A DNA stretch of 64,000 nt, from NCBI RefSeq assembly GCF_000621165.1, contig NZ_KK211218.1, positions 303,196-367,195 of the forward strand. Direction: 5' to 3'. A model generated the notes under the pieces. That model had not been told where the DNA came from. It searched no databases and saw only the letters and a program-made list of their open reading frames with translations. The position numbers and the translations under genes were made by a program. Position 1 is the first letter of the stretch. Every line of letters begins with the position of its first letter. Source of the stretch: Enterovibrio calviensis DSM 14347 (GTDB lineage: Bacteria > Pseudomonadota > Gammaproteobacteria > Enterobacterales > Vibrionaceae). Below are positions 1-64,000 of the stretch, piece after piece.

Positions 1-949
1 CGGGGTTGAAATCTGTCGCGACGGCCATTGGTACTTGATGGGCGCGCAGCAAATCAATGGGCGGCTTTTGGGTTTCACGTAAGAAATAGAACGCCCCCGG
101 GAGCAATGTAGCAACCGTGTTATGTTCGGCGAGGGCTTTAACCCCGATCTCGTCGAGGTATTCGATGTGGTCGACAGACAATGCGCCCATGCTCGCGGCC
201 AGCGCACTGCCTCCTTGGTTTGATAGCTGCTCTGTGTGGCCTTTGATGTTTAAGCCATGTTTAAGTGCGGATTCAAATACACGTGCCATTTGTGCTGGTG
301 TAAATGCCATGGTTTCGCAAAACACATCGACTGCGTCGGCGAGGCTTTCTGCTGCTACGCTAGGGATCATCTCATTGCAGACAAGCTCAATATAGGCGTC
401 TGCGCTGTGTTGATATTCGGGTGGTAAGGTATGCGCTGCCAATAGCGTGGTTGTTATGTTTATATCGACGTGTTCAGAGATTGCTTTGGCGGCTCGCAGC
501 ATTTTCAATTCATCAGCGACCGTCAGGCCATAGCCACTCTTGATTTCAATGCTTGTTACGCCGTCACTTATCAGTGCTTTTGCGCGAGGAATCGCCAACT
601 CAATTAGGTGCTCTAGAGAGGACTCCCGTGTTGCTTTCACCGTGGAAAGAATGCCACCACCTGCACGTGCGATATCTTGATAGGACGCGCCATTAAGTCG
701 CTGCTCAAACTCTTTTGCTCGATTACCCGCAAAGACAAGGTGAGTATGTGCGTCAATCAGCCCCGGTGTAACGAGTCGATTTTCCAGCGAGCAGCACTCA
801 AACCCATCAATTGATAGGCCTCTTCCAACCGCGATAACTGTGCCGTTCTCGACTGCAATCATGGCGTTATCAAGCACTTCAAATCCATCTGCTTGTTCAA
901 TGTCGGTGTGCATTGAGACTAATCGGCAGTGGGTGAACATCCTTCTCAT
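1..949 (-). CDS. hutI: Imidazolonepropionase, C-terminal end outside window
   Basis: This amidohydrolase opens the imidazolone ring of 4-imidazolone-5-propanoate to N-formimino-L-glutamate in histidine degradation. The reverse-strand translation runs open from position 949 to the window edge (about 316 codons). It begins [12 protein letters not shown] and carries the metal-binding signature [16 protein letters not shown], then [19 protein letters not shown] and VDHIEYL, all typical of HutI. The start at 949 is preceded by AGAGGT at suitable spacing; an in-frame ATG at 940 is possible. Two HutC-like operator boxes lie immediately upstream. Only the C-terminus is missing. The family call is secure. 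Confidence 0.95.
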
Positions 950-964
950 CGCGCACCTCTTTAG

Positions 965-988
965 TGTATATACAAATGTATAGACAAA
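965..988. promoter_or_regulatory. Tandem HutC-like operator boxes upstream of hutI
   Basis: TGTATATACAAA (965-976) is followed directly by TGTATAGACAAA (977-988), a 12-bp tandem pair. TGTATATACA is a perfect palindrome of the type bound by HutC-family GntR repressors. A related box lies upstream of hutC at 4041-4052. Binding by the local HutC is inferred. Confidence 0.6.
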
Positions 989-1092
989 TGGCGAGGCGTT
1001 TTCAAGATGCTAAGTGATCAAGTTGTGACCGCAGGTGTAAATATAAGTGGCCGGAAAGCATTTTTGTGGCATCAAAACACAGTATTGCAGGG

Positions 1093-2079
1093 TTAGGTTC
1101 GTTGGCAGCGGTAGGCGAGTGGCGTGATCTTGTTTCTTGCTTGGAAAGCTCGGAAAAATGACGTTTGCGCCTTGTAGCCGAGCAGAAAGGAAATTTCGGC
1201 AAGGTCAATTTTTGAGTATTTGAGGTAATACTTTGCGAGGTCATCTCGCAAGCTAGCGAGAACGGCATTGTACTGGGTGTTTTCGTCATTTAGTCGACGT
1301 TGTAACGTACGGCGGCTAACCGCGAGATAACGACTGGATGCATCAATAGAGAAGTCATCCGCTGGGATTGTTTTTGCGAGAAGACGACGCACTCTGGCAG
1401 TAAAAGGCTGGTAGTCACCGTCAAGGATTAGCGCATGCTCGAGCTGCGATTCTAATGACCGCCACATACTGTCACTGACGGTTAAAAATGGCTTATGAAG
1501 ATCGGCATGATGAAAGGTGATGCTATTGGTTTTCCCAATATCTATTGGAACGCCAAAAAATGCTTCGTATTCACAACTATTCATGAGTGGCACGGTTGAT
1601 TCAATCTTGTGCGGAATAACATGGTCTCGTGTTCCCATTCTCGCGAGATGAACAAAGAAAGCCATTTCCAGCTCAATAACTGCATCAGGAATAGGTTGAT
1701 GATCGGGAAGGCCCGAGAGCTGGATGCGTGTGGTCATGTCCGATTCGTTTATTTCTAGCGTCATCGGCCCAATCAAGGGTTTGAAACGAGCGAGTCGATG
1801 CAGCGCCTGAGAGAGATTAGCACTGCAAAGCGCGGCATAAAGTGGTGGGCTAAAGGTTTCAGGACGGAGATGCGCCACAATGCTAAGGGCATAAGCCGAG
1901 GTTGCGTTGTTATTGCGTAGGTTTTCCCAAAACGCGTAGTAATGCTCAACGCTCAACATGATGTTTTCTGATTGACCTAGCGATGTCATAAACGGAAGTG
2001 GGTGGAAAGACCCTTCAACATCGTGATTGAGGTCTTTCAGAAGTAGTAGCCAATTAATGTTGAGTTTAAATCGCTTCAT
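1093..2079 (-). CDS. AraC-family transcriptional regulator (arabinose-binding-like N-domain)
   Basis: This is a 328-aa regulator. The N-terminal two thirds resemble the sensor half of OruR/ArgR-type AraC proteins. The C-terminal about 90 residues hold a double helix-turn-helix, with SRRTLQRRLNDENTQYNAVL and later EISFLLGYKAQTSFFRAF, a canonical AraC signature. It is followed by hutI 143 bp downstream and preceded by an alpha/beta hydrolase gene, which is its most likely target because the two sit alone inside the hut region. The Shine-Dalgarno match is weak (AAAGAGACGAT before ATG), so the start is less certain than the family. The ligand is unknown. Confidence 0.85.
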   Translation of the reverse strand: MKRFKLNINWLLLLKDLNHDVEGSFHPLPFMTSLGQSENIMLSVEHYYAFWENLRNNNATSAYALSIVAHLRPETFSPPLYAALCSANLSQALHRLARFKPLIGPMTLEINESDMTTRIQLSGLPDHQPIPDAVIELEMAFFVHLARMGTRDHVIPHKIESTVPLMNSCEYEAFFGVPIDIGKTNSITFHHADLHKPFLTVSDSMWRSLESQLEHALILDGDYQPFTARVRRLLAKTIPADDFSIDASSRYLAVSRRTLQRRLNDENTQYNAVLASLRDDLAKYYLKYSKIDLAEISFLLGYKAQTSFFRAFQARNKITPLAYRCQRT

Positions 2080-2130
2080 ATCGTCTCTTTCGTTAATGAC
2101 TCTTTTTACTATAGAAGAGAAGACGCAGAA

Positions 2131-2167
2131 TCATGCCGAATCACAGTATCTGTTTGATTCGGCATGA
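2131..2167. terminator. 13-bp perfect inverted repeat between hydrolase and araC genes
   Basis: TCATGCCGAATCA (2131-2143) pairs with TGATTCGGCATGA (2155-2167) around an 11-nt loop. It starts 20 bp after the hydrolase stop and 52 bp before the araC start. No clear T-tract follows on either strand, so it could be a factor-assisted terminator, an RNA-processing hairpin or an operator for the AraC gene. Confidence 0.55.
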
Positions 2168-2186
2168 TGGTTTAGGGAATCTGGCT

Positions 2187-3119
2187 TTAGTTGGCTTTCA
2201 AGAATGTAGCGAGAGCATTAGCAACGGGTTCGACATTTTCCTTGCGCCAGTAAATATCAAAGTGTCCTTGTCCTTCCAACATGAACAAGGCTTTCGGCTC
2301 GGACGCTTTTTCATAGAAGTCTTTACTGTTGTCTACCGTATAAGCCTCAGAACCGAGAGCCATAAACATTGGGATGTTATCCATCAATGGAATGACGTTG
2401 AACGCGGAGAAAGTGAGTATGGCTTCTGCGCCATAAAGGTTGAGTTTGTTTTGCCAATTGGCAGATTCAGCACCGGGATGACCAGGAAGATAATAGCCTC
2501 TCATCCCGTTGGCGATGGGCAGCACCTCGTTACTATCGCTTTCTGGAACGGGCGAGAAGTATGTGTCGACCCCGTTTTCAAAGAAATCCTGTCTCGCTTT
2601 GCTGGTGCCACTGAGGTAGTACTCGCGAAGATTGGCGACCGTTCCGAACGCCGCGATGTTTTGTTCCGCGGCGTTAAGGTAAGGGCTGATCATACCGACA
2701 GCTTTAACACGCGCATCCAATGCGGTGGCGTAATATGCGTAGCCTGCTCCCATACAAATACCGACATTGAAGAGCCGTTGGGTATCGACCAAAGATAATG
2801 TCGAGAGGTAAGAAACAGAATTCTTGATGTCTTCCACCACCGAGTAGGGATTTTCCACTTGAAGGTGCGCACCCTCGCTGTCACCAAAACCTCTGGCATC
2901 AAACGCGAGTGTGATAAATCCTCTTTGGCTAAGTGCTTCGGCATAAACCTGAGCAGTTTGCTCTTTTACACCCGTCCCCGGTCTGGCAATGACCATGGCA
3001 GGAAGTGGAAGGTTGCTTTCTACTTCTTGAGGTATATACAAAAGTGCAGAAAGTGTTTCTCCTTCACTTTGAAAGGAAACAAGGTTTTTGCCTACTTGTA
3101 GCTCATCTACGTTGGTCAT
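2187..3119 (-). CDS. Alpha/beta hydrolase with cysteine nucleophile motif
   Basis: This 310-aa cytoplasmic hydrolase has no signal peptide. FDARGFGDSEG and the elbow GICMGAGYAYY place it in the YcjY/dienelactone-hydrolase-like group, where the nucleophile is Cys (G-x-C-x-G) rather than Ser. A late GQGHFDIYW supplies the catalytic His. GGAG lies 8 nt before the ATG at 3119. A cap-like insertion rich in Tyr and Asn occurs around residues 180-240. The substrate is unknown. The neighbouring AraC regulator (downstream, same strand) suggests an inducible catabolic or detoxifying ester/lactone hydrolase. An 11-bp inverted repeat lies just upstream. Confidence 0.8.
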   Translation of the reverse strand: MTNVDELQVGKNLVSFQSEGETLSALLYIPQEVESNLPLPAMVIARPGTGVKEQTAQVYAEALSQRGFITLAFDARGFGDSEGAHLQVENPYSVVEDIKNSVSYLSTLSLVDTQRLFNVGICMGAGYAYYATALDARVKAVGMISPYLNAAEQNIAAFGTVANLREYYLSGTSKARQDFFENGVDTYFSPVPESDSNEVLPIANGMRGYYLPGHPGAESANWQNKLNLYGAEAILTFSAFNVIPLMDNIPMFMALGSEAYTVDNSKDFYEKASEPKALFMLEGQGHFDIYWRKENVEPVANALATFLKAN

Positions 3120-3131
3120 ACGGCTAACTCC

Positions 3132-3195
3132 ATACTTACGTTATCGATCCTTCTGTGAGAGAAGGTCTTTATTCAAAGGGGTTGAACGTAAGTAT
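3132..3195. repeat. Separated inverted repeat upstream of the hydrolase gene
   Basis: ATACTTACGTT (3132-3142) and AACGTAAGTAT (3185-3195) form an exact 11-bp inverted repeat with a 42-bp spacer, right before the hydrolase start. The position fits an operator pair. The regulator is not identified. Confidence 0.5.
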
Positions 3196-3295
3196 TAAAG
3201 TTCCAAAGAAACGAGAGTTTCATTGCGTGCCAAAGTTAACGCAAACTGCGCCAAAAATGATGAGCTAGGATTTGGCGAGTGGCAAAGTCGTGCTT

Positions 3296-3330
3296 GGCTA
3301 AAGGCTAAAGGCTAAAGGCTAAAGGCTAAC
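3296..3330. repeat. Heptamer tandem repeat GGCTAAA overlapping the hutC stop
   Basis: Four exact GGCTAAA units plus a fifth diverged unit (GGCTAAC). On the reverse strand the TAG stop of hutC (3319-3321) lies inside the array, in the second unit reached, so the last codons of hutC are repeat-derived. Confidence 0.85.
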
Positions 3331-4023
3331 GCTAGCACTGAGTTTGTATCGATTTCCCGGATGAAACAGTAACGCTGAACTCACTAACTGATTTTCGCTC
3401 CACGTGCGTCGATGCAATAACAAGCACGGCTGGTCGGTATCAATTTTCAGCAGTATCGCAATGTGTTTGGGGGGTAAAATGGCTTCTACCGTGTGCTCTA
3501 TGGTGCCGAGTGGACAGTTGGCCATGAGGTACTGATTCGGCGTGATGAGAGAAAAATCTTGCTTGAGGTAGTCAGGCGCAAACGCAGGGTTAATCCACCG
3601 CAGCTCAACTTGAAGCGGCACGTCATCGGCGTAATGAACAATTTCACTTTTGTAGACATCACTGCCAAGCATAATGCCTAGCCGCATTGCGACATTTTCG
3701 GATGCGCTGACTCGTCTGAGGGTAATGATTTCGCTGTGATGGCGTCCACCTCGCTCAGTGATTTCTTCCGCGATGTTGCGGATCTCCATCAGAGGGCTTT
3801 CGACTTTGCGCTGGCACACAAAGGTACCTAAACGCGGTGTGCGCTCCAGCCATCCTTCATTGACCAAATCTCTGACGGCTTTGTTGACCGTCATCCTGCT
3901 AACAGAAAATTGGTCACAAAGTGCAGCTTCAGTAGGGACTTTTGCACCTACAGCCCATTCTTTTGATTCGATCTTCTGAATCAGAAAGTCTTTAATTTGC
4001 TGGTAGCGGGGGGATTTGGTCAT
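3319..4023 (-). CDS. hutC: Histidine utilization repressor, GntR/HutC family
   Basis: This 234-aa repressor has an N-terminal winged helix (residues 1-70, KVPTEAALCDQFSVSRMTVN, GTFVCQ) and a C-terminal UTRA effector domain ending in LLHRRTWSENQLVSSALLFHPG, as in HutC proteins that sense urocanate. It would repress hut genes through TGTATATACA-type boxes, which are present upstream of hutI and of hutC itself (autoregulation). Unusually it is separated from hutI by an araC and a hydrolase gene. The C-terminus runs into a heptamer repeat. The family call is strong; specificity is inferred from the adjacent hutI. Confidence 0.9.
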   Translation of the reverse strand: MTKSPRYQQIKDFLIQKIESKEWAVGAKVPTEAALCDQFSVSRMTVNKAVRDLVNEGWLERTPRLGTFVCQRKVESPLMEIRNIAEEITERGGRHHSEIITLRRVSASENVAMRLGIMLGSDVYKSEIVHYADDVPLQVELRWINPAFAPDYLKQDFSLITPNQYLMANCPLGTIEHTVEAILPPKHIAILLKIDTDQPCLLLHRRTWSENQLVSSALLFHPGNRYKLSASVSL

Positions 4024-4040
4024 AACGTCGCAACATCAAT

Positions 4041-4052
4041 TCGTATATACAA
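4041..4052. promoter_or_regulatory. HutC-like operator upstream of hutC
   Basis: TCGTATATACAA matches the hutI-side box TGTATATACA at nine of ten core positions and lies 18 bp before the hutC start. Autoregulation is inferred. The rest of the 4024-4321 gap is AT-rich, with the GGAG of the next gene at 4309-4312. Confidence 0.5.
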
Positions 4053-4321
4053 TTAATAATTAACGAACTTTCTATGAAAATCAAGAATGAACGGGCTTTG
4101 ATTAGCCGAACCGTAAATAAAATAAATGAGGTTCTGTTTTATTTCTAAGAAGTGACTAGAACCAAATACAATCCGTCAAATTACTGTATTAAAACGTTCA
4201 TTATTACTAGACAGACTTTAGTCAGTTACAAGGATCGTCTTTATCGCTTGGATGTAACCTCAGGCTCATCGCCAATTTCGATGCTTTGGAACACATCTTC
4301 CCACTATTGGAGTTATGGATA

Positions 4322-5530
4322 ATGAACATTGTTACGACGTTAGGTTTACTCGCCTCTATTTTTGTTGCTAATGGCGCATTGGCATCTGACGACTATTCAA
4401 TTGGCCCTCGGCCTCAATTTCTTGTGCTCGACATGGATGATGGCGCGCTTAAGCAAAAATTGATGAATTGCTTGGACCAAACGGCAAAGAAAAGCGATTT
4501 TTCGATTGGCCATCGCGGTGCACCCTTGATGTTTCCTGAGCACACAAAAGAGTCCTATATTGCTGCCGCCAAAATGGGGGCGGGCATTGTCGAGTGTGAC
4601 GTGACATTTACCAAAGACAAAGCCTTGGTTTGTCGTCATTCTCAGAAAGATCTTCACACGACAACAGATGTTCTGGCTCACCCAGACTTGGCGAGCAAGT
4701 GCAGTGTGCCTTTTACGCCAGCAAATCCTGAAACGGGGGACAAAGCCAACGTTGAATGCCGAACGTCAGATTTTACGCTTGCAGAGTTTAAGCGTCTAAA
4801 AGGGAAAATGGACGGCGCAAATGCCATGGCAACGACACCTGAAGAATACATGGATGGCACCGCAGGATGGCGGACCGATCTTTATGCCAGTCGTGGTACC
4901 TTGATGACTCATGCGGAAAGCATCGAACTCTTTAAGACGCTGGGCGTGAAAATGACGCCTGAGCTTAAAGCGCCGGTTGTCGATATGCCCTATGAGGGTT
5001 TCACTCAGCAAGATTACGCTCAAAAAGCGGTGGAAGAATACAAGGCTGCTGGCGTGAAATCTGGGGACGTGTTTTTGCAGTCCTTTAATATAGACGATGT
5101 GAAGTATTGGATTGCCAGTGAGCCTGCTTATTCAGAACAAGCTGTATTTCTCGATGCACGAATGTACGAAGATAAGAACTGGAAACCGACGCTAGCAGAC
5201 ATGAAGGCGATGAAAGCGTCTGGTGTCCAGTATATTGCGCCGCCTATGTTTGCGCTGGTGGATTTAAATGAAAAAGGCCAGATTGTTCCCTCTGAGTATG
5301 CTGAATTAGCGAAAGAAGCAGGTCTGAACATGATTACATGGACACTCGAACGTTCAGGGCATTTAGGAAATGGTGGCGGTTGGTATTATCAAACCGTAAA
5401 AGACGTCACTGACAACGATGGCGACATGCTCAAGTTGCTAGATGTGTTGGCAAAAGATGTGGGCGTGAAAGGGGTGTTCTCCGATTGGCCTGCTACCACA
5501 ACCTTCTATGCAAACTGCATGGGGCTATGA
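4322..5530 (+). CDS. Glycerophosphodiester phosphodiesterase, exported
   Basis: This 402-aa GlpQ-type enzyme hydrolyses glycerophosphodiesters to glycerol-3-phosphate and an alcohol. A signal peptide (residues 1-22, cleavage after NGALA) places it in the periplasm. The catalytic signature is present: [12 protein letters not shown], then ECDVTFTKD and CRHS with the second catalytic His. The ATG at 4322 is chosen over an upstream ATG at 4286 because it follows GGAG with 9-nt spacing and starts the signal peptide directly. It contains a longer insertion (about residues 105-165) than E. coli GlpQ. It stands alone, oppositely oriented to the 264-aa gene downstream. Confidence 0.88.
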
Positions 5531-5560
5531 GCATCAAGACAAAGGGAATTGGAAAGTAGA

Positions 5561-5597
5561 AAAAAAACTGGTCTCGACGATAGGCTCGCGAGACCAG
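5561..5597 (-). terminator. Terminator hairpin, reverse strand (second)
   Basis: CTGGTCTCG (5568-5576) pairs with CGAGACCAG (5589-5597). The preceding A7 (5561-5567) gives a T-tract on the reverse strand. It would stop leftward transcripts of the 264-aa gene that pass the first terminator, and insulates the convergent phosphodiesterase gene. Confidence 0.65.
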
Positions 5598-5709
5598 AAA
5601 CTACAGCATTGCAACATCACATATCATTACGCCACCTATTGCGCTTTGGTTCACTTTATATGTTGAAGCTAATCGTACTCGACTGAGTGGCCGTTATTCT
5701 GTGGTTCCC

Positions 5710-5740
5710 AAAAAAATGCCTCAGAATTATTCTGCGGCAT
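5710..5740 (-). terminator. Intrinsic terminator of the 264-aa gene, reverse strand
   Basis: ATGCC-T-CAGAA (5716-5726) pairs with TTCTG-C-GGCAT (5730-5740) with one mismatch. A7 at 5710-5716 becomes a T-tract in the reverse direction. It lies 37 bp past the stop codon at 5777. Confidence 0.75.
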
Positions 5741-5776
5741 TGCTCCTTTATTACGTGCAGTTGAGAGGAGGCAGGA

Positions 5777-6571
5777 TTAAACCCACATGAACTCGTCAGC
5801 TGCTGGCATTACCGTATCGCCACAACCACAGTCAGTGCCGTTGCCCATGTCTGTACCGTGACCCATGTCTGTGCCGTGGTCTGTTCCATGATCAGTAACG
5901 TGGTCAGTTAGCCAACCCATGCCCATTTCTGCATGTGAAAGACCGTCTACTGTGTTTCCGAAGACATGGTTGTTTGCGGTTTCCCAGGTTTCCATCGCAG
6001 GATCAACAATGTGGTCAGTCAGGTTATCGAACACAAAGCTTTGAGCATCATCTAAAAGTAGGGGAGCTTGAGAAATGTCATTGTGACCAATGATGCCAGT
6101 AAGCAGTTCGCTTGACGCTTCAGACACCATGTCGATCGGGATCTGCAGCAGTTCAATGTCGTGCTCTAGATGCATAGCGATATGTTCTTCGGCGGTTTCA
6201 ATAATCTCGCCAACACCGTCTTTGATGATTTCTGGAATGCACTCAGCATTGCCTTCGATTGCGGCATCAACAACTTCGCCAGTCGTTGATACAACAGTTC
6301 CAACGGCTTGGCCAACTTGAGCAACGTTCATCATAAAGTGGTGAGTGACGATTTCAGCGGCGTCAGTAACACCGTCAACGACCGTAGCTACCGCAGCGGT
6401 AATGCCATTAATTATGGGTATATCAGCTGTTACCTCGGCAATTTTATCACCCACATCGCTGATGAACTCGTCCACCGCGCTCACTGCGGTGCTGACTGTA
6501 TTGGCTACGGTTGTTACTACCGTAGAGATCGCATCACCAATGCCTTTAAAGATATCTGTAAACCATCCCAT
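5777..6571 (-). CDS. Unrecognised 264-aa protein with amphipathic N-half and H/G/T/D-rich repeat tail
   Basis: I do not recognise this family. Residues 1-110 are low-complexity V/A/T/I with alternating polar residues (MGWFTDIFKG, AISTVVTTVANTVSTAV), like amphipathic membrane-associating helices. There is no classical signal peptide. Residues 110-215 are acidic. Residues 222-251 are a degenerate repeat built on TDHGTDMG/NGTD that ends CGCGD. The chain ends ADEFMWV, an acidic-then-hydrophobic tail resembling those of some type I-secreted proteins; this is only a resemblance. AAGGAAG precedes the ATG at 6571 and a good terminator follows, supporting a genuine monocistronic gene. A long 5' gap (631 bp) precedes it. 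Confidence 0.6.
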   Translation of the reverse strand: MGWFTDIFKGIGDAISTVVTTVANTVSTAVSAVDEFISDVGDKIAEVTADIPIINGITAAVATVVDGVTDAAEIVTHHFMMNVAQVGQAVGTVVSTTGEVVDAAIEGNAECIPEIIKDGVGEIIETAEEHIAMHLEHDIELLQIPIDMVSEASSELLTGIIGHNDISQAPLLLDDAQSFVFDNLTDHIVDPAMETWETANNHVFGNTVDGLSHAEMGMGWLTDHVTDHGTDHGTDMGHGTDMGNGTDCGCGDTVMPAADEFMWV

Positions 6572-7202
6572 GATGTTCTTCCTTTTCTTACTGTGAAGTT
6601 ATTTCACGTTCCATAAATGTCTCGTACTGCTATTTCCGAGACCGTTTGCATGCAATCCGTCAAAATGCGTCTACCTCATCGTCGTGAGATATCTAAACGT
6701 TTTGCAAACTCCTGTGACTGAGCGATGAACCCATCCGTCGTTTCGCTCGTGTTCTTGATGCAACTTGCTTTGATGAGTGATCGTTGAGCCTGAATGTCTA
6801 GTTTTTATGAGAGTCTAGTTTCATCTAACGCACTGACTTTTCGGTCAATCTTGTGGGCTGTTGACTAAGTGCCTAAATCTAATGTCACTCAAAACATGCA
6901 AAGTGATGAAAAAATTAGACGTTGGTGCAAATCACTGTGGATTCACGCGTGAACGTCGTGTGAATGCCGAGGAGTGAGAAGAGAAAACATAGGCTGATTA
7001 CGCGCCGTTAGGATGACAAGCAAGGTGCTTGGCGCTTTTGTATATTGGTGCTTCTGTATAAAAGCGGGAAGTGACGTCTTGTGGTATGGCATACGCATAA
7101 CGTGTGCTTTTTGCTTTTCGAATTAAACTGTTTTCAATCCGAGAGGAAAACTGCAATTTGATGTAGAATGTCGGCAATTTAATTCATGGCGTTATCTGAA
7201 AA
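6572..7202. other. Long intergenic region, divergent
   Basis: Divergent spacer of 631 bp between the 264-aa gene and the RNA methyltransferase gene. I see a 9-bp direct repeat GTCTAGTTT at 6796-6804 and 6813-6821, and a short hairpin CAAGCA-AGG-TGCTTG (7017-7031). No convincing ORF or RNA gene is apparent. Confidence 0.6.
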
Positions 7203-7664
7203 ATGAAACAAGGCTACAGTTGTATCGGGTTAGTTAACCCAAAAACTCCCGAAAATGTGGGTTCTGTTATGCGTGCCGCTGGCTGTTACGGCGTTAATTC
7301 AGTGTTTTACACGGGGACACGTTACGACAGGGCAGCAAAATTTTGCACCGACACAAAAAACCGAGTGTTAGACACACCGTTAATTGGCGTTGAAGATCTC
7401 AAAGCGATCGTTCCAGTGGGATGTATTCCTATTGCTGTGGAACTGGCTGAAGGCGCAAAACCATTGCCTGACTATAAGCATCCTGCTCGTGCGTTTTACA
7501 TCTTTGGCCCAGAAGATAACTCACTGAAAAAAGAGATCACGGATTTCTGTGCTGAAACCATTTACGTGCCAACCAATGGTTGCATGAACTTGGCTGCTGC
7601 TGTGAATGTGATTTTGTATGACCGCATGGCAAAGGGCACCAATTTTTCAGGGCACCTAAAATAG
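7203..7664 (+). CDS. SPOUT-class RNA 2'-O-methyltransferase (TrmH family)
   Basis: This 153-aa protein consists of only the SPOUT knot domain, without the substrate-binding extension of RlmB/TrmH. Motif 1 is VNPKTPENVGSVMRAAGCYG, motif 2 is FYIFGPEDNSL and motif 3 is VPTNGCMNLAAAVNVILYDR, the SAM-binding knot. It would transfer a methyl group from SAM to a ribose 2'-OH in tRNA or rRNA. The size resembles TrmL, but the N-terminus does not follow the TrmL pattern, so the target nucleotide is left open. It is monocistronic, ending at a bidirectional terminator shared with mgtE. Confidence 0.85.
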   Translation: MKQGYSCIGLVNPKTPENVGSVMRAAGCYGVNSVFYTGTRYDRAAKFCTDTKNRVLDTPLIGVEDLKAIVPVGCIPIAVELAEGAKPLPDYKHPARAFYIFGPEDNSLKKEITDFCAETIYVPTNGCMNLAAAVNVILYDRMAKGTNFSGHLK

Positions 7665-7695
7665 AAGCGCGAAACATTGCCTATGTTGTTGTAAG

Positions 7696-7730
7696 AAAAA
7701 GCCTCAGTGAAATGAACTGAGGCTTTTTCG
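7696..7730. terminator. Bidirectional intrinsic terminator
   Basis: AAAAAGCCTCAGT (7696-7708) pairs perfectly with ACTGAGGCTTTTT (7716-7728) around a 7-nt loop, with a T-tract in both directions. It serves the convergent methyltransferase and mgtE genes. Confidence 0.9.
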
Positions 7731-7775
7731 TTTGGCTAACCGCGAGTCGCGTGAGCCAATCGGTTTGTTAGCCAA

Positions 7776-9125
7776 TCAGCCAATTAGCAATAAGCTACCG
7801 AGCCCCAAGAAGGCAACAAAACCAACAATGTCAGTGACGGTGGTGAGAATGACCGAGCCCGAAAGAGCGGGGTCGATTTTGAGCTTATCGAGTATGACGG
7901 GAATAAAGATCCCCGCGATAGCAGCGCAAACAATGTTAACAACGATGGCGACGCCAATAACCACACCTAGCCACAAACTATCAAACCAATACCCCGCAAC
8001 CAGACCAATGACGATTGACCACAATACGCCGTTTAGCGCACCGACCTTTATTTCTTTCGTCAGAAGGGGTTTGAGGTTGGCTTTTGAGATTTGCCCCAAC
8101 GCCAAACCGCGCACAATCAGAGTGAGTGTTTGACTGCCAGCAATGCCACCCATGGATGCGACTACTGGCATCAATACCGCCAGCGCAACGACTTGCTGAA
8201 GGGTTGCTTCGAACATTCCGATAAACCACGACGCTAAAAATGCAGTCATAAGGTTAATGCCAAGCCAGATGGCTCGGTTTTGGGCACTTTTACGCACAGG
8301 CGCAAACAGATCCTCGTCTTCATCAAGACCGGCTTTTGCCATTAATTGAGATTCTGCTTTTTCGCTTTGGAGTTCATACGCAGTGCCCATGTCTAAGCGG
8401 CCAATGAGCAAACCACTTTCCGTTACGACGGGTAACGATGACTCACCGCTCAATGCCACTTTGTCCGCGGCGGAGTAAATACCTTCTTTCGCATTCAGCG
8501 AAGGAAAGTCATCTTCTGAAAATTCTGAAATACGCAAGGCGGGGTCAACGCCAAACAGACGATTGATCCGAACTGTTCCTTCCCAATTACCTCGGCTATC
8601 TACCAGAAATATCACATGGCTGTGCGGTGGCAAATGACGACGTAGCAATCGCATTACCACTTTGATTTTGGTTTTTGCGGGGACAACCAACGGCTGATGA
8701 TCGCACCAGTGGCCAACTTCATTGTCATCAAATTGTTGTGCGGCCGAGTAACGGTTTTGCTGCTCTTCATCCATGCGCCCGAGGACATTCTCGAGCAAGT
8801 GATCGGGGATACTATCTTGAAGTTCAAGCAGGGTATCTGCATTAATACCAGTAAACAGCGAGAGTAAAACGTCTTCTTCTTGATCGTAAAGAATGGATGC
8901 GCTGGCATCCGTTCGCATTTCGACCAATACCGGTACTTTCATGGAGTCAGCAAGCTGATCCCAAGTACTTAGACGTTCGGCAAAAGGAAGTGATTCGAGA
9001 AGGAGTGCCAAATCGACTGGCGACGTTTCAAGTTTTAGTTGTTCAATAATGGCTTGTTGTGAATGAGCGTCGCCATTTTCTGTCAGTAGTTCACTGACGA
9101 CATCCTGAATAGATTGGTTTTCCAT
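7776..9125 (-). CDS. mgtE: Magnesium transporter MgtE
   Basis: This 449-aa Mg2+ channel/transporter has a cytoplasmic N-terminal superhelical domain (about 1-125), a CBS pair (about 130-255, with LVDSRGNWEGTVRINRLF and SLPVVTESGLLIGRLDMG) and a five-helix membrane domain (about 280-449). The latter contains MPVVASMGGIAGSQTLTLIVRGLALG, whose cytoplasmic half lines the ion pore, and a final TTVTDIVGFVAFLGLG. Length and order match MgtE. GGGGA lies just before the start. Gating by cytosolic Mg2+ through the N and CBS domains is known for the family. Transcription is divergent from thrS. Confidence 0.95.
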   Translation of the reverse strand: MENQSIQDVVSELLTENGDAHSQQAIIEQLKLETSPVDLALLLESLPFAERLSTWDQLADSMKVPVLVEMRTDASASILYDQEEDVLLSLFTGINADTLLELQDSIPDHLLENVLGRMDEEQQNRYSAAQQFDDNEVGHWCDHQPLVVPAKTKIKVVMRLLRRHLPPHSHVIFLVDSRGNWEGTVRINRLFGVDPALRISEFSEDDFPSLNAKEGIYSAADKVALSGESSLPVVTESGLLIGRLDMGTAYELQSEKAESQLMAKAGLDEDEDLFAPVRKSAQNRAIWLGINLMTAFLASWFIGMFEATLQQVVALAVLMPVVASMGGIAGSQTLTLIVRGLALGQISKANLKPLLTKEIKVGALNGVLWSIVIGLVAGYWFDSLWLGVVIGVAIVVNIVCAAIAGIFIPVILDKLKIDPALSGSVILTTVTDIVGFVAFLGLGSLLLIG

Positions 9126-9407
9126 GTATCCCCAAAAGAAGCAGATAAGTCATAGCGCAAGGGTAAGGAAGGGGTTTTACAATGGCAACCCAAAACGAGC
9201 GGTAATGAGCAAGGTGTTAGTGACAAAAAAGGTACTGTCTTCCCAAATACAGCCCATATATAGAGAGAAGTGAATCGATGAGTGAGCCTGGTGACCCCCA
9301 GATTAGTTGCGTTATTCTGTCACATGGTTACAATTCCACTCCGGTTTTAGCACGTCCATTTTGATTTGTACCAAAAAGACGCGCTTATGAACCCGCTCAA
9401 TAATCTC

Positions 9408-9436
9408 CTTGTTTCTAACGTATTGTTACTAACAAG
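9408..9436 (+). promoter_or_regulatory. thrS leader hairpin, upstream stem
   Basis: CTTGTT-TC-TAAC (9408-9419) pairs with GTTA-CT-AACAAG (9425-9436) around the loop GTATT, with a symmetric 2x2 internal loop. Together with the following hairpin it matches the two-hairpin layout of the E. coli thrS operator. The rest of the 9126-9407 gap shows nothing I can call. Confidence 0.6.
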
Positions 9437-9451
9437 AAATAAATTCAACAA

Positions 9452-9472
9452 GTGCTACTGCGTATGTAGCAC
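9452..9472 (+). promoter_or_regulatory. thrS translational operator: tRNA-Thr anticodon-like hairpin
   Basis: GTGCTAC (9452-9458) and GTAGCAC (9466-9472) form a perfect 7-bp stem closing the 7-nt loop TGCGTAT. Loop positions 3-5 read CGT, the threonine anticodon CGU. It ends 21 bp before the thrS ATG, next to the AGGA at 9483-9486. In E. coli ThrRS binds such a mimic and blocks its own translation; that function here is inferred from structure and position. Confidence 0.8.
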
Positions 9473-9493
9473 CACTGTAAATAGGACAATAAA

Positions 9494-11422
9494 ATGCCTG
9501 TAATTACTCTTCCTGATGGTAGCCAGCGTTCATTCGACAACCCTGTGTCGACGTACGATGTTGCTTTTGACATCGGCCCTGGTCTTGCCAAAGCCTGTAT
9601 TGCTGGTCGTGTTGACGGTCAACGTGTTGATGCATGTGACCTTATCGAAAACGACGCCAAGCTTGAAATCATCACTGCAAAAGATGCTGATGGTCTAGAA
9701 ATCATCCGTCACTCTTGCGCACACTTGCTAGGTCACGCGATCAAGCAACTGTTCCCTGATGCTAAAATGGCAATCGGCCCTACCATCGACAGTGGCTTCT
9801 ATTACGACATCGACTTGGATCGTTCATTGACCCAAGAAGACCTAGATGCGATTGAAAAGCGCATGAAGGATTTGGCGAAAACCAAATATGCCGTCGTTAA
9901 GAAGAATGTTAGCTGGCAAGAAGCACGTGATACGTTTGAATCACGTGGCGAGTCTTACAAAATTGAAATTCTGGACGAAAACGTTTCTCGTGACGACCGC
10001 CCAGGACTTTACCACCATGAAGAATACATCGACATGTGCCGCGGTCCGCACGTGCCGAACATGAGCTTCTGCCAAAACTTCAAGATTCTGAATGTTGCTG
10101 GTGCTTACTGGCGCGGCAACAGTGACAATAAAATGCTGCAACGTATCTACGGCACTGCGTTTTACGACAAAAAAGAATTAAAAGCGCACCTTGTTCGTCT
10201 TGAAGAAGCAGCGAAGCGCGACCACCGTAAACTAGGTAAGCAACTTGATCTGTACCACATGCAGCAAGAAGCGCCGGGTATGGTGTTCTGGCACCACAAC
10301 GGTTGGACTGTTTTCCGCGAGCTGGAAGTGTTCATTCGTGAAAAGCTGACTGAATACGATTATCAGGAAGTAAAAGGCCCATTGATCATGGATCGCGTTC
10401 TTTGGGAACGTTCAGGTCACTGGGAAAAATATGCTGATTACATGTTCACGACTCAGTCTGAGAGCCGTGAGTATGCACTGAAGCCAATGAACTGTCCTGG
10501 TCACGTTCAGATTTTTAACCAAGGTTTGAAATCTTACCGTGATCTGCCATTACGTATGGCAGAATTTGGTAGTTGTCACCGTAACGAGCCATCAGGCGCT
10601 CTACACGGCTTGATGCGCGTTCGTGGCTTCACTCAAGATGATGCACACATCTTCTGTACGCCTGAACAGGTTCAGAAAGAAGTTACATCTTGCATTGAGA
10701 TGGTATACGACACATACAAAACGTTTGGTTTTGATGAAATCGTCGTTAAACTATCAACTCGCCCTGAACAGCGTGTTGGTTCTGACGAAATGTGGGACCG
10801 TGCTGAAACAGCTTTGGCTGAAGCACTTGACGCAATGGGCATCAAATTTGAGATTCTGGACGGCGAAGGTGCCTTCTACGGACCGAAGATTGAATTTACG
10901 TTGCATGATTGTTTGGATCGCGCATGGCAGTGTGGTACTGTGCAACTCGATTTCGCTCTGCCTGAGCGTTTGGGCGCAACGTACGTTGGCGAAGACAACG
11001 AACGTCACACCCCAGTAATGATTCACCGTGCGATTCTTGGTTCATTAGAACGTTTCATCGGTATTTTGATCGAAGAATACGCAGGACATTTCCCGACTTG
11101 GTTGGCTCCTCAGCAAGCTGTTGTGATGAATATCACCGACAATCAGGCCGAATATGTTCAGGAAGTAGCGAAAAAACTGCAAAAAGCAGGATTTAGAGCA
11201 TCAGCGGACTTGAGAAACGAGAAGATTGGCTTTAAAATCCGCGAACATACTTTGAAGCGCGTACCTTACATGCTTGTTTGTGGCGACCAGGAAATGGAAG
11301 CTGGCGAAATTGCAGTACGTACTCGCAAAGGTAAAGATTTGGGTAAATTCAAGATTGAAGATTTTGTTTCTCTGCTCGAGAACGAAGTTCGTACCCGAAC
11401 GCTCAATATTTTGGAGGAATAA
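9494..11422 (+). CDS. thrS: Threonine--tRNA ligase
   Basis: This 642-aa class II synthetase charges tRNA-Thr. It has an N-terminal TGS domain (1-62), an editing domain with [17 protein letters not shown] (the HxxxH zinc-like site) and CRGPHV, and then a catalytic core with motif 2 ([34 protein letters not shown]), motif 3 ([13 protein letters not shown]) and a C-terminal anticodon-binding domain. Length and motifs are full. AGGA at 9483-9486 is the ribosome site, close to the anticodon-like hairpin. The end of the gene carries the GGAGG for infC, whose ATT start lies three bases after the thrS stop. Confidence 0.98.
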
Positions 11423-11425
11423 GGT

Positions 11426-11971
11426 ATTAAAGGCGCAAGAAAAGCCCCGGTTAAACAAAATGCTCATCGCTTGAATGATGAAATTCGTGGTATTGACGAA
11501 GTTCGTTTGACAGGTCTTGATGGTGAAGCGATTGGAGTTGTTACTCTCCAGGAAGCGATTAAGGTCGCTGAAGAGGCGGGAGTAGATCTGGTTGAAATCA
11601 GCCCTAATGCCGAGCCGCCTGTCTGTCGTGTGATGGACTACGGTAAGTTCATATTCGAAAAGAGCAAGGCTGCGAAAGAGCAGAAGAAAAAGCAAAAGGT
11701 TATTCAGGTTAAGGAAATCAAATTCCGACCTGGTACCGACATTGGCGACTATCAGGTAAAACTACGCAACCTGGTTCGCTTTATTGAAGAGGGTAACAAG
11801 GTCAAGGTTACAATCCGATTCCGTGGTCGCGAAATGGCGCACCAAGAAATCGGTGTTGACGTTTTGAATCGTTTGAAGGAAGACACTGCCGAAATTTGTT
11901 TGGTAGAAAGCTTCCCGACTCGAATCGAAGGTCGTCAAATGATCATGGTTCTTGCCCCTAAAAAGAAGTAA
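11426..11971 (+). CDS. infC: Translation initiation factor IF-3 (ATT start)
   Basis: IF-3 binds the 30S subunit, prevents premature 50S joining and proofreads the start codon. The 181-aa product aligns end to end with E. coli IF-3 only if translation starts at ATT 11426-11428 (giving [22 protein letters not shown]), with GGAGG at 11413-11417. An internal ATG at 11471 would drop 15 conserved residues. Motifs: [45 protein letters not shown] non-AUG start is a known trait of infC and allows IF-3 to repress its own translation. It is coupled to thrS. Confidence 0.97.
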
Positions 11972-11991
11972 TTTCGGCATACAAGTAACAT

Positions 11992-12023
11992 AAGAGGCTA
12001 TGCCTTATGGCATAGCCTCTTTG
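11992..12023 (+). terminator. Strong hairpin between infC and rpmI
   Basis: AAGAGGCTATGCC (11992-12004) pairs perfectly with GGCATAGCCTCTT (12009-12021) around TTAT. Only three Ts follow, so read-through into rpmI-rplT is expected. It may act as a partial terminator or processing site, or as part of the L20-responsive leader known in enterics; the last is not shown here. Confidence 0.65.
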
Positions 12024-12074
12024 TTCGCCGGATTACATTGTTATTAACATGCATACAATGCGGAGTTATTCATC

Positions 12075-12269
12075 ATGCCTAAGATGAAATCAAACAAAGG
12101 TGCAGCTAAGCGTTTCAAGAAAACTGCTGGCGGCTTCAAGTTCAAGCACGCAACTAAACGTCACATCCTGACTAAGCGTACTACTAAGAACAAACGTCAA
12201 CTGCGTCCAAACGCGATTTTGCCTAAGTGCGAAGTAGCAGCAGTTGTTCGTATGCTTCCATACGCATAA
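12075..12269 (+). CDS. rpmI: 50S ribosomal protein L35
   Basis: This 64-aa basic protein, [23 protein letters not shown]..., is a full-length L35 of the large ribosomal subunit. GGAG lies before the ATG. It is followed 41 bp later by rplT, the universal rpmI-rplT pair. In E. coli both are translationally repressed by L20 acting on the rpmI leader. Confidence 0.97.
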
Positions 12270-12295
12270 TTTTTCTTAGTTTATTAACGATTTAG

Positions 12296-12664
<369 letters not shown>

Positions 12665-12690
12665 TTTTACAGAATAGATTTTGCAAGAAA

Positions 12691-12714
12691 GGGGAGCCTC
12701 GGCTCCCCTTTTTT
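12691..12714. terminator. Intrinsic terminator of the thrS-rplT operon
   Basis: GGGGAGCC (12691-12698) pairs with GGCTCCCC (12701-12708), followed by six Ts. On the reverse strand the sequence continues CCCCTTTCTT, so it may also serve the leftward sugar-acid operon ending at 12743. Confidence 0.92.
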
Positions 12715-12742
12715 ATTGTCTGCATCTTGTGTTGTTTCGTCG

Positions 12743-13648
12743 TTAAGGCGACTCGATAAGGTGTGTATATTGTATTCCTGATGTGTTGAGCTGAATACCG
12801 TATAAAGAGGTGGTGGCGGTGATGTACAAATAGGATTGATCTTGGCCTCCGAACGTACAATTACTGACACGTTCCGGCACGGGAATGAGCCCAAGTTTGT
12901 TACCTTTGTTATCAATAACCGCGATACCACTGTCGCAACTACAGAAGATATTGCCTTGCGTATCTATCCGAAACCCATCTGGAATTCCAGGTTCAACGAC
13001 ACATAGTGTTTTTCCTCCGCTAAGAAAACCATCGTTACCCACTTGAAACGCTCTTATTTCCCTGCGTCCTTTGACGGGAAATTCCACTACCGACATATCT
13101 GCGACATAGAGTGTGCACTCATCTGGCGAGAAAGCGAGTCCATTAGGGCGTTGAACGTCGGTTGTCATGATGTCGAGTTCACCGGTTAAAGGATCAAACC
13201 GATAGACATAGCATCCCACCATTTCACTTGATGATTTGAAGCCTTCTTCGTCGCTTAAAATACCGTAGGGTGGATCCGAAAACCAAATGGTTCCGTCGCG
13301 CTTAACGATGAGGTCATTTGGACTATTGAGCCGCTTGCCGTCATAATTATCAACGAGGATCTCGTTCTCTCCGTTAGGTAACGTGCGGCTGATACCACGC
13401 CTGCCGTGTTCACAGCTGAGCAAATTTCCATCGAGGTCGAGGTAGTTGCCATTACTAAAATGCGAATTGTCTTTTAGAACAGTCAGCCCTTCTTGGGGAT
13501 GCCAACGTAGAAGTTTGCATCCTTTGACATCACTGAATACAACCGCATTTTGATCCGGCAGCCAAACGGGCCCTTCGGCCCAAATGGCGCCAGTGCAAAG
13601 TTGTTGTACCTCTAGACCTTCGATCAGAAGTGATGAAATATCAGCCAT
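12743..13648 (-). CDS. SMP-30/gluconolactonase family lactonase
   Basis: This 301-aa six-bladed beta-propeller has metal-site motifs AEGPVW (Glu ligand), NSPNDLIVKRDGTIWFSDPPYG (Asn ligands) and RPNGLAFSPDE with later LYVADM. The family hydrolyses aldonolactones to aldonates using a divalent metal. The ATG at 13648 is preferred because AGAGG precedes it and it lies 4 bp after the stop of the aldehyde dehydrogenase gene, giving tight coupling; an upstream ATG at 13678 would overlap that gene. It is the last gene of the six-gene operon, where it would open the lactone formed by sugar oxidation. No signal peptide. Confidence 0.88.
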   Translation of the reverse strand: MADISSLLIEGLEVQQLCTGAIWAEGPVWLPDQNAVVFSDVKGCKLLRWHPQEGLTVLKDNSHFSNGNYLDLDGNLLSCEHGRRGISRTLPNGENEILVDNYDGKRLNSPNDLIVKRDGTIWFSDPPYGILSDEEGFKSSSEMVGCYVYRFDPLTGELDIMTTDVQRPNGLAFSPDECTLYVADMSVVEFPVKGRREIRAFQVGNDGFLSGGKTLCVVEPGIPDGFRIDTQGNIFCSCDSGIAVIDNKGNKLGLIPVPERVSNCTFGGQDQSYLYITATTSLYGIQLNTSGIQYTHLIESP

Positions 13649-13652
13649 ATCG

Positions 13653-15233
13653 CTACCTCTTCTCAGGCTCGCCATCAATATGACGAGGAATGGAAAGAGG
13701 GTTGTTGGGGTTAATTTCTGGAGGAAGAAGCGTATTTGGCACGTTCTGATAGCAAACGGGTCTCACAAAGCGCTCGATAGCCATGCTGCCGACGGAGGTT
13801 GTTTGGCTATTTGAGGTAGATGGATAGGGGCCGCCATGTACCATTGCCGTTGAGACTTCTACACCGGTTGGAAAACCATTGAAAAGAATTCTTCCGACTT
13901 TCAGTTCCATTGTATCAATCAACTGCTGTGCGAAGGTTTGGTCGTCACTTTCACTATAGTGAATTGTACCGGTGAGTTGGCCTTCCAGTGATCCCAAGAC
14001 ATCAAGGGCTTCTTGCTCGCTGTTGCACGCCACTAACATTGAGAACGAGCCAAAGACTTCTCTATGCAGTGCGCGATCTTTTATAAAATCAGAGGCTTCT
14101 ACTTCGACAAAGGCGGGTTCACAGGCATTATGACCTTCAGCATGCCCTTGCGTGATAACGCTTACTTCTGGGCTGTTGATCAATGCGCTCTTGTTTTCGC
14201 AGTAAGAGGAAAATATTGAGGGCGTTAGCATTGAGCCTGCACAATTGCCTTCCATGAGTTTGGACATGTGCTGTTTGAAATGAGTCAGCGCCTCACTCTT
14301 GAGCGCAATCACGAGGCCTGGGTTGGTACAGAATTGACCCGCTCCCATCATGAGTGATGCATAAAACTGTTCAGCTAGTGATGCTGTTTGTGCTGCTAGG
14401 GAGGCGGGCATGAATACCACTGGATTGATGCTACTCATTTCTGCATACACAGGGATAGGCTCTTCACGTTGCTGAGCAAGTGACATCAATGCGGTACCAC
14501 CTGATTGCGAACCCGTAAAACCCACCGCTTTTATTTCTGGGTGTGAGACTAAGTGCTGACCAATCTCATTGCCAGAACCAAACACTAATGAAAATGTGCC
14601 CGGATGAAAGTTCAATTCGGCTAATGCATCTACAATACAGCGTCCGACCAACTCAGAGACGCCTGGGTGTGCGGAATGGCCTTTAACGATCACGGGACAG
14701 CCTGCAGCAAGTGCTGACGCGGTATCTCCACCAGCCACAGAAAATGCCAATGGAAAGTTACTTGATCCGAAGATAACAACGGGCCCAAGTGGAATTTTTC
14801 TTACCCCAAGAAACGGCCTAGGAAGCGGATGGCGATCGGGTAGGGCGGTATCTATTCTCACACCTTGCCAACTGCCATCTTGGATGACATCGGCGAATAG
14901 TCGAAGCTGATTGGCTGTTCTGGCGCGTTCGCCTTCAAGTCTTGCTGCTGGCAATCCCGTTTCTTTCATGCCCCTTTCTATCAGTGTGTCACCGAGCGCC
15001 ATGATGTTATCAGCAATAAGACGTAATAAGTCGGCGCGTTGAGAAGCAGAGGTATGACGAAACAACTGAAAGGCTCCCGCGGCTAACACGCAGGCTTTAT
15101 CGGCATCCTCACAGGTCGCCAGCCCGAAAGACGGTTCAAGCTTTTCGTTGGTCTTTGGGTCAAACCCTTGAATGCTTCCATTGGTGCCATGAACTGCGTG
15201 ACCACCAATAAACATATTTCCCTGAACTGACAT
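13653..15233 (-). CDS. 2-oxoglutarate semialdehyde-type aldehyde dehydrogenase (NADP+)
   Basis: This 526-aa enzyme has the segments typical of alpha-ketoglutaric semialdehyde dehydrogenases: LPRPFLGVRKIPLGPVVIFG, SNFPLAFSVAGGDTASALAA, the active-site Glu in YAEMSSINP and the catalytic Cys in MMGAGQFCTNPG. The product would be 2-oxoglutarate, the end point of oxidative pentose/sugar-acid routes. The start at 15233 has AAGGAG 7 nt upstream; an in-frame extension to 15299 overlaps the beta-propeller gene and is rejected. It sits between the propeller gene (17 bp) and the lactonase gene (4 bp). Family confident, exact substrate inferred from neighbours. Confidence 0.85.
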   Translation of the reverse strand: MSVQGNMFIGGHAVHGTNGSIQGFDPKTNEKLEPSFGLATCEDADKACVLAAGAFQLFRHTSASQRADLLRLIADNIMALGDTLIERGMKETGLPAARLEGERARTANQLRLFADVIQDGSWQGVRIDTALPDRHPLPRPFLGVRKIPLGPVVIFGSSNFPLAFSVAGGDTASALAAGCPVIVKGHSAHPGVSELVGRCIVDALAELNFHPGTFSLVFGSGNEIGQHLVSHPEIKAVGFTGSQSGGTALMSLAQQREEPIPVYAEMSSINPVVFMPASLAAQTASLAEQFYASLMMGAGQFCTNPGLVIALKSEALTHFKQHMSKLMEGNCAGSMLTPSIFSSYCENKSALINSPEVSVITQGHAEGHNACEPAFVEVEASDFIKDRALHREVFGSFSMLVACNSEQEALDVLGSLEGQLTGTIHYSESDDQTFAQQLIDTMELKVGRILFNGFPTGVEVSTAMVHGGPYPSTSNSQTTSVGSMAIERFVRPVCYQNVPNTLLPPEINPNNPLSIPRHIDGEPEKR

Positions 15234-15250
15234 TAGTAAACTCCTTAACT

Positions 15251-16186
15251 CTATGAATATGCGGGCAGTAGGAAAGAAACATCTGGCTCTGCTAAGCAAT
15301 CAAAGGTGCGTAAAATATGGGTGTTGTTGACATCCAACACTGCAACTTGATCGTTTGTCATGGAGACATAAGCCGTTGTACCGTCAGGATGAAAACTCAC
15401 TGCAATGGGATCTGCAGGTAGTTCAATCACGCCTTGTGGCATCAACGTTTGATCATAAATAGAGATTGAACCGCCTTGATAATTGGTAACAAACAATTGT
15501 TGATTGGGTGAAAGGTAGACACGGGTAGGGTCTTGGCCTGACTCCGCCGACGCTTTCACCTCTAAAGACGATGTATCAACGGCAACGATGCTGTTGTCTA
15601 GACGGTTCGTGACAAAGAGTGTTTTACCGTCTTGTGCCAGGCAGTTTCCCTCTGGTTTTTTACCCGGATACATTGGTATGGGTTCAACGGTGGGTTCCCA
15701 AGGTCGTATTTTGGTTACCGTATGACTAAGCAAGTTCAGACAAAATGCGGTTTCACCGTCGGCGCTTAATGAAAAAAGGTGCGTCTTAAGTCCGCCAGAA
15801 GGCAATGCACGGTCCGGCGCTGTTGCTGTTTGTGGGTTTTCGTATATCACCATGACGTTGTGCGACTCACTCATGGCATAAAGTCTGTCTTGGTCGTCCA
15901 TGGCAAGGCCATGAATGCGATAGTATGGCCAGGCACTGATGGTGCGAACATGTTCCTTTCGCTTGATGTCGATAACGAAAATATCGCAACCGCCGTTGTC
16001 GCCGATGATCCCCGAATTTTCAACGCCATAATGACCGACGTAGGCGAATTCACGGTTTGAATCTACGACAAATTCATGTGGGTAATTTGGCAGTATGATC
16101 TGCGTGATGGCTTCCCCTTTTTCCGCATCAAAAAAGCCGAGGGTATGAGCACTTTTTTGGTTCAGAATCAGCGTATCCCTATTCAT
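15251..16186 (-). CDS. YVTN-type beta-propeller protein, cytoplasmic
   Basis: This 311-aa protein is made of repeated blades such as FVVDSNREFAYVGHYG, LAQDGKTLFVTNRLDNSIVAV and YLSPNQQLFVTNYQGGSISIYD. It has no signal peptide. The fold is shared by lactonases of the 6-phosphogluconolactonase type and by binding proteins. Inside this operon a second lactonase or an epimerase-like role is plausible but not shown. ATG 16186 is chosen because AAGGA lies 9 nt upstream; the ATG at 16195 abuts AAGGA. It follows the GguC-like gene by 21 bp. Confidence 0.7.
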   Translation of the reverse strand: MNRDTLILNQKSAHTLGFFDAEKGEAITQIILPNYPHEFVVDSNREFAYVGHYGVENSGIIGDNGGCDIFVIDIKRKEHVRTISAWPYYRIHGLAMDDQDRLYAMSESHNVMVIYENPQTATAPDRALPSGGLKTHLFSLSADGETAFCLNLLSHTVTKIRPWEPTVEPIPMYPGKKPEGNCLAQDGKTLFVTNRLDNSIVAVDTSSLEVKASAESGQDPTRVYLSPNQQLFVTNYQGGSISIYDQTLMPQGVIELPADPIAVSFHPDGTTAYVSMTNDQVAVLDVNNTHILRTFDCLAEPDVSFLLPAYS

Positions 16187-16207
16187 TCTTCCCATTCCTT
16201 CGTTGTT

Positions 16208-17218
16208 TTAGCGCAAGGCTGCAATATGGATTGGATGACTAGACGTCTTTGTAGTCATGGTCAGTGTATTACGGAGAGGCTTACCAAACTCCGGCACACA
16301 GATTTCAAATACATCACCGTCTTGTGTTTCGATGCCATCGGCAAAGCTCAAGGTTGATGTGCCGAAATAGTGGATATTCAGATCACCCGGTTGACAGAAA
16401 AGGGCGTATTTAAAGTGGTGGTGCTCTAGGTTCTTAATATTGTGCGACATGTTGTCTTCACCCGAGGTGAAGGGCTTTTCCCATATCACACTGTTGTTTC
16501 GAATAATTTTACTGCTGCCTTCTAATGAAGGAGGCAAGTCACCGATCATGAGTTCGGGGCCAAAACTGGCTTGACGAAGCTTGGAGTGAGCAAGCCACAA
16601 ATAGTTGTGACGTTCGGTGACATGGTCTGAAAATTCATTGCCTATGGCAAAGCCAACCCGATGTGGTGTGCCATTACTGTCATTGACATAAACACCAACC
16701 AACTCAGGCTCTTCTCCCGCATCTTGCGCAAATGCCGGTGATTCAATGGTGCCATAAGGACGACGTATGATATTTCCCGTTCCTTTGTAGAACCATTCTG
16801 GCTGAGAGGCGATGTGCTGTGGGGTGGCTTTTCCATCTTCAAACCCCATTTTAAACATACGCATGGAGTCGGTCAGTGCTGCCTCCTCATCGGCAATTTT
16901 TGCATGCATGGCGTCCCGAGTATCGGCGCTACCTAGATGGGTCAAGCCTGTGCCCGCGACAAAACAATGTGCATTATCAGGATGGTGTATCGGCGGAAGC
17001 AGCAGTCCATCATCAATCACGCTTTGGTAGCTCATCGTATGCTCGGAGAGCAAACTGTCGATCAGCGAGGTCAGCGTCGTCTCTTCGTTTACGGCCATGT
17101 TAACAAGCTCGTAAGTCGTTAATGGCAATGAAAGCGCTTGAAGGCTTTCGCCGTCTAGCACTTTGGCTACACGAGGGCCTGTTGGGCTCTTGTATTGAAT
17201 AATGCGGTAAAATGACAT
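16208..17218 (-). CDS. GguC/AraD1-type fumarylacetoacetate-hydrolase-fold protein
   Basis: This 336-aa protein resembles the GguC (AraD1) branch of the FAH superfamily: FVAGTGLTHLGSADTRDAMH, EWFYKGTGNIIRRP, EEPELVGVYVNDSNG, RVGFAIGNEFSDH with the Glu/Asp metal ligands. Members next to sugar-acid genes are implicated in dehydrating 2-keto-3-deoxy-pentonates to 2-oxoglutarate semialdehyde. That role fits perfectly between the enolase-superfamily dehydratase (upstream) and the semialdehyde dehydrogenase (downstream). The start at 17218 has GAGGGAA upstream; a longer frame to 17281 overlaps the previous gene. Confidence 0.82.
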   Translation of the reverse strand: MSFYRIIQYKSPTGPRVAKVLDGESLQALSLPLTTYELVNMAVNEETTLTSLIDSLLSEHTMSYQSVIDDGLLLPPIHHPDNAHCFVAGTGLTHLGSADTRDAMHAKIADEEAALTDSMRMFKMGFEDGKATPQHIASQPEWFYKGTGNIIRRPYGTIESPAFAQDAGEEPELVGVYVNDSNGTPHRVGFAIGNEFSDHVTERHNYLWLAHSKLRQASFGPELMIGDLPPSLEGSSKIIRNNSVIWEKPFTSGEDNMSHNIKNLEHHHFKYALFCQPGDLNIHYFGTSTLSFADGIETQDGDVFEICVPEFGKPLRNTLTMTTKTSSHPIHIAALR

Positions 17219-17228
17219 GTGTGTTCCC

Positions 17229-18401
17229 TCACTCAATAATGTTGAAGTCATTGAGATATTTATCAGAAATTGAAATACCAAGACCGGGAGTGTTGTCGTC
17301 TAAGTTAATGGAGCCGTTCTGTGGCACTGGCTCGCCTTCAAAGATGTAGTAAAAGAGTTCATTCCCCACTTCTACATCGTGCACTGGGAAGAATTCAGAA
17401 ATCGGTGATGCGAGCGTCGACATGGTGAGATGATAGTTGTGCATTTGACCTGCGTGAGGAATAACGGGAACACTATAAACCTCTGCAAGTGCATTGATTT
17501 TACGCGCTGCGGTAATACCACCGACACGGTTTGTGTCGTACTGAATGACGGACACCGCACGTTTATCGAGAAGTTCTTTGAAGCCGTGACTGGTAAATTC
17601 ATGCTCACCGCCTGAAATAGGTATAGTGGTCAGTCGGTTTAACTCTGCATACCCGTCGATATCATCAGCGATCACTGGTTCTTCTAACCAGCGGGGTTCA
17701 AACTTCTCAAGTTTAGGGAGCATGCGTTTTGCGTATTCTAGGTTCCAGCCCATGTAGCACTCGAGCATAAGATCAACGTCATCCCCAATTACTTCTCTAA
17801 CGGCTTCTACGCTTTTGATGTTTTCTCTCATGCCTTGCGGGCCATCATTAGGGCCATAACCGAAACGCATTTTTAGCATGTTGAACCCCTGATCCAGATA
17901 AGACTGCGCCTCGCGTTGCATCTCATCCAAATCTGTTCGGTAAAGCTTAGAGGCGTAGACGGGGATCGTCTCTTTGGTTCGTCCCCCCAGTAACTTGAAT
18001 ACGGGTTTGCCCGTTGCTTTGCCCATCAAATCCCAAATCGCGATATCCACACCAGATATTGCTGCCATACCAATGCCTTTGCGTCCCCATGCTAATGTGG
18101 ACCGATACATCAATTGCCATAGGTATTCATAGTCAAAGGGGTCGTGACCAATAATGAGCGGGGCAAGGTAGAGATCAATGATCTCTTTTGCTATGCGAGG
18201 TGCAAGGGCGACGTTGCCTATTCCGACCAATCCGGTGTCTGTTTCAATTTCGATGACGGCCCAATCGTGAAATCGAAACGTGCCCATTGAATCCCCTTTA
18301 CTCCAAAGCAGGTCTTTCGCGTTGGAACAAAAATGCTGTGAGGGTGGTACCGTTTTTCCTTTCCATTGGAAAACTCTTGCTTTAACGGATGTGATTTTCA
18401 T
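17229..18401 (-). CDS. Enolase-superfamily sugar-acid dehydratase (mandelate racemase subgroup)
   Basis: This 390-aa enzyme has an N-terminal capping domain with [17 protein letters not shown] and a barrel domain. Candidate catalytic and metal-binding residues are K in [11 protein letters not shown] in [11 protein letters not shown] in [13 protein letters not shown] in [11 protein letters not shown] and H in [12 protein letters not shown]. The pattern resembles rhamnonate-type acid-sugar dehydratases, which abstract the proton alpha to the carboxylate and eliminate water to give a 2-keto-3-deoxy acid. Substrate stereochemistry cannot be read from sequence. Its ATG touches the stop of the pdxA-like gene (TAAATG), so translation is coupled. 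Confidence 0.85.
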
Positions 18402-19439
18402 TTATGCCTCTGTGTTATTTATTGCCAACGTTTCTTTGAAGGCTGATTGAGCCATGACGCAAGCGAGATTGAATGCATTCAGTGTGGCGTTAACGTTGGC
18501 TTGGTTTTTACCGGATATATCAAACGCAGTGCCATGAGCGGGGGTTGTAATTGCAATGGGAAGGCCGCCTTGAACGGTAACGCCTTTTTCGAAACCAAGG
18601 AGCTTTATCGCGATTTGACCTTGGTCGTGATACATGGTGACCACGGCATCAAACTCTCCGTCTCTGACTTTTAAAAAGAGGGTGTCCGCCGGAAAAGGGC
18701 CACTGACCGGGTAATGTTGCTCCTGGAGCGTCTTGACGGCGGGTTGGATGATCTCTATTTCTTCTCTGCCACAAATACCCCCATCACCACCATGCGGATT
18801 GAGTGCTGCAATGGCTATTTTGGGACGGGCTATCCCAGACTGGATAAGGCAATCGTGGATGAGTTTGGTTGCCTCAATGATTCTGTCTTGAGATATGTAT
18901 TGCGTGACATCTTTGAATGGCACGTGTGACGAGATCCGAGAGGTCCAAATATCTCCGAGTGTGTTGAATTCACAGAAGTATTCTTTCACCTCTAGCTGAT
19001 CGGCAAAAAAGTGCAGTTCATCCTCAAAAGGCATCCCTGCCAGCTTCATGGCTTGCTTGTTAAGGGGCGCGAAACAAATGGCATCTATTTCAGAAGCCTT
19101 CGCTGCATCTAGGCACATGGTCAGTACGTTGAGCACTGACGCACCACTTTCTTTATTCGCAACACCTACTTTGTGATCCGTTTCTGTCATCGTGGAGACG
19201 GGAAGGAAACACACGCTACCTACGGGTGTATGTTTTGCCTCCTCAAATGCGTTAATCACCGGAAGGTCATGCATCAATCCTGTCAGTGTCTGTGCATTGC
19301 TCCATAACCACCCATCGCCAACTAAGACGCAATGGCAGTGACGAACACGCTGTTCATTGGCGAGTAGTTTGGCCACCAGTTCAGGACCAATACCAGATGG
19401 ATCCCCCAAAGTGATTGCAACGACGGGTGCGTTTCGCAT
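18402..19439 (-). CDS. PdxA-family NAD-dependent dehydrogenase (PdxA2-like)
   Basis: This 345-aa protein has PdxA hallmarks: ITLGDPSGIGPELVAKLL at the N-terminus, the metal ligands in NPHGGDGG and TMYHDQGQIAIKLLGF, and TPAHGTAFDISGKNQAN. PdxA proper oxidises 4-phosphohydroxy-L-threonine in vitamin B6 synthesis, but PdxA2-type homologues in catabolic operons act on four-carbon sugar-acid phosphates, and TphB acts on a non-phosphorylated diol. As first gene of a sugar-acid operon with no DUF1537 kinase partner, it may be the oxidising enzyme of this pathway. The promoter region has a 19-bp palindrome. Confidence 0.85.
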   Translation of the reverse strand: MRNAPVVAITLGDPSGIGPELVAKLLANEQRVRHCHCVLVGDGWLWSNAQTLTGLMHDLPVINAFEEAKHTPVGSVCFLPVSTMTETDHKVGVANKESGASVLNVLTMCLDAAKASEIDAICFAPLNKQAMKLAGMPFEDELHFFADQLEVKEYFCEFNTLGDIWTSRISSHVPFKDVTQYISQDRIIEATKLIHDCLIQSGIARPKIAIAALNPHGGDGGICGREEIEIIQPAVKTLQEQHYPVSGPFPADTLFLKVRDGEFDAVVTMYHDQGQIAIKLLGFEKGVTVQGGLPIAITTPAHGTAFDISGKNQANVNATLNAFNLACVMAQSAFKETLAINNTEA

Positions 19440-19515
19440 GGTGTTCTCCGTATTCGATGAGTGATTGCGTCTTTCATCATTTTCATTTGGGTACAGAGGT
19501 ACGCCTCGACCTTAA

Positions 19516-19534
19516 TGGTATATAAAGCGTACCA
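19516..19534. promoter_or_regulatory. GntR operator candidate A (leftward operon)
   Basis: TGGTA (19516-19520) and TACCA (19530-19534) with 9 bp between form a 19-bp palindrome of the same size and half-sites as those at 19851 and 27448. It lies 77 bp upstream of the PdxA-like start. Confidence 0.6.
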
Positions 19535-19850
19535 GTTGATTTTATTCTTAACAATGTTTTGAAAAAATGGAAGCCACAAAACTAATGATCTAGTGGATTA
19601 CGTATCTACATTTCATACGTTTAACCCGAAACAATACGCGGGTTTTAGCATTTGGCTATTACGTAACCTGCCTTATATTTGTTTTTTATCAGCAGGTTAA
19701 GTTTGTATTGGTAGGGGGGGATTTAAGGGTGGAAGATTTTCTTGTGTGAATCAAAACTAAGATCTATTTCTAAAATTACACTGGTAATTAAGAACTAAAT
19801 CTTATTTTGGACAAAAAGTGCTCAGTTGGCATATTGGTCTTCAAGTCTTC

Positions 19851-19869
19851 TGGTATTGTTAATAGACCA
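19851..19869. promoter_or_regulatory. GntR operator candidate B (rightward operon)
   Basis: TGGTAT (19851-19856), 7 bp, AGACCA (19864-19869): a 19-bp palindrome with one imperfect half-site, 151 bp before the ABC ATPase gene. Confidence 0.55.
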
Positions 19870-20020
19870 GTTGAGAGCCGGGAGTGATACGGTGCTTAGC
19901 GAAAGGAATACAACTGCTGTCGATATTCCTTCGTTTGGTTAAGCGAGTGTCACTTCGAAAAATCTATCAACGAAATACGACGTTGGTTTAAAAAATCATG
20001 AGCACGTAAGGGAAGCGAAG

Positions 20021-21127
20021 ATGCCTCAGATTCGAATTCAAAACCTAGTAAAACGCTATGATCATGTCGAAGTCGTTCATGGTCTTGATCTTACCTTTGA
20101 TGACAATGAGTTCACCGTGCTGGTCGGCCCATCTGGCTGTGGTAAATCAACGACGCTGAGAATGATCGCGGGGTTAGAAGACGTGACCTCTGGGGGGATA
20201 TACATTGGTGATCGCGAAGTGAGTTCGTTGGAGCCACGCGATCGCGACCTTGCGATGGTTTTCCAAGATTACGCGTTATACCCCCACATGAATGTTGAGA
20301 AAAACATCTCCTTTGCTTTAAGGCTCGCCAAAGTCAACAAAGAAGACATCGCGAAAAAGGTAAAAGAAGTATCGGAGATGCTTGGACTGGAACATCTTCT
20401 CCATCGTAAACCCGGCGAGCTATCAGGCGGGCAGCGTCAACGCGTTGCGATGGGCAGAGCGCTGGCTCGCGATGCGTCCACATTATTGATGGATGAGCCT
20501 TTATCTAATTTGGATGCCAAACTTCGTGCCCAGATGCGTGCTGAACTGATCCTGATGCGAAAGAAAGTAAACAAAAACATTATCTACGTGACGCATGACC
20601 AAATTGAAGCCATGACATTGGGCGACAGAATAGTCGTCATGAATGATGGATACGTTCAACAGCATGGCACGCCAGAGGAATTGTTTTGTAGACCTATCAA
20701 TAAATTCGTTGCGGGTTTTATGGGGTCGCCATCAATGAACTTCCTTGAGGGAGAACTGATTAACACTGACGGTGAGTACTTTGTTGAAGGGGAGGGTTTT
20801 TCCCTAAAAACCGCTCCGGAATTAGCATCTTCCCTGTCTATTTTGTCGCAGACATCATCTTCTATTCATGTGGGTTTCAGACCATCTGCATTTTCCACTG
20901 AGTCTATTGCTGATTCAAACCCCATTTCATTACCCGTTTTGGTCACAGAATATTGCGGCTCACAGTCGATCATTGTTTCCGAAATTAACGGACAGCGTAT
21001 CTCTATTGAAATTGATTCTGAATTTCTACCCAAACAAGGTGAGAACATTACGTTCTATCTCAAGTATACCGATATCTACCTATTTGATTCTAAAACGGAA
21101 AAAGCAGTTTACTCAAACGCACAGTAA
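20021..21127 (+). CDS. CUT1-type sugar ABC transporter ATPase (MalK/UgpC-like)
   Basis: This 368-aa ATPase powers the importer encoded downstream. Walker A is GPSGCGKSTT, the Q-loop lies in VFQDYALYPHM, the signature is LSGGQRQRVAMGRALAR, Walker B is TLLMDEPLSNLD and the H-loop is YVTHDQIEAM. A C-terminal TOBE/regulatory region (about 240-368) is present as in MalK. It is the first gene of a six-gene rightward operon. The putative operator B lies upstream, facing the divergent sugar-acid operon. Confidence 0.92.
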   Translation: MPQIRIQNLVKRYDHVEVVHGLDLTFDDNEFTVLVGPSGCGKSTTLRMIAGLEDVTSGGIYIGDREVSSLEPRDRDLAMVFQDYALYPHMNVEKNISFALRLAKVNKEDIAKKVKEVSEMLGLEHLLHRKPGELSGGQRQRVAMGRALARDASTLLMDEPLSNLDAKLRAQMRAELILMRKKVNKNIIYVTHDQIEAMTLGDRIVVMNDGYVQQHGTPEELFCRPINKFVAGFMGSPSMNFLEGELINTDGEYFVEGEGFSLKTAPELASSLSILSQTSSSIHVGFRPSAFSTESIADSNPISLPVLVTEYCGSQSIIVSEINGQRISIEIDSEFLPKQGENITFYLKYTDIYLFDSKTEKAVYSNAQ

Positions 21128-21188
21128 CGTGAGTCAACATGCCAAATCCATTCATCATCTACCCCAAAGCAGTTATGCGGGAGGAGCA

Positions 21189-22535
21189 ATGTTACAGAAT
21201 ATCAATACGTTAAAACGATACACGGCCACGGTGATCGCCACAGTGGGTATGTTGATTTCACCTTTTGCGCTTTCTAACCCTTACAAACCCTATGAAGGTG
21301 AAGTGCTGGTGGTCAATTTCCCCGCGCATCCTCACTATGATGCGGTAATGAAGGTATTGCCAGATTTTGAAAAAGAGACGGGCATTGAGGTAGAAGTTGA
21401 CCAACTTCAATACTTGGCAATGCGTCAAAAGCAAACACTCGAATTAACCAAGCGAAAAGGGGATTACGACTTGATCGCCTATGTGGTTTTTTCCAAAGCG
21501 GATTACGTATCGGCCGATCAAATTGAACCGCTCGCACGTTTTTTCATGAACCCTAAATTGGCAGACCCAAGTTACGACGCTGACGATCTGATTGATGGTT
21601 ACGTACAAAATGTCGGTGTTGCTGGCGGTGCGAAAGGATACTTGCCTGGGCCAACGGGCGCACTATTTGGCATTCCTTTTGGTTCAGAGACGTCAGTGTT
21701 GGGTTACAGAAAAGACATTTTTGACAAGCACGGCATCAAAGTGCCAGAGACCTATGAAGAGCTGCTTGAAACCTCTTGTAAGATCCAAGAGCTAGAGCCA
21801 GACATGGTTGGGCTTGCTTCTCGTGGTAAATCTGGCCACCAAACCTCCCACGCATTTCTTCTTCACCTCGCCCCGTTAGGCGGCAGAGTGTTTGATGAAA
21901 ATTGGCAGCCGACGTTGAACAGTCCGCAGGCAATTCAAGCAGGTAACGCCTTGAAGACCATTTTGGAATGTGGTCCAGAAGGTGGCACCTCGTTTGGTTT
22001 ATCCGAAGCGAAGAATGCATTCCTACAAGGAAAAGCGGCCATGTACCTCGACACAACTGTGGTTGCTGGTGAGGTCGACGACCCTGAGAAATCAAAAGTG
22101 GTGGGTAAAGTGGCATGGGCTAAGCACCCAATGGGGGTGAAGCATGCCTCACAAACCGGTGGCTTTGGCATTGCGATTCCAAAAAACGCGCAAAACAAAG
22201 AAGCAGCATTTTTGTTGATGCAATGGCTTACCTCGAAAGAGACGGATAAGAAAATTGCTCTGGCAGGTGGTAATCCGTCTCGTTTCTCTACTCACCAAGA
22301 TAGCGACGTCATTGCCAAATTCCCGCAAATGGAAATTTTCGGTGAAGCATTAAAAGATGCTGACCCTGATTGGCGTCCAATCATTCCTGTATGGGGACAG
22401 ATAAACACCGAGCTAGGCACGAACTTGTCTAAGGCAATGACTGGCGAAATCACGGTTGAAGAAGCCCTTAACAAGACCAATAAAACGGCGGAGAAAATAA
22501 TGAATAAAGCGGGTTATTACACTTATCAACAGTAA
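21189..22535 (+). CDS. Extracellular sugar-binding protein of the ABC transporter
   Basis: This 448-aa periplasmic solute-binding protein (family 1) has a signal peptide of about 26 residues (MLQNINTLKRYTATVIATVG..., cleavage after ALS/AL). The mature part follows the UgpB/MalE pattern: VLPDFEKETGIEVEV, GIPFGSETSVLGYRKDIFDKHGIKVPETYEEL, GKAAMYLDTT, FGIAIPKNAQNKEAAFLLMQWLTSKE. ATG 21189 is chosen because GGGAGGAG precedes it and the signal peptide starts there; the frame is open much further upstream into the ATPase gene but without a signal. The ligand is unknown; neighbours suggest an oligosaccharide or sugar acid. Confidence 0.9.
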   Translation: MLQNINTLKRYTATVIATVGMLISPFALSNPYKPYEGEVLVVNFPAHPHYDAVMKVLPDFEKETGIEVEVDQLQYLAMRQKQTLELTKRKGDYDLIAYVVFSKADYVSADQIEPLARFFMNPKLADPSYDADDLIDGYVQNVGVAGGAKGYLPGPTGALFGIPFGSETSVLGYRKDIFDKHGIKVPETYEELLETSCKIQELEPDMVGLASRGKSGHQTSHAFLLHLAPLGGRVFDENWQPTLNSPQAIQAGNALKTILECGPEGGTSFGLSEAKNAFLQGKAAMYLDTTVVAGEVDDPEKSKVVGKVAWAKHPMGVKHASQTGGFGIAIPKNAQNKEAAFLLMQWLTSKETDKKIALAGGNPSRFSTHQDSDVIAKFPQMEIFGEALKDADPDWRPIIPVWGQINTELGTNLSKAMTGEITVEEALNKTNKTAEKIMNKAGYYTYQQ

Positions 22536-22544
22536 ATAACGACA

Positions 22545-22568
22545 GGAGGCAGATATTGGTCTGCCTCC
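22545..22568 (+). promoter_or_regulatory. Intercistronic hairpin burying a GGAGG before the first permease
   Basis: GGAGGCAG (22545-22552) pairs perfectly with CTGCCTCC (22561-22568) around ATATTGGT. The 3' arm ends one base before the ATG at 22570 and the 5' arm holds the only strong Shine-Dalgarno-like sequence. Such hairpins after binding-protein genes commonly stabilise the upstream message or lower expression of the permeases. Confidence 0.65.
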
Positions 22569-22569
22569 G

Positions 22570-23559
22570 ATGCACAAATGGATGTGGAATATGCGAGACA
22601 AAGTCATGGTTTCCGCCGGTAATAGTGAAGCACCAGATAAAAAGTCATTCCGGCAGGTTTTAAATAAAGCTGCTCCCTATCTTTTCATGGCGCCAGCGGC
22701 AGTTATTTTGATTTTTGCCCTTTTATACCCAATGGCTTACATGATGACGGCGAGCTTCTTCGATTGGAGGCCAAGCCAGCCTTTTTCAGATGCCGAGTTT
22801 GTGGGCTTAAGTAACTATGTTTGGCTACTTGAAGATGAAGGTTTTTTTGAGTCTTTCTTTGTCACCTTCTCTTTCGCTTTTATCGTTGTTGGCATTGAGA
22901 TGGTGCTCGGGGTAGGGCTTGCGTTAATGCTGGAAAGGCCGACAAGAGGCATGTCAATTTATCGAACAATTTTCATTTTACCAATGATGATTGCGCCGAT
23001 TGCTGTGGGTCTCGTTTGGCGGTACATGTACAACCCCCAATTCGGAATTTTCAATAAAATTCTAAATGGATTGGGCATTGATAGCGTGCCATGGTTGTCC
23101 GACCCATCGTGGTCACTCTTCTCAATCATTTTGGCAGATATTTGGCAATGGACTCCTTTTGTCATGATCTTGTCCTTGGCGGCACTTCAATCTCTTTCTA
23201 GCTCGGTTGTTGAAGCTGCCAAACTAGACGGTGCGTCGAACTGGGCACTTATTTGGCACATTAAAATTCCATTGATGCTGCCCGTGCTCATTGTCACCTT
23301 ACTGCTCCGGTTGATCGATGCGTTCAAGGTATTGGAAGTCATCATGATCCTGACCAATGGTGGACCTGGTCTCTCAACTGAAATTCTTGCGTTACGAATC
23401 TTTAAAACGGTGACAGACAGCCAAGAGCTAGGCCTCGCTGCCGCGTTATCAAATATGCTGCTTGCGCTTGTCCTGGTAATTACCGTCGCCATGTTCATGT
23501 TTAACAAGATGCGTGAAACGCGCAGTGCAAAAATCAAAGTCACTGCAGAGCAGTACTGA
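22570..23559 (+). CDS. Sugar ABC transporter permease, MalF/UgpA type
   Basis: This protein of up to 329 aa has six predicted membrane helices and the permease EAA loop EAAKLDGASNWALIWHIKIPLMLPV (about residues 217-241), which docks to the ATPase. The start is uncertain: 22570 is the first ATG, with further in-frame ATGs at 22582, 22591 and 22606, and the only good ribosome site is inside the preceding hairpin. The first helix begins near residue 33, so any of these starts leaves the membrane domain whole. It pairs with the second permease 15 bp downstream. Confidence 0.9.
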   Translation: MHKWMWNMRDKVMVSAGNSEAPDKKSFRQVLNKAAPYLFMAPAAVILIFALLYPMAYMMTASFFDWRPSQPFSDAEFVGLSNYVWLLEDEGFFESFFVTFSFAFIVVGIEMVLGVGLALMLERPTRGMSIYRTIFILPMMIAPIAVGLVWRYMYNPQFGIFNKILNGLGIDSVPWLSDPSWSLFSIILADIWQWTPFVMILSLAALQSLSSSVVEAAKLDGASNWALIWHIKIPLMLPVLIVTLLLRLIDAFKVLEVIMILTNGGPGLSTEILALRIFKTVTDSQELGLAAALSNMLLALVLVITVAMFMFNKMRETRSAKIKVTAEQY

Positions 23560-23574
23560 GGAAGGAGGATAAAC

Positions 23575-24402
23575 ATGAACAAGAAGACTTTGAATACAGC
23601 GCTTTATTACTTGGTACTCGTCTCGCTGATCGTTTTTTCTTTGGGGCCAATTGTATTGATGTTCGTGACGTCTTTTAAGTTGAAAGTCGATATCATGAGC
23701 GATTCGACGGCATGGTTCTTCATGCCGACGCTTCAAAACTATGCGTCCATGCTTGATGACCGCTCGTTGGTCAACAACATTGGTAACTCTCTCTATGTCG
23801 CGATTGTATCAACGGCTATCACTCTGTTTGCTGGTTGTATGGCAGCTTATGCCATTGTGCGTTATCGATTTTTTGGTCGCGATGTGGCGTCGATGACAAC
23901 GTTGATCATGAGAATGGTGCCACCTGCTGTCTTGCTCGTTCCAGTCTTTGGCATTTGGACATTTGACTATGAGATTGATGGCACGCTAAATGGCATTGTT
24001 CTTATCTACAGCGCCATGAACCTTCCTTTTGTTATTTGGATATTACAGAGTTTTATTCAGCAAATTCCTATCCAACTGGAGGAGGCGGCCAGAATGGATG
24101 GGGCGAATCCTTTTCAAGTGTTCTACCACATCATTCTGCCTGTCATACAGCCAGGCCTCGCTGCAGCTTCCATATTTACGTTTCGTATTGCGTGGAATGA
24201 GTTCCTCATTGCAAATGCTATTTCTGACCGAAGTACGAGAACCACACCTGTATATATCGTGAATTCACTGACGGAATATAACATCGATTGGGGGGCAATC
24301 ATGGCCATGGGTGTATTGCTCGCCATACCGCCGATCATATTTACGTTTGTGGCATCGAAACAAATTATTTCAGGGATGACCGCGGGTGCTGTGAAGGGGT
24401 AG
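23575..24402 (+). CDS. Sugar ABC transporter permease, MalG/UgpE type
   Basis: This 275-aa inner-membrane permease has six helices and the EAA motif EEAARMDGANPFQVFYHIILPVIQPGL. It ends with the MalG-like FVASKQIISGMTAGAVKG. AAGGAGGATAAAC before the ATG is a strong ribosome site. It completes the importer (ATPase, binding protein, two permeases). The cytochrome c gene starts three bases after its stop, so the redox genes are translationally linked to the transporter. Confidence 0.93.
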   Translation: MNKKTLNTALYYLVLVSLIVFSLGPIVLMFVTSFKLKVDIMSDSTAWFFMPTLQNYASMLDDRSLVNNIGNSLYVAIVSTAITLFAGCMAAYAIVRYRFFGRDVASMTTLIMRMVPPAVLLVPVFGIWTFDYEIDGTLNGIVLIYSAMNLPFVIWILQSFIQQIPIQLEEAARMDGANPFQVFYHIILPVIQPGLAAASIFTFRIAWNEFLIANAISDRSTRTTPVYIVNSLTEYNIDWGAIMAMGVLLAIPPIIFTFVASKQIISGMTAGAVKG

Positions 24403-24404
24403 AG

Positions 24405-25367
24405 ATGACGTGGTTGTTAAAAAGGTTAGCGATAAAGCGATTATGTCGTTGGCAAAAAAGGCTGATCCTGTCTCTCACCCTTGTTGTCATAATCTGCTTG
24501 TCCGTGGGAGCCATCTTTATTTTCGCACCGCATTGGATATGGCCGAAAACGGGTGATCACTTGAATAGGCTCTCGGCTGATATTAAGAATGGCGAGTATG
24601 TTTTCCATTTATCTGGATGCGCGGCTTGCCATTCAACGGCGGCGAAGAAAGACGCACCGCTGGCTGGCGGAAAACGTATTAGAACACCGTTTGGCATCAT
24701 TATGTCGACGAACATTACACCGGATGATGAATTTGGTATTGGCGGTTGGACGCGAGCGGAATTTGCAGATGCTGTTAGACAGGGAATATCTCCGCAAGGA
24801 GAGCATTATTATCCTGCTTTTCCTTACACATCTTACATAAAGATGAGTGATCAAGACGTTGTTGATGTTCAATCTTACATTGACCAGCGTATTGCGCCAA
24901 TATCAGAGCCTAATAAAAACAAGGCCTTGCCATTTCCGCTGAATATTCGCGCCGGTATTGGTACATGGAAACTGCTATATAACCAACCTGCTTACGTGTC
25001 AGATGTTTCAGCTTATAACGAGATGGAGCAACGTGGTGCGTATTTAGTGGAGGCGTTAGGGCATTGCGGTGAATGCCACACGCCAAGAGATACGCTTGGT
25101 GGGCTTTTGCGCGATCAATGGATGGCAGGAGTGCCTCAAGGAGAGTTTAATCCAGCTCCCAGTTTACTGAATACCGGTGACGCGATGGGTGATTGGACGG
25201 ACGAAGAGTGGCTCGTGTTTCTTCAAACAGGGAGGCTCTCTAATGGAGAGTACACGGGGGGGGAAATGAGCCATGTTATCAAGGAGATTACCTCGCATCT
25301 TATTCAGGACGATGCCGAAGCGATGGTTGCTTATTTTCGAACACTCAATGGTAAGGATAATCGCTAA
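24405..25367 (+). CDS. Membrane-anchored dihaem cytochrome c
   Basis: This 320-aa protein has a basic N-terminus and one membrane helix (about residues 19-40) that anchors two periplasmic cytochrome c domains. The haem motifs are CAACH (72-76) and CGECH (221-225). Each domain resembles those of the cytochrome subunit of membrane alcohol/gluconate dehydrogenases (FGIIMSTNITPDDEFGIGGW, GGEMSHVI), but that subunit normally has three haems. The ATG at 24405 lies 2 bp after the permease stop and GAAGGGG precedes it. It would pass electrons between a periplasmic donor and the respiratory chain. No partner dehydrogenase is in the operon. Confidence 0.85.
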   Translation: MTWLLKRLAIKRLCRWQKRLILSLTLVVIICLSVGAIFIFAPHWIWPKTGDHLNRLSADIKNGEYVFHLSGCAACHSTAAKKDAPLAGGKRIRTPFGIIMSTNITPDDEFGIGGWTRAEFADAVRQGISPQGEHYYPAFPYTSYIKMSDQDVVDVQSYIDQRIAPISEPNKNKALPFPLNIRAGIGTWKLLYNQPAYVSDVSAYNEMEQRGAYLVEALGHCGECHTPRDTLGGLLRDQWMAGVPQGEFNPAPSLLNTGDAMGDWTDEEWLVFLQTGRLSNGEYTGGEMSHVIKEITSHLIQDDAEAMVAYFRTLNGKDNR

Positions 25368-26560
25368 TGCCTGTAGTTTGGTTATTGCTTTTGCTCTTAG
25401 CAACTCCTCATAGTGCAAGTGCTGATGACTATTGCAAAGATTATCAGCATCAACAGACGTTGATAGACAGTGATCTTAGGCTTTGCTGGTCTTTGATCAA
25501 TGACGATACGTTGCGCGTGAAAGCCATTCACCCCTCAAAGGTATGGATTGGCTTAGGCTTTGGTAAATTGATGAGCAATGCGGATGCGATCATCGGTTAC
25601 GCGCACACTAAAGATGTGAAAGACAGTCAGTTAACGGGAAGGCTATTGTCATCAGTCAAGACAGACGCGGAACAAAACATTAAGCGCGCGCAAATTGACG
25701 TAAATGAAAACATGACAGTGTTGGTGTTTGAACGTGCATTAAATACGTCAGATGAGTCTGACGTTGCCATAGACCCGAATGCTGATATTGATATCATTTG
25801 GGCGATAGGGGATGGAGATAGGTTCAGCTTTCATGGTGAATACGGGGCACAGAAACTCAATTTTTCTACAGGAACGCAATACACTCGTGATATTCCATTA
25901 CTGCTGCTTGTTCATGCGTGTTTGATGGTACTGGCGTGGGCTGTGATGTCACCGGTCATTATTACGATTACACGCTATTTTAAAGTGACTCCAGGCCAAG
26001 CATTTCCCAAGAAGTTAGATAATAAATTTTGGTGGATAACACATTGGCTTGGTCACAGTGTGGTCATCGCTATTTCTCTTATCGCCTTTTTGTTTAGTCT
26101 CATTAGTTTGAATGGTTTAGATACATCAACCATTCATACGAAAATTGGGCTGGTGGCCATTTGTCTTTCCTTGATACAAGCCTGTTATGGCTGGGCGAGA
26201 GGCACAAAAGGTGGGCCTGTTGACGATAATGGGAACCCCGTTCCGAGCAATAAAGTATTTGGTGACCATTATAATATGACCATCTACCGGCGCGTGTTCG
26301 AATGGGTACATAAATCATTGGGTTACATCTTATTGGCGGCCAGCCATGTGGCGATTTATAGCGGATTTTTCTTGTTTGAGCTTGGAGCTTGGGCATATGT
26401 CGCGATGCTTGTTTCTGAACTGGTTATGTTCGCCTTCTACCTGTTCTTCAGCCTTCAGCATCGCTGGATTGATACCTATCACGCGATTTGGGGGTTTAGT
26501 CGACGTCACCCGGGGAACAAGTACAGTAAAAGCCCGTATAAGGATATCGATCACAAATAG
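25367..26560 (+). CDS. DOMON domain-cytochrome b561 fusion
   Basis: This 397-aa protein has a signal peptide (residues 1-19), a periplasmic DOMON domain (about 20-170) and a multi-helix cytochrome b561 domain (about 175-370). In DOMON, M69 (GKLMSNADAIIGY) and H156 (RFSFHGEYG) sit where cytochrome domains of cellobiose dehydrogenase carry their Met/His haem b ligands. H183, H226/H230, H257 and H315/H327 are placed for transmembrane haems. The architecture is known mainly from eukaryotic redox proteins that move electrons across membranes. The start overlaps the cytochrome c stop (TAATG). It is the last gene of the transport operon. Haem ligation is inferred from position. Confidence 0.82.
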   Translation: MPVVWLLLLLLATPHSASADDYCKDYQHQQTLIDSDLRLCWSLINDDTLRVKAIHPSKVWIGLGFGKLMSNADAIIGYAHTKDVKDSQLTGRLLSSVKTDAEQNIKRAQIDVNENMTVLVFERALNTSDESDVAIDPNADIDIIWAIGDGDRFSFHGEYGAQKLNFSTGTQYTRDIPLLLLVHACLMVLAWAVMSPVIITITRYFKVTPGQAFPKKLDNKFWWITHWLGHSVVIAISLIAFLFSLISLNGLDTSTIHTKIGLVAICLSLIQACYGWARGTKGGPVDDNGNPVPSNKVFGDHYNMTIYRRVFEWVHKSLGYILLAASHVAIYSGFFLFELGAWAYVAMLVSELVMFAFYLFFSLQHRWIDTYHAIWGFSRRHPGNKYSKSPYKDIDHK

Positions 26561-26644
26561 CTATGCACCCAAGCAAACTGAAGAGGTAGGATTCAGCGAG
26601 CTTCTTCAGATCGTTTGTGTACACAGGTCGTTCGGGTATACGGG

Positions 26645-27388
26645 TTAACCAAAACCATTTCTGTTTTTCATGGCAATTAATGTCGTGTCATAAACGCTAT
26701 TGAGATGGTTAATCATCATCTCTTCTGCCCTGTCAGGATCTCTATTTTCAAGCGCGCGAAAGATCATCATGTGTTCTCGATAGCTTTTTTCGATGCTGCC
26801 TTCCACCGACAGAACAACCCGCCTGAACTGAAGTCCATATGAGTAGAGTTCTTGAACATACTTGTTCAGGAGCTCATTAGGGACGCACTCTGCGATAATT
26901 CGATGGAATTGTTTGTCTGACAGTTGGAAATGTACTGGCTGGTCGAAGAGCTTCTCTTGCTGCTCTAGAAGGACGCGAAGTGCTTTTATTCCGCTAGCAT
27001 CGATGTTCAGTGTCGCTTTTCTAACAACGGCGCGCTCAATGATTTTTCGCGTTTCAAAGACGGTATCAATATTGTAATTATTTACTTCTAAATCAGAAAG
27101 GCTAGGGAGAAGACTCTGGCAAGTTTGAAGTAACTCAGGGCTTCGGTTGATCGTTGTCTTTGCACCGTGGGAAATATTAAGCAGGCCAAATTCAGAAATG
27201 ACCCCCAATGAACCTCGGACTGTTTCTCTACTAACGCTAAACGTATTGGCTAGCTCTCTTTCACTGGGTAACACATCGCCATCCCTCAGCAGCCCCGTAA
27301 AGATCATCTCTAATATTTTTTCTGCGAGCACTTCCTTTTTTGTTTTGTTTTTCAGTACGTTCTCATCACCAAATAATGGTATCGGCAT
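26645..27388 (-). CDS. GntR-family regulator, FadR subfamily
   Basis: This 247-aa regulator has an N-terminal winged helix (about 14-80, DVLPSERELANTFSVSRETVRGSL) and an all-helical FCD effector domain with the metal/ligand pattern D/H in FETRKIIERAVV, FHRIIAECVPN and EHMMIFRALENRDPDRAEEMM. FCD regulators typically sense sugar acids or other small carboxylates, which fits the neighbouring operons. It is convergent with the DOMON-b561 gene. Upstream lies a perfect TGGTAT-N7-ATACCA palindrome that recurs before both catabolic operons, so it is the probable local regulator, acting also on itself. Confidence 0.88.
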   Translation of the reverse strand: MPIPLFGDENVLKNKTKKEVLAEKILEMIFTGLLRDGDVLPSERELANTFSVSRETVRGSLGVISEFGLLNISHGAKTTINRSPELLQTCQSLLPSLSDLEVNNYNIDTVFETRKIIERAVVRKATLNIDASGIKALRVLLEQQEKLFDQPVHFQLSDKQFHRIIAECVPNELLNKYVQELYSYGLQFRRVVLSVEGSIEKSYREHMMIFRALENRDPDRAEEMMINHLNSVYDTTLIAMKNRNGFG

Positions 27389-27447
27389 AGGGAAATATCC
27401 TCTATAAATGGTAGCCCTAGCGTAAGGTTGGAATTATATCCTTTCAG

Positions 27448-27466
27448 TGGTATCTAAACCATACCA
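27448..27466. promoter_or_regulatory. GntR operator candidate C (autoregulation)
   Basis: TGGTAT (27448-27453), CTAAACC, ATACCA (27461-27466): a perfect 6+6 palindrome of 19 bp, 60 bp before the GntR gene start. It is the best of the three related sites. Confidence 0.65.
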
Positions 27467-27575
27467 GATCAGTGCAGAGGATGAAACGAGACCACTGTTT
27501 TCTCGTTAATAGTTGTCATTGAGAAAGGGAAAGTCAGTAAGAAACGTCATTGATGTGGTTGTTGATGAAAATAAC

Positions 27576-27601
27576 CAAAAAAGAGGGGTCAAGCCCCTCT
27601 T
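27576..27601 (-). terminator. Intrinsic terminator, reverse strand
   Basis: AAGAGGGG (27581-27588) pairs with CCCCTCTT (27594-27601). A-rich sequence at 27577-27582 gives a T-tract in the leftward direction. It would terminate leftward transcripts from the deacetylase gene or from the structured element in between. Confidence 0.75.
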
Positions 27602-27614
27602 GAATTTAGTTGAT

Positions 27615-27689
27615 GCTCTGATCTCCATCAAAAAGGGACAACACCGAGCATGGCGTCAGTAAACTCGGCCGAAGGGAGACCCTCAGAGC
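27615..27689. other. Candidate structured RNA element, unassigned
   Basis: GCTCTGA (27615-27621) pairs with TCAGAGC (27683-27689). The next five bases TCTCC (27622-27626) pair with GGAGA (27675-27679) leaving a CCC bulge. CCGAG (27644-27648) pairs with CTCGG (27664-27668) inside. This gives a 12-bp bulged helix plus an apical hairpin with a conserved-looking purine-rich internal loop. It lies between the deacetylase stop and a leftward terminator, so a 3'-UTR element or small RNA on the reverse strand is possible. It matches no riboswitch class I know. Confidence 0.35.
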
Positions 27690-27794
27690 GTTAAATTCCC
27701 GTGAAATAGAATGACTATTCCTACAAGAATTTGCCTTGAATTGAACACTCTGATGGCCTCTGAAACCGAGAATCTTCAGCTTACTTAGGTATAT

Positions 27795-29153
27795 TTACTT
27801 AGGGGAACAAGCATCGAGCAGTGACCATGGGGAGTTTTCATATAATCCAGGGATCTGCTGCATTGTCCACCAAGCGGCTTGGTATTGCTTACCCATATAT
27901 GTGACGCCGTCACCTTTCTGATAAGCTTTATGGGCATCCCACTCTGAAGTAGCGCATAGAGTGAGGGGTTCAGGTTCTTCCATCCAATCAACTAGCTGTT
28001 TATGGCTAACAAATCTTACGGCTGGTTTGGACAAGGCATAGGCTGTAAATTCTTCAAGAACACGTCGCCTTGATTCGACAGTAGACTCTGGCATGCCAAA
28101 GTGTTCAGCACCGTTCTGATATCCGTAAAACCCTGAATGTAAACCGAGTACTAATGGCGATTTGTTTCCACTTAATCTCAGGTCGAGGTTATATTTGTAT
28201 ATCGCTAACACATCATGTTCATTCAAGCCGGCAGCTCCCCATGCTGGCTCAAAGTATAAATTCCAATCGAAATTATCCCCTTTGCCTGATACCGCATCAA
28301 ACCACGGAACACGTGATGAGATTTTGTCTCGCAATGAATAAGCTAATCCATAGCGATCCATTTCACTGTCGGGCGGCACAATTAAGGTATGTAGTGGGAT
28401 TTCCCAAAGGTTGGGGTAGGTTGAGAGCGGGGGCTTCCAACCACCATTCACACCAATATCATGTTCTGGGCTGCCATTATGCAGGGTATGGGGCCAGAAA
28501 TTGTTGGTGCCGTCGTGTTCTGGTGTGTTTCCAGCCGGCAGGCTCACATCGTATTGAATGTTATTGGCAGAAAGCGCAGCAAACGTATTGTCGTTATAGG
28601 TTAGAAAGGGTGCGCGATAACCATTGACGTTTGCGATGCCTACACCACCTTGTGCTTCAGGCATCATCAATAACTCATTACATAATGCGATTTCCTGTTG
28701 CCATTGATCCGCTGTCATCCAGCTATCCAATGGATTCCAGTTAACCTTATCATCTGGGTGCGTTTCGGTGTGATTACCAATGTCATGACCTTCCGCATTT
28801 GCCTGTCGCCATTTTTGCAGGATTTCTTCATTCCCTCTCGCTGGCCCACAGTGCATGAAGAAACTTGCTTTCAGTGACGCATTAGCAAAGGAATCTGCAC
28901 CGTCTGGGTTTTTGTTTTTTTTGAGCAATTGAAGAACCCAAGACAGGCCATCTTCATCGAGGTTGTCATCAAAGCCTAGACTGACAAGCATCGGTGTTAC
29001 ATGAACAGGAATGGGGGAGTGTTGCTGTGGAGCCACGCTTATTTCTCCAGAGTAGGAAGGTAGTGAGAGGAGCAATATAGATGGCGTGATAATGGCATTT
29101 TTCCAAAACGATTGTGTCAGGCGATGCCCTTTCTGCCGTAGAAATGTATTCAT
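27795..29153 (-). CDS. Polysaccharide deacetylase with C-terminal chitin-binding-like module, exported
   Basis: This 452-aa protein has a signal peptide within the first about 36 residues, a NodB-fold domain and a C-terminal module. Catalytic motif 1 is GFDDN (D62, D63), motif 2 is the metal site GNHTETH (H128, H132) and motif 3 is YRAPF. The tail (about 400-452, EWDAHKAYQKGDGVTYMGKQYQA with ASW-like WW) resembles CBM5/12 chitin-binding modules. It probably removes N-acetyl groups from chitin or a related polysaccharide outside the cytoplasm. It differs from the vibrio chitin-oligosaccharide deacetylases with TFDDGP. AAGG precedes the ATG. It is monocistronic with a terminator. Confidence 0.85.
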   Translation of the reverse strand: MNTFLRQKGHRLTQSFWKNAIITPSILLLSLPSYSGEISVAPQQHSPIPVHVTPMLVSLGFDDNLDEDGLSWVLQLLKKNKNPDGADSFANASLKASFFMHCGPARGNEEILQKWRQANAEGHDIGNHTETHPDDKVNWNPLDSWMTADQWQQEIALCNELLMMPEAQGGVGIANVNGYRAPFLTYNDNTFAALSANNIQYDVSLPAGNTPEHDGTNNFWPHTLHNGSPEHDIGVNGGWKPPLSTYPNLWEIPLHTLIVPPDSEMDRYGLAYSLRDKISSRVPWFDAVSGKGDNFDWNLYFEPAWGAAGLNEHDVLAIYKYNLDLRLSGNKSPLVLGLHSGFYGYQNGAEHFGMPESTVESRRRVLEEFTAYALSKPAVRFVSHKQLVDWMEEPEPLTLCATSEWDAHKAYQKGDGVTYMGKQYQAAWWTMQQIPGLYENSPWSLLDACSPK

Positions 29154-29429
29154 TTTATTACCTTAAAAGTATTACAACGATTACGTGCTAGAACGGCGCA
29201 CTTTTACAAACTAGATGTTTTGGATGCAAATAAGGCGGGTATGCGCCAAGTTGATAGAAATTTTTGGACGCTAAATTGAAAACTCAATGTTTGTTACATT
29301 TTCCGAATGAAGCGGATTTGGTGTAGGTCTCGTTAGTGGCTTGTTCTTGATTGGCAATCTGAACCTTACTGGCGTATTTCCCATCACCTAACCCATCGCG
29401 CTGGGTTTCTTAATTCGAGAAAACGATAA

Positions 29430-30623
<1,194 letters not shown>

Positions 30624-30642
30624 GCATTGGGGTAATTGAGAA

Positions 30643-33030
30643 ATGAAATTCAGTGAATCCTGGCTTCGCGAGTGGGTAAGTCCTGCTGTAAATAGCGAAG
30701 AACTGGCACACCAAATCACGATGGCTGGTCTAGAAGTAGACGACGTTGAGGCTGTCGCTGGCGAATTTACCGGCGTTGTTGTTGGTGAAGTTGTTGAGTG
30801 TGGTCAACACCCTGATGCAGACAAATTGCGTGTAACGAAAGTGAATGTGGGTGGCGAAGAGCTACTGGACATCGTTTGTGGTGCATCAAACTGTCGTCTT
30901 GGTATCAAAGTTGCGGTTGCTACTGTTGGTGCGGTTCTGCCTGGTGATTTTAAAATCAAGAAGGCGAAACTACGTGGCCAACCTTCTCACGGCATGCTGT
31001 GTTCGTTTACCGAACTAGGTATTAACGTAGAATCAGACGGCATCATGGAACTACCTGCAGACGCAGTTCTGGGTACTGACTTCCGTGAGTTCTTGTCGCT
31101 AAACGACGTCACCATTGACGTTGATCTTACCGCAAACCGTGCTGACTGTTTGAGCCTGAAAGGCATGGCACGTGAAGTCGGTGTATTGAACCGTGCTGAA
31201 GTGTGCGAGCCTGCGTTTGAAAACGTTGCTCCGTCAATCGACGACAAAATCTCTGTTGCTATCGAAGCACCTGTAGCGTGTCCACGTTACTTGGGTCGTG
31301 TTGTTCGCAATGTGAACGTTAAAGCTGCGTCTCCGCTTTGGATGCAAGAAAAACTGCGTCGCAGTGGTATTCGTTCTATTGACCCAATCGTCGACATCAC
31401 TAACTACGTGATGCTGGAACAAGGTCAACCAATGCACGCATTTGATCTGGCTAAGATTGAAGGTGGCATTGTTGCGCGCATGGCGAAACAAGGTGAGAAA
31501 CTGGTTCTTCTTGACGGTAACGAAGCTGAACTGAATGACAACACACTGGTTATTGCTGACCACACTAAAGCGCTAGCGATTGCGGGTATCTTTGGTGGCG
31601 AGTTCTCAGGCGTAACAACAGAAACAACTGACGTATTGCTAGAAGCTGCATTCTTTGCACCTGACGCAATTCGTGGCCGTGCTCGTAGCTATGGTTTGCA
31701 TACTGATTCTTCACACCGTTTCGAACGTGGTGTTGATTCAAATCTTCAGTACCATGCTATGGAACGCGCAACTCAACTACTGATTGAGATCTGTAGTGGT
31801 GAAGCGGGTGAAATCGTTGGTCAAGAGTCTGAAGAGAACCTGCCAAAAGCGAAAACAATCGCATTACGTCGTACTAAGCTGGATCGCCTTTTAGGTCACG
31901 CTATCTCTTCTGATGATGTTGTTGAAATTCTGACGCGTCTTGGTTGTGAAGTCGAAACCACAGAAGCGGGCTGGACAGCGAAAGCACCTTCATGGCGTTT
32001 TGATATGGCCATCGAAGAAGATTTGGTAGAAGAAGTAGGTCGTATCTTTGGTTACGACAACATTCCAAACCAAGCGCCTCAAGCTCATCTGACCATGAAC
32101 GAGTACAAAGAAGCTAATCAGCCTCTTAAACGTGTTCGTGATCTGCTGGTTGACCGTGGCTACCACGAAGCCATCACGTACAGCTTTGTTGAGCCAGCTC
32201 AGCAAGCGCTTATCGTGCCAGGCGTTGAGCCACTGATTCTGCCGCACCCAATCTCTGCTGATATGTCAGCAATGCGCTTGAGCTTGTGGACAGGTCTGCT
32301 TAACACGGTTGTTTACAACCAAAAACGTCAGCAACCACGCGTTCGTTTGTTCGAAGCGGGTCTGCGTTTTATTCCTGAAGCATCTGCCGAAAATGGCATG
32401 CGTCAAGAAATGATGTTAGCAGGTGTGATTGCTGGTGCTCGTTCAGAAGAGCATTGGGATATCGCTACCAACACGGTTGACTTCTTTGACTTGAAAGGTG
32501 ATTTGGAAGCGGTTCTTGAACTGACTGCCAATGAACTGGCTTATAGCTTTAAGGCTTCTAAGCACCCAGCACTGCACCCAGGGCAGAGCGCGGCTATCGA
32601 AGTAGACGGCAAGATCATTGGTCACATCGGTACAGTGCACCCAGAACTAGAGCGCAAGTTTGGCCTGAACGGTCGCACCATTGTGTTTGAAATCGAGTGG
32701 GCTGCTATCAATCAACGTGTGATCCCTGAAGCGGTTGCTATTTCGAAGTTCCCTGCGAACCGTCGCGATATCGCGGTGATTGTTGCTGATGACGTAGAAT
32801 CAGAAGCGGTTGTTCGTGCTTGTTTGAAAACAGACAACACGCTAATCACCGGTTCTAAATTGTTCGACCTTTACAAAGGTAAGGGTGTTGAAGAAGGTAA
32901 GAAGAGCCTAGCAATTGCTCTGACCCTGCAATCAACAGAACGTACTTTAGAAGAAAGTGATATTTCTGAGGCAGTTGCAGCTGTCATTGCTACACTTGGC
33001 GAGCAATTTGGCGCACATCTTCGCGATTAA
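30643..33030 (+). CDS. pheT: Phenylalanine--tRNA ligase beta subunit
   Basis: This 795-aa subunit carries the editing (B3/B4) and tRNA-binding domains. The EMAP-like OB fold is at about 40-150 ([34 protein letters not shown] segment), B3/B4 about 210-380 with [25 protein letters not shown], the B5 domain about 400-475, a pseudo-catalytic class II domain and the C-terminal FDX-ACB domain ([18 protein letters not shown]). Full length as in enterics. It ends at a strong terminator, so ihfA is not simply co-transcribed as in E. coli. Confidence 0.97.
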
Positions 33031-33046
33031 TGCCAAAATCATCAAT

Positions 33047-33075
33047 AAAAAGCAGCCCTCGGGCTGCTTTTTTTT
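33047..33075 (+). terminator. Intrinsic terminator after pheT
   Basis: AGCAGCCC (33051-33058) pairs with GGGCTGCT (33061-33068) around TC, flanked by A-run and an 8-base T-run (33068-33075). The remaining gap to ihfA (33076-33441) is AT-rich and presumably holds the ihfA promoter; no further element is clear. Confidence 0.93.
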
Positions 33076-33441
33076 ATGTCCAAAAGTTCTAACACGTATC
33101 GTTTTGATAAACCTATGTTTTATCGAACCATATATAAATGATGGTTTGCAACGGATTAAAAAATGAATAAAAACATCATCTAAACGAATATTTGTGAAGT
33201 CTGTGTCTCATTTTTTATGCATGACTCAAGAATGAAATCCTCATAAACAGAGCACTGTTCTAAATAATGATATGGAAAAAAGTTGGCGCAAATCAGCCAG
33301 TTGGCTTACACTATTCGTAAGTTACTGATGCGGAATATGCTGCCCGACATAGGAGCAAGTGAATATTTCCAATGCAGTGCAATTGGTAGTGTAGATACAG
33401 AGTATCTCATTTATGTTTAACATTTCTTGAGGGAATGACCT

Positions 33442-33738
33442 ATGGCGCTCACTAAGGCCGATTTGGCTGAGAACCTGTTTGAAAATGTCGGGATGAGCAA
33501 GCGGGACGCCAAGGACACCGTTGAAGCCTTTTTCGAAGAAGTTCGAAAAGCTCTCGAAGGTGGCGAGCAAGTCAAGCTGTCTGGTTTTGGTAATTTTGAT
33601 CTTCGCGAGAAGAATGAACGACCAGGCCGAAACCCAAAAACGGGTGAAGATATTCCAATCACTGCTCGTAGAGTCGTGACATTTAGACCAGGACAGAAAC
33701 TGAAAGCACGCGTAGAAAACGCTAAAATCGACAAGTAA
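33442..33738 (+). CDS. ihfA: Integration host factor subunit alpha
   Basis: This 98-aa DNA-bending HU/IHF-family protein, [25 protein letters not shown]..., has the arm [24 protein letters not shown] containing the intercalating Pro. Full length, nearly identical in pattern to enteric IhfA. GAGGGA lies before the ATG. It pairs with IhfB encoded elsewhere. It is separated from pheT by a terminator and 411 bp, so its own promoter is likely. Confidence 0.97.
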
Positions 33739-33824
33739 TCGTCGACGAGGACTTCTTGAGTTGCCGTCTGTTTCTTAGACTTAGCCTCGTTAAATTCTCG
33801 CTCTCAGTGGTAAACCTGATATGA

Positions 33825-33851
33825 AACCGTAGCTTTTAGCTGCGGTTTTTT
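33825..33851 (+). terminator. Intrinsic terminator after ihfA
   Basis: AACCGTAGC (33825-33833) pairs with GCTGCGGTT (33839-33847) with one G-T pair, followed by a T-run to 33851. Confidence 0.88.
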
Positions 33852-33981
33852 ATTGCTTGAAAATCGTACGTATCCCTTTCAATCTCTCAAATCTGGCGTC
33901 ATTCCATGACGTAAACATGAATCCTGCGATCGTTTGGGTATAGTGAGTGCTGAGATACAAAAATAAAATAATTAGGGACGT

Positions 33982-35043
33982 ATGAAAATGGACACTTACC
34001 TCTCTGAGGGCTTTCTACAGCACACCTTATTTCCGCCTGAAACTTTCGTACCGCAAACATTTCAGCTCGCCAACGGTACTGATGTTATTCATCATTCTAT
34101 CGGGGTTTTAGAGGTTATCCCGCCAAAGGCCGAACTCGCTATTGTACTTTCTTCGGGTGTACACGGTGATGAAACAGCGCCTATTGAACTGGTTAATGAG
34201 CTAGTCAGTGAAATTCTCAGTGAGCAGTGGGTACCGACCGCGCGTATTCTGTTTATTATTGCCCATCCTGATGCTATTCATGCGCACACTCGCTTTATTG
34301 AAGAGAACCTCAACCGTCTATTTGCGGATACAAACCCTGAACGCAACAAAGAGTGCTTGTTGGCAAATCGCCTGCAGCACCATGTGGACGCTTTCTTTGG
34401 ATCTTGTGAAGAGGGCTCAGACAAATGGCATTTCGATCTTCATAGCGCCATTCGTGACTCTAAGCACTATATGTTTGCCGTTGTACCTGCTTCGACGAAG
34501 GCGACTGATGTTCGTCCTTTGATTCATTTCCTAAGAGCCGCAGACATGGATGCCATGTTGCTCAGTCTCACGCCGTCCTCAACCTTTAGTTGGTGGAGTG
34601 CAGAGCGCTTTGGCGCACTTACTGCGACGTTTGAAATGGGACGAGTGGCACCTCTGTATCAAAATAATATGGATGAGTTCGCCGCACTCAAGCATGCGCT
34701 AATAGCGAGCCTGACGGGGAGTGTATTTCCCTCGAATCAGAAAAAACCGGCGCTAGAGATTTACAAAGTCACGCGCACTATCACCAAAACCGATGAAGCT
34801 TTCTCGCTGGCATTTAGCAACGATGCCGCTAACTTTACTTTCTTTAAAGAAGGCGAGCCCCTCGCGAAAGAAAATGGCACTGAATATGTCGCCATAGAAG
34901 GGGGCGAAGCGGCGGTGTTTCCGAATGCCAATGTGGCAATTGGCCAACGCGCATGTTTGCTGGTTCAACCATTCTCGCCGGATGAATCTCAGCCGCTTTT
35001 TGTGAATGTGAATAATGAGCCGGGACCTTATGCAATCAGTTAG
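33982..35043 (+). CDS. astE: Succinylglutamate desuccinylase / aspartoacylase family (AstE-like)
   Basis: This 353-aa zinc amidohydrolase has ligands and catalytic residues in SSGVHGDETAP (His, Glu), NLNRLF and WHFDLHSAIR (His). In the AST pathway AstE cleaves N-succinylglutamate to succinate and glutamate, the last step of arginine degradation. Length and motifs match AstE well. It stands alone between ihfA and btuC, not with astCADB, as is common in vibrios. AGGGACG before the ATG. A related N-acyl amino-acid substrate cannot be excluded. Confidence 0.87.
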   Translation: MKMDTYLSEGFLQHTLFPPETFVPQTFQLANGTDVIHHSIGVLEVIPPKAELAIVLSSGVHGDETAPIELVNELVSEILSEQWVPTARILFIIAHPDAIHAHTRFIEENLNRLFADTNPERNKECLLANRLQHHVDAFFGSCEEGSDKWHFDLHSAIRDSKHYMFAVVPASTKATDVRPLIHFLRAADMDAMLLSLTPSSTFSWWSAERFGALTATFEMGRVAPLYQNNMDEFAALKHALIASLTGSVFPSNQKKPALEIYKVTRTITKTDEAFSLAFSNDAANFTFFKEGEPLAKENGTEYVAIEGGEAAVFPNANVAIGQRACLLVQPFSPDESQPLFVNVNNEPGPYAIS

Positions 35044-35106
35044 CGCTTTTCATTTTTCGACGTTCTCTGTATGGTTGGCGGCTAATGATGTTTAAGCCTT
35101 AAAACC

Positions 35107-36093
35107 ATGCATTTACTTCAACTCGTTGAGCGACACACTCGCCGCTGGCACATCGCGCTTCTTACTGCTTTCGTGCTTCTTATCGCGTGTGCACTTCTCT
35201 CATTGTCGGCAGGTGAAATCTGGATTTTCCCATTTCATACTGAGTCTGCGTTAGCGCAGCAATTGTTGATCGAACTCCGTGTTCCTCGGGTCATTGCCGC
35301 TATCTTGATTGGCGCTTCATTGGCCGTTTCTGGCGCTGTGCTGCAGGTGTTACTCGGTAACCCACTTGCTGAACCCGGTGTGCTAGGGATTTCTGGTGGG
35401 GCGAGCCTAGCGCTTGTGCTCGTGATGTTCTTCTTTCCCGCCATGGCTAGCCAATATGGCTTAATGTCCGCGGCGATGTTGGGCGCACTCGCGTTTACCG
35501 GCATATTGGTGTGGTTGGCGCGAAAACGCTCCATGTCGACAGCACGCCTGCTTTTGATTGGCGTAGCCTTGGGCATATTGTCAGGCGCTATCGTGACATG
35601 GGCCTTTTACTTCAGTTCTGATCTTAACCTTCGACAGCTTTTGTACTGGCTAATGGGGAGTTTGTCCGGTGTGCACTGGGCACAGTTAACCCTTGCGGTC
35701 GTTGTGGTTCCGGCAGTGCTTTGGCTGTGTACGCAAGGGCACAACTTAGATTTGATGATGCTTGGTGAAACACCGGCTAAACAGCTAGGTTTGAACATTC
35801 AAGCATTGCGATGGCAGTTAATTTTGATGGTAAGTATTCTTGTCGGTGCATCGGTAGCCATGGCGGGTGTGATTGGGTTTGTGGGACTTGTTGTTCCACA
35901 TTTCCTAAGGCTATGGCTAGGAACAGAGAACAAATTTTTGTTGCCGTTATCAGCGCTTGCGGGAGCTTCTTTGCTGTTGCTGGCTGACACCATTGGTCGT
36001 ATGGCCATAGCTGAAGCCGAACTGCCAGTCGGGGCAGTGACAACGTCACTTGGTGCGCCGCTCTTTATTTGGATGTTGCTGAGGCGCGTATGA
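35107..36093 (+). CDS. btuC: Vitamin B12 ABC transporter permease
   Basis: This 328-aa FecCD-type permease has about ten helices: [46 protein letters not shown] near the N-terminus and [19 protein letters not shown] in the cytoplasmic coupling region, both BtuC-like. It would carry cobalamin across the inner membrane with BtuD. A BtuF binding protein is not in the window. The stop overlaps the btuD start (ATGA). The placement after ihfA mirrors the ihfA-btuC order of E. coli with astE inserted between. Confidence 0.93.
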
Positions 36094-36845
36094 TTGAAGT
36101 AAAAAATATCGCCTTGGGCACACGATTATTGCCATTGAGCTTTTCTGTTAAGGAAGGCGAAATCGTCCACTTGCTAGGTGCCAATGGCAGCGGAAAAAGC
36201 ACGTTACTGGAATTGTTGTCGGGACTCGAAGAAGGGCAAGGTGATGTTTTTTTGCAGGGCGTATCTCTCGATAGTATCGACAGCAAAACACTGGCTAGAC
36301 AGCGGGCGTATTTAAGCCAGCAACAGAAACCAGCATTTGCTATTGGTGTCTATCAGTACCTAAATTTAAGCCTTTCTGCATTAGCGGTAAGTGACCCCGA
36401 AATCCGAGACAAAGCGGTTCAGGACATTTGCACAACTTTAGGAATTGTAGACAAGCTAACTCGCAACACAGAGCAGCTTTCAGGCGGTGAGTGGCAGCGA
36501 GTGAGGCTGGCCGGTGTGTGTTTACAGATTTGGCCTGACATTAACCCTGATGGCAAGCTCCTCATTCTTGATGAACCAGCAAGTGCTCTGGACATCGCAC
36601 AACAAAGCGTGATGTATAAGATGGTTCGACGGATAGCAGACCGAGGCATCGCCGTTGTGATGTCTAATCACGACATCAACCGAACCTTGAGTGATGCGGA
36701 TAGAGTGATGCTGTTGAAAAATGGGCATCTTGTCGCTCAAGGAGAGCCCAAAGACGTGATGCATGTTGATACGCTGGAAACCGTTTTCGGCACTCGACTG
36801 CGCCGTATAGAAGTTGATGGACAGCTACTGTTATTGAATACCTAG
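36090..36845 (+). CDS. btuD: Vitamin B12 ABC transporter ATPase
   Basis: This 251-aa ATPase has Walker [11 protein letters not shown]-loop [10 protein letters not shown], signature [13 protein letters not shown], Walker [13 protein letters not shown] and H-loop [11 protein letters not shown]. It starts at ATG 36090, overlapping the btuC TGA, with GAGG upstream; an in-frame ATG at 36069 lies inside btuC. The stop codon is within a 14-bp inverted repeat. It partners with BtuC. No btuE-like gene is between them, unlike E. coli. Confidence 0.93.
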
Positions 36846-36868
36846 ATACCCAGCATCTAGGTATTCAA
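36834..36868. terminator. 14-bp perfect hairpin over the btuD stop
   Basis: TTGAATACCTAGAT (36834-36847) pairs with ATCTAGGTATTCAA (36855-36868) around ACCCAGC. The stop TAG (36843-36845) is in the 5' arm. No T-tract follows, so it may be a stabilising or attenuating hairpin. Its 3' arm is also the first unit of a degenerate repeat tract. Confidence 0.55.
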
Positions 36869-36970
36869 CACTTAGATATTCAACATCTGTTTACTCAATC
36901 ATTTGATACTTCAGACGTATAAACTTCAAATGCAGATGCTTCAGTCTTAGACACTTAACATGCAAAACAT
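36855..36970. repeat. Degenerate 15-17-bp tandem repeats
   Basis: About seven diverged units resembling TTAGATA-TTCAACA follow one another (for example ATCTAGGTATTCAAC, ACTTAGATATTCAAC, ATTTGATACTTCAGAC). They fill the gap after btuD and lack an ORF. Confidence 0.45.
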
Positions 36971-37033
36971 CTTACTATCGCGCTTTAGCAACTAATGATA
37001 GGCACTTAGCGATAGGCATATAGCGATAGTAAG
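36971..37033. repeat. 11-bp inverted repeat with internal TAGCGATAG copies
   Basis: CTTACTATCGC (36971-36981) and GCGATAGTAAG (37023-37033) are exact inverse copies. TAGCGATAG recurs at 37008 and 37021. It lies just past the terB stop on the reverse strand and may end that transcript. Confidence 0.5.
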
Positions 37034-37061
37034 GTAGTTCTGTTTTGTTGATGGCTGCTAA

Positions 37062-37520
37062 CTAAAGGTTGTGGTCTGCTTGTACTTCCAGTTTCGCTTT
37101 GATGAACATAGCGTGGTCTAGATACAATAATTCAGCAGTTTTGCGTATCACCGAGTCTTCCAACGGATCTAACTCCCCATCGGCATACGCCACCTCCCAC
37201 ATTGCTTTGACCAAATCGAATCTTTGTTGCTGGTCCAATTGGCGCAATTTGTCGGTGTAGTCGTAGAGCGAGACTGAATTTGAGCTATCTATTTTTGCTT
37301 CATTAACCAACGCCGCAGCAGCCACTTCATCTATGTCCAATAGGGCGGTTAACATGCGCGTTTTCGCGGCTTCCTCTCTAGGATCCAGTTCGCGGTCTGC
37401 GTCAGCCACTTCACACAGTAAGCCTGCCATTGCTCTTTGATATCGGTCTTCGTTTGATGCGGCACTTCCACCTTCTTCGGTGAATACTTCCCTTAGAATC
37501 GAAGATAATTTTGAAAACAT
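37062..37520 (-). CDS. TerB-like protein
   Basis: This 152-aa helical protein has the duplicated acidic pattern of the TerB fold: LLCEVADADRELDPREEAA (about 35-53) and MWEVAYADGELDPLEDSVI (about 107-125), each with a D-x-D/E metal-binding site. TerB domains occur in tellurite resistance and stress systems and bind divalent metals, but isolated TerB proteins like this one have no assigned function. No other ter genes are nearby. Monocistronic, upstream of inverted repeats. Confidence 0.82.
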   Translation of the reverse strand: MFSKLSSILREVFTEEGGSAASNEDRYQRAMAGLLCEVADADRELDPREEAAKTRMLTALLDIDEVAAAALVNEAKIDSSNSVSLYDYTDKLRQLDQQQRFDLVKAMWEVAYADGELDPLEDSVIRKTAELLYLDHAMFIKAKLEVQADHNL

Positions 37521-37655
37521 GACGGGTATCCAACTAAATCAATGAGTGATCTCTATCAAAGAGTATCAGTAGTTGAACCCAAAACGCCAAAAAAATTAAA
37601 ACACAAAGCTGGTAGCGTAGAGGGAAGGTTGGCGATGGGTAAATAGACTAGAAAC

Positions 37656-37686
37656 AAAAAAGCCAAACCGAATTCGGTTTGGCTTT
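37656..37686 (-). terminator. Intrinsic terminator, reverse strand
   Basis: AAAGCCAAACCGAA (37659-37672) and TTCGGTTTGGCTTT (37673-37686) form a perfect 14-bp palindrome; six As at 37656-37661 become the T-tract leftward. It ends the VF530-family gene. Confidence 0.88.
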
Positions 37687-37712
37687 AGATAAAATGCGTC
37701 ACACTCTCAGGA

Positions 37713-38120
37713 TTAACGACGGCTAGGGCGTCTTCCGGTGCGGGCTTTATGTGCTGATGCTGCTTTGGCTTGAGACAGCAAAATGGACTCAACGGTGAGT
37801 TCCATCGGTTCGCGAGGCTCTAGTCCATGTGGAAACGTGCGTGCACGAGGTGGAATTTCGAACTCTTCTTCTGTCGCTTTAGGCATGCGCTTAAAACGGT
37901 ATAGGTAGAAGTTCTCTACTTTTTCTCTCGCCCATTCTGTTTTCTTCAGGTATTTCACGCTGCTTGTAATGCTTGGCTTGGTGTTAAAGCAGTTCAATCG
38001 CATTGCGGTGTCTAGAATGATCCAGCCATAGTGATCAACAAGCTGTTGCAGCATGTCTTCCATTTTCAACCCATGCAAAGGGTTGTTCTGTTGTAGTTCG
38101 ATTCTTTCTTGTTCTGTCAT
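37713..38120 (-). CDS. VF530 family DNA-binding protein (DUF2132)
   Basis: This 135-aa protein has a DUF2132 core in the first 75 residues (NNPLHGLKMEDMLQQLVDHYGWI, CFNTKPSITSSVKYLKKTEWAREKVENFYL), a small helical fold reported to bind DNA. A basic, Arg-rich tail (TGRRPSRR) ends the chain. ATG 38120 is chosen because GGAG precedes it by 9 nt; the ATG at 38135 has no ribosome site. It lies downstream of ybiT on the same strand with a 106-bp gap. Role unknown. Confidence 0.8.
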   Translation of the reverse strand: MTEQERIELQQNNPLHGLKMEDMLQQLVDHYGWIILDTAMRLNCFNTKPSITSSVKYLKKTEWAREKVENFYLYRFKRMPKATEEEFEIPPRARTFPHGLEPREPMELTVESILLSQAKAASAHKARTGRRPSRR

Positions 38121-38226
38121 GAAGGAATTCTCCATTTTTAAATGAATCGCACGCTTTACTGATTGTTGAGTCTTCAGTATGCGCGCGGTTCGAAATCTTG
38201 TATCTGCGTTATCAAGTGATAACGCG

Positions 38227-39831
38227 TTAAGCGACGTTCAGCATCTTCTGCTGGTGTGCTAGGTACTCGTCAAACGTACCTTGGAAGTTCACCAGTGTCT
38301 TGCCTTTTACGTCAATAATAGACGTGGCAAGGGATGAGACAAATTCGCGGTCATGGCTAACAAAGATTAGCGTACCCGTGTACGTTTTCAGCGCATTGTT
38401 TAGCGCTTCAATCGCTTCCATGTCCATGTGGTTCGTTGGTTCGTCCATGACAAGTACGTTGATGTCTTGCATCATCAACTTACCGAACAATAGGCGGTTC
38501 TTCTCACCACCTGAGCAATTCTTAGCTTTCTTGTTAACGTCATCTGCAGTAAATAGAAGACGACCAAGAATGCCGCGCACCATCAAATCATCGTGTTTCA
38601 CGGTACGCCACTGTGAAATCCAATCAAAGATCGTCATATCATTGTCGAAATCTGCCGTGCTATCTTGCGGGCAGTATCCAACTGATGCGTTTTCTGACCA
38701 TTTCACCACGCCATTATTAGGAGAAAGCTCGTTAACTAGGCAACGCAATAGGGTGGTTTTACCCACACCATTTTCGCCGATGATAGCGAGACGTTCGCCT
38801 GCTTCTAATAGCAAGTTTCCGCCTTCAAACAACAGTTCTTCACCAAATGCATGGCCAACGTTTTGAAGCTCTAATGCTTGGCGGTGGAGTTTTTTACCTT
38901 CGCCAAAATCAATAGACGGACTCATACGGCTTGATGACTTCACTTCATCAAGCTTGATTTTGTCCATTTTCTTCGCACGAGAACTCGCTTGCTTCGCCTT
39001 CGATGCGTTTGCGCCAAAGCGGTTAACGAAGTCCTGCAATTCGCTGATCTCTGCAGCTTTCTTGGCGTTACCAGACAGCAGCTGATCACGGATCAGTGCC
39101 GATGCTTCTAAGAAATACTCGTAGTTACCTGGGTAAATACGCAATTCACCGTAATCGATGTCTGCCATGTGGGTACATACAGAGTTCAAGAAGTGGCGAT
39201 CGTGCGAAATGATAATCATCGTACACTTACGCTGGTTCAACTCTTCTGCTAGCCAGCTGATGGTGTGAATATCCAAGTTGTTGGTTGGTTCATCAAGCAA
39301 CAAGATATCTGGGTTTGCGAAAAGCGCTTGTGCCAACAGCACACGCAGTTTCCAGCCTGGTGCAACTTGTTGCATCAAACCGAAATGAAATTCTTCTTCA
39401 ATACCTGCTTTAAGCAAGATGTCACCAGCACGACTTTCTGCCGTGTAGCCATCCATTTCTGCGAATTCGCTTTCAAGCTCAGCGACCTTCATGCCATCTT
39501 CTTCGCTCATTTCTGGTAGCGAGTAAATGCGTTCACGTTCTTGCTTGATTTCCCAAAGTTTTCTATCACCCATGATCACAACATCAATAACGCTGTGCTG
39601 CTCAAAAGCAAACTGGTCTTGGCTCAATACACCCAGCTTGTGGCCTGGGGTGATAGATACGTTGCCAGAGCTTGGTGACAACGCACCGCTAAGAATTTTC
39701 ATGAACGTTGATTTACCACATCCATTGGCTCCGATTAAGCCGTAACGGTTACCGTTACCAAACTTAGCAGAAATGTTTTCAAATAATGGCTCGGCGCCGA
39801 ATTGCATGGTGATGTTAGCGGTTGAAATCAA
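38227..39831 (-). CDS. ybiT: ABC-F family ATPase YbiT
   Basis: This 534-aa soluble tandem ATPase of the ABC-F class acts on ribosomes rather than membranes. Domain 1: [24 protein letters not shown] (diverged signature as in YbiT), [12 protein letters not shown]. The linker with [20 protein letters not shown] is the P-site tRNA-interaction region. Domain 2: [35 protein letters not shown]. Length and sequence match YbiT rather than EttA, Uup or YheS. Monocistronic with a long upstream gap. Confidence 0.92.
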
Positions 39832-40348
39832 AGAAATATTCCTAGGTAAATGAGACGGGTGATTCTCTGGTTAAGTGCGTCTAAATCAAACAGTGTAAAA
39901 GCACGAATGAATAGGGCGCGAATTATACAGACTTATTTAACAAATAACAGATGTGAGAAGTGAGTCACGGAAAATGGCAGGAAAAAAACGGATAGATTTT
40001 AGCACTTTCCCCGGGGTAGGAACGCTTTGCTGTGATGTTAAATATTTATGTCTAAGATTTCGACGTCATACGTTGAGCGTTTTCAGCCTTTAGGTTTACT
40101 GGTGGTTATGACTTAACCAGGCGAGCGCTATATGAATGTGAGTTTATATGTCTTATAAATGGGACTATTGATGTAAAAATATAATGAAAATAGCGGGAAT
40201 AAAACAACGCCATTTTATTAATGCATTTTGTATCAATTCCTTATGAATTTATGAGGACGGAGAGGCGTTCTGAGCGAGGAATACCCAGCTTTACAATTTG
40301 AAACAATATGGTGACACTCAACATGTTGTATCAAGGAATGAAGCACAA
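39832..40348. other. Divergent intergenic region ybiT / araC
   Basis: Gap of about 517 bp, AT-rich in its right half. It must hold promoters for ybiT and the AraC regulator. A TTG at 40298 opens the araC frame but lacks a ribosome site. I see no ORF, repeat or RNA gene. Confidence 0.6.
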
Positions 40349-41410
40349 ATGAACGCATATTACTCCACTCTGAGTGGCTGGATCATTCCCGTCACACGTG
40401 CCATAAAAGCACTGGGACTCGATCCTGTAGAAACATTGAAACGATTTAATATTGATCCCGCTGAAGTGAATGATCCGGAAGGTCGGATTTGCGTTGAAAG
40501 TTTGGGAAACTTATTCACGTACTGTAATAAAGAATTTGGTGACCACAACTTTAATATTGAGGTTGCTAAGTGCTTTCACCCGTCGGTTTTGCATGCATTG
40601 GGCTATGCAGTGCAGTCAGCATATAGTTTGCAAGAAGCGTTAGAGCGAGTCAGCCAGTACAAGCGAGTGGTTTCAAATTGTAGCAACATGGAAACTTATG
40701 AGGTGGGCGATGAGTTAGTGGTTGAGCTGATTGTCTATCGTTATCCAGACAGCGGCCGCTCAGTGCTAAGCCCTGACTTGATTGAATGCTTCCTTTCGAC
40801 ACTCGTGCGTTTGTGTAGAGACTTGGTCGGCGGTGATTTGGATCCGGTTAAGCTTCAATTTGCATTTGACCGTCACAATGTCGAATATGATAGCGACTCT
40901 GAATTTTTAAACTGCCCTGTTGAATTCGGTTGTGAACGAAATGCCGTATTGCTCGATTTAAAGCAGTGCAAAGAGCGGCTTTTTGGCAATAACCCCGCGA
41001 TTAATCAAATGCATATTGAGCTATTGAATCAGTTCATGACCCGCGTAGACAAAACAAATTTAACGTATTTGATTGAATCCAAAATCCTCGATGAATTACC
41101 TGTAGGCGCGCCGTCGCAAGCGGATGTTGCCAAACATCTTGGATATAGCTTACGAAACCTTCAGCGTAAGTTGAGTGAGCAAGGTACGTGTTATAAAGAT
41201 ATATTAGATAACACCCGCAAACGTATAACCTTGAATTATATTCGCCAGCCACACATGAGTATCAGTGAAATTGGTTATTTGGTGGGTTTTTCAAATGTAG
41301 CGAATTTCAATCGCGCTTTTCGGCGTTGGGAAGGGTGCGCGCCTGGGGAATATCGGGCAAATTACCTTTCTACCAGTTCAACGGTCGAGCAAATCAAATC
41401 TAGAGCGTAA
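40349..41410 (+). CDS. AraC-family regulator of the aldehyde/fatty-acid cluster
   Basis: This 353-aa OruR-type regulator has an N-terminal arabinose-binding-like domain (about 20-210, FHPSVLHALGYAVQSAYSLQEALE) and a C-terminal AraC HTH (PSQADVAKHLGYSLRNLQRKLSEQGTCYKDIL and ISEIGYLVGFSNVANFNRAFRRWEGCAPGEYR). ATG 40349 has AAGGA 11 nt upstream and is preferred to TTG 40298. It ends at a strong terminator, and the aldehyde dehydrogenase and acyl-CoA synthetase genes follow on the same strand, its likely targets. Confidence 0.87.
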   Translation: MNAYYSTLSGWIIPVTRAIKALGLDPVETLKRFNIDPAEVNDPEGRICVESLGNLFTYCNKEFGDHNFNIEVAKCFHPSVLHALGYAVQSAYSLQEALERVSQYKRVVSNCSNMETYEVGDELVVELIVYRYPDSGRSVLSPDLIECFLSTLVRLCRDLVGGDLDPVKLQFAFDRHNVEYDSDSEFLNCPVEFGCERNAVLLDLKQCKERLFGNNPAINQMHIELLNQFMTRVDKTNLTYLIESKILDELPVGAPSQADVAKHLGYSLRNLQRKLSEQGTCYKDILDNTRKRITLNYIRQPHMSISEIGYLVGFSNVANFNRAFRRWEGCAPGEYRANYLSTSSTVEQIKSRA

Positions 41411-41429
41411 AACGCAATATGTCTTCATG

Positions 41430-41457
41430 AAAGCGGCACGCATTGTGCCGCTTTTTT
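41430..41457 (+). terminator. Intrinsic terminator after the AraC gene
   Basis: AAAGCGGCAC (41430-41439) pairs with GTGCCGCTTT (41445-41454), followed by Ts to 41457. The rest of the gap to 41714 holds the ribosome site CAGGAG and presumably a promoter. Confidence 0.93.
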
Positions 41458-41714
41458 CGTTTCCCATGCTCATGAAAGCCCCATTTTTCAGCTTCTCCAG
41501 CCAAGTGATAAGCCTTTGGCATAAAATCACAAACTGATTCAATCTTTCTCCCCCATATTGGAACTAAGGGCGTTGGTTAGCTATCTCGCCCAACGCATGT
41601 TGTCATCATTGCTTTTGGACGATGTCTAACTCATGCGCAAGTCTTGGCGACGCGAAACGCTGTGCATCACGTTGATGCAAAGAAACGCGGCGCACCAACC
41701 AGGAGTTCCGACCC

Positions 41715-43172
41715 ATGAGCAATGCAGAGAAGATTTCCGAGTTAAAACCCGCTAAGCAATCCGCCGTAGCGGATACCAGCCTATTGTTTGCCTTGTTTGA
41801 TGCCCAAAAATCCGCATTTGACCAAGATCGCTATCCTCGTTATGAAATGAGAGTAAGCAGCCTTAAAAGGCTAAAAGCGGCCATTCTCGAACAAAAAACA
41901 GCCTTGCTTAATGCGTTGGAAAAAGACTTTCGTTACCGCAGTCATGATGAAAGTATGCTCGGCGATATCTTCTCTTCGATCTCATCAATTGATTATACGA
42001 TCAGGCATCTGAAAGGTTGGATGAAGCCTGAGAAGCGCGATGTTGGTATTGTGTTCCAACCAGCGCATGCCAAAGTGCTTTATCAACCGAAAGGAGTGGT
42101 GGGGATCATCGCGCCTTGGAACTACCCTGTTTTTTTGACCATAGGACCATTGGTTGCGGCGATTGCAGCAGGTAACCGAGCTTTGATAAAAGTGTCTGAA
42201 TATACCCCGAATACCAATGCGGTTCTCACCGAGTTATTGGCAAGTGTATTTGACGCTGACAAGGTGGCGGTGGTTCAAGGGAATGTTGGTATTGCTCAAG
42301 CATTTTCATCCTTGCCATTCGATCACATCTTGTTCACGGGCTCAACAGAGGTAGGTCGCCATGTGATGAAAGCGGCAGCAGAAAACCTAGTGCCAGTTAC
42401 GTTAGAGTTGGGGGGCAAATCCCCAGTCATTATTGACAACAGCATCTCGTTGGATGAAGCCGTGAAGCGCTTTATCTATGGGAAAACCATGAATGCTGGC
42501 CAAACGTGCGTGTCTCCCGACTATGTCTATTGCCCTAAGGAAAGAGTTCGTGAATTGGTGATCGCGCTCAAAATTCGCTATGAAATGATGTATCCCTTCA
42601 ATGAAGGGTTTTCGCAGCGGACGCGGATCATTAACTGTGCTCAATATCAGCGCCTTGCGGGCTACTTGGATAATGCAAAGCAACACGGTGCAGAGATAAT
42701 TAGCTTGGGTGAAGTCTCAACAGATCCCGAACAATGCTATATGCCACTGACCCTTGTGATAGGGTCAGACCGCAGTATGACGGTGATGCAAGAAGAGATC
42801 TTCGGGCCGATTTTACCTATTGTGGCGTACGATAACCTGAACGAAGTGATTGACGATATCAATGCGAACCCGCGACCGTTAGGGCTCTATGTTCAGAGCT
42901 TTGACACGCAGTTCCAACAGAAAATACTGACGCGCACGCATGCAGGTGGAGTGTGTATCAATGACGCTGCGTTTCATGTAGTGGTTGATGATTTGCCGTT
43001 TGGTGGCGTTGGAGATTCAGGGCTAGGAAGTTATCACGGGGTTGAAGGCTTCAAAACATTCTCCCATGCTAAATCGCTATTTAGCCGAGGTCGGTTGTTC
43101 TTCGCCGATATGCTTTTCCCCCCTTATGGCAAGCGAGTTCATCAACTTTTCTATCGATTTTTTGTTAGCTAG
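41715..43172 (+). CDS. Coniferyl/long-chain aldehyde dehydrogenase (class 3 type)
   Basis: This 485-aa NAD(P)-dependent enzyme belongs to the CalB group: PKGVVGIIAPWNYPVFLTIGPLVAAIAAGN, LFTGSTEVGRHVM, the Glu in VTLELGGKSPVI and catalytic Cys in AGQTCVSPDYVY. The C-terminal stretch SRGRLFFADMLFPPYGKRVHQLFYRFF is hydrophobic, as in membrane-associated fatty-aldehyde dehydrogenases. It would oxidise aromatic or aliphatic aldehydes to acids, which the acyl-CoA synthetase 89 bp downstream could activate. CAGGAG precedes the ATG. Confidence 0.88.
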   Translation: MSNAEKISELKPAKQSAVADTSLLFALFDAQKSAFDQDRYPRYEMRVSSLKRLKAAILEQKTALLNALEKDFRYRSHDESMLGDIFSSISSIDYTIRHLKGWMKPEKRDVGIVFQPAHAKVLYQPKGVVGIIAPWNYPVFLTIGPLVAAIAAGNRALIKVSEYTPNTNAVLTELLASVFDADKVAVVQGNVGIAQAFSSLPFDHILFTGSTEVGRHVMKAAAENLVPVTLELGGKSPVIIDNSISLDEAVKRFIYGKTMNAGQTCVSPDYVYCPKERVRELVIALKIRYEMMYPFNEGFSQRTRIINCAQYQRLAGYLDNAKQHGAEIISLGEVSTDPEQCYMPLTLVIGSDRSMTVMQEEIFGPILPIVAYDNLNEVIDDINANPRPLGLYVQSFDTQFQQKILTRTHAGGVCINDAAFHVVVDDLPFGGVGDSGLGSYHGVEGFKTFSHAKSLFSRGRLFFADMLFPPYGKRVHQLFYRFFVS

Positions 43173-43261
43173 CCCTAGGTGCTTTCTTATTCACTGTGAA
43201 TGATGGACTACATAATTCGTAACCCGACAAAGGGTTCAGTTTGACACAAGGAGATCTTCCT

Positions 43262-44842
43262 ATGTTGCGAAATGTAAAAGGTAAAACCAGCACAAATTTG
43301 GCTCGATTTATCGTAGATGCATGCGAAACCTATGGCGACAAAGTGGCATTCTATTGTGGCCCCGAACAATTGACTTATCGAGATATTGAAAGCCAATCTC
43401 GCGCTTTAGCGTGTTGGTTTCAGCAGCATACGGCATTGCAACCCGGCGATCGTATTGCTATTCAGCTTCCCAATATTTTGGCGTTTCCTGTTGTTGCCTT
43501 TGCTGCATTGCGTGCAGGTCTGGTTGTTGTCAATACCAATCCTCTGTATACACAGCGGGAGATGCTTCATCAATTCTCGGATTCAGGTGCGAAGGCGGTG
43601 GTTATTTTCGGGCCGTTTGTCGACAAATTATCAGGCATTATCGATAAAACAGACATTGACGTTGTTCTGTGTACGTCCTCAGAGCAAACCCCGCCTATCG
43701 TCAGTGAGAAAGAGGTGAACATTACGGCGCTTGAAAGTGCGATTAGCCGTTGTAACGGGATGAAAATGGTCCCCGTTGCCGTGCATCCTGACAGCGTTTG
43801 TATGCTGCAATATACCGGTGGCACGACAGGGCGAGCGAAAGGCGCATGTTTAACGCACCGTTCGGTACTCAGCAACATGGCGCAGTTGTTCGAGCGGTTG
43901 GATGGGGTCGTTGAACCGGGAGAGGAGATATTTGTTTGTCCTTTACCGCTTTACCATATATACGCGTTTGCAGTGAACCTCATCCTCTTTTTCTCCTTGG
44001 GTAATGCCAATATCTTGATCCCAAATCCACGTGACTTAGACAGCATGGTCGCATTGATTAAGCCGCATAAGTTTACGGGTATGGCAGGCATTAACACCTT
44101 GTTTGTGGGTTTATGTCAGCATGAAGGATTCCGCGCTCTCGATTTTTCTGATTTGAAAATTACGCTATCCGGCGGTACGGCTTTAATTGACAGCGCAAGA
44201 CTAGCGTGGAAAGACGTGACAGGAGGCGAAATTACGGAAGGGTATGGAATGTCAGAAACATCCCCTGTTATTAGTATCAATCATCCTGGCAAAGAACATT
44301 ACGGTACCGTTGGTCATGCATTGGTGGATACCAAAGTAGAAATATGGGATCTCAATGAAAACGCCTTGCCGAAAGGTGATGTTGGTCAGATCGTTGTGAA
44401 GGGCGCACAAGTGATGAAAGGGTACTGGAATAATCCCAAAGAGACCTCTGAAGTCATTACCTCCAACGGATACTTCAAAACCGGGGATTTGGGCAGGATC
44501 CTTGAAGACGGCAGTATTCAAATTGTGGACAGGCTGAAAGACATGATTCTGGTGTCAGGGTTCAATGTTTATCCCAGCGAAGTCGAGCAAGTGCTGTCTT
44601 CCCACCACGATGTACTAGAAGTGGCCGTTGTTGGTGTACCAGACCCAGATACTGGCGAAGCAGTTGTGGCGCACATTACGACAAGAGCATCCCTTGATAT
44701 GGATGAGCTCAATCGATATTGCCGAGAGAATCTGGCTGCATACAAAATCCCTAAACAGATCAAGATTGTTAGTGAATTGCCGAAATCAGCGGTTGGGAAG
44801 ATTTTGCGACGTGAATTAAGAGCGACCCAATCAACCGATTAA
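43262..44842 (+). CDS. Long-chain-fatty-acid--CoA ligase (FadD-like AMP-forming)
   Basis: This 526-aa ANL-family ligase makes acyl-CoA from fatty acid, ATP and CoA. The P-loop is MLQYTGGTTGRAKGACLTHRS, motif II is EGYGMSETSPVIS, and GYFKTGDLGRILEDGSIQIVDRLKDMILVSGFNVYPSEVE and the catalytic Lys in PKSAVGKILRRELR complete the set. ATG 43262 has AAGGAG 8 nt upstream; the TTG at 43241 is not needed. It may form a unit with the aldehyde dehydrogenase. Other aryl or medium-chain acids are possible substrates. Confidence 0.88.
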   Translation: MLRNVKGKTSTNLARFIVDACETYGDKVAFYCGPEQLTYRDIESQSRALACWFQQHTALQPGDRIAIQLPNILAFPVVAFAALRAGLVVVNTNPLYTQREMLHQFSDSGAKAVVIFGPFVDKLSGIIDKTDIDVVLCTSSEQTPPIVSEKEVNITALESAISRCNGMKMVPVAVHPDSVCMLQYTGGTTGRAKGACLTHRSVLSNMAQLFERLDGVVEPGEEIFVCPLPLYHIYAFAVNLILFFSLGNANILIPNPRDLDSMVALIKPHKFTGMAGINTLFVGLCQHEGFRALDFSDLKITLSGGTALIDSARLAWKDVTGGEITEGYGMSETSPVISINHPGKEHYGTVGHALVDTKVEIWDLNENALPKGDVGQIVVKGAQVMKGYWNNPKETSEVITSNGYFKTGDLGRILEDGSIQIVDRLKDMILVSGFNVYPSEVEQVLSSHHDVLEVAVVGVPDPDTGEAVVAHITTRASLDMDELNRYCRENLAAYKIPKQIKIVSELPKSAVGKILRRELRATQSTD

Positions 44843-44912
44843 GCAAAAAGGAACAGAGATGTTCCTTCAATCATGACCTGTTCTATTCATGACTGTTAAT
44901 TATTGACAGTTT

Positions 44913-44948
44913 GCACCTAAGCATGAGCCTGCTAGGTGCTTTTTTTTA
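44913..44948 (+). terminator. Intrinsic terminator after the acyl-CoA synthetase gene
   Basis: GCACCT-A-AGCA (44913-44923) pairs with TGCT-AGGTGC (44930-44939) with a bulged A, followed by a run of eight or more Ts to about 44947. Confidence 0.9.
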
Positions 44949-45035
44949 GCTTCGATATCTGTTCAATCGATCGCCTCATCACCTGACTTATTCTCGCAAT
45001 AACCCCATTATCTAGAATCAAAGCAGCAAAAATTT

Positions 45036-45125
45036 AGCAATAAGAAGCTAAGCAACAAGAACCTAAACAACAAGAAGCTAAGCAACAAGAACCTAAACAA
45101 CAAGAAGCTAAGCAATAAGAACATG
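45036..45125. repeat. Six-unit 15-bp tandem repeat
   Basis: Units AGCAATAAGAAGCTA, AGCAACAAGAACCTA, AACAACAAGAAGCTA, AGCAACAAGAACCTA, AACAACAAGAAGCTA and AGCAATAAGAACATG run head to tail, with alternating variants giving a 30-bp super-period. All three reverse frames stay open because 15 is a multiple of three and no stop is present; no coding signal supports them. Confidence 0.85.
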
Positions 45126-45310
45126 GGCCAAACCCAAAGTAACAAAGCCAAAGCGTCGCATAGACTGAGTTGCAATAGCAAAGTAGCCAAGCGAGACCAG
45201 TTGAAGGGGGTATGATTGGTTTTTGGCGCGACTTGAAGTGGAGGTGTTGTGCAATAGCGGCTTGTGTCGGCAATTTGCAAAGACATGGACACAGGAATGG
45301 AAAACCAACA

Positions 45311-45334
45311 AATAGCCCAGAGACCTGGGCTATT
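45311..45334 (-). terminator. Hairpin downstream of fadL-like gene
   Basis: AATAGCCCAG (45311-45320) pairs perfectly with CTGGGCTATT (45325-45334) around AGAC. The leftward continuation TTTGTTGG is a weak T-tract. It lies 75 bp after the porin stop. Confidence 0.7.
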
Positions 45335-45409
45335 GAATAATACCGCTTTCTGCTATGGCGCTTTTCTTAACACCGAAATGTTATCAACGATCTAACACGG
45401 TTATGGGAA

Positions 45410-46705
45410 CTAGAAACGGTAATTGGCTTGAGCACCAAGGATTAGTAGGTAGCCTTCGGTTTGATACTCTTGCTCGCCCACAAACAAACTGGTTTCTTTA
45501 AAGGTTTCTTTTGAGCGATCCATATATGCAAGGCCAACATCAAATGACCATTCAGCACTGTGTTGGTAGTTGAGGCCAGTTGCTAACCACAGAGCATCTT
45601 GATCTGGAATACTCAAGGTGGTTTCACCCGCCTTCTCATCCAGTGCAATACCTGCTCTGAGCGAAATGGCTTCGTTTAGCTGGTAGGTTGCGCCTAGTGA
45701 CCAGCGCCAGCTGTCATCGTATTTCTCTGGCTTAATAAAGCATGTACCACCATTGATAGAGCATCCTGCGCCGCTCGCTTTAAACTCGGTGTAGTCGCTC
45801 CATTGCGTCCAAAGTGCACTGTAGTGAACCGCGAGTTTGTTGTTGAGTTGATGAAAGCCCGATAACTCGATTGTCGCAGGCAAAGGAACATCTGATCTAC
45901 TGTCAGAAACACCGCCACCAGGAATAGCGACCCCAACGGAGTGATCGGTGAAATCGCCGCTCAGTTCAAGGTCAACACCGGCACGATAGGCGAGGCCGAA
46001 TCGGTTGTTTTCATCCAATTCGACGAGCCCACCAATGTTCCATCCGAATGCCCAGTCGTCAGCTTCCCAACTGACCAATTTGTCCGAACCGTTTTGGCCA
46101 AAATTGCTGCCGGCGGCACCATAATGTCTGTTCATTTCGGCTGTGGCGTAGATAACACTGATACCACCACCCAGGCTTAACATTGGGTTTATCCGATATG
46201 ACACTGCGGGGTTGAAGTTCACAGTCAGAAGAGAAGTATCACCGCCAATATCACCGGCGGCAAAATCGTCTTTTAAATCCGTGCCCAAACCATAATTCGA
46301 ATAGAAGCCAAGCCCGACCGCGAGTTTGTCACTAAGTGGTTGAACATAATAAGTGGAAGGAACGAACTGAGAAGGGACGGTGTCGTTTGAGGAAAGGGAG
46401 TCGGAACTGCCATCCACATTAATATCTGCGTCGAAATAGAGCAGTGCGCCCGATATTTCTGCTTGTTCGAAGAGAGACATCAGTGCAGGGTTGCGTCCCA
46501 TTGCGGCGGCGGTGTCACCAATTGCCGCTTCCCCAGCATAAGCTCTGCCTAAACCGCTGACTGAGTCAAAGGCGATTTGGTAACCAGCGGCATTGGCGGA
46601 ACCAATGCTGAGCGTTGATGCAATAAGGCATGTACTTGTCGTTAATACCGTGGCGACTCGCTTTGTCACAGAACGTTGAATACTTGGATAATGCGTCACT
46701 AACAT
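45410..46705 (-). CDS. FadL-type outer-membrane hydrophobic-compound transporter
   Basis: This 431-aa beta-barrel has a signal peptide ending ...SIGSANA followed by AAGYQIAFDSVSGLGRAYAGEAAIGDTAAAMGRNPALMSLF, the FadL hatch with its NPA motif. The C-terminus ends ANYRF with terminal Phe, the barrel-assembly signal. FadL proteins bring fatty acids, alkanes or aromatics across the outer membrane. ATG 46705 follows GGAGG by 5 nt; the ATG at 46729 lacks a site. It faces the acyl-CoA synthetase gene convergently, forming a lipid-uptake neighbourhood. Confidence 0.92.
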   Translation of the reverse strand: MLVTHYPSIQRSVTKRVATVLTTSTCLIASTLSIGSANAAGYQIAFDSVSGLGRAYAGEAAIGDTAAAMGRNPALMSLFEQAEISGALLYFDADINVDGSSDSLSSNDTVPSQFVPSTYYVQPLSDKLAVGLGFYSNYGLGTDLKDDFAAGDIGGDTSLLTVNFNPAVSYRINPMLSLGGGISVIYATAEMNRHYGAAGSNFGQNGSDKLVSWEADDWAFGWNIGGLVELDENNRFGLAYRAGVDLELSGDFTDHSVGVAIPGGGVSDSRSDVPLPATIELSGFHQLNNKLAVHYSALWTQWSDYTEFKASGAGCSINGGTCFIKPEKYDDSWRWSLGATYQLNEAISLRAGIALDEKAGETTLSIPDQDALWLATGLNYQHSAEWSFDVGLAYMDRSKETFKETSLFVGEQEYQTEGYLLILGAQANYRF

Positions 46706-47035
46706 ATGGACCTCCGTAGTTTCTCTCAATAACGCTGTGATCGACTCGTGAAGCGTCGTGGTTAATTTGATGTTATGCGCTTACGGCGGAGGGTGCTTGT
46801 CTTGGTGTGCCAGAAGACTATCTGCCAATATGTTTAAAGAGTGTTGTTCTATATTTTTATTTAAAACAATGGGTTGATGAGGGGTTAGGTGCATTCCATA
46901 AGCGACGAGACGTCTGTTTTATTCGACAGAACAGCCATGGCTTGTGCACTTTTTGAAGTGGTAGAAACTTAGAAAGGATAAATGAACGCTTTGAATCCGA
47001 AGAGACGGGCTATTCAGGAATAGCCCGACAGTGCA
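46706..47035. other. Intergenic region upstream of fadL-like gene
   Basis: Gap of 330 bp. The perfect 10-bp hairpin at 47006-47027 follows the small exported-protein gene. The remainder presumably holds the porin promoter; nothing else is recognisable. Confidence 0.5.
47006..47027. terminator. Hairpin after the small exported-protein gene
   Basis: CGGGCTATTC (47006-47015) pairs with GAATAGCCCG (47018-47027) with a 2-nt gap. No strong T-tract follows leftward (TCTCTTC), so termination efficiency is unclear. Confidence 0.6.
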
Positions 47036-47404
47036 TTAAGCGTTTACATAGCGGATGAAGTAATCCATCAATTGAAACTCTTGTTGTAAGTTGCTGAACG
47101 CAGTTTTGAAATCAGTGCCTTCGGGACTGGCTTCCACAAACTGCTTCGCAAAATCAGCAATTTGCTCATCTTTAACCTTCTTTGAATGAATGAGGTTTTG
47201 TTTGATTGCGATAAATACATCTTGCTCTGGGGTGGTTAGGGCCAATTCTTCAGCCACACTGACGGATGTTGAACCATTTCGTGCGCCGGCCAAGCTCTGT
47301 TTAGGCTGTTTCCAAATATTGACTTGTGATAGCGCTAGGCAAGAACCACCAGCAACCAGAAGCGTTCGCATTGTCGCTCTACGAGATAAATTGATCTGTT
47401 TCAT
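47036..47404 (-). CDS. Small protein with Tat-like signal, downstream of lipoxygenase homologue
   Basis: I do not recognise this 122-aa family. The N-terminus (MKQINLSRRATMRTLLVAGGSCLALSQV) has SRRATMR, close to the Tat twin-arginine motif, followed by a short hydrophobic stretch, suggesting folded export. The mature part is helical and acidic, with no Cys, haem or metal signature: LTTPEQDVFIAIKQNLIHSKKVKDEQIADFAKQFVEAS. GGAGAGGAAGCA precedes the ATG. It starts 19 bp after the lipoxygenase-like stop, so the two are probably co-transcribed and may act together. Confidence 0.6.
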   Translation of the reverse strand: MKQINLSRRATMRTLLVAGGSCLALSQVNIWKQPKQSLAGARNGSTSVSVAEELALTTPEQDVFIAIKQNLIHSKKVKDEQIADFAKQFVEASPEGTDFKTAFSNLQQEFQLMDYFIRYVNA

Positions 47405-47423
47405 TGCTTCCTCTCCTAAACAA

Positions 47424-49589
47424 CTAGTTCCAAGGGCTGACAGTGATGGTTGATGGCAGTCTCAAATCGTAACTCCAGCGACGGTCTGCATTTTTTGCAC
47501 GAATATCGTCATCGAGTGATTGAAGTTGAGATTGGAAAACATCCAAAAGTGGGTAAACATTTGGATCGTGTTTAAATTGCCCTTTAGGGTATTTGCCTAA
47601 CGAGCGATGCCAATCTTCTGGAAGATCGGTGAAGATCCTTGAGAAGAAAAACAGGCCAGCACCAACATTCATTGGCGGACAAACATTCAACCAATCCCTT
47701 TCGGAATAGCCATGAGTTGGCTCGATAGGGTGATCGCGATAAAAGCCGAGAGCGCCAAGCTTCATAAATGATGCGAAACTCGAAAATGCATGGTTTACCG
47801 ACATCCAGTAAATCAAGCTCGAGATAATATCAACCAATCGCTCAATTGAATCTGCATGGTCAGGGAAGCCGCGAACTTTACCGTCATGATTTGTTTCGTA
47901 GAGAAACGCTTGAAGTTCGGTGTCATCGATAACATCGTTGTCCGAGTGATAGTAAAGACGAAGATAGCCGTCCACCCACTCTCGGATAATGGGCATCATG
48001 TTGTCATCATCATGTTGCGGGTAATCGTCAATTTGGGAGAAACTTGGATCATCCATGCGGTCAAACGGCGTACCTTGTTCGAAAAAGCTGTAGTAGTTTT
48101 TTCTTCTAAGTGTCGCGTTTACAAAAGTGACGCTGCTAAAGCCGGATAGCTTTTGAATAGCGCCTGTTAGAAGACCGTTATAGGGATTCCCATAGGGGTC
48201 ATCCTCTCCGATGATTTGTACACCTACCTCATCAAATATCCCAGTGTGATTGTTAGTGACCAAAGCCATTAAGTGTGTGTCTAACAGCGGTCGAAGCGGG
48301 TGATACTCTGGAATGTTCCGGAAGTAAGCGACAGGAATCGGACCAAGGTAAACATGGGTGGACAAATGATCAACAACCGAGGCCATAGACGTCATAGTGG
48401 TGATGGCATTTTTAGCCATTTGCCACGCCCAATAATCATCAGCAGGCGTGATTATTTTTGATTGAGGATGCTTGTTATCTCCATAGCCGAATATACTTGC
48501 GAGTGTCCAACCAATACCTCCCCAAAACGAGTCTTCGAATGGAGTTTGAGTCGGTTGTATGGCGACGGTTTTTAACGTGTTGCTATGCGTTGGCATAGCA
48601 AACAACGCGATACCTGCATGCAACCTTGCGCCATAGTTATTCCAATTTCTAGGGGCAACGGTTTCTTCATGAAAGTCTTTGAAATCTAATATGAAAAGTC
48701 TTCCTTCTGCCATGGCTTGGTCGAGGTTGTCCGATTCAAATCCGGGAACACGCTGAAACTTGTCGTTCGTCATTGGAAACTTACGCATGTGTTCGGTATA
48801 TGGTTGTAGATAGTTGAAAACGGGGGTTTGAGCGGCTGTCATTAGCCATGCAATCAAATCATCTGAACGGAAGTCGTTGTCATAAGATGCTTTGGGCCAT
48901 TGTTTGATTCGCTTTTCGTACTCAGGGTGTGATGGACAAAAGTCGGGGTAGAAATCGAGTTCTTCAACACTATTACACTTGCGGTGGGGGAAGGTAACCA
49001 ATATTGGATCCATGATCTCAATCGTGAATCGTCCTAGGTTATTGTCGAATATCGTACTGTAGATAACATCAAGAAAACTCAAGAACCGTGCTGCAATATC
49101 CGGTGTTAATACGATGGCTGCAAAGTGCTTACCCAGATAGGCAATGGTGCCTTCGAACATACGAAGACCTTCAAAATCAGGGTCGGCATCGTTGACACCA
49201 AAATTGTATTCTTGCTCTTCCAGCCCCCCTCGATATCGCCAGTCATTTGCCGCTTGAACATCATCACAGGTAACGTTTCCGTGAACGACAGCTCCTCGTA
49301 ATTTTTCGTATTCAAAGAAGTTATCTATTTTTGCTTGAATAAGAGCTTGTTCACGTTCGTTAAGCGTGGAGTTGTCATATTGTGGAAGTGAGACTGTGTG
49401 GTATGGCGCTATTGAAAACTCACCGCCGCCAAGACCAACCGGCGGGCCACCTTCAAATAAGTCACCACTGTGACAGTGAGGTGCATTGAAAAATCGAGCA
49501 GCTCTTAGATCATCGCTATTTGCTGTTGTCTTGGGCGCTTTAATCAGCGCCCTAAGCTCTTCAATTTTATCATTTGTATCATCGCTCAT
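47424..49589 (-). CDS. Lipoxygenase-family protein with degenerate iron-ligand positions
   Basis: This 721-aa protein matches lipoxygenases over the catalytic half: LFILDFKDF (299-305), GARLHAGIALF, WAWQMAKNAITTMTSMASVVDHLSTHV (388-413), NIPEYHPLRPLLDTHL (425-440), REWVDGYLRLYYHSDNDVIDDTELQAF (536-562), VNHAFSSF (598-605) and IRAKNADRRWSYDLRLPS (696-713). Typical lipoxygenases have HxxxxH, a later HxxxN/H and a C-terminal Ile as iron ligands. Here the first pair aligns to M402 and D407, the third His may be H600, the fourth position is S604, and the chain ends PWN. Activity is therefore doubtful or non-canonical. No signal peptide. AAGGA precedes the start. First gene of a two-gene unit. Confidence 0.8.
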   Translation of the reverse strand: MSDDTNDKIEELRALIKAPKTTANSDDLRAARFFNAPHCHSGDLFEGGPPVGLGGGEFSIAPYHTVSLPQYDNSTLNEREQALIQAKIDNFFEYEKLRGAVVHGNVTCDDVQAANDWRYRGGLEEQEYNFGVNDADPDFEGLRMFEGTIAYLGKHFAAIVLTPDIAARFLSFLDVIYSTIFDNNLGRFTIEIMDPILVTFPHRKCNSVEELDFYPDFCPSHPEYEKRIKQWPKASYDNDFRSDDLIAWLMTAAQTPVFNYLQPYTEHMRKFPMTNDKFQRVPGFESDNLDQAMAEGRLFILDFKDFHEETVAPRNWNNYGARLHAGIALFAMPTHSNTLKTVAIQPTQTPFEDSFWGGIGWTLASIFGYGDNKHPQSKIITPADDYWAWQMAKNAITTMTSMASVVDHLSTHVYLGPIPVAYFRNIPEYHPLRPLLDTHLMALVTNNHTGIFDEVGVQIIGEDDPYGNPYNGLLTGAIQKLSGFSSVTFVNATLRRKNYYSFFEQGTPFDRMDDPSFSQIDDYPQHDDDNMMPIIREWVDGYLRLYYHSDNDVIDDTELQAFLYETNHDGKVRGFPDHADSIERLVDIISSLIYWMSVNHAFSSFASFMKLGALGFYRDHPIEPTHGYSERDWLNVCPPMNVGAGLFFFSRIFTDLPEDWHRSLGKYPKGQFKHDPNVYPLLDVFQSQLQSLDDDIRAKNADRRWSYDLRLPSTITVSPWN

Positions 49590-49813
49590 TGTTTCATTCC
49601 TTGCTTGCTAGTGAGGTACGAGTTCGATGTGATTCAACGACGTGTCGATAGCTCTAAGTCATTAGTTAATGACTGACACTGGCATTGAAACAACCAGACA
49701 CTCTCATAGGTAGCCAACTCAAAATGTGCAATCGTTGTTCTGCTTGCAGCGATCTTTGCAAACTTTCAACAATGTCATCCGCTAGAAATTAACGCTGTTT
49801 TTCGTTCCAGAGA

Positions 49814-49835
49814 CCCCTATTTTTGGGGCTTTTTT
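49814..49835 (+). terminator. Short terminator-like hairpin with T-run, orphan
   Basis: CCCC (49814-49817), loop TATTTTT, GGGG (49825-49828), then CTTTTTT to 49835. The stem is only 4 bp but the T-run is good. No forward gene precedes it, so a small RNA upstream or chance are both possible. Confidence 0.4.
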
Positions 49836-50242
49836 AGTTCGCCACCAAAACACGTTAGCAATGAAGCGAGAAACTCCTGTTATCCCAACGCGAATAACTT
49901 CTGTCCGAGCGAACATTGTCTTGGGAAGTAGGGGCGCTCTATCGTTAAATAGCTCATGGAGTGTAAATTTTTCCGACGGTAATTCTGTCTCATTTATGGT
50001 ATTTGGTGAGAATTAAAAACACATGTTAACTTTTAACGTCAGCAATGTTCCGTTGTAAAAGAGCGTTATGTTATTGAATAAGCGTTTAAAAATATGGATA
50101 TGTCATTGGGAATAATCGTTATAGAGGTGCGACTTGGGGAAATGGATAACTGTGTAACTTGGGCTAGTCGAGGGGGAATGTTGAAGATTGGGCGAAATAC
50201 AGGGGGCTTTCAGTATTCTAGGTCTTTTTAAGTTCGAAGAAG

Positions 50243-50266
50243 GAGGCCGAATGGTCATTCGGCCTC
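50243..50266. terminator. Hairpin after trhO
   Basis: GAGGCCGAATG (50243-50253) pairs perfectly with CATTCGGCCTC (50256-50266). It lies 20 bp beyond the trhO stop. The leftward continuation CTTCTTCG is T-rich but interrupted. Confidence 0.7.
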
Positions 50267-50285
50267 TGATAAGAGATAGGAGCGA

Positions 50286-51269
50286 CTACTTACCGCGAGT
50301 GCGTTGTTTCTGTTTTAGCAATAGCTTTTCAGCGCGCTTCATTTCTTTGTGTTTAATGGCATCAGAGCCGACATGCACTTCACCACGCTGATTAGCAAGC
50401 TGAACTTGTTTTTCCCGTTCTCTAAAGCTCGCTATTTGTTCATCACTATGTGTGCCGAAGCACTTCGGACAGCTGACACCTTGCTCAAATTGCGGAGATT
50501 GTTTGTCTTCTTCGGTGATGGGGAAGCGGCATGCATTACATAAACTGTAATCGCTTTGCTCAAGCTGGTGGTTGACGGCAACACGACCATCAAAGACATA
50601 GCAGTCGCCATTCCAAAGGCTGCTTTCTTCCGGTACTTCTTCTAAGTATTTGAGAATACCGCCTTCGAGGTGGTAAACCTCGTCAAACCCTTGTTCTTTC
50701 ATGTAAGCCGTAGACTTCTCACAGCGAATACCGCCGGTACAAAACATGGCGACTTTCTTGTGTTTAGTCGGGTCCATGTTCTCTTTAACGTAGTCTGGAA
50801 ATTCGCGAAACGTCTCCGTATGAGGGTTCACGGCGCCTTCGAATGTACCTAGTTCGATTTCGTAGTCATTTCGGGTATCCACCACGAACACTTCAGGGTC
50901 GGCAATCAATGCATTCCAATCAGACGGTTTCACATAAGTACCCACCACATGACGAGGGTCGATACCTTCGACGCCCATGGTGACGATTTCTTTCTTTAAC
51001 TTCACCTTGGTTCGGTTGAAAGGCTGTTCGTCGCTGAAGGACTCTTTGAAATTAATGCCGGATAAACGAGCGTCTGCGTTGAGGTAGGCAAGCACGATAT
51101 CTATGCTTTCACGGGAGCCCGAGACTGTGCCGTTAATACCTTCTTGCGCTAACAGTAATGTGCCCCTGACCTGATGTTTCTCCATCAACTCTGTCAAAGG
51201 TGATTGAATATCTTGGTAATCTTTTAGCTCAACAAACTTGTATAACGCACAAACTACATACTGACTCAC
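50286..51269 (-). CDS. trhO: tRNA uridine(34) hydroxylase, rhodanese family
   Basis: This 327-aa protein (YceA/TrhO) takes part in oxygen-dependent 5-hydroxylation of tRNA U34. It has an N-terminal ferredoxin-like domain ([17 protein letters not shown]), a rhodanese domain ([22 protein letters not shown]) with the catalytic Cys in [16 protein letters not shown], and a C-terminal zinc-like Cys region (CNACRFPI...CPKCFG). The C-terminus is basic. Length and order match YceA. Monocistronic, reverse strand. Confidence 0.93.
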
Positions 51270-51387
51270 ACGGCATCCTTTAAATCACTGCGGGTTTACT
51301 TGACGGCAAATAGTGTAACTGAAAGACGCAAAGTTAAACATGCAGCAATAGTGTGGTTATTGCGGTAGGTAGAAGTGAAATAAAAGC

Positions 51388-51446
51388 GTACTGCTCACGT
51401 AGCGAGCAGTACAAAAAGACAATGAATTAATCGGCTCTTCATTGTC
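51388..51446. terminator. Two consecutive hairpins after osmC-like gene
   Basis: GTACTGCTC (51388-51396) pairs with GAGCAGTAC (51404-51412), followed leftward by GCTTTTATTT, a usable T-tract. GACAATGAA (51418-51426) pairs with TTCATTGTC (51438-51446). Together they close the OsmC-family transcript. Confidence 0.65.
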
Positions 51447-51472
51447 AAAAGGTATCAAGTGGATATACAGCG

Positions 51473-51886
51473 TTATTTTAGCGACAGGGATAAAGTGATC
51501 TCAGTTCCAGCAAAAAGACGTGAAACAGGGCACTTCTCTTTAGCGATAGCACCTAATGTCTGGAGTTCTTCATTAGTCAGGCCTTCTGCCGATACCGTAG
51601 AGAACAGTTCAATCAGTGTGATTTTTGGTCCATCATCTTCACCGAGATGTACATTTGCAGAAGTGCTTATTGTGGGAGAGTAGTTTTTTTCTGATAACAA
51701 GGCAGAAAGAAACATTGAATAGCAACCGGAGTGGGCTGCACCAATTAGCTCTTCTGGATTCGTCCCTTCTCCTGTTTCGAATCGCGATGCAAAAGTGAAC
51801 GGACCCGTAACGTCACCATATTTCATTACACCGTTGCCATTTTTTAATGTCCCTTCCCAGACAGCGCTCGCATGTTGAACTGGCAT
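51473..51886 (-). CDS. osmC: OsmC-family peroxiredoxin
   Basis: This 137-aa thiol peroxidase acts against organic hydroperoxides. The two redox Cys are in IGAAHSGCYSMFLSALL and AIAKEKCPVSRLF, with the FASRFETGEGTNPEELIGAAH segment typical of OsmC rather than Ohr. Cytoplasmic, full length. It is worth noting beside the lipoxygenase homologue, since lipid hydroperoxides are OsmC/Ohr substrates, though trhO lies between and no co-regulation is visible. Confidence 0.88.
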   Translation of the reverse strand: MPVQHASAVWEGTLKNGNGVMKYGDVTGPFTFASRFETGEGTNPEELIGAAHSGCYSMFLSALLSEKNYSPTISTSANVHLGEDDGPKITLIELFSTVSAEGLTNEELQTLGAIAKEKCPVSRLFAGTEITLSLSLK

Positions 51887-52460
51887 ATTTCATTCCTTAA
51901 AGATTGAGAATCGTATTTTAATAACTTCACCAACTGTGTGAGTCGCAAGTAGAGGTTTTCACTCGTACTTTTGTATAGTTACACTATGAACACTCACCAT
52001 TGAACTATGTCGATTCTGTATATTTGTCACAAGCAAATATTTATTTGCTCGGAACAAAGAAATTCTTTTGTTACACACAGAAGATATTGTTGGAAAAGAT
52101 AAACTAAAAAATATGAGGGAGTACCAGTCAAGCGGGGTTAGGTAAATCATCAAGTATCTGGAATCTTATAGAACTGGCAGAGATTCACATATTAAGTCAC
52201 TAAAAATTAATAAAAAATGGAAGATGAGCTGGGTATGCTAATGCGTTGAACATTCGATTTAGACGTTGAGTTAGGGCGCTGCGATGACTAAGGCTGCGAT
52301 GACTAAGAAGGAAGAATAGAAAGAAGGGAGAACTAAGACAAGAAAGGCAAAGCGCGTACCTTTCTTATCTTTTCAAGTGTTTTTACTATCAATAAGTACA
52401 CCTTCAATAAACGCACATTGCGAGTTCATTGATTGAGTCACTGATGATAGTGACTAGCGG
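51887..52460. other. AT-rich intergenic region with small repeats
   Basis: Gap of 574 bp. It contains a tandem pair CTGCGATGACTAAGG/CTGCGATGACTAAGA (52279-52308), a hairpin AAGAAAGG...CCTTTCTT (52341-52367) and a short hairpin GTCACT-GATGAT-AGTGAC (52437-52454) just past the RTX gene stop. The left part is AT-rich with no supported ORF. Confidence 0.6.
52279..52308. repeat. 15-bp tandem duplication
   Basis: CTGCGATGACTAAG is repeated head to tail (52279-52293 and 52294-52308) with one difference at the last base. Probably slippage-derived. Confidence 0.8.
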
Positions 52461-53297
52461 TTAAACGTTATAGAAAATGAAGTCATCCGATGAAAAATCC
52501 GAAAGCTGCGAGTTGTTAAATATCACTGAGTGGGTATCTGAAAGAGTGAGAAGCACGGTTGGTCCAGCTTGTTCAATGAGCAAGTCATCAAAAGACTCAG
52601 CCACGTTGAATAGGAAAACGGTATCGACGTCTTGCTCAAAATCGACAATACGATCGACACTTTGTTGGCCTTCCAACAGGTTGGAAAACATAAAGTAATC
52701 TTGACCTTCGCCACCAAAATAGAAGTCGTTACCACTTGTACCTACGAGATAGTCTGAACCATCATTCCCGAACAGGCGATCATTACCGATACCACCAATA
52801 AGAACATCATCGCCACTGCCACCCAATAAGGCATTGTCACCAGCCAATCCAATCAAGACATCGTCTCCGCTGCCTCCTCGAAGCACATCGTCGCCAGCGC
52901 CACCATACAGAATATCGTTGCCGCGACCGCCGACAATCGTGTCATCGCCGCCGTAAGTGGCTGCATGGTTCAATAGTGCCTGATTCTCGGCAAAGAACTC
53001 TTGAACTCCCGCGACTGCATAGCTGACGTCTGACGGTGATACCCATGAGAAGTCTTGTTCTTTGACTGATTCATACAGAGTGCTGAGGGTATCTGAAAAC
53101 GTGGGATCTTCTGTCTCTAAGTATTCATCGACAGGAATGTCATCACCGAGTAACACATCGTCGCCGCTAAATCCGACAATACTGTCGTCGCCATCAAGTC
53201 CATTGATAAAGTCGTCACCAGTCGAACCCGTTAGGGTGTCATCCTCAATAGAACCTAAGCCTACATAGTCAAACTCTACGCCATACACTGTTATCAT
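52461..53297 (-). CDS. Small RTX calcium-binding repeat protein
   Basis: This 278-aa acidic protein has two blocks of RTX nonapeptides (GGxGxDxxx): residues about 14-50 (DDTLTGSTGDDFINGLDGDD) and about 118-205 (GGRGNDILYGGAGDDVLRGG and following), separated by an about 65-residue non-repeat helical insert. The C-terminal part (about 205-278) is a beta-type tail like those of type I-secreted proteins and ends DDFIFYNV. No catalytic domain is present. The start at 53297 has GGAGG upstream; 53309 is less likely. Ca2+-dependent folding outside the cell is inferred. No type I secretion genes are in the window. Confidence 0.85.
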   Translation of the reverse strand: MITVYGVEFDYVGLGSIEDDTLTGSTGDDFINGLDGDDSIVGFSGDDVLLGDDIPVDEYLETEDPTFSDTLSTLYESVKEQDFSWVSPSDVSYAVAGVQEFFAENQALLNHAATYGGDDTIVGGRGNDILYGGAGDDVLRGGSGDDVLIGLAGDNALLGGSGDDVLIGGIGNDRLFGNDGSDYLVGTSGNDFYFGGEGQDYFMFSNLLEGQQSVDRIVDFEQDVDTVFLFNVAESFDDLLIEQAGPTVLLTLSDTHSVIFNNSQLSDFSSDDFIFYNV

Positions 53298-53761
53298 TGT
53301 TGCCTCCATTGCAAATTCATCATCTAACCTTGCTGAATTGAGTGTAGAGCTCGAGTCTTTCAGGGATGTGTCAATAAGTTGATAATCCCTTTGATAGCAA
53401 GGGCTGAAACGGATATGTCACTGCTGAGAATATGAATGTGCTTTGAAAGGTATGTACGGTAGCAAGTAACAAGATAGCGCTCGTTGAAGCCTGAACCTTT
53501 AGGCTGCTGGGCATCACGGGTTCGTAAAGGTTCGTATATATGGAAAGAAAGGAACGTTAGTCAGAAGCAAAAGCACCATTCAATGTAAATTGGCTTGCAG
53601 TGCAGATAAACAAAGCAGATACCGATTTGCTTAGTGGCTGATATTGGAGAGAGAGTTTGTTTCGGTCTGTGATAGAATCGTCGCAATTTTTAAGACGGTA
53701 TTGCGCCATTTTGTGCCGCGACAACGTACCGTGTATGGATATTCACCATTAACCGCATTTC
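53298..53761. other. Divergent intergenic region RTX gene / hrpA
   Basis: Gap of 464 bp that must contain both promoters. GGAGG of the RTX gene lies at its left edge. I see no further ORF, repeat or RNA gene. Confidence 0.55.
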
Positions 53762-56700
53762 TTGGATACCGTTTTGACTGCTTCAATCCATCAAAATAAC
53801 GCGAAAACCTTATTTAGTGCCCTTGATGACTGCATGCTTAGAGACAAATTTCGTCTCAGCAAACGCATCAAAGGCGCGCAACGCATTAAGCAAAACGATG
53901 CTCGTCAGGCTGTTTTCGACCAAATCGCTTTAGACATCGCTAAGTCGATGCAAGTGCGCATTCAACGACAAACCAATACCCCAAAAATCACTTACCCAGA
54001 GCAGCTGCCTGTTAGTCAGAAAAAAGACGACATTGCAGAAGCTATTGCCAACAATCAGGTAGTGATTGTCGCGGGTGAAACCGGTTCGGGTAAAACCACG
54101 CAGCTACCAAAGATCTGTATGGAGTTGGGGCTGGGTGTGTCGGGTATCATTGGTCATACTCAGCCACGTCGCCTTGCAGCTCGTACCGTTGCAACACGTA
54201 TTGCCGAAGAGCTTGAATCTGAGCTTGGCAATACCGTCGGCTATAAAGTTCGATTTAACGATCAGGTGTCAGAAGCGTCACGTGTAAAACTGATGACGGA
54301 CGGTATTTTGCTGGCAGAAATCCAGCACGATCGTTACTTAAATCAGTATGACTGCATCATTATCGATGAAGCGCACGAACGTAGCCTAAATATCGACTTC
54401 ATTCTTGGTTACTTGAAGCAGCTGCTGCCAAAGCGCCCTGATCTTAAACTGATCATTACATCAGCAACCATTGACCCAGAGCGTTTCTCAAACCACTTCC
54501 GTGGTGCGCCGATCATTGAAGTGTCAGGTCGTACTTATCCGGTTGACGTTCGCTATCGTCCATTAGTGGAAGACAGCGAAGATACGGATCGCGATCAGCT
54601 TCAGGCGATTTTTGATGCCGTGGATGAGCTTCATGACGAAGGGCCTGGCGACATTCTGATCTTTATGAATGGTGAGCGAGAAATCCGCGATACCGCCGAT
54701 GCGTTAGAAAAACGTAACCTGCGTGGCACGGAAATCTTGCCGCTGTACGCACGTTTGTCTTCGGGTGAACAAAACCGCGTTTTCCAAACCCATTCAAATC
54801 GCCGAATCGTTCTTGCTACCAACGTTGCGGAAACCTCGCTAACCGTGCCGGGCATCAAGTATGTGATTGATCCTGGTACTGCACGTATTTCGCGTTACAG
54901 CTACCGTACTAAGGTTCAGCGACTTCCGATTGAAGCGATCTCGCAAGCCAGTGCGAATCAGCGTAAAGGCCGTTGTGGTCGTGTGTCTGATGGTATCTGT
55001 ATCCGATTATTCTCTGAGGAAGATTTCCTTTCTCGCCCAGAGTTCACCGATCCAGAGATCCTGCGTACAAACTTGGCATCCGTTATTCTGCAAATGACCG
55101 CTATTGGGCTTGGCGATATTGCTGCCTTCCCATTTGTGCAGCCACCAGACAGTCGAAACATTTCTGATGGCGTTCGTCTGCTTGAAGAGCTGGGGGCGCT
55201 TAAAGAAGGTAAAACCCATGATGAACACAAGCACCTAACCGAGACGGGTCGAGCGTTGGCCAAGCTGCCGATTGATCCAAGACTTGCGCGTATGGTGCTG
55301 GAATCCGCACGCATGGGTGCGCTGAAAGAAGTGATGGTGATTGCCGCCGCGCTGTCGATCCAAGATCCGCGTGAGCGCCCATCTGATAAGCAGCAAGCTT
55401 CAGATGAAAAGCACCGCCGTTTCAGTGATAAAGAATCAGATTTCTTGTCGTTTGTGAACATGTGGGATTACATCCAAGAACAACAAAAAGCGTTGTCAGG
55501 GAATCAATTCCGTAAGCAGTGTAAAAAAGAATACCTGAACTATTTGCGCGTGCGCGAATGGCAAGATGTGCACTTCCAAATTCGTCAGGTCGTGCATGAG
55601 CTAGGCTACAAGATCAATCAAGAACCAGCAGATTATCAGTCTGTTCATATGTCGCTGTTGGCAGGTTTGCTTTCACACATTGGCTTAAAAGATCAGGAAA
55701 AGAACGAGTACCAAGGCGCGCGTAACGCCAGATTCGGTATTTTCCCTGGCTCTGGCATCTTTAAGAAGCAGCCAAAGTGGGTCATGGTGGCTGAGCTGGT
55801 GGAAACCTCGAAGCTATGGGGACGTGTTGCTGCCAAAATTCAACCGGAATGGGTTGAACCGCTCGCGAAGCATTTGATTAAGCGTAGTTACAGTGAACCA
55901 CACTGGGAGAAAAAGCAGGCCGCTGTTTTTGCTCATGAAAAAGTCATGCTTTACGGGATTCCAATTGTTCCAAAGCGTAAGGTCAACTACGGCAATATAG
56001 ATGCTGTGGTCAGCCGCGAAATTTTTGTTCGCTCCGCGCTGGTGGAAGGGGATTGGGATACCAAGCATAAGTTCTATCACCAGAACCGTAAGCTACTCGC
56101 TGAAGTTGAAGAGCTAGAGAAAAAGTCCCGTCGACGCGATATTTTGGTGGACGATGACACCCTCTATGAGTTCTACGATCAGCGCATTGATTACAGTGTT
56201 GTTTCTGGCCGTCACTTTGATACTTGGTGGAAGAAAGTCAGCCGAGACGAACCTGAAAAGCTGAATTTCGAGAAGGCGATGCTGTTAGCGGGTGATGCTA
56301 GCCATGTGACTGAACTCGACTACCCGAACTTCTGGTATCAAGGCAATTTGAAGCTCAAGCTCTCTTATCAATTTGAGCCTGGCTTAGATCACGATGGCGT
56401 GACCGTTCATGTTCCGTTACCGGTATTGAATCAGGTTGAGCCTGATGGCTTTGATTGGCAAATTCCGGGGTTACGCCATGAGTTAGTGGTAGCGCTGATA
56501 AAATCGCTACCAAAAACGTTACGTCGTAACTTTGTGCCTGCACCAAACTATGCGACAGCCTTCCTGCAGCGCGTGACACCAATGGAAGCGCCAATACTGG
56601 ATTCGCTAGAAAAAGAACTCAAGCGTATGACAGGTGTGACCGTGGTGCGCGATGATTGGCAGCTAACACAATTGCCTGAGCACTTGAAGATTTCCTATCG

Positions 56701-57676
56701 GGCAGTGGACCATAAGAATCGCAAACTAAGCGAAAGTCAGGATCTCTACGCGCTGAAAGATGGACTTAAAGAAAAAGTTCAGGAAACCTTATCGCAAGTA
56801 GCTGATGACGACATTGAGCAGCAGGGCCTGACAACGTGGAGTTTCGGACAACTGCCGCAAATGTATCAGCAAAAACGTGGTGGTTTTGAAGTGAAGGCTT
56901 TCCCAGCCATCATTGATAATAAAGATTCTGTTGGTATCAAGCTGTTTGAAACTGAAGAAGAGCAGCGTCAAGCCATGCAGCAAGGTCAACGTCGTTTGAT
57001 TTTGCTAAATGTGCCTTCACCCATTAAGTACTTACACGATAACTTGCCGAATAAGTCTAAGTTAGGGTTGTACTTCAACCCATATGGCCGCGTGTTGGAT
57101 TTGATTGATGACTGTATTGCCTGTGGTGTGGATAAGCTGATCGAAGCGCAGGGTGGCCTCAAATGGGACCCTGAGTCGTTCGGTGCGGTGAAAGAACATG
57201 TGCGTGCAGAGCTTGGCGACACAGTGGTGGACATTGCCAAACAAGTTGAGCAAATCCTGACCACAGCCTTTAGCATCAACAAGAAGCTAAAAGGAAAGAT
57301 CGATTTCACCATGGCGTTTGCACTGTCAGACATCAAGGCACAAATAGATGGTCTTATCTTTAAGGGCTTTGCGACAGAGTGTGGCTGGAAGCGTTTACCT
57401 GATATTCAGCGTTACTTGAATGCAGTGGAACGCCGTTTAGAGAAATTGCCAATCGATCCAAACAAAGACCGTTTACACATGTTGAAAATTGAATCGGCGG
57501 CCGGCGACTACAAAGAGTTACTGAATAAGATCCCTAAAGGGCAGAAAGTGCCAGTGGCAGTAAAAGAAATTCGTTGGATGCTAGAAGAGCTGAGAGTCAG
57601 TTATTTTGCCCAGCAATTGGGAACCCCATACCCAATTTCAGATAAGCGAATTAAGAACGCCATCGACGCGATATAA
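53762..57676 (+). CDS. hrpA: ATP-dependent RNA helicase HrpA
   Basis: This DEAH-box helicase of about 1304 aa acts on mRNA/ribosomes (rescue of stalled or collided ribosomes in E. coli). Motifs: GETGSGKTTQLPK (I), TQPRRLAARTVA (Ia), IIDEAHERSLN (II), ITSATIDPERF (III), NVAETSLTVPGIKYV (V), QRKGRCGRV (VI), followed by winged-helix, ratchet, OB and a long C-terminal region characteristic of HrpA. The N-terminus is uncertain: TTG 53762 or TTG 53774 could start it, with no clear ribosome site. Ends at a terminator. Confidence 0.95.
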   Translation: MDTVLTASIHQNNAKTLFSALDDCMLRDKFRLSKRIKGAQRIKQNDARQAVFDQIALDIAKSMQVRIQRQTNTPKITYPEQLPVSQKKDDIAEAIANNQVVIVAGETGSGKTTQLPKICMELGLGVSGIIGHTQPRRLAARTVATRIAEELESELGNTVGYKVRFNDQVSEASRVKLMTDGILLAEIQHDRYLNQYDCIIIDEAHERSLNIDFILGYLKQLLPKRPDLKLIITSATIDPERFSNHFRGAPIIEVSGRTYPVDVRYRPLVEDSEDTDRDQLQAIFDAVDELHDEGPGDILIFMNGEREIRDTADALEKRNLRGTEILPLYARLSSGEQNRVFQTHSNRRIVLATNVAETSLTVPGIKYVIDPGTARISRYSYRTKVQRLPIEAISQASANQRKGRCGRVSDGICIRLFSEEDFLSRPEFTDPEILRTNLASVILQMTAIGLGDIAAFPFVQPPDSRNISDGVRLLEELGALKEGKTHDEHKHLTETGRALAKLPIDPRLARMVLESARMGALKEVMVIAAALSIQDPRERPSDKQQASDEKHRRFSDKESDFLSFVNMWDYIQEQQKALSGNQFRKQCKKEYLNYLRVREWQDVHFQIRQVVHELGYKINQEPADYQSVHMSLLAGLLSHIGLKDQEKNEYQGARNARFGIFPGSGIFKKQPKWVMVAELVETSKLWGRVAAKIQPEWVEPLAKHLIKRSYSEPHWEKKQAAVFAHEKVMLYGIPIVPKRKVNYGNIDAVVSREIFVRSALVEGDWDTKHKFYHQNRKLLAEVEELEKKSRRRDILVDDDTLYEFYDQRIDYSVVSGRHFDTWWKKVSRDEPEKLNFEKAMLLAGDASHVTELDYPNFWYQGNLKLKLSYQFEPGLDHDGVTVHVPLPVLNQVEPDGFDWQIPGLRHELVVALIKSLPKTLRRNFVPAPNYATAFLQRVTPMEAPILDSLEKELKRMTGVTVVRDDWQLTQLPEHLKISYRAVDHKNRKLSESQDLYALKDGLKEKVQETLSQVADDDIEQQGLTTWSFGQLPQMYQQKRGGFEVKAFPAIIDNKDSVGIKLFETEEEQRQAMQQGQRRLILLNVPSPIKYLHDNLPNKSKLGLYFNPYGRVLDLIDDCIACGVDKLIEAQGGLKWDPESFGAVKEHVRAELGDTVVDIAKQVEQILTTAFSINKKLKGKIDFTMAFALSDIKAQIDGLIFKGFATECGWKRLPDIQRYLNAVERRLEKLPIDPNKDRLHMLKIESAAGDYKELLNKIPKGQKVPVAVKEIRWMLEELRVSYFAQQLGTPYPISDKRIKNAIDAI

Positions 57677-57725
57677 CGCCTTTACAGCGCTGTTCCACAT
57701 CAGATGCAATATCCCATAAAAACAG

Positions 57726-57750
57726 AAGCCAGCAGCAATGCTGGCTTTCT
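57726..57750 (+). terminator. Terminator after hrpA
   Basis: AAGCCAGCA (57726-57734) pairs with TGCTGGCTT (57739-57747) around GCAA, followed by a T-rich stretch TTCTCACTTTTT. The rest of the gap to 58012 contains the next promoter; nothing else is clear. Confidence 0.8.
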
Positions 57751-58012
57751 CACTTTTTGCCGCTATGGCAAGATCTTCGCTAGCAGATGAAAAAAGCGGC
57801 AAGCTCATGCCTCTGTATTCTGCAGAACGTCACCTAAATGATGAACAAAAAGTCAGCGGCGGTGACATCCAAATTCTAACTCTTTGAATGACCATTACTA
57901 TTCGTTCTCAGGCAGCGCTTGGCACGAAATTTGGTATATCAATAGTCAATATACAAAACATCTCTGTTTTGGCGAGTTGAACTTAATGATGTGCTAATTG
58001 ATAGGGAACAAC

Positions 58013-58624
58013 ATGTTTAGGGCTGTAAAAGCGCTATTTGCGCTAACGTTACTGTTATTGTCGAGCAATGTGTTTGCGTCACATCTTTCTGATGCAAAAA
58101 CCATGTATCGTCAACTTAATCTTTCTCATGAAGTGTCGTATGACAAGTTCAAGAAAGCATATAACCATTTCAAAACACACCGCGGCGACTCGTCTGTATT
58201 CACTTTGATTGACTACAGCAAACCGTCTTCGCAAAAAAGGTTTTGGGTGTTCGATGCAACAAAGCGAACCACGCTTTTTTCTTCGTATGTTTCTCATGGC
58301 AAAAATAGCGGTAATCTCTACGCCAAGACCTTCTCCAACCGTGTCAATTCACATCAAACATCTATCGGTGTTTTTCGTGCGGGAGAAACCTATTACGGAA
58401 AACATGGCTATTCACTGCGCTTAGATGGGCTTTCAAAAGGTATTAATGACAATGCGCGTAAGCGTGCCATTGTCATCCATGGTGCCGCCTATGCGCACCC
58501 AAAAGTCATTTCGAAAACAGGTCAACTCGGCAGAAGTTGGGGATGTCCTGCATTGCCAAGCTATTTGTCAAAAAACGTGATTAACACCATCAAAGACGGC
58601 ACATACATTTACGCATTTGGTTAG
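58013..58624 (+). CDS. Murein L,D-transpeptidase-like catalytic domain protein, exported
   Basis: This 203-aa protein has a signal peptide (MFRAVKALFALTLLLLSSNVFA). The mature domain carries the YkuD_2-type pattern: SHGKNSGN, FSNRVNSHQTSIGVFRAGETYYGKHGYSLRLDGL, RAIVIHGAAYA with catalytic His, and GRSWGCPALP with the nucleophilic Cys. It would cleave or transfer peptidoglycan cross-links in the periplasm. ATG 58013 has AGGGA upstream; the in-frame TTG at 57998 is not needed. Monocistronic with a terminator. Confidence 0.88.
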   Translation: MFRAVKALFALTLLLLSSNVFASHLSDAKTMYRQLNLSHEVSYDKFKKAYNHFKTHRGDSSVFTLIDYSKPSSQKRFWVFDATKRTTLFSSYVSHGKNSGNLYAKTFSNRVNSHQTSIGVFRAGETYYGKHGYSLRLDGLSKGINDNARKRAIVIHGAAYAHPKVISKTGQLGRSWGCPALPSYLSKNVINTIKDGTYIYAFG

Positions 58625-58699
58625 CGAGTAGCCCTTCGAAAAGGGTCAGTATTCCCCGCGATCAGCTAATGCCCGATGACAGAGATTGCCTCATTAATT

Positions 58700-58729
58700 T
58701 GGCGCGTATCGAGATGACGCGCCATTTTT
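58700..58729 (+). terminator. Intrinsic terminator
   Basis: TGGCGCGT (58700-58707) pairs with ACGCGCCA (58717-58724), followed by TTTTT (58725-58729). Confidence 0.88.
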
Positions 58730-58849
58730 ATGCATGAACCTGCAACGTGGGTAGCCTATTTTCATAGACACTCCCAGTGTGGGTTCATTTGTCTGGTACT
58801 TACGATTCTCCAAGCGAGAATGACGCTCTCGTTTTCACTTGGAGTCGTC

Positions 58850-59755
58850 ATGAAAAAGTATGTGCTAGTCGCCGGTGCCATAACATCGGTGCTGAGTTAT
58901 CAAGCCTATGTTATGGCAACGGAAAGCCAGTCGATATCCATCGAAAACAGTACGATAGTACAGAAACACAACGCGACCATTCCCATTCAACTGGCCACTG
59001 AATACCGGCTCGGTATGGCGATTGATTGGGCGGATTACTTATTCAGTGAGAAATTGGATGGGATTCGTGCGATATGGACGGGGAAGTTGCTTATTACTCG
59101 CCAGGGAAATCCAATTTCGGCGCCTGCTTGGTTCACGGATGCTTTGCCGCCCTATGCGGTGGAAGGCGAACTTTGGGCGGGTAGGAATCGTTTCGAGCAC
59201 GTGATGTCAGTGGTCATGGACGACAAGCCCAATGACGATGAGTGGCAAACCATCCAGTTTATGCTGTTTGATTTACCGACTTTAGATGGAGATTTCACCA
59301 CACGATTTGATGCATTGGTGAGTCTAGTGAGTTCAATTGACTCGACGCATGTTCAATATGTACCTCATTATCCTTCTTTGAGTGAGCATCACATGGAGGT
59401 ATTGCTTCGAGATATTGATACCAAAGGGGGAGAAGGTCTCATGCTGCGCAAAATGTCAGGTGACTATGTAGCGGGGCGTGGCGATAACGTATTGAAATTC
59501 AAAGTATCAAAAGATGCAGAAGCGATGGTGATTGGTTATCACGAAGGAAAAGGAAAACATCTCGGTCGAATGGGCTCACTGGTGGTGAAAACAATCAACG
59601 GCAAAGTATTCAAAATTGGTACTGGCTTTAGCGATCACCAAAGAGATAATCCCCCTGAAATAGGCAGCATGGTGACATTTCGTTACAACGGATACACCAA
59701 GAATGGCATTCCCAAATTTGCACGGTTTATGCGTGTTGATGAAACCAAGCAATGA
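58850..59755 (+). CDS. Exported ATP-dependent DNA ligase (LigE type)
   Basis: This 301-aa minimal ligase has a signal peptide (MKKYVLVAGAITSVLSYQAYVMA) and then the nucleotidyltransferase domain: motif I SEKLDGIRAIW (Lys nucleophile), VEGELWAG (III), GGEGLMLRKMSGDYVAGR (IV) and LKFKVSKDAEAMVIGY (V), plus an OB domain. No other domains. LigE enzymes are periplasmic in competent gammaproteobacteria and betaproteobacteria and are thought to join nicks in incoming or extracellular DNA. GGAG lies 5 nt before the ATG; the frame extends to 58730 without a signal peptide. Confidence 0.92.
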   Translation: MKKYVLVAGAITSVLSYQAYVMATESQSISIENSTIVQKHNATIPIQLATEYRLGMAIDWADYLFSEKLDGIRAIWTGKLLITRQGNPISAPAWFTDALPPYAVEGELWAGRNRFEHVMSVVMDDKPNDDEWQTIQFMLFDLPTLDGDFTTRFDALVSLVSSIDSTHVQYVPHYPSLSEHHMEVLLRDIDTKGGEGLMLRKMSGDYVAGRGDNVLKFKVSKDAEAMVIGYHEGKGKHLGRMGSLVVKTINGKVFKIGTGFSDHQRDNPPEIGSMVTFRYNGYTKNGIPKFARFMRVDETKQ

Positions 59756-59881
59756 TAGCCAGTGTAAAAGCGCTTCAAAGAGAATCCTTGAGTCACAGTT
59801 TGCATATAAAACATGGAAGATTTTCGAATTTGTTCAAAAACTTAACAGAGTAACTTTCGTGCTTGGTTAAGGGTTTGGAAT

Positions 59882-60886
59882 ATGCAAAAAAAGCGTCGGC
59901 CAACAATGCAAGATGTCGCTGAACGGGTAGGGGTTACCAAGATGACGGTAAGCCGTTATCTAAAATACCCAGAGCGTGTCGCTAAGGCGACTGGCGACTG
60001 TATTCAAACCGCACTGGATGACGTGGGCTACATCCCCAATCGCGTACCTGATATTTTGTCCAACCGCCTTAGTTATACCATTGGTGTCGTCCTTCCTTCA
60101 TTGAGTCATCCCGTCTTTCAGCAAGTGATCCAAGGCATTGAAAAAGTGACGGAGACGTCTAAGTATCAAGTCATGGTGACCCACTGCGGCTACAGTTTGG
60201 AAGCGGAAGAACAACGTATTCAGTGCTTGCTGTCGTTTAACGTTGATGGCCTTATCCTCGCTGAGAATCAGCACTCAAATCGAACATTGAAAATGATTAA
60301 GACTGCCGGCATTCCGGTTGTTGAGGTTTTAGATGCAGATACCGACGTTGAGAGAATGTCTGTGGGGATCGACAATGAACTGGCCGCAACCTCGATGGTG
60401 AATGTAATGATTGAGCGAGGTTACAAGCACATCGTTTGTTTGAGTGCCAGAAAGGGGATCAGAACGCAAAGTAAGCTCCAAGGCTACGTAAACGCGATGG
60501 AGAGTGCTGGGTTACAGGCAAGAAGCTTGACGGCAAAATCAGAATCGTCGGTGTCATTGGCTAAGAAGATGACGCGAAAAGTCCTAGAGCGCTATACCGA
60601 TACAGATGCGTTTTTCTGCACTGACGATGAGCTAGCTGCGGGTGTGTTGCTTGAATGCCAGCGACAAGACATTAATGTGCCTGAGTCCATTGGTATTGCA
60701 GGCATACATGCGTTGGACATTGGGCAATCAATGATGCCTAAGCTTGCAAGCATTGTGACACCCGATGTCGAAACCGGTGAGCGCGCAATGTTATCACTTC
60801 TTTCGATGATAGAAGGGCATAGCATGCCAAATGATACGCTGGAATTTGAGATTGACGAAGGCGAGAGTTTACTCTCGCCATACTAA
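59882..60886 (+). CDS. LacI-family regulator, GntR (gluconate)-like
   Basis: This 334-aa regulator has an N-terminal LacI helix-turn-helix (MQDVAERVGVTKMTVSRYLKYPERV), a hinge and a periplasmic-binding-protein-like effector domain (IGVVLPSLSHPVFQQVIQGIE, GIDNELAATSMVNVMIERGYKHI, PKLASIVTPDVETGERAM). The arrangement resembles GntR of gluconate utilisation, but no gluconate genes are in view. It is convergent with the D-lactate dehydrogenase gene, only 51 bp apart. The target is unknown and may lie elsewhere. Confidence 0.85.
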   Translation: MQKKRRPTMQDVAERVGVTKMTVSRYLKYPERVAKATGDCIQTALDDVGYIPNRVPDILSNRLSYTIGVVLPSLSHPVFQQVIQGIEKVTETSKYQVMVTHCGYSLEAEEQRIQCLLSFNVDGLILAENQHSNRTLKMIKTAGIPVVEVLDADTDVERMSVGIDNELAATSMVNVMIERGYKHIVCLSARKGIRTQSKLQGYVNAMESAGLQARSLTAKSESSVSLAKKMTRKVLERYTDTDAFFCTDDELAAGVLLECQRQDINVPESIGIAGIHALDIGQSMMPKLASIVTPDVETGERAMLSLLSMIEGHSMPNDTLEFEIDEGESLLSPY

Positions 60887-60937
60887 ACGTTTCAGCGTGC
60901 TTGGTGTTAGATCATTAAGCCAAATAATTTCGCTTAA

Positions 60938-63787
60938 TCAACATCTTGATGACTGTGCAGTTTGATTTTTCGTTGCTTCTTCTAACAAGAACAAGATAGA
61001 TCGATAAGGTATCCCGCTGTGCTGAGTTAAACCGATTTCACAGGTTCGACTGTTGCTAAAACCGCGCGTACACCCGTCTGGAATTTGCCCCTTCAGCGGA
61101 TTCAATGCGGACTTATTGAGCTCCGGTGTAAAGAACCCTTTGTCACCGGCGAAACCACAACACTCAATATGTTCTGGTACAATCACTTCTTTCGCACAGG
61201 CCTGTGCGGCTTTTAGTAACGTATCACTTAATCCCATTCGTTTTGAACTACACGTTATATGAAGCATGACAGTTTCATCGAGCGGCGTGACATCCAATGC
61301 TGAAAGAAGGTGTTGAGTAATAAAGCCTGCTGGCTCAAAGATCTCCATAGGTTTATCAAACTGCTCTTTGCTCATCTTGGTACAAGGACTCGTGTCCATC
61401 AGAATCGGCAACTTCCCGTGCTGGCTGGCATGCCATAAAACGTCCTGTAGTTGGTCACTCTTCTTCTTCGCGATGTTCGCCATTCCTTTACTGTCATAAG
61501 GCATACCGCAACATTGGTCTTTCAGTGCGTTGGGGATGATCACTTGATAACCCGCGCGCTCTAGTAGTGACATTGTCACTTCTGTAAGCGGTCTGTCATC
61601 ATCACTACCTAGTTCATTGCCCATATTTCGGCTGGCACAAGAAGGGAAATAGACCACTTGCTTCTCTCGGGCGATCGATGAACTTTCGACCTTGCTTCTG
61701 TTCGCTGTCGGGAAGCTTTTGTGCCAAGCGGGGCTTCGTCCTTTGGTGAGGGCGCGAAGTCCATTCACTGTTTTGTCCATGGCGTTCTCGCCCAAGGATT
61801 TTTGCATCACCTTGTTAACGTAGAGGCCGGTGCGTGTGATAGCGGTGACCGTTGAGAAATGATCTGCTGTCCAGCGCGCAATAGGTTGGTAACGCTGGTA
61901 TTTGTCTATACGAATCTGTTTGATGAGATCGCCAGTGTTTATCCCGACGGGACACCTATCCGCACATAAACCTGTTGCTGCGCACGTATCCACACCAAGG
62001 TAGTCAAATGCCTTCTTGATTTCCTGATGGCGAGATCGGTTACCTTCGCGCTCAAGGCGGCTTAGCTCGCGATAAATGACGATACGTTGGCGAGGAGAAA
62101 GAGAGAGCGTTCTAGAAGGGCACACAGCTTCACAGAACCCACATTCGATACAACGATCGATAATATCGTCCGCTTTCGGCATGGGCTTGAGGTCAGTGAT
62201 GTGCGCATCGGGATTGTCGTTAATGATCACGCCAGGATTGAGCAAACCATTGGGATCGAACAGCACTTTAATACGCTGCATCAATTGATAGGCGTCCGCA
62301 CCCCATTCAAGCTCAACATAGGGGGCCATGTTTCGGCCTGTGCCGTGCTCTGCTTTAAGCGAGCCGCCGTATTTTACCGCCACTAAATGCGCGACGGCGT
62401 CCATGAACTTACCATAGCGCTCAACCTCATCTTGGCTTTCAAAACCCTGTGTAAACACAAAATGAAGGTTACCTTCGAGCGCGTGCCCAAAAATGATGGC
62501 TTCATGGTAGCTAAAGTCCGTAAACAAGGCCTGTAGCTCTCGAATACCCGCAGCGAGGCGCTCAACAGGAAAGGCGATGTCTTCAATGATAACGGTTGTG
62601 CCCGCTTCTCGCACCGCGCCGACAGCCGGAAACATTCCTTTTCGGATCCCCCAAAGCGTTGCAACCGTTGGTGCGTGCATGGTGAAAGCGACCTGATGCG
62701 GAATATCAAATGTCGACAGTATGGACATGATGGATTGGCACTGGGCGTTAACGGTTTCTTCTTCGCTGGCGCGAGACTCCACAAGGAGTGCGCAATGTTC
62801 TAGCGTCAATTGAGGGAGAAAGTCGGGCACACCCGCGTTGTCAGCGACCGATCTTAATGCTCGTCCATCCATCATTTCTACAGATGATACTGGGGCTTTT
62901 GACAATGCTGTGACCGCATTAGAGGCCGCTTCTATATCGTTGAAGACAAGAAGCGCTGATGCTTTGAAAGGATGCTCGATAACGGTGTTGTAAACGATCT
63001 CTGCAATAAATCCCAATGTCCCTTCGGATCCGACCATTAAGTGTGTCAATACATCCATGGGGTCTGAAAAATCAATCAGGGCATTCAGTGCATAACCCGT
63101 GGTGTTCTTAAGGCGGTACTTATGCGCGATACGCTGCTTTAACTCAGGGTCTTGGTTGACGTCATGGCAAAGGGTTTCAATTCCATCCAAAAGGTATTTG
63201 TGGCTGGTTTTAAATGCGCTAACCGACGTTGGATCTGCGGTATCAACAACCGTACCGTCATGGAACACCAGCGTCATGGAGTCAACTGTTCTATATGTGT
63301 TCTGTGCTGTGCCACAACACATACCACTCGCGTTATTGGCGGCAATCCCCCCAATTTTACAGCTATTGATAGAAGCGGGATCGGGGCCAATCTTACGTTG
63401 GAAAGGAGCAAGGTAGCGATTGGCATCAGCGCCGATAACGCCGGGCTGCAAACGTATTTTTTTGCCGCTATCGATCACTTCATGTTGTCGCCAACTGTCC
63501 GTTAACGTGATCAGAACCGAATCAGACACCGCTTGCCCAGACAGGCTCGTACCGGCTGCACGAAAGGTAAAGGGAATGCGCATGTTGCCACAGGTCGTGA
63601 TGATGACAATGACATCGTCGAGCGTATCCGCCTGCACAATCAACTCGGGGATTAACCGATAGAAACTGGCGTCCGTGCCAAACGCTAGAGTACGAGTGGC
63701 ATCAGTGATGAGTCGCTCGGCTGGGATCTTCTGTTGGAGCCGAGCGAGAAGCTCTGTTTTGGTATCGATTGCCATCCGTTGTGACAT
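60938..63787 (-). CDS. FAD- and Fe-S-dependent D-lactate dehydrogenase (Dld-II type)
   Basis: This 949-aa fusion of GlcD-like and GlcF-like parts has an FAD-binding PCMH domain (about 30-260, FRAAGTSLSGQAVSDSVLI, GGIAANNASGMCCG), an FAD-oxidase C-terminal domain with HALEGNLHFVF and GTGRNMA, two [4Fe-4S] sites (CIECGFCEAVCPS and CAATGLCADRCPVG) and two CCG modules (QCCGMPYDSKG, ECCGFAGDKGF). It oxidises D-lactate or a related 2-hydroxy acid and feeds electrons to quinone. The ribosome site GGAG lies in the tail of the upstream LutC-type gene, 2 nt apart from its stop. Membrane association is by partners. Confidence 0.9.
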   Translation of the reverse strand: MSQRMAIDTKTELLARLQQKIPAERLITDATRTLAFGTDASFYRLIPELIVQADTLDDVIVIITTCGNMRIPFTFRAAGTSLSGQAVSDSVLITLTDSWRQHEVIDSGKKIRLQPGVIGADANRYLAPFQRKIGPDPASINSCKIGGIAANNASGMCCGTAQNTYRTVDSMTLVFHDGTVVDTADPTSVSAFKTSHKYLLDGIETLCHDVNQDPELKQRIAHKYRLKNTTGYALNALIDFSDPMDVLTHLMVGSEGTLGFIAEIVYNTVIEHPFKASALLVFNDIEAASNAVTALSKAPVSSVEMMDGRALRSVADNAGVPDFLPQLTLEHCALLVESRASEEETVNAQCQSIMSILSTFDIPHQVAFTMHAPTVATLWGIRKGMFPAVGAVREAGTTVIIEDIAFPVERLAAGIRELQALFTDFSYHEAIIFGHALEGNLHFVFTQGFESQDEVERYGKFMDAVAHLVAVKYGGSLKAEHGTGRNMAPYVELEWGADAYQLMQRIKVLFDPNGLLNPGVIINDNPDAHITDLKPMPKADDIIDRCIECGFCEAVCPSRTLSLSPRQRIVIYRELSRLEREGNRSRHQEIKKAFDYLGVDTCAATGLCADRCPVGINTGDLIKQIRIDKYQRYQPIARWTADHFSTVTAITRTGLYVNKVMQKSLGENAMDKTVNGLRALTKGRSPAWHKSFPTANRSKVESSSIAREKQVVYFPSCASRNMGNELGSDDDRPLTEVTMSLLERAGYQVIIPNALKDQCCGMPYDSKGMANIAKKKSDQLQDVLWHASQHGKLPILMDTSPCTKMSKEQFDKPMEIFEPAGFITQHLLSALDVTPLDETVMLHITCSSKRMGLSDTLLKAAQACAKEVIVPEHIECCGFAGDKGFFTPELNKSALNPLKGQIPDGCTRGFSNSRTCEIGLTQHSGIPYRSILFLLEEATKNQTAQSSRC

Positions 63788-63789
63788 GG

Positions 63790-64000
63790 TTACTCCTTAA
63801 CCATAAAGACAATAAGCCGCTTAGGTCCGTGTGCGCCATAAGCCAAGGTTTGTTGAATGTCGGCTGTTTTTGATGGCCCCGAGATGAGCAATAAGTTGGT
63901 GGGAGGTTGAGTATCCCATCCCGCTTGTATCCACCATGGTGTTGCCATCAAGTCATTGAAGTTAGAGACAATGTCACATTCACGAAGGATGGCAATATGT
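63790..64000 (-). CDS. LutC/YkgG-family (LUD domain) protein, N-terminus outside window
   Basis: The C-terminal 70 residues are visible: HIAILRECDIVSNFND, LLLISGPSKTADIQQTL and YGAHGPKRLIVFMVKE. The motif SGPS-TADI followed by GxHGP is diagnostic for LutC (LldG), a partner of the LutAB/LldEF L-lactate dehydrogenase. It ends with TAACC directly before the D-lactate dehydrogenase ATG, so the two are in one operon, probably a D/L-lactate utilisation cluster continuing to the right. Confidence 0.88.
   Translation of the reverse strand, partial: HIAILRECDIVSNFNDLMATPWWIQAGWDTQPPTNLLLISGPSKTADIQQTLAYGAHGPKRLIVFMVKE

Follow-up and report, generated by a model that had tools for sequence, protein, structure and literature searches.

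Stack et al. (2020) reportedly described an aerobic route by which Ralstonia eutropha H16 breaks down L-ascorbate, with a cytochrome b561 as its first enzyme. The pathway is also said to comprise a gluconolactonase-family protein, a WD40/YncE-like propeller, a PdxA-family decarboxylase, an amidohydrolase and an L-lyxonate route to alpha-ketoglutarate. YncE, PdxA2 and a dehydratase, when found together, mark this route. In plants, HYP1 is a CYBDOM protein that acts as an ascorbate-dependent metalloreductase; it has been modeled with ascorbate on the cytosolic side and the DOMON domain outside, and M90/H174 is its DOMON Met/His pair (PMC10784544). CRR is another plant CYBDOM protein (PMC10784552).

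Here, we analyzed a 64,000-nucleotide stretch of the Enterovibrio calviensis DSM 14347 genome (contig NZ_KK211218.1; hereafter the window). On its forward strand, a UgpC/MalK-type ABC ATPase (20021..21127), a sugar-type solute-binding protein of a b561-linked subfamily (21195..22535; Pfam SBP_bac_1), which we take to be of the CUT1 class, and two ABC permeases (22570..23559 and, MalG-type, 23575..24402) are followed by two cytochrome genes. According to the ORF coordinates, a 2-bp gap separates the second permease from a membrane-anchored dihaem cytochrome c (24405..25367), which overlaps a DOMON-cytochrome b561 fusion, a bacterial CYBDOM-like protein (25367..26560), by 1 nt (TAATG). This confirms the first-pass annotation, which had regarded the three genes as one translational unit. 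On balance, we think it probable that the locus serves aerobic catabolism of L-ascorbate (vitamin C), with oxidation in the cytoplasm and electrons moving outward through b561, DOMON and cytochrome c to respiration.

This reading starts from the divergent operon, all of whose genes lie on the reverse strand and whose content matches this pathway. A PdxA2-type protein (18402..19439; Pfam PdxA, 300 bits) is the proposed 2-carboxy-L-lyxonate decarboxylase, and an enolase-superfamily acid-sugar dehydratase (17229..18401; Pfam MR_MLE_N/C), 71-76% identical to the enolase of b561-bearing cassettes (L031, L032, L034 and L051), is the proposed L-lyxonate dehydratase. GguC of the AraD1 family (16208..17227; NCBIfam GguC, 486.9 bits against a cut-off of 340) would by inference be the 2-keto-3-deoxy-L-lyxonate dehydratase. 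A YncE-type beta-propeller (15251..16195), whose Pfam Lactonase/YNCE matches barely exceed their cut-offs and indicate the fold family only, is the proposed benzilic-acid-rearrangement enzyme of ascorbate catabolism; like that of the PdxA-family protein, its assignment relies on family membership. An aldehyde dehydrogenase (13653..15236), with best NCBIfam matches to 2,5-dioxovalerate and alpha-ketoglutarate semialdehyde dehydrogenases that score far under the curated cut-offs, is proposed to act on the latter semialdehyde, and an SMP-30/gluconolactonase family protein (12743..13678; Pfam SGL, 145 bits) to be a dehydroascorbate lactonase. Every step of the pathway except one has a family match. 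There is no amidohydrolase gene in the operon. PF04909 matches four places in the E. calviensis genome, three of them above the cut-off, and only one (L060) matched the amidohydrolases that accompany YncE in cassettes of the Burkholderia type, the identity being about 25%.

By homology to this pathway, the transported 'sugar' is most likely L-ascorbate. After import by the ABC transporter, ascorbate would give its electrons to the b561 part of the fusion at the cytoplasmic face and become dehydroascorbate, which SMP-30 would open to 2,3-diketogulonate. The YncE-type propeller and PdxA2 would convert this to L-lyxonate, and the enolase-family dehydratase, GguC and the aldehyde dehydrogenase would carry L-lyxonate to alpha-ketoglutarate. 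On their way out across the membrane, the electrons would pass the H226/H315 haem and then the H183/H257 haem of b561, move on to the DOMON haem at M69/H156 and reach the dihaem cytochrome c; this protein would pass them to the respiratory chain (an oxidase or quinone). Gene content and order, conservation, the operators and the conserved ligand candidates are observed, whereas we infer the substrate, where it is oxidized, which way the electrons flow and that DOMON contacts cytochrome c. The earlier proposal of an oxidation step linked to uptake is borne out in the ascorbate reading, while the saccharide that it had taken as the substrate is probably ascorbate instead. It had also noted that the operon has no dehydrogenase or LPMO gene as a partner; since b561 itself is the oxidizing enzyme of the ascorbate pathway, no such partner need be missing.

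The fusion protein gives the only match of its kind in its own genome. Its DOMON domain (residues 34-148, 25466..25810, forward strand; Pfam DOMON, 59.2 bits) was placed outside the membrane by hydropathy and the positive-inside rule. M69 and H156, the latter just beyond the Pfam match, are invariant in all seven DOMON-b561 homologues; this conservation and the match in plan to M90/H174 of HYP1 speak for them as the DOMON haem pair. The b561 membrane core (residues 176-363, 25892..26455, forward strand) contains the candidate haem histidines H183/H257 and H226/H315, paired by analogy to HYP1 and all invariant in two alignments, of 11 and nine rows. The C-terminal half scored 18 bits against Pfam Cytochrom_B561, below the 23-bit cut-off, which five of eight plain bacterial relatives scanned passed and three failed; its identity to plain bacterial b561 is 28-35%. 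R308 stands seven residues ahead of H315, the spacing that R152 has to H159 in Dcytb. R152 is part of the cytoplasmic ascorbate site of Dcytb (PMC6123691). For K79 and K83, two lysines of Dcytb, the fusion offers no match at equal spacing from the helix histidine, which we take to be H86 in Dcytb; the nearest lysine, K220, is invariant in the seven fusions but varies among the remaining bacterial rows.

The cytochrome c is a protein of 320 aa with a single hydrophobic segment, which is N-terminal (residues 21-39), and a Pfam Cytochrom_C match of 39 bits. Its two haem c sites, CAACH (residues 72-76, 24618..24632) and CGECH (residues 221-225, 25065..25079), both lie on the forward strand, and none of 20000 shuffles of the protein had two CxxCH motifs. 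Residues 59-317 align to residues 39-296 of PDB 7w2j_C (E 9.9e-53) over two haem c domains. The Met of the motif YPAMPY is a haem ligand in FdhSC-type subunits. In haem c 1 of the Enterovibrio protein this position is Phe, as it is in 8gy3_A, and the invariant M147 is a candidate axial Met.

A gene for a GntR/FCD regulator (26645..27388, reverse strand) follows the pair, and we propose that its product binds three operators. Two TGGT-N11-ACCA copies, one on the enzyme-operon side (19516..19534) and one on the transporter-operon side (19851..19869), were present in all six intergenic regions compared, and the third (27448..27466) precedes the GntR gene by 60 bp. All seven carriers of the pair have the GntR gene, which in V. 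nyctiphanis consists only of two out-of-frame pieces, and all have the operator upstream of it, at about 60-90 bp in six and about 330 bp in V. pacifica. As predicted from sequence, these copies connect the GntR gene with the enzymes and with the transporter and its cytochromes in the Enterovibrio/Veronia loci. The bare 19-base pattern has five matches in the window, of which two (32147 and 42044) are within coding sequence, and a few more in coding sequence of relatives. With a GTT tail it showed no genome-wide specificity (six matches versus six for the reversed control pattern), and a FadR-type motif scan over six loci found nothing consistent.

Next, we considered how the pair is distributed. 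Among 150 genomes of the family, cytochrome c, fusion, second permease and GntR gene co-occur in seven, E. calviensis included, and the same seven genomes have the DOMON-b561 and the binding protein, which agrees with the idea that the pair accompanies this transporter. The enolase/GguC operon, likewise expected alongside, is there in five of the six other carriers, and the sixth locus ends at a contig end. The new parts are the DOMON-b561 fusion and the dihaem cytochrome c, which among the genomes searched were met only in Enterovibrio/Veronia. The Pfam DOMON cut-off was passed by the E. calviensis genome only among 151 genomes of the class, two others having weak matches below it, and a search of 72,556 plasmid records with the DOMON half alone was negative at E 0.01. 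Plain b561 genes, on the other hand, adjoin such pathway genes on plasmids of other Proteobacteria. Ten plasmid records contain a b561 relative, and SMP-30 was nearby in eight of them, YncE in five and PdxA in five; two of these loci and G913 had none of the three nearby. The 11 best-ranked PdxA2 records were among the 13 best-ranked YncE plasmid records. A b561 match was absent within the approximately 19 kb read at six YncE loci (L041, L042, L043, L045, L046 and L048), and a Streptomyces YncE locus (L044) had unrelated neighbors. The binding protein matched 531 plasmid records at E 1e-20; among the best 25, which were inspected for identity, five showed at least 50% and the others at most 31.9%, and b561 adjoins the ABC genes for all five, among the matches listed. 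Two further genomes (G560 and G802) have a transporter of 57-70% identity with b561 immediately behind it, and neither DOMON nor cytochrome c. The earlier suggestion of an undescribed module can apply at most to the fusion with DOMON and the extra cytochrome c, since plain b561 also stands beside a transporter and enzymes of this kind elsewhere.

When 16 b561 cores, without G041, were placed in a tree, the six fusion rows formed a clade (support 100/99) on a long stem of 1.21, with its sister group lacking resolution. The tree of the binding protein, built from 14 rows and omitting G041 and V. pacifica, grouped the corresponding rows with a second V. nyctiphanis protein (91/98) on a shorter stem of 0.19. 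Because the b561 stem is long compared with that of the binding protein, it is possible that b561 changed fast after the fusion or was replaced. We also considered a recent transfer of the fusion from a eukaryote, which seems unlikely: at E 0.1 neither of two profiles (A4 and A1) matched any solved structure, eukaryotic b561 included, and the 28-35% identity to plain bacterial b561 lowers it further. A bolder proposal, which we put forward tentatively, is that the bacterial CYBDOM works outward like the plant ones, from cytoplasmic vitamin C to the DOMON haem and on to a dedicated dihaem cytochrome c, the fusion and this cytochrome having arisen together as an upgrade of plain b561.

The same ascorbate pathway could also run with oxidation in the periplasm, where cytochrome c and/or DOMON would take the electrons, b561 would lead them inward to ubiquinone, and neutral dehydroascorbate would be the form taken up by the transporter. 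A sugar-type ABC transporter is in general better suited to a neutral lactone than to an anion. Cupriavidus sp. P-10 clusters SMP-30, cytochrome c and YncE, and its SMP-30 and YncE have signal-like N-termini by eye; therefore, periplasmic oxidation by cytochrome c is plausible in that species. However, no signal peptide is evident by eye in the SMP-30 and YncE-type proteins of the window, and cytochrome c alone could presumably supply an oxidase without b561. Moreover, 34 of the 41 invariant b561 columns fall in predicted cytoplasmic segments (114 residues), six in the membrane (95) and one in the periplasm (17). Because invariant residues crowd the predicted cytoplasmic side, a path from cytoplasmic ascorbate through b561 and the DOMON haem to the dihaem cytochrome c is favored, and we regard the periplasmic variant as rather unlikely. 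It is improbable that the same enzyme set acts on another enediol, lactone or aldonic acid (e.g. erythorbate or a keto-aldonate). The transporter/b561 module is also met with L-idonate-dehydrogenase-type genes, without YncE or PdxA matches; both routes could nevertheless be fed from ascorbate through 2,3-diketogulonate, and YncE, PdxA2 and the dehydratase together are marks of the ascorbate route.

The first-pass annotation had proposed that the cytochrome c accepts electrons from a separate periplasmic sugar/alcohol dehydrogenase. Its best solved relatives are indeed dehydrogenase cytochrome subunits (PDB 7w2j_C, 8gy2_B and 8gy3_A), and the genome encodes a GMC protein on another contig (G000:C4), after a 177-aa ORF with a twin-arginine-like start and no Pfam match; no CxxCH coding pattern was found in the 16 kb around this GMC gene. 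This proposal now seems very doubtful, given that no GMC- or PQQ-type dehydrogenase is present among the window genes read (12.7 to 27.4 kb), that the third haem domain found in FdhSC-type subunits is missing from the cytochrome c, and that this protein is translationally tied to the transporter and b561 within a common regulon. We give hardly any credence to a reductive role, in which the chain, fed by ascorbate or quinol, would reduce LPMOs or extracellular ferric iron. The genome has two LPMO_10 genes, and HYP1 reduces iron (PMC10784544), but the LPMO genes sit on other contigs, the operon and its operators bind the pair to catabolic enzymes, and the plain b561 relatives have the same catabolic link.

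If cytoplasmic oxidation of ascorbate is correct, vitamin C breakdown would feed respiration through a transmembrane wire. A bacterial CYBDOM-like protein would gain a likely electron donor, with the gene for a likely acceptor adjoining, and the electron path of bacterial ascorbate breakdown becomes testable, and the form of this transporter operon that has plain b561 offers a natural comparison. The locus also points to a vitamin C transporter subfamily and regulon in marine Vibrionaceae. Compared with the R. eutropha pathway, b561, the gluconolactonase family, the YncE-like propeller, the PdxA-family decarboxylase and the L-lyxonate route are common to both. The Enterovibrio operon differs in that its b561 is fused to DOMON, a dihaem cytochrome c is added, the amidohydrolase is absent, and GguC replaces the DHDPS-family enzyme seen in L032, L034, L042, L043, L045, L046, L048 and L051. 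FdhSC-type dehydrogenase cytochrome subunits have three haem c domains, whereas the Enterovibrio cytochrome c has only two CxxCH motifs; it resembles two haem domains of the fructose/alcohol dehydrogenase cytochrome subunit, but has an N-terminal anchor and no flavoprotein or PQQ partner gene nearby. Unlike cellobiose-dehydrogenase/LPMO donors, the system has no fused GMC flavodomain or adjoining LPMO, the GMC and LPMO matches of the genome being on other contigs. The Enterovibrio fusion has the same plan as HYP1, an N-terminal outside DOMON with Met/His and a four-His b561 core. In contrast to the plant CYBDOM proteins, its b561 half scores only 18 bits against the eukaryotic Pfam model, and it is a bacterial protein within a catabolic operon, with a cytochrome c rather than ferric iron as its proposed acceptor.

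The permease gene ends at position 24402 and is followed by the genes for the membrane-anchored dihaem cytochrome c (24405-25367, +) and the DOMON-cytochrome b561 fusion (25367-26560, +), so that the coordinates and overlaps given in the first-pass annotation hold. The cytochrome c has two CxxCH motifs and a single N-terminal membrane segment, and it aligned with residues 39-296 of 7w2j_C, the cytochrome subunit of fructose dehydrogenase (E 9.9e-53); the Met ligand of its first haem c may be shifted. The fusion scored 59.2 bits against the Pfam DOMON model, and its match to the Pfam model of eukaryotic cytochrome b561 was weak (18 bits, under the cut-off).

The fusion was found in seven of 150 family genomes, namely the window's own (G000), four others of its genus (G041, G051, G059 and G067) and two of Veronia (G006 and G016). 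A search with the binding protein at E 1e-60 returned the same seven genomes, in agreement with the earlier claim that the pair accompanies its transporter. Enzyme genes adjoin the pair in five of the remaining six carriers, for two of which the fetched stretch covered just part of them; the V. pacifica contig, the sixth, breaks off within the transporter genes. In all seven genomes, permease, cytochrome c, fusion and GntR follow one another in the same order. Among 394 order genomes the fusion was matched in its own genome only, the six other carriers being evidently absent from this sample, and it was not met outside Enterovibrio and Veronia in the family, order, class and phylum genomes searched. 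In the literature searched, whose coverage excludes most subscription papers, no title or beginning of an abstract among the papers listed named a bacterial CYBDOM; in the accessible part of PMC11570789 the term occurs in a reference alone, and the single paper retrieved on Enterovibrio with ascorbate concerned Vibrio pathogenicity. The DOMON fusion appears to be the new element, confined to Enterovibrio and Veronia among these genomes.

We also observed several features near these loci. In Veronia nyctiphanis, pdxA2 (3047-4049 of fetched locus L010; also 15655-16657 of L015) was matched in pieces of different frame, so that either decay or a sequencing error has broken it in the assembly. GntR likewise forms two overlapping out-of-frame pieces there, and between it and pheS (L010, 13286-14620) lies another gene for a binding protein, which shares 64% identity with that of the window. 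Adjoining the window's locus is a polysaccharide deacetylase with a chitin-binding module (27795-29153), which among the relatives' stretches compared had a match in E. norvegicus only (70% identity). A lipoxygenase-family protein is encoded at 47424-49589 (Pfam, 74.9 bits); such proteins are, to our knowledge, uncommon in bacteria.

Among 72,556 plasmid records, the DOMON half had no match and the b561 half had 10, none extending over the DOMON half. Nine are annotated as 'cytochrome b561 domain-containing protein', and the Polaromonas one is unannotated and apparently broken. Examination of all 10 neighbourhoods revealed SMP-30 in eight, YncE in five and PdxA in five, where the Polaromonas counts are our own sequence matches, in pieces, and the P. 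graminis PdxA comes from a separate search; the two lacking SMP-30 are the least similar pair (about 29%). The Sphingomonas plasmid set (AraD1/GguC, L-rhamnonate-type dehydratase, PdxA, YncE and SMP-30) equals the window's enzyme operon minus the aldehyde dehydrogenase. Whole genomes added four b561 genes, with no match to the window's DOMON half at any of the four loci: two in the class (G560 and G802; 3/369 including the window's own genome), where the matches to the fusion covered the b561 half only, and two in the phylum (G1051 and G913; 3/398 including the window's own genome). The G1051 gene is surrounded by YncE, SMP-30, PdxA, dehydratase, a DHDPS-family gene and the transporter. Near that of G913 are a MalK-type ATPase and a GntR-type gene, with no SMP-30, YncE, PdxA or dehydratase match. 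In G560 and G802, b561 directly follows a transporter 57-70% identical to the window's, with no YncE or PdxA matches.

The best explanation would be a locus for aerobic L-ascorbate catabolism. In the pathway that Stack et al. reportedly described in 2020 from Ralstonia eutropha H16, cytochrome b561 is said to oxidise L-ascorbate, followed by gluconolactonase-family opening, WD40-like rearrangement, amidohydrolase hydrolysis, PdxA-family decarboxylation to L-lyxonate and conversion to alpha-ketoglutarate. That study is cited in PMC11066805, PMC10444878, PMC7873064 and PMC12642758. The window holds a family match for each of these steps, the amidohydrolase excepted. Its dehydratase belongs to the enolase family, which we take to be COG4948. 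The accessible part of PMC7873064 describes ascorbate as a sole carbon source for R. eutropha via a novel pathway, and that of PMC10444878 describes a marine bacterium in which a nearly complete ascorbate pathway needing a COG4948 enzyme prompted an ascorbate test, and whose growth ascorbate enhanced. The window and the Sphingomonas plasmid carry GguC, whereas other cassettes carry a DHDPS-family gene. YncE loci without b561 exist, and we count them among the doubts.

Four Paraburkholderia/Burkholderia replicons (L042, L045, L046 and L048) carry cassettes of YncE, PdxA, dehydratase and a DHDPS-family gene with no b561 match, and in all but L042 an ORF resembles, by eye, an MFS transporter. In L042 and L046 an ORF reading 'DAHHHLW' follows YncE, shown in L042 as Amidohydro_2; the ORFs occupying that position in L045 and L048 match one locus of the window's own genome as well as these two do. 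On a Cupriavidus sp. P-10 plasmid (L041, 6679-9930), SMP-30, cytochrome c and YncE are consecutive, with signal-like N-termini (by eye) on SMP-30 and YncE, and PdxA, enolase and b561 were unmatched in the 19 kb; this cluster may carry out the initial steps of ascorbate breakdown in the periplasm.

The binding protein matched 531 plasmid records at E 1e-20. Among the best 25 of these 531, five showed 50-68% identity, all with b561 adjoining the ABC genes, and the remaining 20 at most 31.9%. The neighbours of this transporter subfamily are of two kinds, PdxA/YncE (the window, Variovorax and G1051) and L-idonate-dehydrogenase type (Ensifer, Thalassococcus and G560). Given that one subfamily has both, its cargo is probably a compound common to two routes. 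The same transporter and b561 also occur in five loci of other lineages (L028, L029, L030, L039 and L040) with no YncE or PdxA nearby, by annotation or match; L028, L029 and L039 have L-idonate-type dehydrogenase or keto-acid reductase genes beside them. Loci of this type perhaps represent a second route for ascorbate, one that runs through idonate and gluconate.

Alignment of the pdxA2-malK intergenic region (0.58-0.61 kb) from six loci revealed two conserved blocks, each TGGT-N11-ACCA. With a GTT tail, this pattern occurs twice in the window (shuffle mean 0.00) and six times in the whole genome, equal to the reversed control; therefore, the motif alone lacks specificity. A third copy lies 60 bp upstream of the GntR gene (26645-27388, -), and a copy precedes this gene in all seven carriers; the distance is about 330 bp in V. 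pacifica and about 60-90 bp in the other six. Since copies stand at all three units, their sequences make it very likely that the enzymes, the transporter with the cytochromes, and the regulator are under one control, with GntR as the candidate binder.

Hydropathy indicated that the first segment of the fusion is signal-like and that five membrane helices follow it. Its would-be inside stretches hold 5, 6 and 7 basic residues and its two short outer loops none, and the DOMON stretch has 25 acidic versus 16 basic residues, a distribution that, with the hydropathy, predicts the DOMON to be outside. In nine b561 rows, 41 columns were invariant, 34 predicted as cytoplasmic (114 residues), six as membrane (95) and one as outer (17), with rough segment borders (H226 and H315 counted as cytoplasmic) and short outer stretches. 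This invariance, together with a retained arginine and a HYP1-like haem plan, favours outward flow, in which electrons from cytoplasmic ascorbate would pass through the fusion to cytochrome c, over oxidation in the periplasm, which we consider improbable. The cytochrome c could also be used by a GMC protein encoded elsewhere in the genome, at about 151090-153210 of its contig C4 (7093-9205 of locus L078); that gene is preceded by an ORF of 177 aa whose start is twin-arginine-like, and no CxxCH coding pattern occurs in the 16 kb fetched around it.

The preferred outward flow can be set against known systems. For the spacing comparison with Dcytb, a b561 with a known ascorbate site, we used what we take to be its histidine positions. 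The accessible part of PMC6123691 gives the cytoplasmic ascorbate site of Dcytb as K79, K83 and R152 (77, 81 and 150 in AtCytb561). The fusion does not retain either lysine, whereas the Arg seven before the last histidine is retained (R308). For the plant CYBDOM HYP1, the accessible part of PMC10784544 gives a DOMON haem pair M90/H174 and b561 pairs H211/H278 and H245/H314, a plan matched by the candidate haem ligands M69/H156, H183/H257 and H226/H315 of the window's fusion.
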